64,000 bases of DNA, from positions 26,225,462 to 26,289,461 of the forward strand of contig OX424557.1 in the NCBI GenBank assembly GCA_949152475.1, given 5' to 3'. Below the pieces are notes generated by a model. The model was not told the DNA's origin. It ran no database searches and saw only the letters and a program-made list of their open reading frames with translations. Numbering within the stretch: position 1 is the stretch's first letter; every line of letters begins with the position of its first letter. Below, one piece after another: positions 1-64,000 of the stretch. Both the position numbers and the translations under genes were made by a program. The DNA is from Terebella lapidaria (taxonomy: Eukaryota > Annelida > Polychaeta > Terebellida > Terebellidae).

Positions 1-1764
1 AGAATTTCAATGCCATCGGACCCGCTTTCTGTCCATCTGTGACCACTTCAGTGACTGCCATGCTTGGAAATATGTTCTCATTAATTGTGTAAGCATCTGT
101 TCTTGAGACAAAATCATTGAACGACACCAGTAAATGATGTTGAGGAATTTGAAGATTACTGCATTATAAATACACTCGACTTCTACATCTGTATGAAAAC
201 ATCTTGGCAAATGCATAGGCCACATGTACATAAATATGATAAAAACCACATTATCATTGATTGCCTTGCTGTTGCCATAGAATATTGATGATCGGCTTTT
301 CGGCAATTGATAAGGGTCACATTTCATTGATTCATTGTATTAATTGGTACATTACAGACCATTATCCCAATGCATTAAGATTATTAGCACATGTACATGT
401 TTTGGAGAATGGCACTGATAAATCAAGCAATATTAAGGCATTTGTCCTATTTCAAGGTTTTGCCACAAGGCAACATGTGTACCATGTGTAGTACGGTACG
501 CATAATAGATTGTTCTGAAATACATAGTAGTTAAAAAAGATGATTGTCCTGCTGCAAACTGAATATACTTATACCACTTATCTGTAATGTCCGTGACGGA
601 TGTGTATGAATGATACCATGCTGATTGCTGCTGCTCCGCTAGCACGCTGATTGACCCACACAACATTTACATGACATAAATAATGTACATAATTATTGGC
701 TTGTCAAATGTCCATGTAAAACATGCAGGATGCAAATTGACACTATCGACTGAATCAACTGCATTTGATGTTTTGAACTGCGTTTACAAAAATACAGTAT
801 AGGTTCAAAACAAACATTACTAAAAAGGTTGATAATTGATCAGAATTGTATAGAAACTTCAACCCTGTTGTTCACGATTAACTCCACATCTCCTGTTTAT
901 TTACTTTTTAAAAAATCTATAACCCATATACCGGTATGGGAATATTTATTGTTTGTCATGACATCCATGCACAAAATGTCATGACCAATTGACATGTCAC
1001 TTAATGTGCTGTTGATGAGTTATGACCACAAATAGCCGTGGTCATTAAATGGGAGTGTACACCACCGCGTTCCACGGACCACTTTGACATCAAAATAGCA
1101 ATACATTGTTGAAATGGCCTAGAATAGAATAAAGGTTGCAGACCTATTTTCTGTTGTTCAAAAATAATTAAATGAATGTGTGTGGACTTGTTTCATTTCA
1201 GTGGACTATTGTTCGTTGAGACTAGTCACTCCAGTATAAAAAATGTCTTGTATTTAGGTTGTGTTGTAAGGAAACCAGATGTTTTCAAGCATGTTGAGAG
1301 GCCATGGTTTTTCGCTTGGAAAAAAAAAATATTAAGATTAAAGAGTCCAAAAGTACATCCTCTTGTTGTATTCCTGCTGGGAAATGAGAAACATAAATTT
1401 GGAATAAACATACACAATGTATTATACACAATAATAATTTTCATTCTACATTGCAATTAATATTATATGCATAGACAGTGATTCATCTATTCTATTTCAT
1501 ACATGTACATCATGCAGAAATTATTACACGATTAGCATGACAAAAAATTAAGTGCGCTACCTGCTTGAATGTTTAATATATCTGATGCATACAATCAGAG
1601 TGTAAGTGCATGCAAGACCCTCTGATGATTTACTAATGAAGTCCTCATACAAGTCAATAAAGACTAGCATTTATTGAACTGCTATGAGATGATTGCTGTA
1701 TTATAAATGCATTTTATTTAATCAGTCAACTCTCAGAGGTCCTCCTGATATCATTGCTCTTGTC
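1..1764. other. upstream region, no gene recognised
   Basis: This stretch is A/T-rich and contains only short reading frames without recognisable motifs or codon structure. No RNA gene was seen. It may be intergenic DNA or an intron of the TRNAU1AP-type gene, whose first exon is not visible in the window. Confidence 0.5.
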
Positions 1765-1812
1765 CCCCCCCCCCCCCCCCCTTCCTATCTATCTATCTCT
1801 CTCTCTCCCTTT
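1765..1812. repeat. poly-C run and CTAT/CT microsatellite
   Basis: A run of about 17 C is followed by CTAT and CT dinucleotide repeats. It is low-complexity DNA about 500 bp upstream of the Ser/Arg-rich ORF, in a locally C-rich stretch. A reading frame across it is an artefact. Confidence 0.85.
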
Positions 1813-1940
1813 AACACACATCTATTAACAGTTACACCTCACCTCACCACGCCACCCCCTCACACCTCCATTAACTTGCAGTTTTCCATTCCGATGCATC
1901 AGTCCATATGGTTATACTCACAGCTGGCTTGAGCGATTGT

Positions 1941-1950
1941 GATTGGCTGG
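1941..1950. promoter_or_regulatory. inverted CCAAT box, possible promoter of the Ser/Arg-rich gene
   Basis: The sequence GATTGGCTGG matches an inverted CCAAT box of NF-Y type. It lies about 380 bp upstream of the first ATG of the large ORF. The match is short, so this is weak support for a promoter in 1,930-2,300. No TATA box or initiator stands out. Confidence 0.25.
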
Positions 1951-2325
1951 AGACAAGTTGACGAGACTGTGACAATGTTGGCCCGTGCCATTATGCTTAT
2001 AACATACAAATTTTCACAATCTGGTTGTGTGGAAGTAGCGAGCACTTACATTGCATTCACCAGTCGCAAAAATACTGTAACTGCTGGTGCACACGGAGCT
2101 GAACTGCTGAAGTGACGATTGCGCGGCCAAGAGCTACCATATGGACAGCAAATTCATACCTAATATACTCTGAGCACTGCTGAAATTTGGATCATTACAC
2201 TCATCACTTGAACAGTCATTGGAATAAAAATATTATTTCCTTGATGGATCAATAATATGATGGATATTAACTAAAAATTCAGTTGAGAACACATTATAAT
2301 AAACAGAGGATTGAACTGCAATTTA

Positions 2326-5300
2326 ATGAGTCGGCATATGGGACAGAGAAATGTGGATCAAAAGGCAGACAGTCGGGATAGAACTTCACGTCACAGGGAA
2401 CATAGACACCAGGAAATACAGAGCGCTCAGAAAAATGCCAGAGGTCATTCTGTAAAACAACATGGCTCGGAAAGTCAAACAAAATACTCAACCAGATGTG
2501 TACCAGATATTGATGAATACAACAAAGCACTTCATCATAAACATGGACACGCCAGGAGTGACCACAGACATTTACTTTCTGCAAAGCCTGGACAAATGTC
2601 AGGTGGTCACAGTCTGGACAATGCCGATCGCAAATATGGTGTTGGTGGCGATAGGCGAGATAGCCATCGTGGTGAAAGGAATAGAGCACGTATTGATGGA
2701 GACTTCAATGATCAAGCATCTGCCACCAGCCGCAGTAAGACACAAGACATTGCAGGTGACAGAAATCAATACCAGTCCCTGCACTCAAGTAAACATGGCC
2801 ACACGGCAGACACCCAACAGCATTCCTCCAGACAAAAACACTCCGCAGACAACAGCTGCACGATTACGTCCCGGTTTATGGAGAGGACGGGTCAGTGTGA
2901 GAGCAGATTACCAGCAGGAATGCCTCTCCAGATTCGTGCACCTAGTGATTGTGATAGACTCAACCGTCCCTGCAGAGTCCCACCTCCAGAGATGTCCTCA
3001 CAGGAGTCCTCGGCCAGACTGAAGTCCTCCACCAGGATACCATCGATGGACTCCTCTCTCAAACAAAGTGCCTCAAAAGAGCCTTCATCAAATTCCAGTT
3101 CATCATGGAGGTCCCGATCAACTCCCCCCAAACAGAGAGCACCAAGCCAGTCATCCTTCAGGCCAAGGTCCTCACAGATTCCTTCCAAACCCCGGACAAT
3201 GCAAGAATCGTCTTCCAAATCTGATTCCATCTCAAAAATGCAGTCATCTAACAAAAGGGCATCGCTATCCAGAAAAGATTTGACTTCCACTACAAAGCCC
3301 GCACATCAGCGTTATTCCAAACAAAGTGAGAAATCTGCAAATGAATCCTGTTCAGGGGACTTAGGTTGTGTAGAATCCAGAAGCATACCTACATGTGATA
3401 CTTTGTCCTCAAAGGATAGTCCATCCAAACAAACAACTTCCAAAGATCGTTCTTCCAGACGAATGTCTTCACAGGCTTGCGACGTCACACCAAGGTCCTC
3501 ACAGAAATCCTCCGTGGAGATCAGTTCCTCACCGGCTACCTCATCAAGAACAGCATCTGCAACACTCTCCCTGAGCAAATCAAAGCCATCACGAGAATCC
3601 TCTTCCAAACCAAAAACTTTGAGATGCCATCAGATGTCTTCCTCGCTCGGTTCTTCCTGCAGCACACGGATCCAGACTACTACGGATGTCTCACTCACTT
3701 CCTCCACCCAGTCACAAGCCTCCAGACATGCAAGTCCCATTGATTCTGCAGATCCAGACTCTGAAGGTGAGAGTCCCTTAGGCTATTGTGAAGAGCTGCA
3801 GCATATAGGGTCCCCACTGGGAAGTGATGACAGTGACCACCCTCACGACTCCAGCCCTCATGACTCCAGCATGGATGTTGAGGATGCGAGGAGCAGTGGG
3901 GATGAGTCAGATGTAAGCAGTGGAAGTACCTGCTCTACCTGTAGCAGCAGGAGCTACTGTAGTACATGTAGCAGTAGCTCAGACAGTGACAGTGAGAGTC
4001 ACAGTGATGGTACTGATGATGGAAGTCTCCCCCATACAAGTCACAGGCAAAGAAAACAGTCGCAAAGTCGCTCCAGTGATACACCAGCACGCAGAATATC
4101 AAGACATCGAACCACTTCATCCACGAGGTATAGTTCTTCTCATGGACGTATCTCTTGGCGTAAAAGTTACTCATCAAGGAGTTCACATTCCGATTCTGAT
4201 CCAGAAGATGATGATTACATGTATGACATGGAGATCACTGACTATGACATACTCATGGAGAATATCCGTACACCTGATCCAGAGGAGCTGGTGTCCGACT
4301 CCGACAGTGATCCTGAAAGTATCCCTGGAACTCCAAAGTCTGACATATCTGATAGAGTCTGCAGGGATGAATCGCCTGACCGGCTGGACCACTCACATGC
4401 TGAGTCATTGGAACCTGACAACCAAGAACCTGATGTTGGAGTGATGACTGGAGAATCAGATAGCGAGTCTGAAAATACTGAGGGTACCTCCACATGCGAT
4501 AGTGTGAGCAGCAAATCTTCAATGTGTTCAGCTCTGAGCAGGTCACCTCCAACACAGGAGGATCCTGTCAGTGAGGCTGACAGTGACAGTGATCGAGCTC
4601 CGGTTTCGCCCTTCACATTTGAAGATCTTTCCAATCCAGAACTTGACTACATGTATGATGACCTTATAGAAGACGAAATACAGCCGCCTGGAGGTAGTAA
4701 TCCCTATGATATTGATGAAGATTTTCACACCGATCCAGAACCCTCCCCTGATCACCATGGATCATCGTCTCAATCTGGATATGACACAACATTCAAACCC
4801 AGGAGGAATACTGGGGACTCTGAGATACATGAGAACTCAAACAAGCTCTCGACAAAACAATACTCCAAAAAAGACAACAGAAAACCACTGACACCAAGAC
4901 AAGATCTACATGTATCAAGCCAGTCTCCAAGAAAACATTCGATGAGTTACAGCTTGTCTAACATGGAGTCTATCATTAAGTCAGAGGCAGAGGCATGCAA
5001 TATCTCAACACCACGGAAGCCTCCTAGACCACTTGAGACCATTGCAAAACCAGTCCCTCCTCCATCAGTGGACGACTATAGTTTGAATGACAATGTTGAG
5101 CTAGCAAAGCTGATCTCACCCAGGTTACCTGAAAGTGAACACTCACGAGACATGTCACCATTTAGTAGCAGTCCGCCTCCAGTCAAGTCTCTTCAACATG
5201 CTGTTGCGAAAACAGTTGCATCGAAGTCACCTGGAATAACTGAAAATAAACCTACACCAAAATCATCAAAATTGAACCAGACACAAGAACCTGGAGTTAC

Positions 5301-8300
5301 ATCAGTGATGACACACATGCATGATGAACCTGTAAAGAAGGAACAGGACATGTCACATATTCTTGCACCTTCCCAGCAAGAGGTATCTGACGTGTCCAGG
5401 AGTAAGCCAGCGAAAACGCCCAGGTTGTCACAACCTTCCCCCTTGAAGTCACCATCAGCAGAAGCCACAACTCCGTGCATGTACTTGTATGATGATAAAC
5501 ACAAGCCATTTGATGTGGTGAAGTCCCCCGGACGGTCCTTGATGCACTCTCCAAGACAGGGTAGAAATGAGTCTTTGACACATAGATCTCCCAAGGTGTC
5601 AATTCAAGAATTGTCAGTGGCTACACCGTTGTCAGTGGCTACACCGTTGGCATCAGAGAAAGTGCCTGAGCAGGATCTGGCACTAAGACTTGCAGAGAAA
5701 TCACCCAACAAGCCTGAAAGTGAACAGTCACAAATTACTCTGACATCGTCAGTGGCAGAATCTCAGAAAAATCCTGATGAAAGCTTAAAACTGATACTGT
5801 CAGTCATTTCCTCAGGCCAGACATTAGCAAGTGGAAGTAACCTTCAGCCAGAATTAAATTCATCAAGTCTTGGCGGAACATCCACATTACCAACTGGTAG
5901 CATAGAGAACTTTGCACCATCTTCATTACCACCTGGATCATATCCGTGGAATACCATGCCGTGGCCTGCACCGGAGTCTGTATGCCAGCCCAATACAAGC
6001 CAAACAGGAAATGTTAGTGGCCATCAAGCCATCACTGCATCAAGTGTCAGTCGTACTGTGACATGCACAGTTTCGGACGTACATGTTAATGTTGGCACTT
6101 GTACAGTATCAGAAGAGATCTCACAGCCACAGGTACAGTCAGAGGAGTATCAAATGTACCCTGGTGACTTGGGTACCTTGGAGTCTGCTGTACCAGGGCA
6201 ATGCAACCAATCTTCTGTTACTGATAACCAGCCATCAACCACTAATACAACCTCTAATCTAAGTCATGAAGGCTTGACAGAAACTACTCAAGACAATACT
6301 GCAGACCAAAATATGTCTACTGCTCAAGAGACTGCAGAAAAGAGAGCTCCAATCAGAATCAAGATGAATGCCAAGAAGCTCAATACTGACAGTCTCCTGA
6401 ACCCTTCTGCACAAGTTATCAACATGGATGGAGAGGTGCTGCCCACTCCCGGAGCAGGGAAGTCAACGCACATGTCCACGTTCCGTGAGGCGGCCCAGCA
6501 AGCCATGGATCCAGAGAGGACAGATGAGACGCCAGCGCCCCAACCCGACCCACTCGGCATAGATTTGGTGCTCAGTCAGCTCCTCGACCAGGACGAGCAT
6601 ATCAGGAAGATGGACGAACAGATAACAGACCAGTCGAAAAGCCAAGACCATCGGAGATCCTCGAGGTTCAACCGCAGACGATCCCGGACAAGGTCGACAT
6701 CAAGGTCACGTTCTCGATACAGGAGGCGCCAGAGGTCAAGGTCAAGACATAGGATAATTTCAAGAGCAACTCAGCCCAGACAGAGATCGAGGTCCAGGAA
6801 TAGAAGACATTCAAATTCCAGGTCCAGATACAACTCAAGGTCAAGAAGACGATCGAGGGGAAGGTCAATATCCAGAAGGAGGTCAAGGTCTAGATTAAGG
6901 TCAAGGACTAGATCGAGGTCCAGGAGGTCGAGGTCTAGAGGAAGGTCAAGGTCAAGGAGGACACCAAGGATGTCAAGGTCAAGGGAAAGGCAAGAGTCTC
7001 AGTCAACTGGAAGACATTTGCCATCCTCAAGACAAAACTCCAGAGATGAGTCTCAATTCAGGTCAAGAATGGAAAAATCAGGTTCTAAATCCCCAGTACT
7101 GCAGCACAAAGACTTGCAGAGCAATGGTCCAGCAGCAATGTCAGAGGCAGGCAGTCCAGATTTCGGAATGTTCAAATCTGAACAACAAAAGTGCACAACT
7201 AGTCTAGAAGGCCCTATCTCAGGGTACCATGCGCAAGTTCCCAATGTAGAAGTGCCACGAAGTCCAGAGGCAACGAACATGATTATCAGGCACGATGAAA
7301 GATTTGAAACAGAAGCATCTAGAGTCACAACTAATGAGGCTGATCACACTGAAGAATACGATGGAAGTTTGATTGTGTCCGCTACGAACGAGACAATTGA
7401 AGAAAAACGACACCTGATTGATCCAGAAATTACAGTCCTATGTCCAACCACGGCTCCAGGTCATATCAATCTCAATGTCAACTCACAGGTCGAGACTTCT
7501 GCAGAAAATTTGGACACCCACAAGTCTGGTGTGGAAGATATACTCTCAGCAGTTGTCACTGAGAACATGGACTATGAAGAATACTTGAAAATACATCAAG
7601 CCCATTCCATCATTGACAATGTAACACCTGCCGCTGACCAGCAAAGTATTGAAGAATCTGCTTTGTATTCAGACATACATGAATCCAAGACTTCTGATAC
7701 AGTTGTTCAGAGCACTGCGGGTACTGAAGTTTGTTCACCAAGTGTTCCAGCCTCCTCTGAAGGTTTGACATTCCAGCCATCTGTGAGTGATTTGCAGCCA
7801 GGTGCACAAAAATTCCAAGTTGCAAACCTTATTGTTACTGAGGGTGCTGCTACTTGTACTTCTGAAACTTCTCCTGTTTCAAGCCATGTCAATGTTCCAC
7901 CATGTGACAGTATAACTTCCAAGCTGGAGAACTACTTTACCGAAAAGGTACCAAACTGTGCTGTGACTCATCAACTAAAGCCATGTGTCGCCTGCAAATT
8001 ACATGACCTTGAGCCAGAAGAGTATGCCCCATGTGGATTGCATGCATCAATCTATCCTAGTCACACTGCTTTCCCAACCTTGCTACCCAATCTTCCTAAT
8101 ATATCTTCTAATGATGATCTCGGACTATTTCAGACAACAGAATATGAGCCATCAGGTACTATTGACAAAATGACATTTGCTCTTTCCCCTCAGTTGAAGA
8201 CGGAAGTGACTCCCGAACAAGCTGTGGATAAGAACTGTAATATTGGTGCTATGCCTACTGCAGATTGTGTTCGTGACATAATGGAAAGGGAACGTCACAA

Positions 8301-9750
8301 ATGTGTGACTTCCATGGATTTGCTGCAGACTTATAAATTTAGTGATTCATTAGAAACAGATGCAAAAGTACTCACAACTCACTCAGATGGGAAAGATTGT
8401 GATGGCTCGACTTCATTGGATCGACCAGCAGAGAGTCATAGGTCAAACAAGGAGCCATCGAGATCAAGACATCGAGATCGGTCCAGGTCAAAATCAAGGT
8501 CAAGGTCAAATCAAAGTAGGTACAGACGAAACATAGAACGACGAGCCAGCAGAGATCGTGACAGGAGAGACTACCGGAACCAGCGCGACAGAGACCATAG
8601 CAACAGAGACAGACCCAAGGGCCATGATCGGGATAGGGCGAGGTCTCGGGATAGGGCGAGATCCCGGGATAGGGCGAGGTCTCGGGATAGGGCGAGGTCT
8701 CGGGAGCGGGATAGAAGCCGAGACCGGGAACGGGACAGGTACAGGAGGCGGGACTACAGGAAAGATGGTGACTACAACTCTAGTCGATATGGTGATACAC
8801 AGCACTACACATCACAAGAGGCTTCTGGTCATGGTAACGTGCAGGTGCCAGAAGGGGAGCAGACCATACAGTCATTCTGGACTGCAAGGGCTAGATTCCC
8901 ATCGAGACGCCCAAACATTGAAGAAATCGACCCAGCAGTGTATAGTATGTCCTCCATTGTTGATGAGCCACCTGCAGAGGCTGCTCCATTGACGGAGCAA
9001 GAGTTGGGACGAATGCTAATCCAGCAGCACTCGTTGGAGAACCAGGAGCCCACCACAACCTGGACGGCCACTGGAGACGAGGGTCTATGCCCCCCAGGTG
9101 TCGACCCCTCGGAAATGCCTACTTTCACTGGTCCTATGGCGAAATACAATGTGCCCTACGGTTATAACTATGCTCCACATAGAGGCCACTGTGCCTACAT
9201 AAACCCAGCAAGTGGAAACTGGGTCTTGCAGCATGCACAAAACACTGCTAATGCAAATCGACATAGGCGTTCAGGTAGCAGGGAGTATCAAAGTTCATCC
9301 AAAGGTCATTCAAGGAGATCCAGGAGCCGGGATCGATCCCGGCGCTCAAGGAGCAGAGACAGACCCAGAAGGTCTCGGAGCAGACACCGATACAGGACCA
9401 GACACAATAGATCCCAAAGCAGGGAGCGCTTGCACAGGTCCCACAGTGGGGAATCTTCAAGGAGAATCAAGAAACAAAAGCATTCAGATCGATCCAGGAG
9501 TAGAGATCCGGAGAGAAGCAGGGGTCAGGGTGGGTCTAGGAGCAGTTCTAAGTCCAAGAGTGATCTGAGCATCGGGGCCGGAGAGGGTGAAGAGGTTGCT
9601 GTGGACACTACTAAAAGTCCCACAGAGCAGAAAGCTGGGGATGTATGTCCTAGCAAAGAAGGCAGTCCACTTAGTGTACAGCAGAGAAGAAATAGCTCCT
9701 CCAGTTGTGAGGATGGCAGGTTAGATCCAGCTGGGATTAGTGCTTCATGA
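2326..9750 (+). CDS. giant Ser/Arg-rich (RS-domain) protein, unidentified
   Basis: One uninterrupted ORF of 2,474 codons. I chose the ATG at 2,326; the frame is also open for 40 bp upstream to a stop at 2,284, and a spliced-in start is possible because both early ATGs have weak context. The N-terminal third is rich in Ser, Gln, His and Pro. Acidic Ser-Asp stretches follow at residues 480-850 (4,000-4,700). True RS domains lie at about residues 1,444-1,555 (6,655-6,990), 2,044-2,145 (8,455-8,760) and 2,309-2,412 (9,250-9,560). RS domains of this kind are typical of nuclear splicing or mRNA-processing factors, so a nuclear-speckle protein is inferred. No RRM, PWI, FHA or CTD-interacting domain was recognised, so no family name is given. 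Four tandem 18-bp units encoding RDRARS lie at 8,629-8,700. The stop is only 153 bp upstream of a TRNAU1AP exon on the same strand, with no AATAAA between them. Confidence 0.85.
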   Translation: MSRHMGQRNVDQKADSRDRTSRHREHRHQEIQSAQKNARGHSVKQHGSESQTKYSTRCVPDIDEYNKALHHKHGHARSDHRHLLSAKPGQMSGGHSLDNADRKYGVGGDRRDSHRGERNRARIDGDFNDQASATSRSKTQDIAGDRNQYQSLHSSKHGHTADTQQHSSRQKHSADNSCTITSRFMERTGQCESRLPAGMPLQIRAPSDCDRLNRPCRVPPPEMSSQESSARLKSSTRIPSMDSSLKQSASKEPSSNSSSSWRSRSTPPKQRAPSQSSFRPRSSQIPSKPRTMQESSSKSDSISKMQSSNKRASLSRKDLTSTTKPAHQRYSKQSEKSANESCSGDLGCVESRSIPTCDTLSSKDSPSKQTTSKDRSSRRMSSQACDVTPRSSQKSSVEISSSPATSSRTASATLSLSKSKPSRESSSKPKTLRCHQMSSSLGSSCSTRIQTTTDVSLTSSTQSQASRHASPIDSADPDSEGESPLGYCEELQHIGSPLGSDDSDHPHDSSPHDSSMDVEDARSSGDESDVSSGSTCSTCSSRSYCSTCSSSSDSDSESHSDGTDDGSLPHTSHRQRKQSQSRSSDTPARRISRHRTTSSTRYSSSHGRISWRKSYSSRSSHSDSDPEDDDYMYDMEITDYDILMENIRTPDPEELVSDSDSDPESIPGTPKSDISDRVCRDESPDRLDHSHAESLEPDNQEPDVGVMTGESDSESENTEGTSTCDSVSSKSSMCSALSRSPPTQEDPVSEADSDSDRAPVSPFTFEDLSNPELDYMYDDLIEDEIQPPGGSNPYDIDEDFHTDPEPSPDHHGSSSQSGYDTTFKPRRNTGDSEIHENSNKLSTKQYSKKDNRKPLTPRQDLHVSSQSPRKHSMSYSLSNMESIIKSEAEACNISTPRKPPRPLETIAKPVPPPSVDDYSLNDNVELAKLISPRLPESEHSRDMSPFSSSPPPVKSLQHAVAKTVASKSPGITENKPTPKSSKLNQTQEPGVTSVMTHMHDEPVKKEQDMSHILAPSQQEVSDVSRSKPAKTPRLSQPSPLKSPSAEATTPCMYLYDDKHKPFDVVKSPGRSLMHSPRQGRNESLTHRSPKVSIQELSVATPLSVATPLASEKVPEQDLALRLAEKSPNKPESEQSQITLTSSVAESQKNPDESLKLILSVISSGQTLASGSNLQPELNSSSLGGTSTLPTGSIENFAPSSLPPGSYPWNTMPWPAPESVCQPNTSQTGNVSGHQAITASSVSRTVTCTVSDVHVNVGTCTVSEEISQPQVQSEEYQMYPGDLGTLESAVPGQCNQSSVTDNQPSTTNTTSNLSHEGLTETTQDNTADQNMSTAQETAEKRAPIRIKMNAKKLNTDSLLNPSAQVINMDGEVLPTPGAGKSTHMSTFREAAQQAMDPERTDETPAPQPDPLGIDLVLSQLLDQDEHIRKMDEQITDQSKSQDHRRSSRFNRRRSRTRSTSRSRSRYRRRQRSRSRHRIISRATQPRQRSRSRNRRHSNSRSRYNSRSRRRSRGRSISRRRSRSRLRSRTRSRSRRSRSRGRSRSRRTPRMSRSRERQESQSTGRHLPSSRQNSRDESQFRSRMEKSGSKSPVLQHKDLQSNGPAAMSEAGSPDFGMFKSEQQKCTTSLEGPISGYHAQVPNVEVPRSPEATNMIIRHDERFETEASRVTTNEADHTEEYDGSLIVSATNETIEEKRHLIDPEITVLCPTTAPGHINLNVNSQVETSAENLDTHKSGVEDILSAVVTENMDYEEYLKIHQAHSIIDNVTPAADQQSIEESALYSDIHESKTSDTVVQSTAGTEVCSPSVPASSEGLTFQPSVSDLQPGAQKFQVANLIVTEGAATCTSETSPVSSHVNVPPCDSITSKLENYFTEKVPNCAVTHQLKPCVACKLHDLEPEEYAPCGLHASIYPSHTAFPTLLPNLPNISSNDDLGLFQTTEYEPSGTIDKMTFALSPQLKTEVTPEQAVDKNCNIGAMPTADCVRDIMERERHKCVTSMDLLQTYKFSDSLETDAKVLTTHSDGKDCDGSTSLDRPAESHRSNKEPSRSRHRDRSRSKSRSRSNQSRYRRNIERRASRDRDRRDYRNQRDRDHSNRDRPKGHDRDRARSRDRARSRDRARSRDRARSRERDRSRDRERDRYRRRDYRKDGDYNSSRYGDTQHYTSQEASGHGNVQVPEGEQTIQSFWTARARFPSRRPNIEEIDPAVYSMSSIVDEPPAEAAPLTEQELGRMLIQQHSLENQEPTTTWTATGDEGLCPPGVDPSEMPTFTGPMAKYNVPYGYNYAPHRGHCAYINPASGNWVLQHAQNTANANRHRRSGSREYQSSSKGHSRRSRSRDRSRRSRSRDRPRRSRSRHRYRTRHNRSQSRERLHRSHSGESSRRIKKQKHSDRSRSRDPERSRGQGGSRSSSKSKSDLSIGAGEGEEVAVDTTKSPTEQKAGDVCPSKEGSPLSVQQRRNSSSSCEDGRLDPAGISAS
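8629..8700 (+). repeat. 18-bp coding tandem repeat (RDRARS x4)
   Basis: Four consecutive 18-bp units of the form CGGGATAGGGCGAGGTCT encode Arg-Asp-Arg-Ala-Arg-Ser in frame inside the second RS domain of the large ORF. The units are nearly identical at the DNA level, which suggests recent slippage or unequal exchange. A second, smaller case at about 5,612-5,647 duplicates the codons for SVATPL. Confidence 0.8.
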
Positions 9751-9903
9751 AATTTCTGCCTGCATGTATTGTTGTGTATGTACATGTATATAGATACATA
9801 TCTATGAACTGTTTGCATTGTATTTTGCTGCTTGTGGTCATTCATCCACTAAGTGCTACGGTATAATGATGTTAAATGTTTGTCATGGTTTGCTGTTTTT
9901 CAG

Positions 9904-12900
9904 GTTGCCTGCGGGGTACTGTTTTGTGGAGTTCGCAGATGCAGAGGATGGACACAGGGCAATGCTGCGACTGAGTGGCAAGGTCATTCCAGGATCGAAG
10001 CCGGTAAGTGTCAGAGCAGTGACAAGGGGAGTCCAAGTCTGATTGGTATATCACACCAACATACCGTAATAACAACTAGACGTCAAGGCCTAAAGATGCC
10101 TTGGAGGCATTTCGGTGTGATGATTAATTTATAATATATACTAGATATCGACGAAAATGAATAATGTCGACTCCGCAAAAAAATTTACCGTTAAAATAAT
10201 ACCCCTTAGACATGTTTGTCTAGGGCGACGAGTCCGAAAAAAAAGTCCGTTTCGCTCTACGACTCACCGTTTCCGAGATATCAACGAAAACGAAAAATGC
10301 CAACTCGGCAAAAAATTTTTTAGTCAAGGTCAAAGTTCATCCATAATACATATAAGATAAATGTTGTCTAGAGCGACGAGTCCGAAAATAACGTCCGTTT
10401 CGCTCTACGACACACCGTTCCCAAGATATCGACGAAAACGATAAATGCCGACTCGGCAAAAAAATTTCGGGTCAAGGTCAAAGTTCATCCATAATACCCC
10501 TTAGACATGTTTGTCTAGGGCGACGAGTCCGAAAATAACGTCCGTTTCGCTCTACGACACACCGTTCTCGAGATATCGACTAAAGCGAAAAATGCCGACT
10601 CGGCAAAAAAATTTCGGGTCAAGGTCAAAGTTCATCCATAATACCCCTTAGACATGTTTGGGTAGGGTGACGAGTCCGAAAATAACGTCCGTTTCGCTCT
10701 ACGAAGCACCGTTTCCGAGATATCGACGAAAACGAAAAATGCCGACTCGGCAAAAAAATTTTGGGTCAAGGTCAAAGTCCATCAAGAATACCCCTTAGAC
10801 ATGTTTGTCTAGGGCGACGAGTCCGAAAATAACGTCCGTTTCACTCTACGACGCACCGTTTCCGAGATATCGACGAAAACGAAAAATGCCGACTCGGCAA
10901 AAAAATTTCGGGTCAAGGTCAAAGTTCATCCATAATACCCTTAAGACATGTTTGTCTAGGGCGACGAGTCCGAAAATAATGTCCGTTTCGCTCTACGAAG
11001 CACCGTTTCCGAGATATCGACGAAAACGAAAAATGCCGACTCGGCAAAAAAATTTCGGGTCAAGGTCAAAGTTCATCCATAATACCCCTTAGACATGTTT
11101 GTCTAGGGCGACGAGTCCGAAAATAACGTCCGTTTCGCTCTACGACACACCGTTCCCGAGATATCGACGAAAACAAAAAATGCCGACTCGGCAAAAAAAT
11201 TTCGGGTCAAGGTCAAAGTTCATCCATAATACCCCTTAGACATGTTTGTCTAGAGCCACGAGTCCGAAAATAACGTCCGTTTCGCTCTACGAAGCACCAT
11301 TTCCGAGATATCGACGAAAACGAAAAATGCCGACTCGGCAAAAAAATTTCGGGTCAAGGTCAAACTTCATCAATAATACCCTTAAGACATGTTTGTCTAT
11401 GGCGACGAGTCCGAAAATAACGTCCGTTTCGCTCTACGACGCACCGTTTTCGAGATATCGGCGAAAACGAAAAATGCCGACTCGGCAAAAAAATTTCGGG
11501 TCAAGGTCAAAGTTCATCAATAATACCCCTTAGACATGTTAGTCTAGGGCGACGAGTCCGAAAATAACGTCCGTTTCGCTCTACGACTGACCGTTTCCGA
11601 GATATCGACGAAAACGAAAAATGCCGACTCGGCAAAAAAATTTGGGGTCAAGGTCAAAGTTCATCCATAATACCCTTAAGACATGTTTGTCTAGGGCGAC
11701 GAGTCCGAAAATAACGTCCGTTTCGCTCTACGACGCACCGTTTCCGAGATATGCAGGATGCCTCAAGGATGACTCAGCAAAAAAATTTTTCGACCTCTAG
11801 GTCAAAGGTCGTTTGACGTATCGATCCCAAAATCAATAGGGTTCTTCCCTGTTGATATATAAACCTCCGTGCAAAATTCTGCAACTATTGCCTGAATATT
11901 TTTCGAGTTATCCTCCGGAAACCAAGTTTCAAGATCAGCCTCGATTTCATCCTCAAGGACCTCACGGACCTCGGAGCCGGACCAAAAAAAATAATACACC
12001 CTAGGGATGTTTGTCTAGGGCGACGAGTCCGAAAATAACGTCCGTTTCGCTCTACGATGCACGGTTTCTGAGATATGCAGGAAGCCTCAAGGATGAATCA
12101 GCAAAAAATTATTTCGACCTCTAGGTCAAAGGTCGTTTGACAGATCGATCCCAAAATCAATAGGGTTCTTCCCTGGTGGCATATGAACCTCCATGCAGAG
12201 TTCTGCAACTATTGCGTAAATATTTTTCCAGTTATCGTCCGGAAACCAAGTCTCAAAATTAGCCTTGATTTCATCCTCACGGACCTCACGGACCTCGGAT
12301 CCGGCTCAAAAAGAATAGGGTTCTTCCACATATCATTTCTGACTTGTGGTGAAAATTTGACGAGGATCCGTCAAGGCAATCTAAAGTTATCGTCCGGAAA
12401 CCAAAAGTGGCGGAAAAAGAAAAAAAAAAAAAGAAAATAAAAAATTCTGCTAAAACCATAAAGGCATTTCTGCCGAAATGCCTTAATAATTGTACAAATT
12501 GGTTAAATACAAGTTAAGTTACTGTCAAATTATGATAACATGTATTGTTCATTCAGAGGTAATTCCTTTGTAAAACTATTAAATTTATTTATATTGAACT
12601 TCATGCCATTTTGTTATACATTCTTACCAATCTTGTTTAGCCAAAGCTGTTCAAACTGAATCATGCCACTCACGGTCGGGAGCATCTCAGAAAGTAAGTA
12701 CTGGGGAACTGTCTTGAGAATGTGTGGAATAATCACTATTTACCAAAGATGATTAAGTGAAACTTGAACATAGAGTGTTTGCATTAGCAGTAGGAGCTGA
12801 TATAATATGTGTGAGTTGAGAGTATCTCTTGTTATCAGGGAGGAGTTTTCGCTGTTCATCGGGGATCTGTCAGAAGAGGTTGATGATCTGATGCTGTACA

Positions 12901-15247
12901 CCACCTTCCAGCGTAAATACAAGTCTGTCAAAGCCGCCAAAGGTACTGCAACATTTCCTACTGTTCATCACTGTAGTGTCCAGTGTTCATCAAGGGCTTG
13001 AAGTGTTTTTTCCACGCATTTTCCACACACATCAAAAACCACAATGCCCCTGAGTGTATCTGAGGCCATCTTAGTTTGACTGTCTTTTGTTGCAGTGGTG
13101 ATTGACCAGTCCGGCCACAGTCGAGGCTACGGTTTCGTGCGGTTCGGGGAGGAGGAGGAACAGAAATCTGCACTCGTAGGCATGCAGCGATACGTCGGCC
13201 TCGGCAAGAACCCCATCAAAGTGTCCGTGGCCACGCCCAAAAAGTGAGGGGACTCGGCAGCGAGCGGGTGAACTTTAATGACATAGTACACGATCATGAT
13301 AAATTTTTGTCCTCAACTTAGTCAAATTTCTGACTATTTTCATGTGAAAATCTCCGGTTGTGCTCTTTTGAGGTGGGGGTATTATAAATTCGAAACATTT
13401 TGTTTATGCTTGTTGTTGATAATGACATGTATTATGATATCTGTGTTGATACCAGGAGAGGTCCATACAACTCTGCAAGTGTACACTCGCAGAACTACTA
13501 CCAGCGGCAGAATCAGATGTACAACCAGTCGTACTACAACTCCTGGTGGCAGTCGTACCAGACGCCCCCTGGTGGCTACTACCAGTACCCAGGCGCCCCC
13601 GACTATGGCACCGATTACCAGGGGGCCACGTCCACACAGGCTCAGGTACAGATCTGCCTTGGGTTTCTTGTTGCAGGGTTCAAGGTCAAGGTCACGCACT
13701 GCTTCGCCATGCTACTGCTGTGTGCTACAAGTGTCTACGGGATTCATGTTACGACACAAGACCAATTGCTTGCAATAAAAATCAGTGTTTTGCTCATCAT
13801 ATGCCCTGTGATGTTTTAATGATAGAAGAGCTGTTGTGTTGAAAGTGATGCATGTGGTTGGTTTTTTTACGGCTAATTTTTTCAGCTAAAGGTTCCTGGG
13901 AATATTAGTATTGCTTCTAAAAAAATGTTTCACATTGGTGTGTGTTCCCAAATACATGTACATGTATATCATATATGACTGAAATTTATGACTTTGAAAA
14001 ATCAATTTGACTGAAATCTCTAGGCAAAATCACATTTGACCAATATTACCTCTGCATCCTAAAGTCATCTTGAGGTCTACGTTCATTACTATGCTCAATT
14101 AACATTTCTCATTGCCTGAATAGAAAACCTAATATTTATTGACCAAATGTTTACAGATGCATTTCATTTGTTGAATAACCCCATGGAAAAAAATGAGTTT
14201 ATCGCAAAAGTATCTATATGATTAAAGTAAATATTTGATTATCACATACAAACATGACATACATGAAAGTACATGGCTTGCAGTCAACTGCCTGGAATCT
14301 GGTGCATGTAGTTATTGTAGCAATTCAAATGTCACTGTAACAGATGAAAGTTCATGCCAAATATATTTAGATACTGGCTTGTACTTCAGATACAACCAAT
14401 AGCTGTTGATTTATGACACATTACATGAGACTTCAGTAAAACATCTTTAGTTGATAATAACAAGAAAACATACAAATCGGGTTTAGTTTGGGAGTTGATA
14501 CCAGAAAATGTGAGGATTGTGGGAAATGTAAGTTTGTTTTCACTGAGCTTAGCATACAGGTAGGTACATGTAGTGAACACCTGATTATATATTACCTGTC
14601 TTACCTTTAGAGTAAATTGTCACATCAAGATAATTTTGATCTTCGGTATATTGGAGCAATCAAATGTCTGTATATGTACATGAATTAGCATTATGCTTGA
14701 AATGATGAAATTTTTTAATCCTCTTTTGTTTCTAACCAAAGCCGCAGGAGGAGACCGAGGAGGAGTTAGAAGGTACGTTCCGGTGGCTTGCAGGAATACT
14801 GTAATCTACTCAAAAACCATTCATACTGTTTCGCTTGTGTGAGAACCTATAGATGTAACTCTGATGCGTATAATATTCCATGAAAACTTGTATGTATGCT
14901 TTGTTTCTAATATGGGTCTCTCATACCTTGAACTCAGACCCTGAGCTCGAAATTGATGTCGCCAAAGAAAACGAGATCTTCATGGAGCGAAGTGAGGTGA
15001 GCTAGAGTGGTTTGGTTAAGAGATACAGGTTATCAGGGGAAGGATTTGAGGTTATGCTGAAGAACTGCAATGTTCACAGTACCTCATCCAAGAAATGAGA
15101 AAAATCAGATGCATGTGAAACAATTTTTATATCCATAGCTAATCCCCTCCTCCTCCCTCCTAACAGGAGTTGTACGAGGCTATGGAGGAGTCGCGCTGGC
15201 ACCCGCTGGACAGCGCCATGTCACCGATCACTGCCGCTGCCAAGTAA
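9904..15247 (+). CDS. TRNAU1AP: tRNA selenocysteine 1-associated protein 1 (SECp43), first exon missing
   Basis: Exons: 9,904-10,003; 12,641-12,693; 12,839-12,942; 13,096-13,243; 13,456-13,645; 14,742-14,772; 14,938-14,996; 15,167-15,247. Apart from the split first codon they give 254 residues and a stop, with all phases agreeing. The family is about 290 residues, so only the first exon (strand 1 and helix 1 of RRM1) is missing. Visible parts are the rest of RRM1 (PAGYCFVEFADAEDG), a full RRM2 with RNP2 LFIGDL and RNP1 GYGFVRF, a Tyr/Gln-rich region (NQSYYNSWWQSY), and the conserved C-terminus (ELYEAMEESRWHPLD). The protein binds selenocysteine tRNA and takes part in selenoprotein synthesis. 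The acceptor of the 31-nt exon could also lie 6 nt downstream in frame. The first intron in the window hosts repeat copy A. The missing exon may lie left of the window, which would put the Ser/Arg-rich ORF inside intron 1. Confidence 0.9.
10075..12486 (-). mobile_element. helentron/HINE-like tandem-repeat element, copy A (family 1)
   Basis: The copy lies in a TRNAU1AP intron, in reverse orientation to copies B and C. On the minus strand it begins with a perfect 10-bp-stem hairpin (AAGGCATTTC / GAAATGCCTT, 12,461-12,484). Next come a 0.7-kb non-tandem part with two diverged copies of a segment containing AGGTCAAAGGTC, and then about ten 147-bp monomers. It ends in a small hairpin (ATGCC...GGCAT) about 20 nt before CTAG (10,076-10,079). 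The word GGCATTTCGG occurs at both ends in inverted orientation. A CTRR-like end, hairpins, subterminal inverted repeats and a satellite body are known from helentron-associated and bivalve pearl elements. No Rep/helicase coding sequence is present, so it is non-autonomous. The family name is inferred from structure only. Confidence 0.75.
10150..11750. repeat. 147-bp tandem array in copy A
   Basis: The word GACATGTTTGTCTAG recurs at 10,651, 10,798, 10,945, 11,092 and 11,239, exactly 147 bp apart, and continues with the same spacing to about 11,740. Each monomer carries an inverted repeat TGCCGA-C-TCGGCA, an A-run, AGGTCAAAGTTCA, and the word CTACGACGCACCGTTTCCGA. Because 147 is divisible by three, any stop-free frame stays open across monomers; those frames are not genes. 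Confidence 0.9.
13646..14741 (+). other. TRNAU1AP intron, no internal feature
   Basis: This intron lies between the Tyr/Gln-rich exon and the short acidic exon. It is A/T-rich and I see no repeat, RNA gene or convincing reading frame in it. Confidence 0.6.
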
Positions 15248-15413
15248 CCCCCCTGTCACTGCATCGCACTCATCATCCACCACCAGGACCACATTGTGAA
15301 GCTGCCACGGACCACAGCATTTACTCTGACATGTCGCCTGCCAGACTGAGACCACCCCAAGTGACCACCCTAGGTGGTCCTCTTGTGACTTGTTGATGTT
15401 GACTGATACACTG

Positions 15414-15419
15414 AATAAA
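15414..15419 (+). terminator. polyadenylation signal of TRNAU1AP
   Basis: AATAAA lies 167 bp after the TRNAU1AP stop codon. It is the first canonical signal downstream and gives a short 3' UTR. Confidence 0.65.
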
Positions 15420-15439
15420 ATGAACATACTACATATTTG

Positions 15440-16197
15440 TGTGCTCTAATATGAAAACAATTTGGTGGAAGATTCATATGGTTATATTTCATTCGTTGAT
15501 TTCGTTTTGCTCTATATAGCATTTTCATATATAGCATTTGTTTGAGTGGACAAAGGCACTGGAGGGAAAAGTACTTAGTAAATATTACAAATCAAACTAT
15601 GTCAGAGTATTTGTAGTACAAATAAGTTTGGCACACAACTAGTTAATGGTAGCAGATCCATTTGTTTGGTTGAATTGTATTCATTTCATTTATGGTCATG
15701 GCATTTAGTTGATTTGTAAATATATTATCGGGCAAAAGGTATGTATTCATTACAGATTACTATTACTGTTTCAAAATCTGAAATATTGATCATTGATTTG
15801 TGTTTGTAGTGTATCTGGAAGTATATACATGTATACTACAATGTTTGCCATTTGATTCATGTTCAGGTCGGGGTATATGTGAATGTGTGTAAGTATTCAA
15901 ATCATGATTCACCAATTTGAATCAAAATAGGTTTTAAAAAACCATGATACGAAGTAATGTTTGACATTTGGAACTATGTTTCTTAAATCAACAGGTGACT
16001 GGACACATGATTTATTGTTGAATGATAACTGTGAAGAAATAAATAAAATGCACCCATTTTGTGTTTGTCAAGATCATAAAATTGGAAAGAGAATATACAA
16101 AAGTGTCATGTAAAAAGCCACAAGTGTGAATTGATCAGGTGATCTGCAACAAGTTAACACTCAATGCCCGGAAAACATGCACATTGTGAGTGATGCA
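15440..16197. other. intergenic DNA, nothing recognised
   Basis: This is A/T-rich DNA between the TRNAU1AP polyadenylation signal and a miniature inverted-repeat element. No gene or repeat structure was seen. Confidence 0.55.
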
Positions 16198-17034
16198 CTA
16201 TGTATGGAATTCCCATTCCCATAAACCATGGTTTAATACAGAAAATGGATAGGCCTACCAAATATTCAAGTTGCAATAGGGCCTGTAAGTCTCATTTCTC
16301 AAATGTCGTAAAATGACGTATTCAGGTACGTAGTGGTGACAAACATTGCCACGTGGTCAATTTTGCTGATTTTGCTCAATTTCAGAAGCACCATACAAAA
16401 ATATGATTACAAATATTATTACAATCAATTATTTTATTTATTACACTTGCTCTGAACTACAGCATACCACTGTTTAAAATAATGAGGGTGTATTTTTTCA
16501 TAGTCAATTTGCCCCCGATCTATGTTGTGTTTCACAGCATGTTTTTGGACTCCATATTCCAATATAACAAGATTATTTTTGTGATGTTATAACAAAAAGT
16601 GCACAGAACATATGCCACATCATATATAGTCACAAACGTCACCCACGGTTTGCGTACTAGTCACATAGTTTCAAGGGAATGAGCTTTTTTCTCCTGTCAA
16701 GGTCATGACCTTGGAACATGAAAACATACGATTTTCATCCCTTTTAAATGGAATGCAATGCTTATGAAAAATGCATATTTAGATCGTTAGCGATCGTAGG
16801 AACGGGTCATGATCAAAGTACGAACATGCGATAATCTTCCGATAATTTCCGTGTAAGTTGCAGGAGTTCGAATATGTAGAATTTTACGAATTGGCCCAAA
16901 AATTTGGCGGGAAAATCAAATGTCACCAGAAAGGTCAAATCACGTAAAATAACGTGACGTTTCAAATCTCACTTACACGCCCTATTTGTTGCACACAGGT
17001 TTATAGGTAACAGTTCATAATGGGAATTCCATAG
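16198..17034. mobile_element. MITE with long imperfect terminal inverted repeats
   Basis: The ends are inverted copies. CTATG...GAATTCCCATT at the left matches the reverse complement of AATGGGAATTCCATAG at the right. Homology resumes further in with TAGGGCCTGTAAGT against the reverse complement of the segment at about 16,960-16,985. TGCA flanks both sides (16,194-16,197 and 17,035-17,038) as a possible 4-bp target duplication. No transposase ORF exists, so this is a non-autonomous DNA transposon of about 837 bp. The superfamily is not assigned. A palindromic AGGTCATGACCT lies inside at 16,700-16,711. Confidence 0.7.
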
Positions 17035-17302
17035 TGCACACATGTGTAAATTTTGCATTATGAGCATATAGAAAGCTTGCGGGGTATCATATTGTGACCT
17101 CGAGTTTGACATGACCTTGAACTCAACTTCAGGTTATGTCTGCCAAAATACTCGAAGATGTTAGGTTTGTATTATTGAGTATATTGAATGTCATGAATGA
17201 GGCATGCCCTGACAAACATCAGAAAACAGTATTAATCACATCCGACAAACAAAAAGTAACACATGCTTTTCTCTTAAAGTCTACTTCAATTGAGGTACTC
17301 AT

Positions 17303-17661
17303 TACTGATGGGCCGATGATCGATTATTTTCGAAAGTCAGTTGTTTTCTCAAACTGATTTCGATAATCGATTATGGCATCCAATAATCGATTATCTAAAA
17401 GTGGCAAAAATTCTTTGTAATCCATCAAAAGTCCACAAAGAATCTATATTTCATAAGTTTATACCAATTTTTAATTGCAAATTTGTGAAATGTTGGGTTG
17501 TAAACTGAATTATATATACAGTATTTACTTTGATACCACATCAGTTCCCCTTTATAATATATATTCTGCCAGTAAAGACTCTGTAACACTTGATTATGAT
17601 ATTAGGTTAAACCGATTGAACCAATGATCGATTTTGAAATTCAAACCAACTCCCATCACTA
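17303..17661. mobile_element. hAT-like MITE with perfect 8-bp target duplication
   Basis: A 359-bp element has ends TACTGATGGG and, as reverse complement, TAGTGATGGG. It is flanked on both sides by the identical 8-mer GTACTCAT (17,295-17,302 and 17,662-17,669). An 8-bp duplication and short TIRs of this form are typical of hAT elements. The interior is A/T-rich, repeats the word ATCGATTAT, and has no transposase. Confidence 0.82.
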
Positions 17662-17669
17662 GTACTCAT

Positions 17670-20600
17670 AGCACAATTAGTTACTTGTGGTTTCTGTGCT
17701 CAATATTCTCGCACCAGTTTTCTAAATCTACATGTCTCAGCACTCAGTATCTACGTATTGTGAAAAGACTAATTTGAAACTGTATAACGTTTCAAAAGTT
17801 CTGAAACCACCGAATTAAATCCCCGTCAAATAATGTGGGGATCACAACTACCAAATTTAATAGCTGTCAATATTAGTCTTTTCTACAGTACAGTCTTGAG
17901 GGAGTGCACATGACATTGTACTCATATGAGCTGCATTCACACAAATTTCATCAATTTTCATGTCTATTCTAAAGGCAAGTGAACAACAAGACATTCTGTA
18001 CACGGTAAATATATCTTTATTTCACAAATATAATGAAATGCTTGGTTTTGCAAATAGAACAAACGTGATTCAAAGGACACAACCAAAACAGGTTCCCTTT
18101 CACTCAAAGATATGAAGAAATACTCTATGTCCAGCACCTTACTTATACATCTAATAATATCTAAGTAGCATTGTTCCATATGTATGTCAGATGGGGGGAA
18201 ATGGTATTGCTTTGGTAGTGAGCACGAGCAAGACGCACATGAAGTGGTACAAATACAGGACCTCACATGGCGGACCACTGTGTGATCGCAAACAACCAAA
18301 AGCAAACTCTTCAACACAAAACGCCTCCAATAAAGACCAAAACTGTTCTATTTGTTATGTACAATATGTGTTAAAATTTCCCTGCAATGCGCTGGAGAAT
18401 CCTTGATTTATTTCTGCTATGTTTCCTTGAGATATATTATTTAATACACAGATATTTTACGACAAGTTCTGACAGCACTATGGCACTATTTTGCATTTGA
18501 TATGAATACAGATCATCCAATGATGGTGCAGCTGCATATAACAACCACACTGACAAAATGTTTGATTCTAATGATCAGGCACAGAAAGTTCATCATGTAA
18601 ATAACATTATAATTGTAACACATTGTTAATTCCTTGGTCATTGGAGACAAAAGTTAATCAACCGAATGTTTTAATGTGACCTACCAATATCTTGTCTAGA
18701 GAGTACAGCTAAGCAAACTGGTTGCTATCTGATAAACCATGTTAACGGATGTTCTGAACTGCTTAACTTTAAACAGCTGCTACTGTTCCCATATACACAT
18801 CTATTGTCTACTCTACTGTGACTACAGAATGGTATCATACACTTCTTGTCAAAAGAATTTGATTTGGTCCCTCCAATACAATTGATTTGAATATAGCGCA
18901 CACACGTGGTACCATCTCTGGAGATTTTCCCCTGAAGATATATTCACATTGTGTTTACATAAACCGTGGCATCATAATCAATATACTAGTATTGTACATA
19001 TGTTATGTATTGTTCATTCTCATTTATGATATTCAGAATCATCTGCATAGCAAACAGTTATTTTGGACATGATTCTATCATGCAGCACATAGCTTATTCA
19101 CAGATGGCTGTCTATAGTATATAGCACTGTGAATAAAACAGCAGTACAGCAATTCATTCTGCCCATCAAAGTGGAGAAAATATATTCAATTTAAGTATTT
19201 AAAACACATTGTGTAAAAATATATTCTTGAAATATGCAAACACACTAATTCTGAGCAATGAAACATCTATGCACACAAATTTATGGCGGTTGCACTCGTT
19301 GAATCAGCCAAACAGGTCAGTCACCCATGTCGACTGGCAAATCTGTCGGAAAACCTAGGACACTTGCCGAACACTGCCGCAGTACTGCACTATCCATCAT
19401 ACATTATTCAGTAACATCAGGATTTACTAGTAGTGTTAGAAAATTTAACATTTGTGACAATCCAGGGAAAAAACTCTTCCAACGGCATTTTGTGGAATGT
19501 AGAAATCACATTTTATGCGACATAATTTTAATTTGTGGGAAAATTCCGAGGGGGGCACCAGTTAGCATTCCAGTGGAATCCTCAATCATAATGACGACTA
19601 GGAAACTCCGACACTCATGTTCACCGACAGTTCTTGCGTAGAGCATAATCCTTTGGATTCCATCCACTAATAGAGTGACCCACAAAAAGGGTGTTTCCTC
19701 AACAGTAGTGAACAAGCTAAAATCCAGTCCACTGGGATGCTGTATTTGAATTGTTAAACACCAACAACATATATCATCTTTCTGCTAAGTACGGATAAGT
19801 GCATTCGCTATAAACTGGAGACTATCCAAAAGAAAAGATTTTAGGTTCAACAGGGTTCGTCTGTGACTTATTGCAGTCAGATTACTGCACATTGATTTTG
19901 AGTTTACCACAGTAATCATGGGAATCCAAGAAAGTGCAATGCCATAATCTGGTGAAAGTGTTACAGATTAAGCTCTATCATCCGCAACATGTGCATTTCA
20001 GTAATTTGGTGAACAGATTTAATGATATGTATTATGTAGCATCTAGGAAACACAACACAATATGTTTGGCTTTTTCAATGATTCATCCAATACCACAACG
20101 TAATCACTTTGATTATATCAAATGCAATTAATCAATATGTACAATTTTAAATGCATTAGGCACAAACGGCATTTGAGATACACTGAAAACTAAAAACACA
20201 CATACATCATATTTCATTTCATTCCTTTCACACTTTGTACAATGGTAACTGCTATTGAGCAAATTCTATGTTCTCCAAAAGTTGACATTCTATGTCTAGG
20301 TTGTCTATTCTACACTAGACCTAAGGTTTTTAGAATGTGCCAACATATTGCACCAAACAATTTCACTACTTGTAAACCTACAGATCTGCTGTACAGTATT
20401 TACATTAAGACTTATTTCCACTTGTCTAAACTAGAAGTATACAGAAGCAAACATTCAAACTGAATGTTTCCAGAACATTCAACCATACACAAACAACAGA
20501 CAGACATGTGATGGAGTGGAGTCATATAGTCAATTCAAATCTATTTGGTGTACATCACCTTGCACACAGGTGCAGGTGCACACGAAACATCTCCAGTTCG

Positions 20601-20725
20601 TCCAAGTATACTGTGTCAAATAATGCTGCCATACTGAACAAATTCATGAAACAAACTTGGAGTCAAATGGTGAGTGAGCTGTGTGGGTGAATGGCATGTG
20701 ACCTCGGGGACGGGGTGCCAGGTCA
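17670..20725. other. TGIF 3' UTR and downstream DNA
   Basis: No gene is seen here. The stretch lies directly downstream of the TGIF stop codon on the minus strand and probably includes its 3' UTR. An AATAAA on the minus strand at 18,016-18,021 is a candidate polyadenylation signal, which would make the UTR about 2.7 kb long. Other AATAAA words occur, so the choice is open. Confidence 0.35.
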
Positions 20726-23540
20726 CTAGGAGCATGTGGAGGTGGTGAGTCGCTGTGGGGAGATGATGATCGAGGGGTCGGGGGAAGGCTGAGATTGTCT
20801 TTGCTTTTCCAGCTCGTGGAGCTGGGTCATCGCGACCTCTACCAACATCTGGAAGCTGTTGATATCTCGAGTGTCTTCCACGGGTTCCGAGATGCAGCGC
20901 TTGAACGGGGAGTCTCGTCCTGGAAGTACCTCGGCGATGGCGGCTGGCGAGCCTGGAGCGTACTCGCCGTACTCGTCATCTTCCTCGTGCTTGGACGGCG
21001 GCGGGTGGATCATCTCGTAGGCGACGGTCAGATCTGAGGAGGAGATGAAGTCTAGGGGACCACGGGAGTGGCAGCCCTGCTCGTAGCTCAGGCACACTTC
21101 ATCCTCAGGCTCAGACGAGTCGGTTTCCACGGCATTGGGGGAAGATTGTCCGGAAGAACCCTGGGACGGTGACATGTTACCAAGTCCAAGCTGACTGTAC
21201 GGTTTGTCCCAGATCTTTACGCCCGACAGTGTGACTGGGATCTTGCCTCCACCGGGCAAGTGTTTGTGCTTTCTTGTGATGGTGTACTGTAGGGGGTCTT
21301 GTCCTTCCCTTTTGATGATCTCAGGTAGGATGCGACGGCGAGCGTTGATGAACCAGTTACAGACTTGGAGTACGGTCAGGTCGGCGTCGCGAGCCAGATC
21401 TACCTTCTCCTGGTCTGTGGGATAGGCGTTGTAGCGGTGTTCATACAGCCACTGCTTCAGAACACGGACAGATTCCTTCGGCAGATTACCTCGACGCTTT
21501 TTGCTGAGGCTGTTAGCTGACTGGACACCATTGGCGTCAGCCTCAATGTCCTCGAAGTCTTCATACCACTTGGGTGCCTTCTCTCTCACTGAAAAATACA
21601 ATATACAACAATTACACCTATTGTACACAGCTGATGCTCATTAACAATCAATATGAATGAATCTAAAGCATGTATAGCTTTGTTTGGACTGTTGGACATG
21701 TGAAGCCTGGGGTCTGACAGCAGTGACCTTGCTATTATGTAATCACAGTCAGAGTCAAGGTCTGTTGGGTCTTTGTCAACAGTGTGCTCAGCCATTATCT
21801 TGTGCCCACAAAGCATGAAGTTGTTGGCACATGAAAGGCCAGACCTAGCTGTTCTGTATGCGTTGCATTGTTTCGATGAATGGCTCTTACATCACTGATA
21901 ACAAGGTACAGACTGTTCAGTCTGGCTTAGTACCTAGAATTGACAGGTATGAAATGTCAAAAAATATGGATCAAGTTAAACATACAACACATGTATTTAC
22001 TACTTATGTTTCAAATTTCAATGTGTTTTAATTTTCTAACTGCATACAATAGTGTCTGATTTATTGAAGATGCTAAAAACACCAGTATGTTGTCCCAATA
22101 AGCCATCACATCATGATGGCAACAAGTTCCACAGGCATACCAGTTTCCAATGATTTCACTTACAAGCCTTGCATCCTGAATTTGCCACATTGGTCATAAG
22201 GTATTTTCAGATTCATTCATAGTTTCACACATCATGGCAAGCGATAATTTCTTCAATAGAGATTCTGATATTTCTACTCTTCAACATGTTAAAGCATCTG
22301 TTTTACACATAATCAGTTTCTGTCAAATGCTATGAATGTGAAAGGATCTATAGCTCGTGCATGTTTAACTTCCCAGAATGTCACATTGTCTGTTACACAG
22401 TTCATATTCATAAGTTGTTATATGTCAAAAATATGCCTGACCGATGACCGAAATGCAATCAGTTGGCAGTCAGTAAACTTGTTTTCATGTTGCATTTTGC
22501 AAACTACATCTGATGAAAGTTCAATCACTCACTTTTTTTTTTTTAATTTGAGCATTTTTGGTTGATTTCGTAAACTTGCTAGCAGCTAGAGTCTACTGTA
22601 ATAGATCCGAGACTGAGATTTATGGCACACTCCATATTGAAACAAATGCAATACACAGGTCATGAATTCAAAATTGTAATAAATGTATAGAGAGTGTGAG
22701 ACCTTGTAGTCTATGAACAGTGATAAAAAGACAAGGCTATACTCATCCTCATTTTGATATCTAGACCTAGATCTACCATACACATCAATCATTTTTCATT
22801 CATGTACATGTAGAAAAGCAGTGCATGCACTGCATACATTTAGATCTAGATCTACGTGTAATAAATCTATTCATCACATGACACTGGTGTTATTCAATCT
22901 AATAACATCATGTAATATGTTCGATAGTACACAAATCTAATATCGCATAACGTAACCATGGTGAACAACGTAAAGTCTTGCAAGAGCCAAATCAACAACT
23001 GATCAAGCACAAAGCCACTCACTGTAAAATCCGATGTAGATCTAAAACCAGTAAAAATGTGGCTCAAAGGCTGCATGATATTTCATGTGATAAATAGGAT
23101 CTCAAATTCGTGCCCATTCGATATCTAATTTATTAAACTCGGCAAGAACTGACAACTGTTGTTTTTGCGAGCCTTCTCTGGCTTGTTTAATATTTAATTT
23201 GATATCAAATGGGAAGTCCTTTAAGATCCTCTATTTAGAAATTGACAGATCTAGTAACAATTTCATGGGGATAAATTCAGTTCTGACAGTGCTGCAAATT
23301 TCCCGTGCCTCGTGTAGCCAGATTCTGCCATGATTGACAATTGCCAAAGCGCATGTGCCCCATTTTCGCCCACGGAAACAACAATGGAGGCTCGTGTTTT
23401 CGTCGAGTAAGCCAATTTGAAAACAAGATTTTCCATCAAATATCTCAAGTGTTAGGTTTCAAATGTATTATCAAACTGATCAGGGATTGTTCAAACATCT
23501 TATTAACTACGAATAAATGTGTTTCATTACCTGACGCCAT
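20726..23540 (-). CDS. TGIF1: TGIF-type TALE homeodomain transcriptional repressor
   Basis: There are two coding exons. Exon 1 is only 10 nt of coding sequence (23,540-23,531, ATG GCG TCA G followed by GTAATG). Exon 2 is 21,588-20,726. Joined, they start [16 protein letters not shown] and give 290 residues, close to vertebrate TGIF1 isoforms. The TALE homeodomain lies at about residues 33-95, with the three-residue loop extension (RYNAYPT) and recognition helix [11 protein letters not shown]. The tail [20 protein letters not shown] matches TGIF1/TGIF2. The conserved C-terminal segment ([17 protein letters not shown]) resembles the repressive helix of TGIF. A PLDFI motif is loosely like a CtBP-binding site. 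TGIF proteins bind TGTCA-type sites and repress TGF-beta/SMAD and retinoid targets in the nucleus. Whether it is the TGIF1 or TGIF2 copy cannot be settled for an invertebrate. Confidence 0.92.
21589..23530 (-). other. TGIF intron 1
   Basis: The donor GTAATG and the acceptor TATTTTTCAG on the minus strand frame a 1.94-kb intron. I saw no repeat family or reading frame of interest in it. Confidence 0.75.
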
Positions 23541-24289
23541 GATAATTCGCGCGAAAATACCAGAAAATAACACTTGTTGCTTTGTCCAACTGACAACTTT
23601 TTGACAGCTCGGCTCGCGAGCAGGTGGTTTTAAATGTCACGCCGTTTGAAATGTCAAACATATTTTGTGGAAATACAGTATTGTTCTTACCTCTCTTTGG
23701 TCTTATCATCTTGAGAAGTCTTCGTGGAATCGATTTCCGTTGACTGTATACCGATCAAGTTGTTTAATAACGAGAAATCAAACTTGAAAACAGACAATTT
23801 TCGAAAGTTTGGTGAAGGTGACGCTACGATCGCCTGGTCGTATCGAGGTCGTAGTAGACTGTTTGACAGCGCGAAAGGCCACGTGGTTGCTCAATATGCA
23901 TAAAATGGACGCGTCTATTAATGCATAGGTGTTGACGGGTTGTCGATGTATGAGACTACAGGCTCCCAAGTTTATGTGTCTAACAAATGACATGATTTTC
24001 TTTTGAGTAAAGTAAACTTAGGTTGATATGGAGGCAGTTTACATCTTTTCATAGCAATCCCGACTAATGGTAAACTTAATTACAGCCAGTGCCCCCTCAA
24101 CGATGTGTCCTTTGGAACCATTGATAAGCACCGCAACCAATCACGCGCCCGTATGGTGACCTACTTATGAGTTTTGAATACGGCGTGGTTGAGGCCGGCG
24201 GGCTGCAGGAAGATGCCAAATTGGCGCGTAAAAATGATAGAGGGTAGGGCCTACAGGATTTGATGCTGGGCACATAAAATATGGTAAAA

Positions 24290-24585
24290 ACCAAGATATA
24301 CATCAGATTTTTTTCAACTCGTCTTTCACAAGTCTCATTAATATAGGCCTAGATCTAATAATCAATTAAATTAAATATGAACAGATAATAAAATAGATGT
24401 ACATTTAAGCTGAGCACTTATAAAATACCCGGGATAAAATAGGGGAAAAACCAAGACAAGACATCTGCTTTTTTTTCCCAACTCGTCTCTCACAAGTCCT
24501 ATGGTCTCATCAATATAATATGCTAATTAATTTAATTAAATACGAACAGATAATAAAATAGAAGATGTACATTTAAATAATTGAA
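24290..24585. repeat. imperfect local duplication
   Basis: A segment with CAACTCGTCT-TTCACAAGTC followed by GAACAGATAATAAAATAG occurs at 24,315-24,405 and again, diverged, at 24,479-24,575. It looks like a tandem duplication with a period of about 165-170 bp in A/T-rich DNA upstream of TGIF. Confidence 0.6.
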
Positions 24586-24869
24586 TGGACTGGAATTGTT
24601 GTAGTAAGGGTTTATATAGGACCTAATTACTTTATATATCTAGCATATACCTAATCATATTAATGCTATTTTCAAAAGGAAATTTTCTGAAATTTAGTCA
24701 AAACATGTTTATAATAGGCCCATTGACCCTAATTTGGTCTAGGCCTATATATATTTTTAAACCAATTAAATGTAGCCTGCGTGTATAATTAACGGTATGG
24801 TCAAGGGTCTACCTGACCTATATAATCTAGACGTATAGGATGCCTTTCGAGGACTGAGAGCACAAAATG

Positions 24870-25198
24870 GCTCATATCCGGCTTATTATCGATTTTACAG
24901 CTAAGGAATCAAAATTTTGTGCACATGTATATAGGAAATGATATAGTCCGAATATTCTGATGACCTTGAATTCGACCTTTGATCTCATTCTCAAGGTCAG
25001 TGCACAAAATAAAGTGGCTAATATCTTCGTTATTGTCGACTTTACAGCTTAGGAATCAATTGTGAACACATAGGAAACGATATATGTTGAATATTGTTAG
25101 GATCTTGAATTTGACCTTTGACCTTATTTTCACAGGGCAAAATGGCTAATATCGCGCTTATAGGCCTAATTAAATTATAGCTTAGGAATCAATTGTGC
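24870..25198. repeat. AGGTCA-rich satellite remnant, left of the LTR element
   Basis: About 2.5 diverged monomers carry the words GGCTAATATC, CAGCTTAGGAATCAATTGTG, ATAGGAAATGATAT and TTGACCTTTGACC. The same consensus forms the array at 57,686-58,810. The array is cut at 25,198 by the retrotransposon and resumes at 33,253. Confidence 0.75.
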
Positions 25199-26800
25199 TG
25201 TAACGTTTGATGCCCGCTACCTGGGGCTCAAGCATCCGCACTTCGGCACAGTCACGGCGGGCCCCGTAATTACTTAACTATGATCATATATACTCCGTCG
25301 GACAAGACTGATGCATAACATCAGACATTGCATGATCATGGTTATGCAGCCCGGTGCATGTGTCGAGGCTGAGAACCATGGGAGTGGCTTCCTGAATCCA
25401 CGAGCACAATAATAGAAAGAACCCCGGATAGCCCGGCGATCTGCCAGAGCCTGTATGCACCATCCCAGGGCGAGATACTACCAATTCATGGGTGCATGAA
25501 CACCCACATCAAAGTAGCCACCCTCCTGGGCCCCCGATTGGAATTGCCCCCGATTTCCTAGGACCCTCCTAGCCAGACAAAGGGGACAGGGATCACTTGG
25601 ACGTGCCCACCGTCGACCTCTCGCCTTGAAAACTCTGAGACAACTCAAAGAAATCAAATCGGACTCCCAGGTATATAGCTGCCAGCGCACGACACTGAGG
25701 TTGTGACGTCACAGTTCAAAGAAACAGTGAATTGGACACACTGCATCGCTCGAGATTCACGACGAATCTCATCTCTGCTACAACACGCATAGGACTCTGG
25801 GAAATATAGGGAGCTACTTACAGGGTAAACAAACAGCTCACGTGTGTTGCCGAGTTGTGTCAGACGGTTCACAGGGTTACGCAGTGCAAGTGTTACGAAA
25901 TCGGGATTCCTCAGGGTCCGATCAGCCCTTTTACTGACGTATAGTGTTCGTAGTGTTGTGCTTGAAGTATCACAAACCAGTCCGAATTCAATTAATCCAA
26001 GTTTATTAGGATGATTGTTTCGATGGCACGATCACGGCCTCATACGTACTTCCCGATATAGTCCGAATAATAGTCCGACACGTACAACAATATATCACAG
26101 ATATTCTCTTCAGAACTTTGTTACAATTTCTTCAATATTTCAGAGATCTGTCTACTCTCTCTAAAATCTCTAAACTCGACTCCGAAAAACGCGGGAACTT
26201 TTTCATGGGTGTCTGGTTTTTCCCGCGTCGTGGAACAGGAGTTCATGTAATTCGTTGAATGTGATGTAATGTCTGTGTGGGCGTGGTTAGGTGTCTGGAA
26301 ATGTTGTGATTGGTGGTGTGTTCTGCGTGACGTCATTTTTTGGAGTTGTTTACGTGTCTTGGACGGTGTGTGTCGGTTCTCGTGAGTAGGTACTAGGAAG
26401 TCATGTGATGAATCTGTGTTGTGTATGTCGAGTGGGATAAAGTGTAAGGGAGGGTTTCGGGCCGATAACTGACATAAATATTCTACACAAGGAACCAGCA
26501 AAATCGATATGGTTTTCTCGTCATGTTGGCTTTTTTTTTCTCTAGTTTTCCTTCTTCTAGTTTACCTTTCTCGTATTGTATTTGCATCAGTAGTTGATAA
26601 AATCATGGTCTATATATCGCGGACTAACCTGCGTAAACTAGTAGCATAAGGATACAATATTAAAAATGTTAATGTTATAGGGGAAGAGTGACAGCGTCGA
26701 CTGCTGGCTTTAGCGCAGAGGATGCTAGGAACAGTATGTGAAGTGGATTGATAAAAGACTGTGCCTCACCAGGGTGACGTACAAGTTTCGAACATGAAGC
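25199..26800 (-). repeat. 3' LTR of the fossil element, carrying a 1-kb insertion
   Basis: 25,199-25,731 aligns with the right LTR through shared words such as ACTTAACTATGA, GCCCCCGATTGGA and GAGACAACTCAAAGAAATCA. Alignment resumes at about 26,738 (GGATTGATAA). Between them, 25,732-26,737 is foreign sequence flanked by GTGAA on both sides. The inner boundary of the LTR is uncertain. Confidence 0.65.
25732..26737. mobile_element. 1-kb insertion in the left LTR, unclassified
   Basis: A 1,006-bp segment is absent from the other LTR and bounded by the 5-bp repeat GTGAA. It has no terminal inverted repeats that I can see and no coding motif. A solo LTR or a short non-autonomous element is possible. 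Confidence 0.5.
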
Positions 26801-27999
26801 TGCCAAAATGCTATGGTGTACGGAAAAGAACAAACCCCTATCGCAATTTTTGGGCACACTTACCCCCTTCTTACAATGTTGGTCCCCAGCATGTTCCACC
26901 TGGACCCAAAACCTGTAAACACGACCAAAGTATCGCATGGCGGAACCAGAAGGGAGCAGGGTGAATGGTACCTGAAGTTGCTATGCCAAAAGATCAGACC
27001 TTAAGGGTCTAATTTGGAAGAATAAGGGTCAACCCTGGGGCTTACAGACTAGATGGTAACACTCCCAGAATTTTGAATAAACCCTATTAAACACACCAGT
27101 GATCGAAAATGGTAGTACATGTACCTCTAAAATGGCAGCCAGTTGCCCTCGCCAACTGGCGCCAGTGGATCCGTAAGGATCCGGGCAGGGCGGAGACATG
27201 GAGAGTGAATCCAGCACGCCGACATGCTCATGCAATGACGAGGCTATCTAGCCTTCATCTCTCCTGGATGACGGCTTCCTCTCTCGGAGTGGGGCTGGTG
27301 AACAATAACTCCCCCCCCCCACCCTTGGGTGGCGGAGGCGGCATCCCTGGCGCTGGTCATTGAGGTTTGGTGGGAGACCCCGGAGATGACAGCCCTAGCG
27401 GAGCTGCCTGGAATGATGCAGGGAGACCCTCCGCGTTTAGCTTGGCTATCGCGGCGAACATCTCCACCAGATCCTGGACATAATGCTGTTTGCCGGTCCG
27501 CTCTCCCCATTTCCGACTAGAATTGGATAGAGGGCCAGCTCAAGAGCGGCACGCAAGCGGCGAGCATCGACATGTCCAAGTGCGGATGACATAGAGTCAT
27601 AATACCCTCTCACAGGGGAGTCTGAGCAAGCAAACCCAGCGTCGTGTAACGGAAGACGGAGGTTGGCCCAGAGTCTGCTGTCTCTTTAACAGCGGCCATT
27701 CTTTCACAGAAAACCTGCTGCTCTCGGGCATCCGCAAGAATTCTGTAGCTCTCAAGTCTACACCGGGTTCCTTCCATCAGCCCCTAGTTGTGTTCAAGGT
27801 TGCACGCAACCCGCGAGGCCTCAGTTCGGTACGGAAGTAGCTTCTCCAGAGAGCGGTCCATCTCTGCGACAAGGTATTCTGCAGCACGGGTAATGGTGCC
27901 TCGCTGAGGGTGATCCCAGTGACCCACATCTGAGGATCCAGTCCGGAATGGAATCATGACGAATACAGTAGTCTACCTAAATCACCTGTTGCAGTACGA

Positions 28000-28990
28000 T
28001 GAAGGAGCCTTTCCATGGCCTCGCAAACTTGTTGCCCTATTTGGCTGGCGGATAGCAATATCACACCTTGTTGCCTCCCGCATAAGCAGGCCTACCCTTG
28101 GCATGGGCGTTATAGCCTTGCTTCTGCCGGATAGCGGACTTATCCAGGCGCGCTGGTGCAAAATCATGTGCATTCGCCAGGGTGCGGCAAAACCACTTCA
28201 CATACTCGGGGTCACATTGCAGTACTGGGCCAGTCTTCACTACAGTTGGATACATGATATCCATGGGCAGATTTAGTTCACGGCCGTACAGCATCACATG
28301 CGGGGTCACCAGGTTGAGGCATGGGCCGACGATCCATAGGCCATTAAGACGTATGAGAGGTAGTCACCCTAGTAGTTTGCATGATCGTTCACAAAGACTC
28401 AGCGTATTAAGCACATATCAGTTGAAGCTCTCAACCTGTCCGTCAGACTGGGGCCTCTAAGGATGATCCGGACCTTGGTACTCCCTAGCATTCCTGCCAA
28501 GCCCTGGAACAGACCGCTTTCGAACTGCATGCCCTGATCCGAGTGTACCTGCTTGGGTACGCCATGGTACACCACCCACCTATTCACCAGTAACCGAGCC
28601 ACCTTGTTCGCAGTCTGGCACCGCAGCAGATAAGCATCGGTGCACTTGGTGAAATAGTCTAAGATCACCAGGATATATCGGAATCTCCTTTATGAGCCTG
28701 GCACAGCGGGCAAGCTGTGCACCATCTCTGCACGTCCAGGCTGCTATCAGCCCAGTGAAAGCGCTGTTGCAGCCGGTGGATAGTCTTCTGGATGCCATGG
28801 TGGTGTACTTCCTTCTGCAGTGCCGCGGGAAGCACCAGCAACCAGAAGGCAGGCTTAGGGTGCTGAGGCTCATAGCGCCGGTAGAAGAGGACTTGTGCAG
28901 AGTGAGGAGAACAAAGCTTGGGTCTCTGTGTAGGTTTTACATTCCGACTTCGAAAGTTTCTCTCCGGCCTCCAGGGCCTTGATAACCGGT
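28000..28990 (-). pseudogene. integrase region of the fossil Ty3/Gypsy element
   Basis: Fragments recognisable on the minus strand include the integrase core (DYFTKCTDAYLL and HSDQGMQFES) and downstream segments. The region is broken. Its place after RNase H fits the Ty3/Gypsy order. Confidence 0.75.
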
Positions 28991-29099
28991 GCTGGGGTAT
29001 GATCCGTCCATTGTTTCACTGTCCAGCTGCTCTGGAGAGTAACCACCCAGGTTGGTCAGTTCCTAATCCTGCGCATCTGACTGTGGCTCGGCGGCCATC

Positions 29100-30640
29100 A
29101 CCACAACTGGTAATTGTGGCTCTTACTTGCACTCAGACGAGGACGGGGTGGGTTTTCAGGAGGAAAACATCCCAACTGTTGAGGAGGACTCACTAGGGCC
29201 GACTTGCACCCCCAGACCGAACGCAGACCAGTTGCGCCAGTAATGCGGAATCCATTGCCATGCTGCTTTCCAGCACGGTGCTCAATCTTCATGTCATACT
29301 CCTGGAGTTTGACAAGCCACTGCGCAACCAAGCCATCAGCCGCACTGTAGTTCAGCAGCCATCGGAACGAACTGTGGTCAGTCCCCAACTGGAAGTGCCG
29401 TCCCAAGTAATGCCGGAAATGCTTTGTCATAGTCACTACCATGAGAATCTTATTTAGGGTCATGCAGTATTTCATTTGAGAGCGGCTCAAGGCCACACTC
29501 GCATAATCCACTACACCCTCCTGTCCATCCACGATCTGTGAGAGCACACTGCCAAGCACGAAGTTGCTCACGTCAGTGTCCAAGATAAACTCATATTCGG
29601 GGAGTGGGTGCCGGAGCACAGGTTGGGAAACCAAGCCTTTCTGGGGGTCCACAAAAGCCAACTTCTCGGAAGCCTCCCAGACAAAATCGGCGCCCTTTTC
29701 CGTGAGGATCGTTTCCTCAAAGGAGCAACTGTACATGACAACATCGTCAATGTACACCATACATCGCTTCCAGAGGAACCATTTTAGCATCATTTCCATC
29801 AAGCGCTCGAACATTGCGGGGGCATTGTAGAGCCCGAACGGCATTACCTTGAACTGTTAAAACTCGTCTCGAACTGGAATGCTGTGTTATTTCACTAGTG
29901 TCCTTAGGCAAGGCATTCACCACTAATGTGTCTATCTTCACCCAGGATTAAATGGGAACCGGTTAATAATGGGTGTTGTATAGAGCGCTTTGAGTGTGGC
30001 TGCTCCAAGTACAATCACCCAGACTGGGGTTAAAGTGTAAAGCGCCTTTGAAAGCGGATTAAGCTCGGCTGAAAAGAGCGCTATATCAAATGTGATAACT
30101 TTAACTTTATAACTTTAACTTTAAAACCCCTACTTGGTTACAAGGGCTGTTTTAGCCTTATCACTCTCCTACATCTGGCCTTGCCAGTATGCAGAGTACA
30201 GATCCAGAGCAAAAAAGTAGTGTGATCCGGCCAGGGCATCGAGTGCTACCACATGATATTATTCTGTTTCCGATAGTCAACGCAGAACCTCCATGAACCG
30301 TCCTTCTTCCTATAACCACAGGACTGGCCCAAGGGGTATCACTGGGTTCGATGATGTCTAGCTACACCTTGTGCACCTCCTTGTCAATGACCTTTTGGTG
30401 CACTCTAGCTGCCCATTGTAAACACTGTTTGGTTGGATGCTCGTCCAGGAGATCGATGCGGTATTTGGCACCGTCCGGACACAGGAACACATCCACATAC
30501 TGCGGGAACAATCTGCAGAGTGCTAGCTGCTGCTCATTATCCAGCCGGTCCTTTTGAACTCGAGATTGCAGATGGTCCGGCAGGGTGAAGGGGTTGTCCC
30601 TGACACCCGCCTACTCGCAGGCCACACGGCAAACTGGGTC
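29100..30640 (-). pseudogene. reverse transcriptase and RNase H region of the fossil element
   Basis: The minus strand shows reverse transcriptase motifs (the MPFGLYNAP block and the YIDDV active-site block near 29,750-29,840, and WRFCVDYRK near 30,260-30,300). These are followed by an RNase H block (FILDTDVSNFVLG, LGTDHSSFRWLL). The block order is typical of Ty3/Gypsy. The region is broken and hosts a short insertion at about 29,945-30,130. Confidence 0.8.
29945..30130. mobile_element. short SINE-like insertion inside the fossil element
   Basis: The segment contains AGAGCGCTTTGAGTG and AGAGCGCTATAT followed by repeated TAACTTTA units. This matches the style of 3' tails of short interspersed elements (AGCGC...GCGCTATA with a simple-repeat end). 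No tRNA-like A and B boxes were identified, so the class is tentative. Confidence 0.45.
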
Positions 30641-30879
30641 ATCTGGGAGAACTCTACTGGACGCCTCTAGTGTGCAGGTGGCTGCAACTAGCCCGAGATG
30701 TAGTACAACTGGACTATTAGTTGGGTTCACTACAAGAATGGAAATCATGCCAGGATCTGACTTGACCAGAGCCCCATCTAGCGCCACCTAGAGTCCCGTA
30801 TCCCGGGCAAAATTACTCGCAGGTTGTAATATACACAACTGTTGAGGGGTATGCGCGCAATGCTGCACATGGCTCGGTC

Positions 30880-31340
30880 GCGCCTCCACGATCATCTTTT
30901 CATGTAGGGTGGCACTGTAGCTCGTGCCACCCAGAGTTGGAACGAATGGGACGGACCTTTAAGGAATAATTCATGGACATCCTCTCCCATCCGGATTTCG
31001 CAGCACAAAAGTCCGCAATCACCCAGTGGGATCGGGGGAAGTTCATTCCAATTATCCCGGCTGAACCGATATCCCCAACGATTGCTTCTGTCAAATACAC
31101 CTTGTGCCCAAGTGTAATTGGCAGATCGATCAACCCGTGGATAAGGATGCAGTTGTTACCAGCCACGTAGAGCTGATAACTCCTGTAATCAAGCAGCTCA
31201 AGGCTGCAGAGGGCGGGATGCTGCCTGAACATACCCGTGGCTATGAGGGTCACTTTCAATCCGGAATCGACTAGGAAGAACACCGGCTCCTGCCTGAAAG
31301 TTAAAGGCAGCATGAATCCTGGACCAGCGCACACACAGGG
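30880..31340 (-). pseudogene. protease region of the fossil element
   Basis: A retropepsin-like stretch (FFLVDSG followed by downstream beta-strand-like segments and GIIGMNF) lies between gag and reverse transcriptase on the minus strand, as expected for Ty3/Gypsy. It is a fossil. Confidence 0.6.
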
Positions 31341-31399
31341 CGACTCAGTTGTGAGTCGTCCAGGGTACCGGACTTTGAAATAGGATACGTGTTGTCTGC

Positions 31400-32600
31400 C
31401 TCCGCATCAGAGGAGCTAGACGGATCCTCAAGGATCACTCCCAGAGGAGATACCAACTACACGATCGTCCCGCTCGTTCGCAGATGGTGCAGACTCGGGG
31501 GTCACCTCGGGTCTATCCCCGGGTGCAGTGTTGGTCGCCACCACGTCCGGGTTTAGTTTCCCGGTGGGCCTCACGCATGGGACGACGCTGGGGCCACAGA
31601 GGACTGGGCCGAAAGGAACGGGGTCTCATTCGTGGTTCAGGCATGATGCATTTGTAGCCAATAGTCCACAGCCGCTCTGATAGGTAAGCATACTGAAGCC
31701 TTAAGTGACCCTGTTTACTGCAGTAGTAACAGGGCCGGTTGGCATTCGGAGGTGAAAACACAGCAATCTTCGGGAGCTGGAGACTCAATCCTGGTGCAAT
31801 ACACAATCATCTGTGCAGCACCGAGATCATACTCTTCCTCATCGTACTTTTCTGAGGACGAGTACGAAACAGCGGCCAAAGTCGTTTGCACTGCCATCAC
31901 AGGCTGATGGGCTTGTACGCTAGCCCACTGGGGGTTAGGGTCCATGGCAGGTTCCTGGTGGGCCGGGATTTGCGATGGACCCACCTGAGATGCTGCTGCA
32001 GCAGGAGGTGGGGCAGCAGCACTCGTGGGGACAGCCAGGTCAGAGCCGGAGCTGGAGGCATCTGTCAGGTCCGGAAAGCTGCCTCTATTGCAGCTGTCAA
32101 GACCGCCTCTATCGCGAGTGCTGCATTGATGGCCTCCTGCAATGATCATATATGGTGGGCGGCCAGGGCGTACTTGATGTGGTATGGCTGCCCATCAATG
32201 AACGAAGTTGCTCAGCAACTTCAGCAAACGTCGTTGGTCCAGGCGGAATACTGGACATGACCTGAAGGGCCTTGTCTTCCAGGCTCCCTGCGAGGATGTG
32301 CCTGGCTTCGGTGGGCATCCATCCCTCATAGGAAGTGGTCCTTTAGAGCTCCATGAGATAATCCTCGAAGTCGGCATTATCACCGTTGAACCGCTTACAC
32401 CACGCGAACTTGTCTGGTTTCTTGTTGCGCAGGGAGCGCTCCTTGGAATTCGACTTGGAGTTGGTGGCGTGAGAATGGACAACCCATGCTTCATCCCTGG
32501 CTGCAGTGGGACCCACCTAAGGGGCCTCGTACACCACAGACGCGGCAAGTACTGAGGATGCCGACGGGTATACACCCAGATATACCCCGCTGACATCGGG
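31400..32600 (-). pseudogene. gag region with zinc knuckle of the fossil element
   Basis: A CCHC-type knuckle (CYYCSKQGHLRLQY) lies near 31,690-31,740 on the minus strand. Upstream are Pro/Ala-rich and capsid-like stretches, in broken frames. The position next to the right LTR fits gag. Confidence 0.65.
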
Positions 32601-32694
32601 CACAGAGGGAGCCCCTGCCGATGCTAACAGATAGGATGCAGCTAGCTCCCGGAAAACTGGCCGGAGCGGGGTAGCAGAACCACGTGGCAACAGA

Positions 32695-33252
32695 GCCCAC
32701 TGCTGGGACAGCGGAGGCCATAGCCAACCTGGTGCCCCCAAGCCTCAGCACAGGTTGGCTATGGCCCCATAACTACTTAACTATGACCAGGTATTAGTCT
32801 GCCAGTCGGTCCCAGTCTGATACATAACATCAGACATTGCATCATCATGGTTATATAGCCTGGTGTGTCGAGCACGAGAGCCATGGGAGTGGCTTCTCCA
32901 CCACGAGGATAGAACTCCGGATAGCCCGACAGTCTGCCAGAGCCTGAACGCTCCATCCCAGGGCGAGAGACTATCAATCCATGGGTGGGCCCCCGATTGG
33001 ATTTGTTCCTGGAGTCCTAGGACCCTCCTAGGGGGACAACGGGGACAGGGAGCACATGGATGTGTCCACAGTCGACCTCCCGCCTTGACGGCTTTGAGAC
33101 AACTCAAAGAAATCAAGTCGAGCTGACAGCTAGATGTAGGTGCCAGCGCACACGATCAAGGGTGTGAAGACACAGTCCAAAAAAACGTGAAGCGGATTGA
33201 TAAGACGGTAAGGGCCAAACTCCTATCTCATTCTTTGAGCAAAATCACCACA
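32695..33252 (-). repeat. 5' LTR of the fossil element
   Basis: This is the homologue of the left LTR over about 550 bp, sharing ACTTAACTATGA, CATAACATCAGACATTGCAT, CATGGGAGTGGCTTC and GAGACAACTCAAAGAAATCA. The outer end at 33,252 is set by the TGTGC duplication. The inner boundary is approximate. Confidence 0.7.
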
Positions 33253-33890
33253 TGTGCACATATAGGAAATGATATGTGCTGAATATTCTCATGACCTTGA
33301 CCTTATTTTATAGGTCACAACACCAAATGGCTAATATCTTGCTGAATTCACAGCTTGTCAATGGGGTACCGGCGACAATGGCAAATTGGTTGGAGTCGTT
33401 CAGTAAAGACCCGACTTGCATTTCACGCCCTCATGTGGGGAAACCATTCATGCATAGCATAGTCAGCGATTTGTTCATCCTACTGGTCAACGCTGATCAG
33501 CTCCTATGAATATTGATTGAATTTAGCCATTCCTGATTAACTCTTGGACATTGGAATATCCGTATAAGGCAAGTCGGGTCTAACTACAGAAAGACACACC
33601 TATTTTTGTGACTCTCGATAATGTACCCCATTGTGAACATATAGGAAATGATCTATTGAATATTGTTATGACCTTGAATTTGACCTTTGACCTCATTTTC
33701 AAGGTCACACGACACTATTGGTAATATCTCTCATTATTGAAATTACAGCTTAGCAAATCAATTGTGGACGTATAGGAAATGATATATGCTGAAGATCTCG
33801 TGACCTTGAATTTGACCAGATTACCTTATTTTCAAGGTCACGGGACAAAATGGCTAATATCTAAAATATAAAACATATTGTCTGGTAACC
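33253..33890. repeat. AGGTCA-rich satellite remnant, right of the LTR element
   Basis: This continues the satellite cut by the retrotransposon, with words ATAGGAAATGATAT, TTGACCTTTGACCTCATTTT and CAAGGTCAC. It is itself interrupted by a 275-bp miniature inverted-repeat element at 33,359-33,633. Confidence 0.75.
33359..33633. mobile_element. 275-bp MITE in satellite
   Basis: The termini CAATGGGGTAC and GTACCCCATTG are perfect 11-bp inverted repeats. A second internal inverted pair is GACCCGACTTGC and GCAAGTCGGGTC. There is no coding capacity. The flanks are satellite sequence, so the insertion postdates the satellite. The target duplication is unclear. Confidence 0.7.
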
Positions 33891-33899
33891 TTTCTTAGC

Positions 33900-35370
33900 T
33901 CTTGAGCTAGATCTAATTTAAAAAAAAAAATTGTCCCAAATTTCACCTATTCCACATAGGCCTATGGTAGTAAATGTTGAATGTTTTGCATTGTAGCGTC
34001 ACTCTTCTATTAGGATCAGCACCATAAAATATTTTAACTTACAATCCGCGCGCACACACACGTGGAATATAAGTGAAGTCCATGAAACCATGAGAGATGA
34101 GTCTTCGATGGTTAACGATTGATTACTACTGAATGAAGTCAGAATGTATGTATAGGTCCACGTGAAGTTACAGTACCGATTTCGCTAGACCGTGCGATTA
34201 CGTGCGATTTGATGCTAGCATCAACTCGCATGGTGCGACCAGTGGGCGCGATGCCATCGCATCAGGCGATCGTCTTATTTGAACAGGCGAGCATTGTCTT
34301 GCACAGATGCGCGCATCCTTTATTTCGGACGCAAATACAGACTTTAATATGAACTGAATTTAAACACTGCATCTGCCCATACGATCTACATGATACAGAC
34401 TGTCTACGAACCACTCGACAATGTGTTTGCATGCTTTTAGTGTGCCACAGTGCCAAGAAGCAATGCTAGCATCGAGCGACGTTTTGCTGTTTTGCGTAAT
34501 CGGTACTGTACTTTTCTTTTACTTTTCGGCAAATCAAGTAAAAATGCATGTACATTACATTGTACACCTACGTGAAATATAATTTTTTTCAGTTTACACA
34601 GCTGCCAGAGTACATTTTTTCAATACTGAAAGTTTTTTTCATACTTTCTTCGGCCTTGGATACTTTACATGATACTTCATACATTCTGAAGTTGTACCTG
34701 GAGTTAAGGTGACCTTTGATGATTTTGATCTTTTAAAACAGTCTTTGATGGCCACTTTCTGGTCAGTAGCTTGTTTCCAATCAATCCATTAGTCTCAATT
34801 TTTAGCCGAGACTCTTGGATCACCACTTTACCTGTGGTGGCCATTTTGAATTTCCAAAATCAGGCAACTCTTTGTTTTCAGACACATTTTGGTACTTTGT
34901 CAGCTTAACAGTAAACACCACACATTCATCTGGTAACTTTTCCAGCCCTTGGGCTATTCCTTTCATCAAAATGTTATACTTTCTTTTGAATACCATACTG
35001 GAAGCACTGCTTTGCGCAACCAAATTCATGTTAAAACACTCCAATGAAAGTCCACAAGTAACAAGCACACTTCGTATTTCAAGTACAACCAAATCCAACT
35101 CGAGGATTAACGAACAAGATTCAGTACATGTATAACATCACGTCTGAAAGTCATTTGTCATGAAAAGTTTATTCACATCTTTACAACTGGAATGTTATGA
35201 TGTGAAAGTCATAACATTCATACTTTCCAACAAAACAAGGTATGAAAATAAATACTTTGATGGATGTAGTAATAAATTGCATTGCCTATTGCTTAACAAA
35301 ACAATTTCTGAAGGAGGAAGAACACATTATATGTATTGAAATAGATGGTGTGCACATTTTACTCTGCAAT
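33900..35370. other. intergenic DNA, nothing recognised
   Basis: The stretch between the satellite remnant and HADHA contains A/T-rich DNA and short frames only. I see no gene, RNA or repeat structure that I can support. Confidence 0.5.
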
Positions 35371-35371
35371 A

Positions 35372-35377
35372 TTTATT
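35372..35377 (-). terminator. candidate polyadenylation signal of HADHA
   Basis: AATAAA on the minus strand lies about 345 bp downstream of the HADHA stop codon. It gives a plausible 3' UTR length. Confidence 0.5.
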
Positions 35378-35719
35378 ATTAGCGGTCCACATAAAGAAGG
35401 GTATCTACCAGTAATGCACTTATTATAGACAGCTATATTTGATCAAACCACACGAAAGGACGCACATTACAACTTAACATGGATGTCTTTTGAAGACGCA
35501 TGGTTGCATTGCACATTTGTACATTTACATTTACCATGTTTACCCAAATGGCAAACAGAAACAACACATTTTGTTCAGGTGGTGTCACGCATTTTACATA
35601 TTCTTGGATCTGATATGGAAAATTCAACAAATCTCGGTGTGGTTTGCTTCATTAAACCGACAACCTAACATTCAGGACAGCAGTACAAGAAAACAAAGTA
35701 TGCCTAACAAAGATTAATT

Positions 35720-41570
<5,851 letters not shown>

Positions 41571-41840
41571 GATGTCACTTTTGTGTGTCCTTCTCGCCGG
41601 CTGATCTTTCACCAAACTTCAAATCTCGGGTATTCACGTTTCCAAGGTTTCAAGTCTGTGATATGTTTTTTAATTATGCTTTGTGACAATATTACTTTAT
41701 GAATTACTTTTATTGTATTTATGGAAATAATGTATTTTCATACATCAAATGCATTTAATCTTTTTGATTAGTGAAAAAAAATGCATTGTGACAGATTGTC
41801 ACGTGACTTGAGACGTGACTTTCAGAACTGAGCAGCAAAC
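41571..41840. promoter_or_regulatory. divergent promoter shared by HADHA and HADHB
   Basis: Only 270 bp separate the two start codons. Head-to-head arrangement of these genes is known in vertebrates, where it coordinates the two subunits of one complex. The interval is A/T-rich in the middle and contains a perfect GTCACGTGAC E-box near the HADHB side. No TATA box is clear. Confidence 0.85.
41798..41807. promoter_or_regulatory. GTCACGTGAC E-box (CLEAR-type)
   Basis: This perfect 10-bp palindrome has a CACGTG core and matches the CLEAR consensus bound by TFEB/MITF-family and USF-type bHLH-ZIP factors. It lies 34 bp before the HADHB ATG. A related GACGTGACT follows at 41,812. Binding is inferred from the motif only. 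Confidence 0.55.
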
Positions 41841-44800
41841 ATGGCGACGTTGTGGAAGCAGGCGATTTTTCCGTCCCTGGCAAATCGAGCCAGACTAGGT
41901 CTGTTTATAAAGTCATTCCAGACTTTTTGAGCTATTGAAAACATTTATAGTTCTAGCAAGTACCATTGTTCTCACTTCAATGCAATGTAGTTCCTTATTT
42001 GCTGCATTTAGAAAGTGACAGTTTCTGGGCGTATTCTTTTTTAGACTGATGTCACTGAATACTCTCAGTCACTGTATCTCATATTTTTAGGCCACCAGCT
42101 GTTTAATAACACTTTTTACAGTCAAATATTCCATACCAAGTTACCCAATCTCAGGGCCTAAATGTTAGAACAATTCAACCCTGACTCCACAGTTATTCCA
42201 GAGATTGTATTCCCATTCAACATTTCTGGTTTGCAATGCCATTAATGTGCAAAGGTGTTCATCTTAATTAACATTTCAGGTTTGCAATTATTTCATGACA
42301 TTCAATGTTTATGTCATATACCTGTAGATATATCTAAATACAATAAATGTAAATCTTGCAAGCAATATCATCCAAATGACATTTCGAAAGAAATGCGCAG
42401 AGCAATTTGCAATACACAACTTTAATTAAAAGCGATTTTAATTATAGCAGATCTTTAGGTTTGGAAATTATTGAGATGTGGGAGAATTTTTTTTATAAAT
42501 TGTTGTATTTCATAACGCAAAATACAAGTACAGGTACAATACAGGTCTGATTATAAGTGGAGCAATGCAATTCTCCAAGTCTGTTTTGTTTAATTAGTTT
42601 CTTGTGACATCTTCAACAGAATGCCAACGATGCCTGGGATCTACTCCTGTAACATATGCAGCGGCTGCCAAAGCACAAACTTCAGGTACTAGTAATAGCA
42701 TTGAAAGTATTTTACTGGTGTTTCTTATACATGTTATAGTTATGGTGGTTATCATCTCATAAAATGCCCATAAAGTTGTTAGTATATAACTTGCAATACT
42801 GTTGAAGACAAACCACTCTAGTTTTACAGTTATCAATGAAATTAATTTACTAGTATTGAATTTCAGTTAGACTTTAATATATATTTACGGTCATAAAACC
42901 ATATAGTAGAGAGGGGTGATCGGTGGATTTACTGACACTAATTTGAATGCAAGCCCTACTCACGCTGTTGACTGTTGACCTTTCTGTTGAGACAATAGTC
43001 CATTCATCATAGGTGCACTTGTCAGCTGTGGGTTACAAACTAGAACACCAAAGATAAGAATGAGATATCCTGTACTCAGGTTTACAAACTGAAAAGTGAT
43101 TATTCTCTATATCTCTCAGTAAATGGTTTGATTGTGTATCTTCATGTGTACAAATTGTAAATGCCATACTTGAAACGTACCCATTCTTCTGTTGGTTCTT
43201 GCTTTGATCAGTTGATGGCCTGTCGTGTCCTGTTTGTGGGAAATCTTACAAGAGACGGGGTTGGCTCACTAAACATATCAAGGCAGTCCATGAGAATCCT
43301 GATGCATCTAATTTATCACATTCTAACAATAAATCAACTCCATCTCGAGTTAAATGCAAAAGTGTAATGAATGATTTATGCTTCCAAAATGAACCTGTAA
43401 GTGCAGCTTTATTTCGTCCGAGACAGAAAGACAATTCCACTGATTCTGATAAGTTCTTCCCATTCTTGACTGAACAACTGCAACTGTTTCTTGAACAATT
43501 TCATAAGAAGTATTATTTTCCTAATGATATGAAATGGGACATCAAAATCTCAGTCAGACAGCAAAACTCAAGTGAATCTTATTTTGAAAATAATGGTAAT
43601 GACACAGACGTCAAAGTTGTTGGACTCACCAATGATAATGAGCCACAGATTGAAAATAAGTATGAGCTATCATGGACTTGGCCGAATTTGTCGATAGACA
43701 GCCGGAATAAACTACAGGCTAAGTTACTTGGTGAGTGATATTTGAAGTACGGGGGTACATTGTTGTATTAGTGCATGACACACACTGTGAGTTGAATGAT
43801 TGTCAAGTTGAGGATGAGTGCATCCATCCAATATCATTGCATCCATTGTTGCTCTACCTTCAGGATATGATTGTGTATTCCCCAGTTGATCCTACCCGTA
43901 GTCAAGGCAGCACTGCCATTCTTCATGAGCAAGCATTGTAGAGCAGAGATTGTAGCACCTGAAGGTTTTCTCTCAGTCACTACCACTGATTTCGCAAAAA
44001 TAGCCTGGCAAATGTCGCATGTGTACATTTGGTTGCATGACTTGACCTTCGGATAATGCTCACTCAATGTTTGGTTGTCTTGGACTGTTGCTGGTTCGTA
44101 CAAATGAAAACTAATCATCAATTTTGTGAAATGAAAAATAGAAAGATAGGACTTGCAACTTGCCAAAATTGCAAGTTTTGCTCATTTGAATGTTTTGCTC
44201 ATTTTGTTGTACAAAAAATTTACTATGATCACTTGGTAGCAGCATATAGTCGCCCAGCATTTGACTGTTATGACTGTTGCAGACAAGAAGCGTCTGAGCA
44301 AGCCTGGGGTCAAGGACATTGTGTTGGTGGAAGGAGTGCGGACTCCATTCTGCCAGTCAGGCACCGCCCTGAAGGATGTGATGGCTCATGATCTCGCCAG
44401 GGCAGCTCTGCTGTAAGTGGCTGGTTTTAGCAGCATGCGCTCAACATGGCATTCCAGCATTTGCTGATCATGCTTAATCACCCATATGCACCAATTCATG
44501 TGCAGTCTCAAACTTCCTGCCAACTTTTTCAGTTTCTAAATATGAAATCGGACGGTTGTGAAATCTAAGTTGAACATTAATCAATAAGTTGTATGCCAAT
44601 TTCACATTGTTGAAATATGAGTATGATTATGCACAATCTCTGAGGCTCACAGACATGTTTTGTGAAATTTATAGGGTTTGTAATAAAACAAAAATTGTGT
44701 TCTTTTCTCAGTGGTCTGGTGAAGAGGACAAATATCCCACAAGGTACATGTAACACTGCTAAAAATCAAGCAATCTCATGATACATTTCAATATTAGTTG

Positions 44801-47800
44801 TACATACATGTACCAGTAATCATGGTACCGTCTGTAATCATTTCTGCTTTCAAAAGAATACAAATATCACAAATGCTTGAAAAAATTACTTTTGGGCTTC
44901 CAGAGGAGGTGGGACATATCATTTTCGGCACAGTGATACAAGAAGTTAAGACTAGCAACATTGCAAGAGAGGCAAGTATTACTGTTATATATTTATTTAC
45001 AGATAAGAAATTCTGATGCGTTTCAGTGCTAAATCTGCTTCACAAGTCAAGCTCTGCATATTCAGTAATACTGCTAGTACCGGTACCTTTGTTCTTGTGT
45101 AGATGTTCCATACCATGTACATGTACTTGGCTTGTAGGCATCACTTGGAGCTGGTTTCTCTAACAAGGTCCCTTCTCACACAGTCACACAAGCCTGTATC
45201 TCAGCGAATCAGGCCATCACCACAGGTATCTGATTCCATGAATTCTAATGTACATGTATCCCTCTGACCTCAACTAAGTTTCACCACTGACGTTTTTAAA
45301 AGGCATCAACTAGAGTAATAGTGTAATAGTAGCTGTATTTATATATTGCTGAACAAGAAAGTTTTTGCAAGATGATCTCATGTAATGACTAGACATAAAA
45401 GCCTATAGGCTTTGTGGCATCTCCCATTTTGTTCTTATCATTTCAAATTGTCATACTGGACTGAGAAAAAAGGATACATAGGCCATTGTATGTGGGTAAG
45501 AGTGAGAGCTCATCAGACAGTTTCTTACCAGAACTGCTTTTTATCAACTTGACAACTTGGCCCACCAGACATTTGCCACCCCAAATGAATGGACAATTAC
45601 CCAGCCAATATTATTCAGCGTACTAGTATATTTAATCAGAATGTTCGTGATATTTTTCAGGTGCTCCTGTCAAATATAAAATGATATGTGACTAAAAGAG
45701 TGCTGTGTCATCTTGGCCAATTTTGTGATTTCAAAACTTGTACAATGCAGCGGAATTTTCGCATTCATATTATAACCAAAGCCAGACATTTGCCAGCTAA
45801 CTAAAAAAATTAGCCCAAAGGCTAAGATAGGTTACCGGACAATTTTGGTTTGGCCATGGCAGCATTGGCAGGTTACAGACCTTGAGATTTACCAATCAAG
45901 GTTCGCAGTGTAAATCCCAATCAAGGTCATCCGTATGAACTTCGATGTTACCATTACATGTATGTGTGCGGCATTTGATATTCTATATGTTGGGTGGAAT
46001 CGTTTAGGCCGCTCAGGTCAATTTACACATTCCAAGTCAGACATTTGGCACTCAAGGTCATCTGACGTCAAGTTCAAGGTCATCATTAGTTGTGCCATAT
46101 ATGTCTTCCTGTTCATAACATGAGCTCTCTCTGCAAGCATTCCATCTACAGAGGCAAATCTGGGCATTTTTTGACCCCAAAATGGCTGTTTTGACCTTTC
46201 AAGGTCATCGAAGGTCAGATTCAAGGTCACCACACAAGTCGCCATATATGACTTCCCATTTGAAAGTGCCAATTTCTAAGCTCTATCTTCAAGCGTTCTA
46301 TGAGTACAGTCCTGACAGCTCCCATTATGAAGGAAAAAAGTGCCGAAAATTGTTGTCCAAAATTTTTTCAAAGGGTGAAAAAATTTTTTTTTCGCCGACC
46401 CGTCAAAAATTCAAAATGGCCGCCACAAGAAGATCGGCGATTCAAGGGCAACAAAACTTATACACGTCACAGAGGTATATAAGAGGAATCTTTTTAAGCA
46501 AAAATCTCAAAACTGATCAGACACTTTTTGAGAAAATACAGACCAGGTGCAAATTTGAGCGTTTTTCGACCCAAAAATGGCTGTTTTGACCTTTCAAGGT
46601 CATCCAAGGTCAAATTCAAGGTCACCACACAAGTCGCCATATATGATTTCCCCTTTGAAAGTGCCAATTTCTAAGCTCTATCTTCAAGCGTTCTATGAGT
46701 ACAGTCCGGACAGCTCCCATTATGAAGGAAAAAAGTGCCGAAAATTGTTGTCCAAAATTTTTTTCAAAGGGTGAAAATTTTTTTTTGCCCTAGAAATGGC
46801 CCAAAATGGATAGTAATGCGATTTGGGGTGAAAAAAAATTTTTTCGCCGACCCGCCAAAAATTCAAAATGGCCGCCACACGGAAACCAGTGAATTTAGGG
46901 CAACCAAACTTATACATATCACAGAGGTATATGAGGGAATCTTTTGAAACCAAAAACTCAAAACTGATCAGACAGTTTTTGAGAAAATGGCTGTCAAAGT
47001 CCAAAATTGAGCGTTTTTCGACAAAAACGGCCGCCATTTTGAAAAAAATGCGAAAATCAAAAAACAAAAAAATACCTCCTTCTCAAAATATTTTTAGGCA
47101 TTTTTGTGCAAAATTTCAGATAGATTCGATCGTTAACTTTAAAGATAAAAATGTTAACGCCGGACGGACGGACGGACGACGGACGCAACGCCATGCCAAT
47201 AGGTTATCGGACCAAAGGTCCGGTAACCTAACAATGATGATTTGGTCATTGCATGTGAAATAGAGTTGAACGAGACAATCAGAGATTGCAGACCCTCGCC
47301 CTTCAGATTTAGTCACTAAAATTAGACGATAATTGAGTTTTGGTCTTAAGACCATCGGTTGTACGCCATACGATTGGGAATTGGCCAAAGAAAAATACAA
47401 AAAGAGGTTGAAGATTTAATATTGATTAGAACCGGAGTTATAGCCATTTATGTGATTTTCTTTTTTCCGTTGCCATGGCAACCGTTTTGTGAGCCACTAC
47501 CATAGCACTGCAGCCCTATAAATTTCAAATCGATCGGACCGTTTGCCTTTGAGTTACGAGCGCGGACATTTGCACTGAAACGTCGCTGGGCAAAAAATAA
47601 CCGAAATCGTGACCCCCAATTTTTCGACATCGGGCGATAATAGATAGTTTTCGTCGTACGACCATCGATCGTACACCAAACGATCGAGAATTGGCCAAAA
47701 AAAAATACAAAAATAGTTGGACAAATTAATATTAAGTAGAACCGGAGTTAGAGCCAATGATGTGATTTTCTCTTTTCCGTTGCCATGGCAACCGTTTCCA

Positions 47801-50800
47801 TCCGATTTCGGTAAAATTTTGAAAGGACTGAGCCACCACCATAGCACTTTTGCCCTATAAATTTCAAATCGATCGGACCGTTTGCCTTTGAGTTAATAGC
47901 GCGGACATTTGCACTGAAACGTCGCTGGCCAAAAATTAGCCCAAAGGCTAAGATAGGTTACCGGACAATTTTGGTTTGGCCATGGCAGCATTGGCAGGTA
48001 ACAGACTTTGAGATTTACCAATCAAGGTTCGCAGTGTAAACATATGACCTTGGGATTTACCATTCAAGGTCATCCGTATGAACTTCGATGTTACCATTAC
48101 ATGTATGTGTGCGGCATTTGATATTCTATATTTTGGGTGGAATCGTTTAGGCCGCTCAGGTCAATTTACACATTCTAAGTCAGACATTTGGCACTCAAGG
48201 TCATCTGACGTCAAGTTCAAGGTCATCATTAGTTGTGCCATATATGTCTTCCTATATGTTCATAATGCAAACATGAGCTCTATCTGCAAGCATTTCATCT
48301 ACAGAGGCAAATCTGGGCATTTTTTGACCCCAAAATGGCTGTTTTGACCTTTCAAGGTCATCGAAGGTCAAATTCAAGGTCACCACACAAGTCGCCATAT
48401 ATGACTTCCCATTTGAAAGTACCAATTTCTAAGCTCTATCTTCAAGCGTTCTATGAGTACAGTCCTGACAGCTCCCATTATGAAGGAAAAAAGTGCCGAA
48501 AATTTTCTAAGTCCAAAATTTTTTTCAAAGGGTGAAAATTTTTTTTTGCCTAGAAATGGCCCAAAATGGATAGTAATGTTATTTGGGGCGAAAAATTTTT
48601 TTTTCGCCGACTCGTCAAAAATTCAAAATGGCCGCCACACTGAGATCGGCGATTCAAGGGCAACAAAACTTATACACGTCGCAGAGGTATATAAGAGGTA
48701 TATGGCCCAAAATGGATAGTAATGCGATCTGGGGCGAAAAAAAATTTTTTCGCCGACCCGCCAAAAATTCAAAATGGCCGCCACACGAAAACCGGCAGAT
48801 TTAGGGCAACCAAACTTATACATATCACAGAGGTATATGAGGGGAATCTTTTGAAACCAAAAACTCAAAACTGATCAGACAGTTTTTGAGAAAATGGCCG
48901 TCAAAGTCCAAAATTGAGCGTTTTTCGACAAAAACGGCCGCCATTTTGAAAAAAATGTGAAAATCAAAAAACAAAAAAATACCTCCTTCTCAAAATATTT
49001 TTAGGCATTTTTGTGCAAAATTTCAGAAAGATTCGATCGTTAACTTTAAAGATAAAAATGTTAACGCCGGACGGACGGACGGACGGACGGACGACGGACG
49101 CAACGCCATGCCAATAGGTTATCGGACCAAAGGTCCGGTAACCTAAAATAACTGAAATCGTGACCCCCAATTTTTCGACATCGGGCGATAATGGAGAGTT
49201 TTCATCGTACGAGGATTGGTCGTACACCAAACGATCGGGAATTGGCCAAAGAACAATACAAAAATAGTTGGAAAAATTAATATCAGGTAGAACCGGAGTT
49301 AGAGCCAATTATGTGATTTTCTTTTTTTCCGTTGCCATGGCAACCGTTTTCATCCGATTTTGGCAAAAATTTGAAGGGACTGAGCCAGCACCATAGCACT
49401 TTTGCCCTATAAATTTCAAATCGATCGGGCCGTTTGCCTTTGAGTTATGAGCGCAGACATTTGCACTGAAACGTCGCTGGCCAAAAAAAAATCGAAACCG
49501 TGACCCCCAATTTTTCGACATCGGGCGATAATGGAGAGTGTTCGTCGTACGACCACGGGCCATATATCAGATGATCAGGAATTGGCCATAGAAAAATACA
49601 AAATTAGTTAGAAAAATTTATCTTGAATAGAACCGGAGTTATGGTCAATTATTGATTTTTACATTTTCCGTTGCCATGGCAACAGTTTTTGTCCGATTTT
49701 GACCAGATTCGAGGAGGACCGAGCCACTGAGATACCGCTTCATCCCTATAAGTTTCATGTTGATCGGACCATTCTCCTTTGAGATATGCGCGCGGACAGA
49801 CAAACATACAAACAAACAAACATACAAACGGACAGACCCAATTGCAATACCCTCTGCCCCTATCGGGGCGAGGGTAATAACAAAACATTCAAACAATACA
49901 TGTTTGTACAATATAAATGCAGACAGGGCAAATCATTCCCCAAGCATGTTGTGTCATGTGTGTTGGCTTATTAACCAACTATTGTATTCTGTGGGATGGA
50001 ACTTCATTCTTTTACCATGTACACACACTAGTAAACCAGGCTTTGGAGGGGGGAGTGAGGGATAATGCATGGATATGAGCCTAGGGTCATGTTGGACATG
50101 CTAGCTGTATCACTTGTCAGGCATACTGAGCAGGGCTGGCTGAGAGGGGTGGAGCCTATTTCTGTGCTGGACAGACTGGCTGATCTTGTCAGGCATGACT
50201 GAGCAGGGCTGGCTGAGAGGGGCGGAGCCTATTTCTGAGCTGGACAGACTGGCTGATCTTGTAAGGCATGACTGAGCAGGGCTGGCTGAGAGGGGCAGAC
50301 CCCATTGCTGTGCTGGACAGACTGGCTGATCTCCTGCACTGGCTGAGAGGGCAGAGCCTAGCCTCATGCTGGACATGCAGGCTGCAGTCAGTGAATACAG
50401 TAGCATGGCTCAGTTACAGTATTACATCTGCATGGGCGCAGGCGAGGGAAAAATTCTGTCCAAAAAAAAAAAAAATGCACCTACAAAAATTTTTTTCCTC
50501 TGGAAATTGCCTGAATCAAATTATGACATTGACAGGAATCGCCCGATTTTTTTTTCCAAAATGGCCGCTGGCGGCCATCTTGGATTTCGGATCTCGACGA
50601 AAAACAATAGGGGTTAGAAGCAAAGTATTTCGGATGAGCTGTGAAAATTTCGGAAAGATAGATTAAGGCGTTCAAGAGTTATGATCCGGAAACCAAACGG
50701 CGGAAGAAAAAAAAAAAAAAAAAAAAACAGAAAAAAAAAAAAAAAAAAGAAAAAAAAGAAAAAAAAAAAAAAAAAAAAAAAAAAAGAAGAAGAAAAAAAA

Positions 50801-51161
50801 AAAAAATTAGCCCAATGGGCTAGAAAGGTTACCGGAGAAATATACAGAGTTAAGCCGAGAAAGTTGAAGGTCAAATTCAAGGTGACCACTGAAATCGCCA
50901 TATCTCTAACCGTGAAAATGGGATCAAAGGTTAAATTCTAGATCACCAAACTATTCAGCATACATCATTTCCTATATGTTCACTATGGACCCCAAGCTGT
51001 AAATTTGATAATAAGCGAGATATAAGCCATTTTGTAATCTGACTTTGAAAATAAAATGACCGACCTTGAAATTTAGGTCAAAGGTCAAATTCAATATCAT
51101 TGAAATATTCAGAATATATCATTAAGGCATTTCGGCAGAAATGCCTTTATGGTTTTAGCAG

Positions 51162-51210
<49 letters not shown>

Positions 51211-54200
51211 CTTCTTCCGCCACTTTTGGTTTCCGGACGATAACTTTAGATTGCCTTGACGGATCCTTGTCAAATTTTCACCACAAGTCAGAAATGATAT
51301 GTGGAAGAACCCTATTCTTTTTGAGCCGGATCCGAGGTCCGTGAGGTCCGTGAGGATGAAATCAAGGCTAATTTTGAGACTTGGTTTCCGGACGATAACT
51401 GGGAAAATATTTATGCAATAGTTGCAGAACTCTGCATGGAGGTTCATATGCCACCAGGGAAGAACCCTATTGATTTTGGGATCGATCCGTCAAACGACCT
51501 TTGACCTAGAGGTCAAAATAATTTTTTGCTGATTCATCCTTGAGGCTTCCTGCATATCTCAGAAACCGTGCATCGTAGAGCGAAACGGACGTTATTTTCG
51601 GACTCGTCGCCCTAGACAAACATCTCTAGGGTGTACTTTTTTTTTTGATCCGGCTCCGAGGTCCGTGAGGTCCGTGAGGATGAAATCGAGGAACTTGGTT
51701 TCCGGACGATAACTCAAAAAATATTCAGGCAAAAGTTGCAGAATTTTGCACGGAGGTTTATATATCACCAGGGAAGAACCCTATTGATTTTGGGATCGAT
51801 ACCTCAAACGACCTTTGACCTAGAGGTCGAAATAATTTTTTGCTGAGTCATCCTTGAGGCATCCTGCATATCTCGGAAACGGTGCGTCGTAGAGCGAAAC
51901 GGACGTTATTTTCGGACTCGTCGCCCTAGACAAATATGTCTAAGGGGTATTATGGATGAACTTTGACCTTGACCCGAAATTTTTTTGCCGAGTCGGCATT
52001 TTTCGTTTTCGTCGATATCTCGGAAACGGTGCGTCCTAGAGCGAAACGGACGTTATTTTCGGACTCGTCGCACTAGACAAACATGTCTAAGGGGTATTAT
52101 GGATGAACTTTGACCTTGACCCGAAATTTTTGTGCCGAGTCGGCATTTTTCGTTTTCGTCGATATCTCGGAAACGGTGCGTCGTAGAGCGAAACGGACGT
52201 TATTTTCGGACTCGTCGCACTAGACAAACATGTCTAAGGGGAATTATTGATGAACTTTGACCTTGACCCGAAATTTTTTTGCCGAGTCGGCATTTTTCGT
52301 TTTCGTCGATATCTCGGAAACGGTGCGTCGTAGAGCGAAACGGACGTTATTTTCGGACTCGTCGCACTAGACAAACATGTCTAAGGGGAATTATTGATGA
52401 ACTTTGACCTTGACCCGAAATTTTTGTGCCGAGTCGGCATTTTTCGTTTTCGTCGATATCTCGGAAACGGTGCGTCGTAGAGCGAAACGGACGTTATTTT
52501 CGGACTCGTCGCACTAGACAAACATGTCTAAGGGGTATTATTGATGAACTTTGACCTTGACCCGAAATTTTTTTGCCGAGTCGGCATTTTTCGTTTTCGT
52601 CGATATCTCGGAAACGGTGCGTCGTAGAGCGAAACGGACGTTATTTTCGGACTCGTCGCACTAGACAAACATGTCTAAGGGGTATTATGGATGAACTTTG
52701 ACCTTGACCCGAAAATTTTTTGCCGAGTCGGCATTTTTCGTTTTCGTCGATATCTCGGAAACGGTGCGTCGTAGAGCGAAACGGACGTTATATTCGGACT
52801 CGTCGCACTAGACAAACATGTCTATGGGGAATTATTGATGAACTTTGACCTTGACCCGAAATTTTTTTGCCGAGTCGGCATTTTTCGTTTTCGTCGATAT
52901 CTCGGAAACGGTGCGTCGTAGAGCGAAACGGACGTTATTTTCGGACTCGTCGCACTAGACAAACATGTCTGTGGGGAATTATTGATGAACTTTGACCTTG
53001 ACCCGAAATTTTTTTGCCGAGTCGGCATTTTTCGTTTTCATCGATATCTCGGAAACGGTGCGTCGTAGAGCGAAACGGACGTTATTTTCGGACTCGTCAC
53101 CCTAGACAAACATGTCTAAGGGGTATTATGGATTAACTTTGACCTTGACCCGAAATTTTTTTGCCGAGTCGGCAGTTTTTGTTTTCGTCGATATCTCGGA
53201 AACGGTGCGTCGTAGAGCGAAACGGATGGTATTTTCGGACTCGTCGCCCTAGACAAACATGTCTAGCGGGTATTATGGATGAACTTTGACCTTGACCCGA
53301 AATTTGTCGACATTTTTCATTTTCGTCGATATCTAGTATTATAAATTATTCATCACACCGAAATGCCTCCAAGGCATCTTTAGGCCTTGACGTCTAGTAT
53401 TTTATATGGACTTGTCTTATGGGGAGATCATGACACCTATCGATTTTGGTTGCCATAGCAACCAAATTGGCCGATTGGCGACACATTTTGTGACGAAATC
53501 AGCAATTTCAACACCCATGGCTTGTGAACGCTCTAGAAGTTGTAATTTTAAAGGAATCACTACAATATTGAACAGGCTCGTTGAACAATGCTCGGGCACG
53601 AAACCTATTGTTTTTCGTAAAGATTGAATAAATATTAATAAGTTCATGAGATAACTTATTACATCAATGTGAAATATCCAGTTTGAGATCTCTGATCATT
53701 CCAGTTGATTGATATCTGCAAACAAATCACACTGGACATGTGTACAAATTTACAGTTGATGGTTTTGTGTGAAGAGATTACTTTTACTGAATAAGTTAAC
53801 ATAAATTTTAATAGTGTAACTTTAGTTTTACTAGTTAAGTTTATTACTGGCCACTATAAGAATAGTTAGGCAAAGAAACATTTATTATCATGATTATTGG
53901 GCTCAACAAGGTAAAGGTTGTGTCCAGTACTGACTTTATGGTTGCAGTACCATTGATATTCGTGAATAAGTTAACATTAGTATTGCTAGTTAACATGGTT
54001 AGGTCTATTATTGAGCACAATAAAAATAGTTAGGTAAGGGACATTTATTATTGGGATCAATGAAGAAAAGGTTGTGTCCAGTAGTGATTTTATGGTATAG
54101 TATCATTGATATTAATGAATAATTTAACATTAATTTAACATTAATTAAGTCTATTAATGAGCACAATAAAAATAAAAAAGTTCCAGGTGAGGAACATTTA

Positions 54201-57200
54201 TTACTGGGCACATATCATGAGTTAAATTATAACTTGCGGTGAAAGTTCGATCTGGCTCCAATTTCGTCATCTTGAAATACAGTTTTGGTCAAATTTTACT
54301 TTGAATTTCAACTTGAAACCAAGTTTGACACAAATTTAGAGTTAAAATATAACTTATGGTGAAAACTTCGATCTGACTCCAATTTCGTCATCTTGAAATT
54401 CATTTTTGGTCAACTTTCACTTTGAATTTCAGTTTGAAACCAAGTTTGGCACATAATTTGAGTTAAAATCCAACTTATGGTGAAAAGTTCGATCTGACTC
54501 CAATTTCGTCATCTGGAAATGCAGTTTTGGTCAACTTTTACTTTGAATTTCAGCTTGAAATCAAGTTTGGCACATATTATGAGTTAAAATATAACTTATG
54601 GTGAAAAGTTCGGTCTGGCTCCAATTTCGGCATCTTGAAATGCAGTTTCGGTCAATTTTTACTTTGAATTTCAACTCGAAACCAAGTTTTGCACATATTA
54701 TGAGTTAAAGTATAACTTACGGTGAAAATTTGATTTGGCTCCAATTTTGTCATCTTGAAATGCAGTTTTGATTTTCAACTTGAAACCAAGTTTGTCATAT
54801 ATTCTGAGTTGAAATATAACTTTTGATGAAAACTTTGATCTGGCTGTAATTTCGTTATCTTATCGAACATGTTGAGATGGAAATTCACATGCACAGTCGT
54901 GACCTTGAATTTGACCTTGAAAGGTCAATGCAGCAATTTTTGTGGGGAAAAAACAGTTTGGGCTTGAGCGTGTTAGGATTTTACATTTCTCTGGTAATCA
55001 TTTTAGCCCTTGCTCTAGTTTTCCACGCTTCTCAGTAATATTTCGGGCGACAGGGATGATGGGGCCACGGGGGATACACCCAAGCGGTCATAGGCGACCG
55101 GAAGCATCTAGTTATGTATGTACCTGACGTAGTTTATAGCTTTAACAAATGGGACTTTGTGTTAAATGAACTGGGCCCAGTAACTCGAAGCCTACGTTAC
55201 GCTATTGAACTGCACCATGTGTACACTGTTTCTACATCCCGGTACATGTACCAGTAGGTTTTTGACTTAAACATTCACCTTAACTGTTAAACGAGGAGAT
55301 TATGGCGTTGAGTCATCACCAAGCTGGGTCAAAACATCGACTATGGTCTGAATTTGAACTCATTTAATTTTTGGACTTATAGATCAAAAGTCAAGGCCAG
55401 GAAAAATGGAGGACATTAATTCTGAACCTTATGGATGTACATGTATTCCATCATAAAAGGAGTGGTTCGGTATCATGCAGGTTACAATGCATAGATAATG
55501 TTATGGCGTCAAATTACATGTTTACCAAACCAGAAGTAAAATTATTAAGGCATTTCGGCAGAAATGCCTTTATGGTTTTAGCAGAATTTTTTTTCTTCTT
55601 CCGCCACTTTTGGTTTCCGGACGATAACTTTAGATTGCCTTGACGGATCCTTGTCAAATTTTCACCGCAAGTCAGAAATGATATGTGGAAGAACCCTATT
55701 CTTTTTGAGCCGGATCCGAGGTCCGTGAGGTCCGTGAGGATGAAATCAAGGCTAATTTTAAAACTTGGTTTCCGGACGATAACTGGAAAAATATTTATGC
55801 AATAGTTGCAGAACTCTGCATGGAGGTTCAAATGCCACCAGGGAAGAACCCTATTGATTTTGGGATCGATCCGTCAAACGACCTTTGACCTAGAGGTCAA
55901 AATAATTTTTTGCTGATTCATCCTTGAGGCTTCCTGCATATCTCGGAAACCGTGCGTCGTAGAGCGAAACGGACGTTATTTTCGGACTCGTCGCCCTAGA
56001 CAAACATCTCTAGGGTGTACTTTTTTTTTTGATCCGGCTCCGAGGTCCGTGAGGTCCGTGAGGATGAAATCGAGGAACTTGGTTTCCGGACGATAACTCA
56101 AAAAATATTCAGGCAATAGTTGCAGAATTTTGCACGGAGGTTTATATATCACCAGGGAAGAACCCTATTGATTTTGGGATCGATACCTCAAACGACCTTT
56201 GACCTAGAGGTCGAAATAATTTTTTGCTGAGTCATCCTTGAGGCATCATGCATATCTCGGAAACGGTACATCGTAGAGCGAAACGGACGTTATTTTCGGA
56301 CTCGTCGCCCTAGACAAACATGTCTAAGGGGTATTATTGATGAACTTTGACCTTGACCCGAAATTTTTTTGCCGAGTCGGCATTTTTCGTTTTCGTCGAT
56401 ATCTCGGAAACGGTGCGTCGTAGAGCGAAACGGGCGTTATTTTCGGACTCGTCGCCCTAGACAAAAATGTCTAAGGGGTATTATTGATGAACTTTGACCT
56501 TGACCCGAAAATTTTTTGCCGAGTCGGCATTTTTCGTTTTCGTCGATATCTCGGAAACGGTGCGTCGTAGAGCGAAACGGACGTTATTTTCGGACTCGTC
56601 GTCCTAGACAAACATGTCTAAGGGGTATTATGGATGAACTTTGACCTTGACCCGAAAATTTTTTGCCGAGTCGGCATTTTTCATTTTCGTCGATATCTCG
56701 GAAACGGTGCGTCGTAGAGCGAAACGGACGTTATTTTCGGACTCGTTGCCCTAGACAAACATGTCTAAGGGGTATTATGGATGAACTTTGACCTTGACCC
56801 GAAATTTTTTTGCCGAGTCGGCACTTTCCGTTTTCGTCGATATCTCGGAAACGGTGCGTCGTAGAGTGAAACGGACGTTATTTTCGGACTCGTCGCCCTA
56901 GACAAACATGTCTAAGGGGTATTATGGATGAACTTTGACCTTGACCCGAAATTTTTTTGCCGAGTCGGCAGTTTTCGTTTTCGTCGATATCTTGGAAACG
57001 GTGCGTCGTAGAGCGAAACGGATGGTATTTTCGGACTCGTCGCCCTAGATAAACATGTCTAAGGGGTATTATGGATGAACTTTGACCTTGACCCAAAATT
57101 TTTTTGCCGAGTCGGCATTTTTCGTTTTCGTCGATATCTCGGAAACGGTGCGTCGTAGAGCGAAACGGACGTTATTTTCGGAGTCGTCGTCCTAGACAAA

Positions 57201-60200
57201 AATGTCTAAGGGGTATTATTGATGAAGTTTGACCTTGACCCCAAATTTTTTTGCCGAGTCGGCATTTTTCGTTTTCGTCATTATCTCGGAAACGATGAGT
57301 CGCAGAGCGAAACGGACGTCATTTTTGGACTCGGCGATCTAGACAAACATGTCTAAGGAGTATTATGGATGAACTTTGACCTTGACCTTAAATTTTTTAC
57401 CGAGTCTGCATTTTTCGTTTTCGTCGATATCTCGGAAACGATGCATTGTACAGCGAAACGGACGTTGTTTTCGGAGTGGTGGCTCTAGACAAACATGTCT
57501 AAGGGGTATTACTGATGAACTTTGACCTTGACCTGAAATGTTTTTTTGCTGAGTCGACATTTTTCATTTTCATCCATATCTAGGAAACGATGTGTCGTAG
57601 AGCCCATGGCAAACATGTTTTAAATATTACAAATTAGTCCTAACACCGAAATGCCTCCAAGGCATCTTTAGGCCTTGACGTCTAGTTTCCTATATGTTCA
57701 CAATTGATTCCTAAGTTGTAAAGTCGATAATAAGCAAGATATTAGCCATTTTGTCCTGTTGACCTTGAAAATGAGGTCAAAAGTCAAATTCAAGGTCACT
57801 AGAATATTCAGCATATATCATTTCCTATATGTTCACAATTGATTCCTAAGCTGTAAAGTCGATAATAAGCAAGATATTAGCCATTTTGTCCTGTTGACCT
57901 TGAAAATGAGGTCAAAAGTCAAATTCAAGGTCACTAGAATATTCAGCATATATCATTTCCAATATGTTCACAATTGATTCCTAAGCTGTAAAGTCGCTAA
58001 CAAGCAAGATATTCGCCATTTTGTCCTGTGACCTTGAAAATGAGGTCAAAGGTCAAATTCAAGGTCACGAGAATATTCAGCATATATCATTTCCTATATG
58101 TTCACAATTGATTCCTAAGCTGTAAAGTCGATAATAAGCGAGATATTAGCAATTTTGTCCTGTGACCTTGGAAATGAGGTCAAAGGTCAAATTCAAGGTC
58201 ATCAGAATATTCAGCATATATCATTTCCTATATGCTCACAATTGATTCCTAAGCTGTAAAGTCGATAATAAGCAAGATATTAGCCATTTTGTCATGTGAC
58301 CTTGAAAATGAGGTCAAAGGTCAAATTCAGGGTCATGAGAATTTTCAGCATATATCATTTCCTATATGTTCACAATTGATTCCTAAGCTGTAAAGTCGCT
58401 AATAAGCAAGATATTGGCCATTTTGTCCTGTGACCTTGAAAATGAGGTCAAAGGTCAAATTCAAGGTCACGAGAATATTCAGCATATATCATTTCCTATA
58501 TGTTCACAATTGATTCCTAAGCTGTAAAGTCGATAATAAGCGAGATATAAGCCATTTTGTGCTCTGACCTTGAAACTGAGGTCAGAGGTCAAATTCAAGG
58601 TCACGAGAATATTCAGCATATATTATTTCCTATATGTCCACAATTGATTCCTAAGCTGTAGAGTCGATAATAAGCGAGATATAAGCCATTTTGTGCTCTG
58701 ACCTTGAAACTGAGGTCAGGGGTCAAATTCAAGGTCACGAGATTATTCAGCATATATCATTTCCTATATGTCCACAATTGATTCCTAGTCTCTAATCTCA
58801 ATATCAAGTGAGATATTAGGCATAATGTGTCCCATTATAAAGCATAGGAGAATTTAACATGGGAAAGTCCCATTTGGGCCGAGTTTGGGCCAAAATGGCC
58901 CACTTCGAGCGATTCAAGCGCAACGAAATTTATAGACATCATAGGAGTACATACAAGGAGTCTTATGTATCAAAAAGAAAAAAAGTTACTGAACAGATTT
59001 TGAGAAAATGGCCGCCAAAGTCCAAAATCAGGCATTTTTCGTCGAAAACGGCCGCCATTTTGAAAAAAATGCGAAAATCAAAAAACTAAAAAATACCTCC
59101 TTCTTGAATTATTTTTAAGTATTTTTCTGCAAAATTTCAGAAAAATTCGCCCGTAAACAAAAAAGATAAAAATGTGGACGACGACGACGACGACGACGGA
59201 CGACGGACGACGGACGCAACGCCATGCCAATAGGTTATCGGACCATAGGTCCGGTAACCTAAAAACAGACAAAAACATAAGGCCTCCCGATTTTCAATCG
59301 GGATGCCTAAATATACCAGTAAGTCATTTGGATGATACTACATGTATTGGGAAGGCAGATGGGTTCCAGGGATTCCCCCTGTGTACCTACCAGACTGTCT
59401 AGTATAGAGATTTTCATGTTCTGTTTTTTCTTCGACTCAGGTATGGGCTACATCTCCTCAGGATATGTGGACGCTGTGATAGCAGGCGGAGTAGAGACGA
59501 TGTCCGATGTTCCGATCAGACACAACCGTAACATGCGCAAACTCATGCTGTCGATGAACAAAGCCAAAACTGCTGGGGCAAAGTTCGGCGTAGTCTCCAA
59601 AATGCTGAGCCCAAAGATGTGGGTTCCAGAGGTATATTTGACATGTTGATGACCAGAATGGAATTGATACTTTGTTCAGATGTGTCCACTGATATGTGGT
59701 ATGTGGTACAATAATTACCAACTGTGTGGAAGTCTGTTGACACTTGCCTGTTTTCTGTCACACAGTTGCCTGCTGTAGCTGAGTTCTCCACTGGAGAGAC
59801 GATGGGTCATTCTGCCGACCGTCTGTGTGCGGCCTTTGCCGTGTCTCGGGCTGAGCAGGTGTGTGCACTAGACACGTGCTCCGTACTTGTGTGTATCGTA
59901 TTAAAATTTAATGTAGCTCGTATAATAGGTATACATGTATTGGCATTATCTCACAATATTATGTATGAAATCTTGAAATTTGTTTGATCAGGATGAGTAT
60001 GCGAGTAGATCACATAACATGGCACACAAGGCAACAGAAGAAGGCTTGCTGGCAGATGTGCTATCCTACAAACCACCAGGTAAACATTTTGTGCTCAGGT
60101 GTCATAGAGTCTTCATGTTGCAAAGTATTACATGTAGCTATTGCTGGCCCAAGTATCATATTCTGCGCCTTTCTCTATATTCAATAAGGATTAAAAAGGT

Positions 60201-61637
60201 GACAGACGGATTAAATGACATTCATTTAGTGGACGAGTAGTATTAAGGCGCAGTGTATGATACTTGGGCCCTATTGCTCAGTAGTCAAGGCTACTTGGAG
60301 TGTACGATGTGTTTGAGAACATGATTTCATTCAGAATGTGCAAGAGCACACCATTAGAAACAATCTGGATGATGTAGGTATGTATGTAGGTACGTACTTG
60401 GTGTTGCAGGTAGCTCCAAGACAGTTGACAGAGACAATGGAATCCGACCATCAACACCAGAACAAATGGGCAAACTCAAACCAGCATTCATCAAGCCACA
60501 TGGAACAGTCACTGCTGCAAATGCCTCGTTTTTGGTATGACACATACTGGTAGTGTACTGGAATATTGGAGTACTGGAATATATACTGTTGGAAAAAAAT
60601 TGTCTATGTTTTGTGTGTTATACCGGGTATGATTTTACATGCCGCCTACTGCCTTGCAGACTGATGGTGCCTCTGCGAGTTTGATCACATCAGCAGAGAA
60701 AGCCCAGCAGCTTGGCTTGACTCCCAAAGCCTACCTTAGAGACTATGTGTATGTCTCCCAAGACCCCAAAGATCAGCTGTTGTTAGGGTATGTACTTAGC
60801 TGTGAAGGTCATATGTGTCTCCCAACCAAACTTCAACGGATACTGTGAATTTGCTTCACCAGTGCAGTACTAAATCACTAAACATGTTCAATGCTACAGT
60901 ATATTGATTGATGACTATTGATTTTATTCAACTTGTCTTATTTTGCATCACTACAGGCCTGCATATGCCACACCCAAAATACTAGCGAAGAATGGCTTAT
61001 CATTGAGTGACATTGATGTTTTTGAATATCATGAAGCTTTTGCTGTAAGTTTCCGATGTTTTTAGTGTTCATATTTTCTGTTGCTGCCACATTGAAAGAT
61101 GTAGCCCATGAAATCCAATACCATTTTGAACCATGAGCACATCACCTCCCTTCATATATCTTTGCTGTTACAGGGACAAATTCTGGCAAACCTGAAGGCA
61201 CTAGATTCAGATTGGTTTTCACAGAACCACCTTGGTCTGAAGGAGAAGGTTAGAACAAACAAAACACAAAAACAGGACAACTGTGCTCATGTATGTTGTA
61301 GAGTGAGTTAGCTGGTGTACAGTGCCTGCAAAAGCCGATGTTGTGTTCCAGATTGGGGCGCCACCTATGGAAAAGTTCAACAACTGGGGCGGTTCGCTGT
61401 CAATTGGTCATCCGTTCGGTGCCACGGGAGTGCGCTTGGCGATAACTGCTGCCAATCGGCTGCATAAAGAAAACGGACAGCTTGCTCTAGTGGCTGCCTG
61501 TGCAGCTGGAGGCCAGGTCTGACTTCTACAAAGTGCTTTGTTGTGCCTTAGAAACTATCATTGATTGTTTGTCACAGTTGTTGTCACATGGTAATTGATG
61601 GTTTCAGGGAGCTGCAATGCTTATTGAGAGATTCTGA
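41841..61637 (+). CDS. HADHB: mitochondrial trifunctional enzyme subunit beta (3-ketoacyl-CoA thiolase)
   Basis: Exons: 41,841-41,898; 42,620-42,685; 44,283-44,412; 44,712-44,743; 44,904-44,971; 45,138-45,225; 59,441-59,631; 59,766-59,858; 59,992-60,079; 60,410-60,534; 60,660-60,787; 60,957-61,044; 61,174-61,248; 61,352-61,516; 61,608-61,637. They total 1,425 nt, giving 474 residues, the human length. The enzyme cleaves 3-ketoacyl-CoA with CoA in the last step of long-chain beta-oxidation and pairs with HADHA at the inner mitochondrial membrane. Seen are a basic N-terminal targeting region, the nucleophile-Cys block QACISANQA, the [16 protein letters not shown] block, the thiolase motif [17 protein letters not shown] with its catalytic His, and the C-terminal Cys block AACAAGGQ. 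The intron after 44,971 has a GC donor (GCAAGT). Intron 6 is 14.2 kb of nested repeats, while most others are under 1 kb. Intron 2 holds a zinc-finger exon candidate. Confidence 0.97.
43212..43730 (+). CDS. candidate cassette exon or nested-gene exon with a C2H2 zinc finger
   Basis: This is a 519-bp stretch open in one frame, bounded by a good acceptor (pyrimidine-rich, ending TTGATCAG) and donor (GTGAGT). It lies inside HADHB intron 2 on the same strand. Its translation begins [18 protein letters not shown], a C2H2 finger of C-X2-C-X12-H-X4-H form, followed by about 145 residues I do not recognise, ending NKLQAKLLG. It enters and leaves in phase 1, the same phase as the HADHB exon 2/exon 3 junction, so inclusion would keep the thiolase frame. 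It could equally be one exon of a nested gene or a fragment of a non-LTR element, since R2-like elements carry similar fingers. No other exon of such a gene was found. Confidence 0.5.
45810..47230 (-). mobile_element. helentron/HINE-like element, family 2, copy D1
   Basis: The left end is TTAGCCCAAAGGCTAA (a small hairpin; as its complement it closes in CTAA) followed by AGGTTACCGGAC. The right end is a strong hairpin, CGGACC-AAA-GGTCCG, within GGTTAT...GTAACC. AGGTTACCGGAC is the subterminal inverted repeat. The body holds an internal duplication with a period of about 396 bp (46,170-46,380 and 46,565-46,775) rich in AAGGTCA. A GGAC-repeat microsatellite precedes the right hairpin. There is no coding capacity. 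Confidence 0.7.
47262..49880. mobile_element. helentron/HINE-like element, family 3, interrupted by copy D2
   Basis: The body is four monomers of about 310-340 bp sharing GAATTGGCCA, GTTGCCATGGCAAC, CGATCGGACCGTTTGCC and ACTGAAACGTCGCTGG. The left end has a small hairpin CAATC-AGA-GATTG and ACCCTCGCCC (47,292). The right end has a hairpin at 49,850-49,874 and the inverse GGGCGAGGGT (49,866-49,875). An AAAC/ACAT microsatellite lies before the right hairpin. Element D2 is inserted inside monomer 3. The exact outer ends are approximate. Confidence 0.6.
47936..49145 (-). mobile_element. helentron/HINE-like element, family 2, copy D2
   Basis: It has the same two ends as D1: TTAGCCCAAAGGCTAA with GGTTACCGGAC at the left, and the GGTCCGGTAACCTA hairpin at the right. 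It lies inside a family-3 monomer; the flanks GCTGGCCAAAA and AATAACTGAAATCG join to restore the monomer. The body resembles D1 but carries the AAGGTCA-rich segment once. GGAC microsatellite before the right end. Confidence 0.72.
50112..50390. repeat. 73-bp minisatellite
   Basis: GAGCAGGGCTGGCTGAGAGG recurs at 50,128, 50,201 and 50,274 (period 73), with a partial fourth unit. The units also share GGACAGACTGGCTGATCT. The repeat is G-rich, unlike its neighbours, and an open frame across it is not a gene. Confidence 0.85.
50455..50806. repeat. element remnant ending in a long A-rich tract
   Basis: The segment includes CCAAAATGGCCGCTGGCGGCC, then GATCCGGAAACCAAACGGCGG, which resembles the CCGGAAACCAAAAGTGGCGG of family 1, and then about 100 bases of nearly pure A. 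It is probably the truncated end of a related element. The A tract produces a false Lys-rich frame. Confidence 0.5.
51124..53398 (+). mobile_element. helentron/HINE-like tandem-repeat element, copy B (family 1)
   Basis: The 5' hairpin (AAGGCATTTC / GAAATGCCTT, 51,124-51,147) is followed by a T-rich tract, the 0.75-kb non-tandem part, about nine 147-bp monomers (51,900-53,335), and the 3' end with the small hairpin and CTAG (53,394-53,397). Monomer landmarks at 51,929, 52,076 and 52,223 are 147 bp apart. It is closely similar to copies A and C. Confidence 0.78.
51900..53335. repeat. 147-bp tandem array in copy B
   Basis: About nine monomers each carry TGCCGAGTCGGCA, TGAACTTTGACCT, CGGAAACGGTGCGTCGTAGA and AAACATGTCTAAGGGG. 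Neighbouring monomers are nearly identical, which suggests homogenisation after insertion or recent amplification. Confidence 0.9.
53399..55546. other. 2.1-kb segment X between copies B and C
   Basis: This unique-looking DNA is flanked by two same-strand family-1 elements. It contains two local tandem arrays: roughly 160-170-bp units at 53,780-54,200 (ATAGTTAGG, GGTTGTGTCCAGTA) and 121-bp units at 54,215-54,870. No gene was recognised; the frames are short. Confidence 0.7.
54215..54870. repeat. 121-bp tandem array in segment X
   Basis: GAGTTAAA starts recur at 54,219, 54,339, 54,460, 54,581 and 54,702, giving a period of 120-121 bp. Each unit has TCCAATTTCGTCATCTTGAA and TGAAACCAAGTTTG. About five and a half units. 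Confidence 0.9.
55547..57685 (+). mobile_element. helentron/HINE-like tandem-repeat element, copy C (family 1)
   Basis: It has the same structure and orientation as copy B: the 5' hairpin at 55,547-55,570, the non-tandem part, about nine 147-bp monomers (56,270-57,610), the small 3' hairpin and CTAG (57,682-57,685). Monomers near the 3' end are more diverged than those in the middle. Confidence 0.78.
57686..58810. repeat. 134-bp AGGTCA-rich satellite array
   Basis: CACAATTGATTCCTAAG recurs at 57,699, 57,834, 57,969, 58,103, 58,237, 58,371, 58,505, 58,639 and 58,773, a period of 134-135 bp. Most monomers read TGACCTTGAAAATGAGGTCA then AAGGTCAAATTCAAGGTCA, so each has an AGGTCAAAGGTCA (DR1) or close variant and one or two TCAAGGTCA sites. 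Part of element D3. Confidence 0.92.
60146..60270. mobile_element. 125-bp MITE with perfect 8-bp target duplication
   Basis: The ends GGCCCAAGTATCATA and TATGATACTTGGGCC are inverted repeats, extending to about 25 bp with two mismatches (CTGCGCCTT / AAGGCGCAG). The 8-mer CTATTGCT flanks both sides (60,138-60,145 and 60,271-60,278). The element lies in a HADHB intron. An 8-bp duplication suggests hAT or a related superfamily. Confidence 0.82.
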
Positions 61638-61935
61638 GAGGTGCAATGAAGATATGCTGGGACTCGGACTGTATGCTGTGCTGCAACGTATAATGCAACA
61701 ACCATGAATGGCAATACTTCAATGTACACCACACTACATATGTAAAGACCAATCATTCCACGACTTGATTCTAAACTGAAAGAACACCTGAAGTAATTCA
61801 TCAGTAATAGTAATAGTATTTTGGAAATACATATTGGGGAGGGATAATCTGAGGACATTCATGCTTGATGGTTGATGGACAGGAGTATGATTCATTCAAC
61901 TTGTTGTTTGTATTTAATTTGTAAAAACTGTTTAG

Positions 61936-61941
61936 AATAAA
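61936..61941 (+). terminator. polyadenylation signal of HADHB
   Basis: AATAAA lies about 300 bp after the HADHB stop codon. It is the first canonical signal downstream in that transcript. Confidence 0.65.
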
Positions 61942-61959
61942 TGATTTCTTTAACACCCT

Positions 61960-62515
61960 GTGTTTAAATTTGCACAAGTAGATGAAAACACATTCAAGAG
62001 ATTGATTTGGATTTTATTGCTATTGTTAAACCGCTATAATAAACACTTGGGTATTCTCACCCAACACTTGGGGTAAAACAAATTCATACTTTCATACAGA
62101 AAAGAACTGTCATGGTGGTCTTCAGTGATTCACACAAGACTGCAATTCAAACTGTTCGAGCCGATTGTTTCGATTTGAGATTGTAGACAAGTACTCATAA
62201 ACTAAGAATGGCAGAAGTTTTATTGAGCCTCTTTCGAACATGATTGAACCTAACTAATAAACAATTGGAACCCGTGAAATACGAGAAATGATAACATGTA
62301 GTTCTCAAGTTTCGGCAAGTTAGAACGCAAATAGTCATCATGAAATGTTTTATTTAATGCAAGAGGATCGTTGGTGCAAGCACATATTCATATTTACAGG
62401 CACAGTTCTAGCAGTAACATAATGATAAATGCATGTTCAATGTTAACAGAAACCTAACAATCTCGCTCAAGACAAAGAAGCACCAGATTTCCAGCCTCCT
62501 CAGAGCACATAATAC
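61960..62515. other. intergenic DNA, nothing recognised
   Basis: A/T-rich DNA between the HADHB polyadenylation signal and the inverted repeats of the right-edge fossil element. No gene or repeat was seen. Confidence 0.5.
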
Positions 62516-62521
62516 ATGACA

Positions 62522-62873
62522 TAAACTTCCCAAATTTTAATTGTAAATTTGCCGTTTATTGTTATTACTCACCTCTAAACTACTACATGCTCCTTTTCGA
62601 TCCTTTGGATCGTTCTGGATAGAAATTCGCGTACTGAAAGCAAGGCACGATCGTCTGCCTGCATGACTCGAGAGCTCCTTTTGCCGCCAAAACCGCCGCG
62701 CATATGCGCGTGCAGCTGCACAGAAGCTTCACTTTTCTGTCCAAAAAACGACAAAAGGAAGCCCCTAGCACATAACTGGCGGGGATGGATGGGAGGGCCT
62801 TTACTGTAGTAGTTTAGAGGTGAGTAATAACAATAAACGGCAAATTTACAATTAAAATTTGGGAAGTTTATTT
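62522..62873. repeat. 63-bp inverted repeat pair at the fossil element's end
   Basis: AACTTCCCAAATTTTAATTG at 62,526 and its inverse CAATTAAAATTTGGGAAGTT ending at 62,870 are arms of a near-perfect inverted repeat enclosing about 225 bp. A third, direct copy of CTAAACTACTACATGCTCCT lies at 62,888. Confidence 0.85.
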
Positions 62874-64000
62874 TATACATCACCAATCTAAACTACTACA
62901 TGCTCCTTAGAATCAAAGGATAGGCGGTGGAGCAGTAGTGCTAGAGAGTCATGAAAACAGACGATAGTCTTGATTTCAAGCGAATCGCTAAAATGCTACA
63001 TTTTCGATATATCTTTAGTAATATAATAAAGATACTCACCTAGCGGTGCGATCGCTTGCCTCCGACATGCACGAATTTCTTCTTCACCCATCGGTGGAAA
63101 CCAGAACACTACTTGAGACCGTACATAAAGAACTCAAACACAAACACAAAGTGTTGCTTATATACACGTGCACGTTAAAACCAAGACTTTTCTGTCCAGC
63201 TGGTTCAAACAACAGCTTGCGCTACGACCAGCGGACCCAGTCTAAATCTGGACGACTGGTCCTGAAGTTCGGCAGCATTGGACAGATAGAACCCGATGAA
63301 TGTCGTAGAATTAGTCCACATTCCAGCCCTCACGATATATTCCAACCAAAGATTTTCTATACCAAGATAGTCCACTCAGACCAAAACGGAAGCGAACATT
63401 TGAACAGTGTCGATCCTGGCGGTGAGACTGAAAGTTGGACGTACTTCCAATAGTGACGGCGATTTTCATTCATAAAATGACGTTTTGGTCAGAGATATTC
63501 ATTCATAAAAACGCAAATGTAGTAATTCCTCAGTCTGACCGCCAGGGGGATTTTTCGCTTCCGTTTTGGCCTGAGTGGGCTATCTTGGTATAGAAAATCT
63601 TTGTTCCAACGGAATATTCGACCTGGCCGCCAAAGACATCGAGATGTGTCGGATTTGGTGGGACGAATTATTTTGTAAGTGACTCGATCGTCAGCACCTG
63701 ACTCCGCATAGACAGTCCTCACTACAACTCTCACCCATCGGGATAGTGTAGCTGTGGAGATATCCGTAGCCCTACTAGGCTGATAGGAAATAAATAACCG
63801 CTTGCGATCTTTCCTAATCGATCTGGTACGATCGATGTAGATTTTCAGCGCTCTTACCGGGCACAATAGAGCGTCCGGCTCATTCCGTCCTACGTAATCG
63901 CCCAGTGACGGAATTACGATAGGGGAGAACGCTTTCCCGCCCTCAACCGCAGCACGTGTTTTAGGCATAAAATCACGTACTGGGTATAAGGAAACGGACC
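62522..64000 (-). mobile_element. fossil tyrosine-recombinase element, DIRS-like, running off the window
   Basis: The minus strand from the right edge to about 63,490 encodes a tyrosine-recombinase-type domain (LCPVRALKIYIDRTRSI, KRLFISYQPSRATDISTATL, SRWVRVVV) typical of DIRS-order elements. Between it and 62,522 are inverted repeats: a pair of about 63 bp at 62,522-62,585 and 62,811-62,873, and a pair of about 70-80 bp at 63,345-63,430 and 63,528-63,605. DIRS elements are known for inverted and complementary terminal regions beside the recombinase. The copy looks broken, and the rest lies outside the window. A Crypton-type element is the alternative. Confidence 0.6.

Follow-up and report, generated by a model that had tools for sequence, protein, structure and literature searches.

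How did two related mobile elements, together with the 2.1 kb of DNA between them, come to interrupt a single satellite monomer? The stretch analysed here (64,000 nucleotides from the annelid Terebella lapidaria, hereafter the window) carries this arrangement, B-X-C, in an intron of a thiolase (HADHB-like) gene on contig C3. We consider it probable that B-X-C arose as one rolling-circle read-through insertion from an allele on another chromosome (C13) that bore both B and C.

B and C are copies of one HINE-like family

B and C (Table 1) are non-coding, HINE-like rolling-circle elements of the form 5'-TTAAGG...CTAG-3' on the same strand; they share their first 14 and their last 9 bases and appear to be two copies of a non-autonomous family (family 1) with A|T targets. 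Over aligned positions, B and C agree at 2031 of 2139 bases (94.9%), A and B at 2149/2254 (95.3%), and A and C at 1975/2139 (92.3%), C thus being closer to B than to A. A 263-bp part of B matches C at 98%; the overall identity, which is not near-complete, rules out B and C as a single recent concatemer.

Subterminal inverted repeats, a HINE feature, begin at position 4 at the 5' end and start 40 nt and end 29 nt from the 3' end. These positions are at or just inside the range given for mite HINEs, in which the repeats lie 2–4 nt from the 5' end and about 38–60 nt from the 3' end (PMC4067079). The 5' end of B folds as DNA at -11.4 kcal/mol (z -5.6), and the 3' ends of B and C carry a short CAAGG...CCTTG stem with a fold z of only -1.3 for both. 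Compared with canonical Helitrons (Helitron1; 5' TC, 3' CTRR, A|T insertion; PMC4067079), the 3' CTAG and the A|T site fit, but the elements begin with TT. Proto-Helentron-Pi of Phytophthora infestans shares the 5' TT, the 3' CTAG and insertion between A and T, but is ~14 kb long and protein-coding, whereas B and C are ~2.2 kb long, consist mostly of tandem repeats and have subterminal inverted repeats (PMC4067079). Oyster Cg_HINE is alike in its subterminal inverted repeats, accompanying 5' inverted repeat, central satellite-like array and lack of a target-site duplication, and unlike in that B and C have a 147-bp repeat unit and a target for which A|T is a better reading than TT (PMC7492417). 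Rep-domain open frames are present in the genome, with at least 150 matches to Helitron_like_N (150 of 234 candidates scored), the longest open frame reaching 2866 aa. A candidate for the enzyme that would have driven the event at B is a Rep/helicase encoded elsewhere in the genome.

Table 1 Features of the B-X-C locus, in positions of the window
Feature	Position	Strand	Length	Description
A, further family-1 element	near 10076..12486	-		flanks A|T
B, HINE-like element	51122..53397	+		TTAAGGCATTTCGG...GACGTCTAG; about ten 147-bp tandem repeats
B 5' end	51122..51147	+		TT, then self-complementary AAGGCATTTC-ggca-GAAATGCCTT; contains 5' subterminal inverted repeat AGGCATTTCGG
B 3' end	53358..53397	+		subterminal repeat CCGAAATGCCT, short palindrome, CTAG terminus (terminator passed in the model)
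C, second family-1 element	55545..57685	+		TTAAGG...CTAG; about nine 147-bp tandem repeats; 3' end is the terminator used in the model
Composite B-X-C	51122..57685	+	6,564 bp	bounded by element termini; joined flanks form a monomer
X, captured segment	53398..55544	+	2147 bp	sole other full-length copy found at C13:11674980-11677109 (minus strand)
X part 1	53398..55111	+		family-2 CTAG-ending repeat (1.71 kb) lacking the initial 122 bp; includes tandem repeats of 154 bp and 121 bp
X part 2	55112..55544	+	433 bp	essentially single-copy; C13 endophilin-B1-like intron
Target satellite, right side	57686..58787	+		134/135-bp monomers

The composite occupies a single A|T site in a satellite monomer

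The sequence reads ...GAATATATCA|TT-AAGG at the left border of B and CTAG|TTTCCTATATG at the right border of C, so that the unit begins with the 5' end of one element and ends with the 3' end of the next, with source DNA between them. Removing it leaves an intact 134-bp satellite monomer, interrupted at CA|TTTCC with no target-site duplication. Among the first eight matches listed for the joined flanks (70 + 70 bp), seven are plus-strand stretches in the window that align over 129–130 bp at 87.6–92.3% identity. The eighth lies on the minus strand near 25 kb. The motif ATATATCATTTCC[T/A]ATATG occurs seven times within the window. On the left, where the satellite reaches up to 51121, the last monomer stands 154 bp from its neighbour, compared with a spacing of 134–135 bp on the right, and we therefore regard this side as a divergent array edge.

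The exact borders follow from the target rule of the family. The base before exact TTAAGG 5' ends is A in 1838 of 2005 cases (both patterns behind this count presuppose the TT), and the base after exact CTAG 3' ends is T in 3027 of 3046, with TT in 2860 of the 3046. Because A so often precedes TTAAGG, A|T is the better reading of the target than a T-rich or TT site, and the TT preceding AAGG is best assigned to the element, which sets the unit at 51122–57685. Counted in this way, the satellite site and the sites of B and C in C13 (see below) are all A|T, whereas assigning one T to each element end would make the B site T|A. The original prediction had described two same-strand elements whose deletion restores a monomer, and in both respects it agrees with these results. 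Of its borders the right one (57685) is retained and the left one moves from 51124 to 51122, and its T|T target amounts to a bookkeeping variant that is better replaced by A|T.

By itself, the restored monomer is weaker evidence for a single insertion than it appears. The 3' flank of L049, one other among 29 distinct family-1 3' flanks, falls at the corresponding base in a similar satellite, and two insertions in different monomers would therefore also look restored. (L049 has a degenerate 5' end with no TT before AAGG, and was dropped from the 10-flank set as lying outside the pattern behind it.) The argument against two insertions in different monomers comes from C13.

X has a near-identical copy in an intron on another chromosome

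The DNA between B and C had been described as 2.1 kb of unrelated sequence. Its length holds, but it is not simply unrelated, as it joins part of a dispersed repeat (long copies at 88–94% identity) to essentially single-copy DNA whose only full-length matches in a genome search of one assembly are on C3 and C13. The original prediction had set a search for X elsewhere in the genome as its check, and this search found a copy on another chromosome that matches X at 2115 of 2130 aligned bases (99.3%) and runs unbroken through both inner junctions, with neither B nor C present. The next-best family-2 copy, among those compared, reaches 93.8% over 1748 bp. Because the family-2 element is complete at C13, including the 122 bp missing from X, and lies within a gene matching endophilin-B1 (E 9.4e-24), in an intron, sequence comparison identifies C13 as the source side of X.

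The junctions of this locus match the captured segment. At the point that corresponds to the 3' end of B, C13 has ATAA|TATTTT, and at the point that corresponds to the 5' end of C it has AAATTA|TTTTC; both inner junctions are thus A|T, the target dinucleotide of family 1, as the model predicts for the donor site before B and C arrived. With random border positions, A|T at both borders would be expected with a chance of ~0.011 (local AT dinucleotide frequency 0.104), or ~0.08 on counting the two A's alone, with the T that follows CTAG assumed (A frequency 0.29). Of 3046 3' ends, 167 show T followed by a base other than T, and the 3' junction of B, CTAG|TA, represents only some of these; the B donor site is thus an uncommon type, although the A|T rule is kept. 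X and its C13 copy differ by 15 substitutions and 2 indels, distributed unevenly between the family-2 part (8/1708) and the intron part (7/422; Fisher p 0.017), so a mixed history of X is possible.

Two other readings are ruled out by this locus. X is not a single transposon inserted between tandem B and C, since it consists of a truncated family-2 repeat and 433 bp of intron, which are contiguous in C13; nor did two independent insertions into the satellite produce the arrangement, as X fills the interval from the 3' end of B to the 5' end of C exactly and matches C13.

One insertion by rolling-circle read-through is the probable history

In the history that we favour, B would have inserted inside the family-2 repeat of the endophilin-B1-like intron on C13, and C into the same allele 2.1 kb downstream on the same strand, each at the A|T site given above. 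A rolling-circle event beginning at the 5' end of B would then have missed the stop at the 3' palindrome and CTAG of B, run through X and halted at the 3' CTAG of C, and the 6.56-kb product would have entered the satellite monomer in the thiolase intron. The single insertion by read-through that was originally proposed is thus supported by the uninterrupted X on C13 and the A|T at both of its junctions. No C13 allele carrying B and C was seen in the one assembly searched, the reference haplotype having neither insertion, and for this reason we infer the read-through step, as well as the joint presence of B and C in one allele.

An alternative with one fewer missing insertion is that C entered the satellite alone, and that B, alone in the C13 intron, was read into X up to a cryptic stop and inserted at A|T directly to the left of C. 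Read-through to de novo 3' ends has been shown for Helraiser and abutting Helitrons have been reported in bats (PMC4778049), but the perfect A|TT empty site for C at the end of X in C13 would then be left to chance, and flush CTAG|TTAAGG junctions are rare in family 1 (7, against 3046 exact 3' ends), which makes this course improbable. It is less probable still that B and C stood head to tail in the satellite and that a break between them was repaired with X copied from C13. Such filler DNA is a described route of Helitron capture, with 2–13 bp of junction homology (PMC6544945), but the junctions here show only 2 bp of homology (TT) at C and none at B apart from the first base of X itself, the break must have fallen exactly between two flush elements, and both borders are A|T in C13.

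Ectopic gene conversion of a lone satellite element by a C13 allele with B-X-C would give an identical final sequence, and the genome contains thousands of similar copies that could provide homology. However, it would probably need a long conversion tract that included a heterologous insert of 2.1 kb, and would seem to bring no simplification over direct transposition, and we judge it very unlikely. Finally, an alternative C13 haplotype with B-X-C could have been joined to the C3 satellite during assembly through the repeats B and C, whose family numbers at least 3046 exact 3' ends and which are here known from assembly sequence. Two independent mis-joins in the correct order and orientation would be required, and neither the window nor L031 contains any N; an artefact of this kind is highly unlikely.

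Same-strand neighbours occur, and most look nested or duplicated

Among the first 100 family-1 3' ends listed, 11 neighbouring pairs less than 5 kb apart are on the same strand and one is on opposite strands. Ten of these 11 pairs were examined further, and three have a spacer of their own and are donor-like (L073, L074 and L075). The L074 spacer is 685 bp of single-copy DNA and that of L075 is 45 bp, while the L073 spacer carries a repeat, and at least 39 further sites share its first 887 bp (40 of 951 candidates scored). The junction between family 1 and this spacer occurs in seven places at no more than 2 mismatches, four of them exact and the L073 site included; a hot insertion site and an amplified composite each fit this recurrence.

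Another seven of the 11 resemble nested insertions or local duplications, and we therefore rejected same-strand clustering as proof of composites. Three appear, judged by the 3' flank alone, to be nested in another family-1 copy (L038/L039 and two in L052–L054), two belong to one array around L046–L048 in which the same 122-bp spacer occurs twice, and in two (L072 and L076) the 3' flank is the same or largely the same after both ends. That same-strand neighbours act as composite transposons genome-wide, with the missed terminator regularly replaced by that of the next copy, is doubtful. If they do, host DNA between two copies would become mobile and introns would be shuffled throughout the genome.

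Discussion

End bypass is known for Helitrons and has been proposed for Helentrons, and by analogy B-X-C would follow a known type of mechanism. In Helraiser, as proposed here, the 3' hairpin terminator is passed, flanking DNA is carried along (3' transduction) and insertion takes place at A|T; the stop of B-X-C is the 3' end of a second element of the same family, whereas that of Helraiser is a de novo end, and B-X-C is known from natural sequence rather than from an assay (PMC4778049). Composite transposition of neighbouring Helitrons has been suggested, as an expectation, for HINEs and Helentrons, in which two neighbours and the DNA between them would likewise move together. Gene fragments captured by Helentrons, along with putative parental loci, have also been described (histone fragments in Culex and a gene fragment in proto-Helentron-Pi), but at the present locus the source can be read with both of its empty junctions (PMC4067079). 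The portion of the oyster Cg_HINE report drawn on here describes no composite carrying a host intron (PMC7492417).

What is new is the source of X, identified by sequence comparison as an endophilin-B1-like intron on a different chromosome. Rolling-circle capture of host DNA is often argued from the product alone. For B-X-C, one genome shows base by base not only the product but also the target and the source in their empty states, which in combination help to distinguish read-through to a neighbour's terminator from repair with filler DNA. The model predicts past, and perhaps still segregating, alleles with B at C13:11677109/11677110 and C at C13:11674979/11674980. HINE-type elements are abundant in some invertebrates, and B-X-C offers a concrete candidate for the composite transposition that has been suggested for them.

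Two family-1 elements enclose segment X in a satellite monomer

Family 1 comprises non-autonomous, HINE-like rolling-circle elements that begin with TTAAGG and end in CTAG, with three copies (A, B and C) in the window. The original prediction that two same-strand copies surround a separate segment, X, was confirmed: aligned over 2139 positions, B and C agree at 2031, and the 14 bases at the start and the 9 at the end are the same in both. Both elements carry a self-complementary block at the 5' end, a subterminal inverted repeat close to either end and an array made of 147-bp repeats, and both terminate in CTAG; the DNA fold of the 5' block, computed for B only, has an energy of -11.4 kcal/mol (z -5.6). 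A poly-A-rich stretch adjoining B on the left (window 50572-50757) is inverted-complementary to the poly-T region of B at 51165-51350 (70%, 186 nt) and may be what is left of a family-1 copy on the opposite strand. The composite unit is flanked by thiolase exons of a host gene that we take to be HADHB, a name carried over from the original prediction that fits the thiolase matches.

Coordinates of the composite unit, its host exons, the second copy of X and the spacers of other same-strand pairs
Feature	Position	Length	Remarks
Composite unit B-X-C	window 51122-57685		B and C on same strand
B, family-1 element	window 51122-53397		same strand as C
X, between B and C	window 53398-55544	2147 bp	
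C, family-1 element	window 55545-57685		same strand as B
A, third family-1 copy	window near 10076-12486		minus strand
Thiolase_N	window 44240-44413		match below Pfam cut-off
Thiolase_N	window 59440-59628		above Pfam cut-off
Thiolase_C	window 61307-61519		above Pfam cut-off
Near-full copy of X	C13:11674984-11677112		minus strand
L073 pair spacer	C1:5262097-5263478		repeat-bearing
L074 spacer		685 bp	single-copy
L075 spacer		45 bp	

Family-1 ends were counted by exact search of the window's own genome (G000; 761.6 Mb, 438 contigs). Among 3046 exact 3' ends, the base after CTAG is T in 3027 and another base in 19; TT follows in 2860, and T then a non-T base in 167. The base before TTAAGG is A in 1838 of 2005 exact 5' ends and another base in 167, the 5' patterns including TT as given. 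In the loci examined individually, A|TT closes all 10 distinct 5' flanks fitting the pattern, one degenerate off-pattern 5' end (L049) standing outside these ten, and T opens all 46 distinct 3' flanks. The borders are most simply counted by taking TTAAGG...CTAG as the element and A|T as its target; the satellite target then reads CA|TTTCC with no base gained or lost, and the T|T target with one T per element end proposed originally describes this site displaced by a single base. Among the 100 listed of the 167 5' ends that do not follow A, many follow G, more than the seven element-on-element junctions CTAG|TTAAGG in the genome account for; such ends may mark insertions directly against other elements that end in CTAG. 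The target satellite is also present elsewhere in the window: on the minus strand, at about 25011-25132, 122 bp align to the joined satellite flanks at 86.9%.

X derives from a gene on another contig

The genome was searched with window 53392-55540, and 40 of 6080 candidates were scored, so that counts are lower bounds. Among these 40 we found one other near-full copy of X, on contig C13; X as finally bounded aligns to it over 2130 bases, of which 2115 are identical, and the alignment contains two indels (5 and 12 bp). The first 1.71 kb of X belongs to family 2, a second CTAG-ending dispersed repeat, long copies of which match at 88-94% among the same 40 candidates (best match among those examined, 93.8%). 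The last 433 bp find full-length matches only at C13 and at the window itself (contig C3), the other 13 matches spanning at most 137 bases at 72-86%. Family 2 is complete at C13, from TTGTATCC through CTAG, and the locus is a gene (endophilin-B1 match, E 9.4e-24, two exons joined by eye, one with a BAR domain match), whereas X lacks the first 122 bases of family 2; C13 is therefore the source of X, and the window holds a cut piece. The surrounding locus (L031, C13:11671500-11681400) carries, at reverse-complement 4170-6000 and from 6779, two same-orientation family-2 elements about 0.8 kb apart, both downstream of the same endophilin-B1-like exon and starting TTGTATCCCCCGAAC following A; the first has the 3' border CTAG|TT.

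Across the point where B ends, C13 reads TTTTCATAA|TATTTTATATGG, and across the point where C starts, GAAGTAAAATTA|TTTTCAAAGC. Both dinucleotides are A|T, as expected had B and C each inserted there by the family rule. The chance of two such borders at random positions is 0.011 (local AT frequency 0.104), or about 0.29 x 0.29 = 0.08 with T given and only the two A's counted (A frequency 0.29). The original prediction suggested looking for X with B-like and C-like ends at other loci; C13 supplies the near-full copy, and four exact family-1 end strings had no match in the surrounding 9.9 kb, both strands included.

Read-through from B to C as the probable origin

The economical history, which we regard as probable, is a C13 allele with B and C, read-through, and a single insertion of B-X-C. 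B would have inserted into the family-2 copy and C downstream, both in a C13 intron allele that is absent from the assembly. A rolling-circle event would then have started at the 5' end of B, bypassed B's own terminator, crossed X and stopped at the terminator of C, and the product would have inserted in the satellite at A|T. The C13 copy and A|T at both borders support the single read-through insertion originally proposed, with its borders and target corrected. Against this reading we count the B junction CTAG|TA, of an uncommon class (part of the 167 of 3046), and the uneven divergence between X and C13 (8/1708 versus 7/422, p 0.017, split placed one base before the family-2 end).

Had B alone inserted at C13, B-X could have landed flush against C in the satellite. 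This is unlikely: it needs a flush insertion, with 7 flush family-1 junctions against 3046 3' ends, and leaves A|TT at the right border of X to coincidence. Copying of X as filler DNA during repair between B and C is very improbable; such repair should leave a short homology at each junction (PMC6544945), and those here are 0 and 2 bp. We judge ectopic conversion, with a C13 allele overwriting a lone element in the satellite, equally doubtful, and an assembly artefact, which would take a double mis-join, less likely still.

Bypass of the 3' end has been shown experimentally for a reconstructed bat Helitron, with flanking DNA captured in about 11.7% of intact-element transpositions (PMC4778049). 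For HINEs, PMC4067079 suggests that termination can be missed and that neighbouring elements can transpose as a composite, and it reports Helentrons carrying captured gene fragments with putative parents. The genome contains at least 150 matches to Helitron_like_N (PF14214), and in many of them the open frame is about 2200-2870 aa long, so the machinery exists there, these genes being candidate partners of family 1. Several matches on different contigs share identical scores, which, with the long open frames, suggests recent activity.

Same-strand pairs elsewhere in the genome

Neighbours within 5 kb show an excess of same-strand pairs in the first 100 3' ends of the listing, 11 versus 1 opposite (p 0.006); 10 of the 11 were inspected. 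Seven resemble nested insertions, an array or local duplications and three have their own spacer (L073, L074 and L075), so donor-like pairs number about 3 in this set of 100 ends, not 11. The L073 spacer opens with an 887-bp repeat present in at least 39 other places, and its family-1/repeat junction occurs in 7 places at up to 2 mismatches, L073 included, which would suit either a hot insertion site or an amplified composite. At L046-L048 (C1, about 1390700-1394700), family-1 copies of differing length form an array with the same 122-bp spacer between them; either unequal exchange or rolling-circle multimerisation of an element together with its spacer could account for this.

The open-access literature, too narrow a scope for a priority claim, yielded no case of a HINE composite together with the locus that donated it. 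It is possible that the composite mechanism is general in this genome; B-X-C itself is not a new kind of event: it adds an example, more complete than is usual, to a process already known or proposed.
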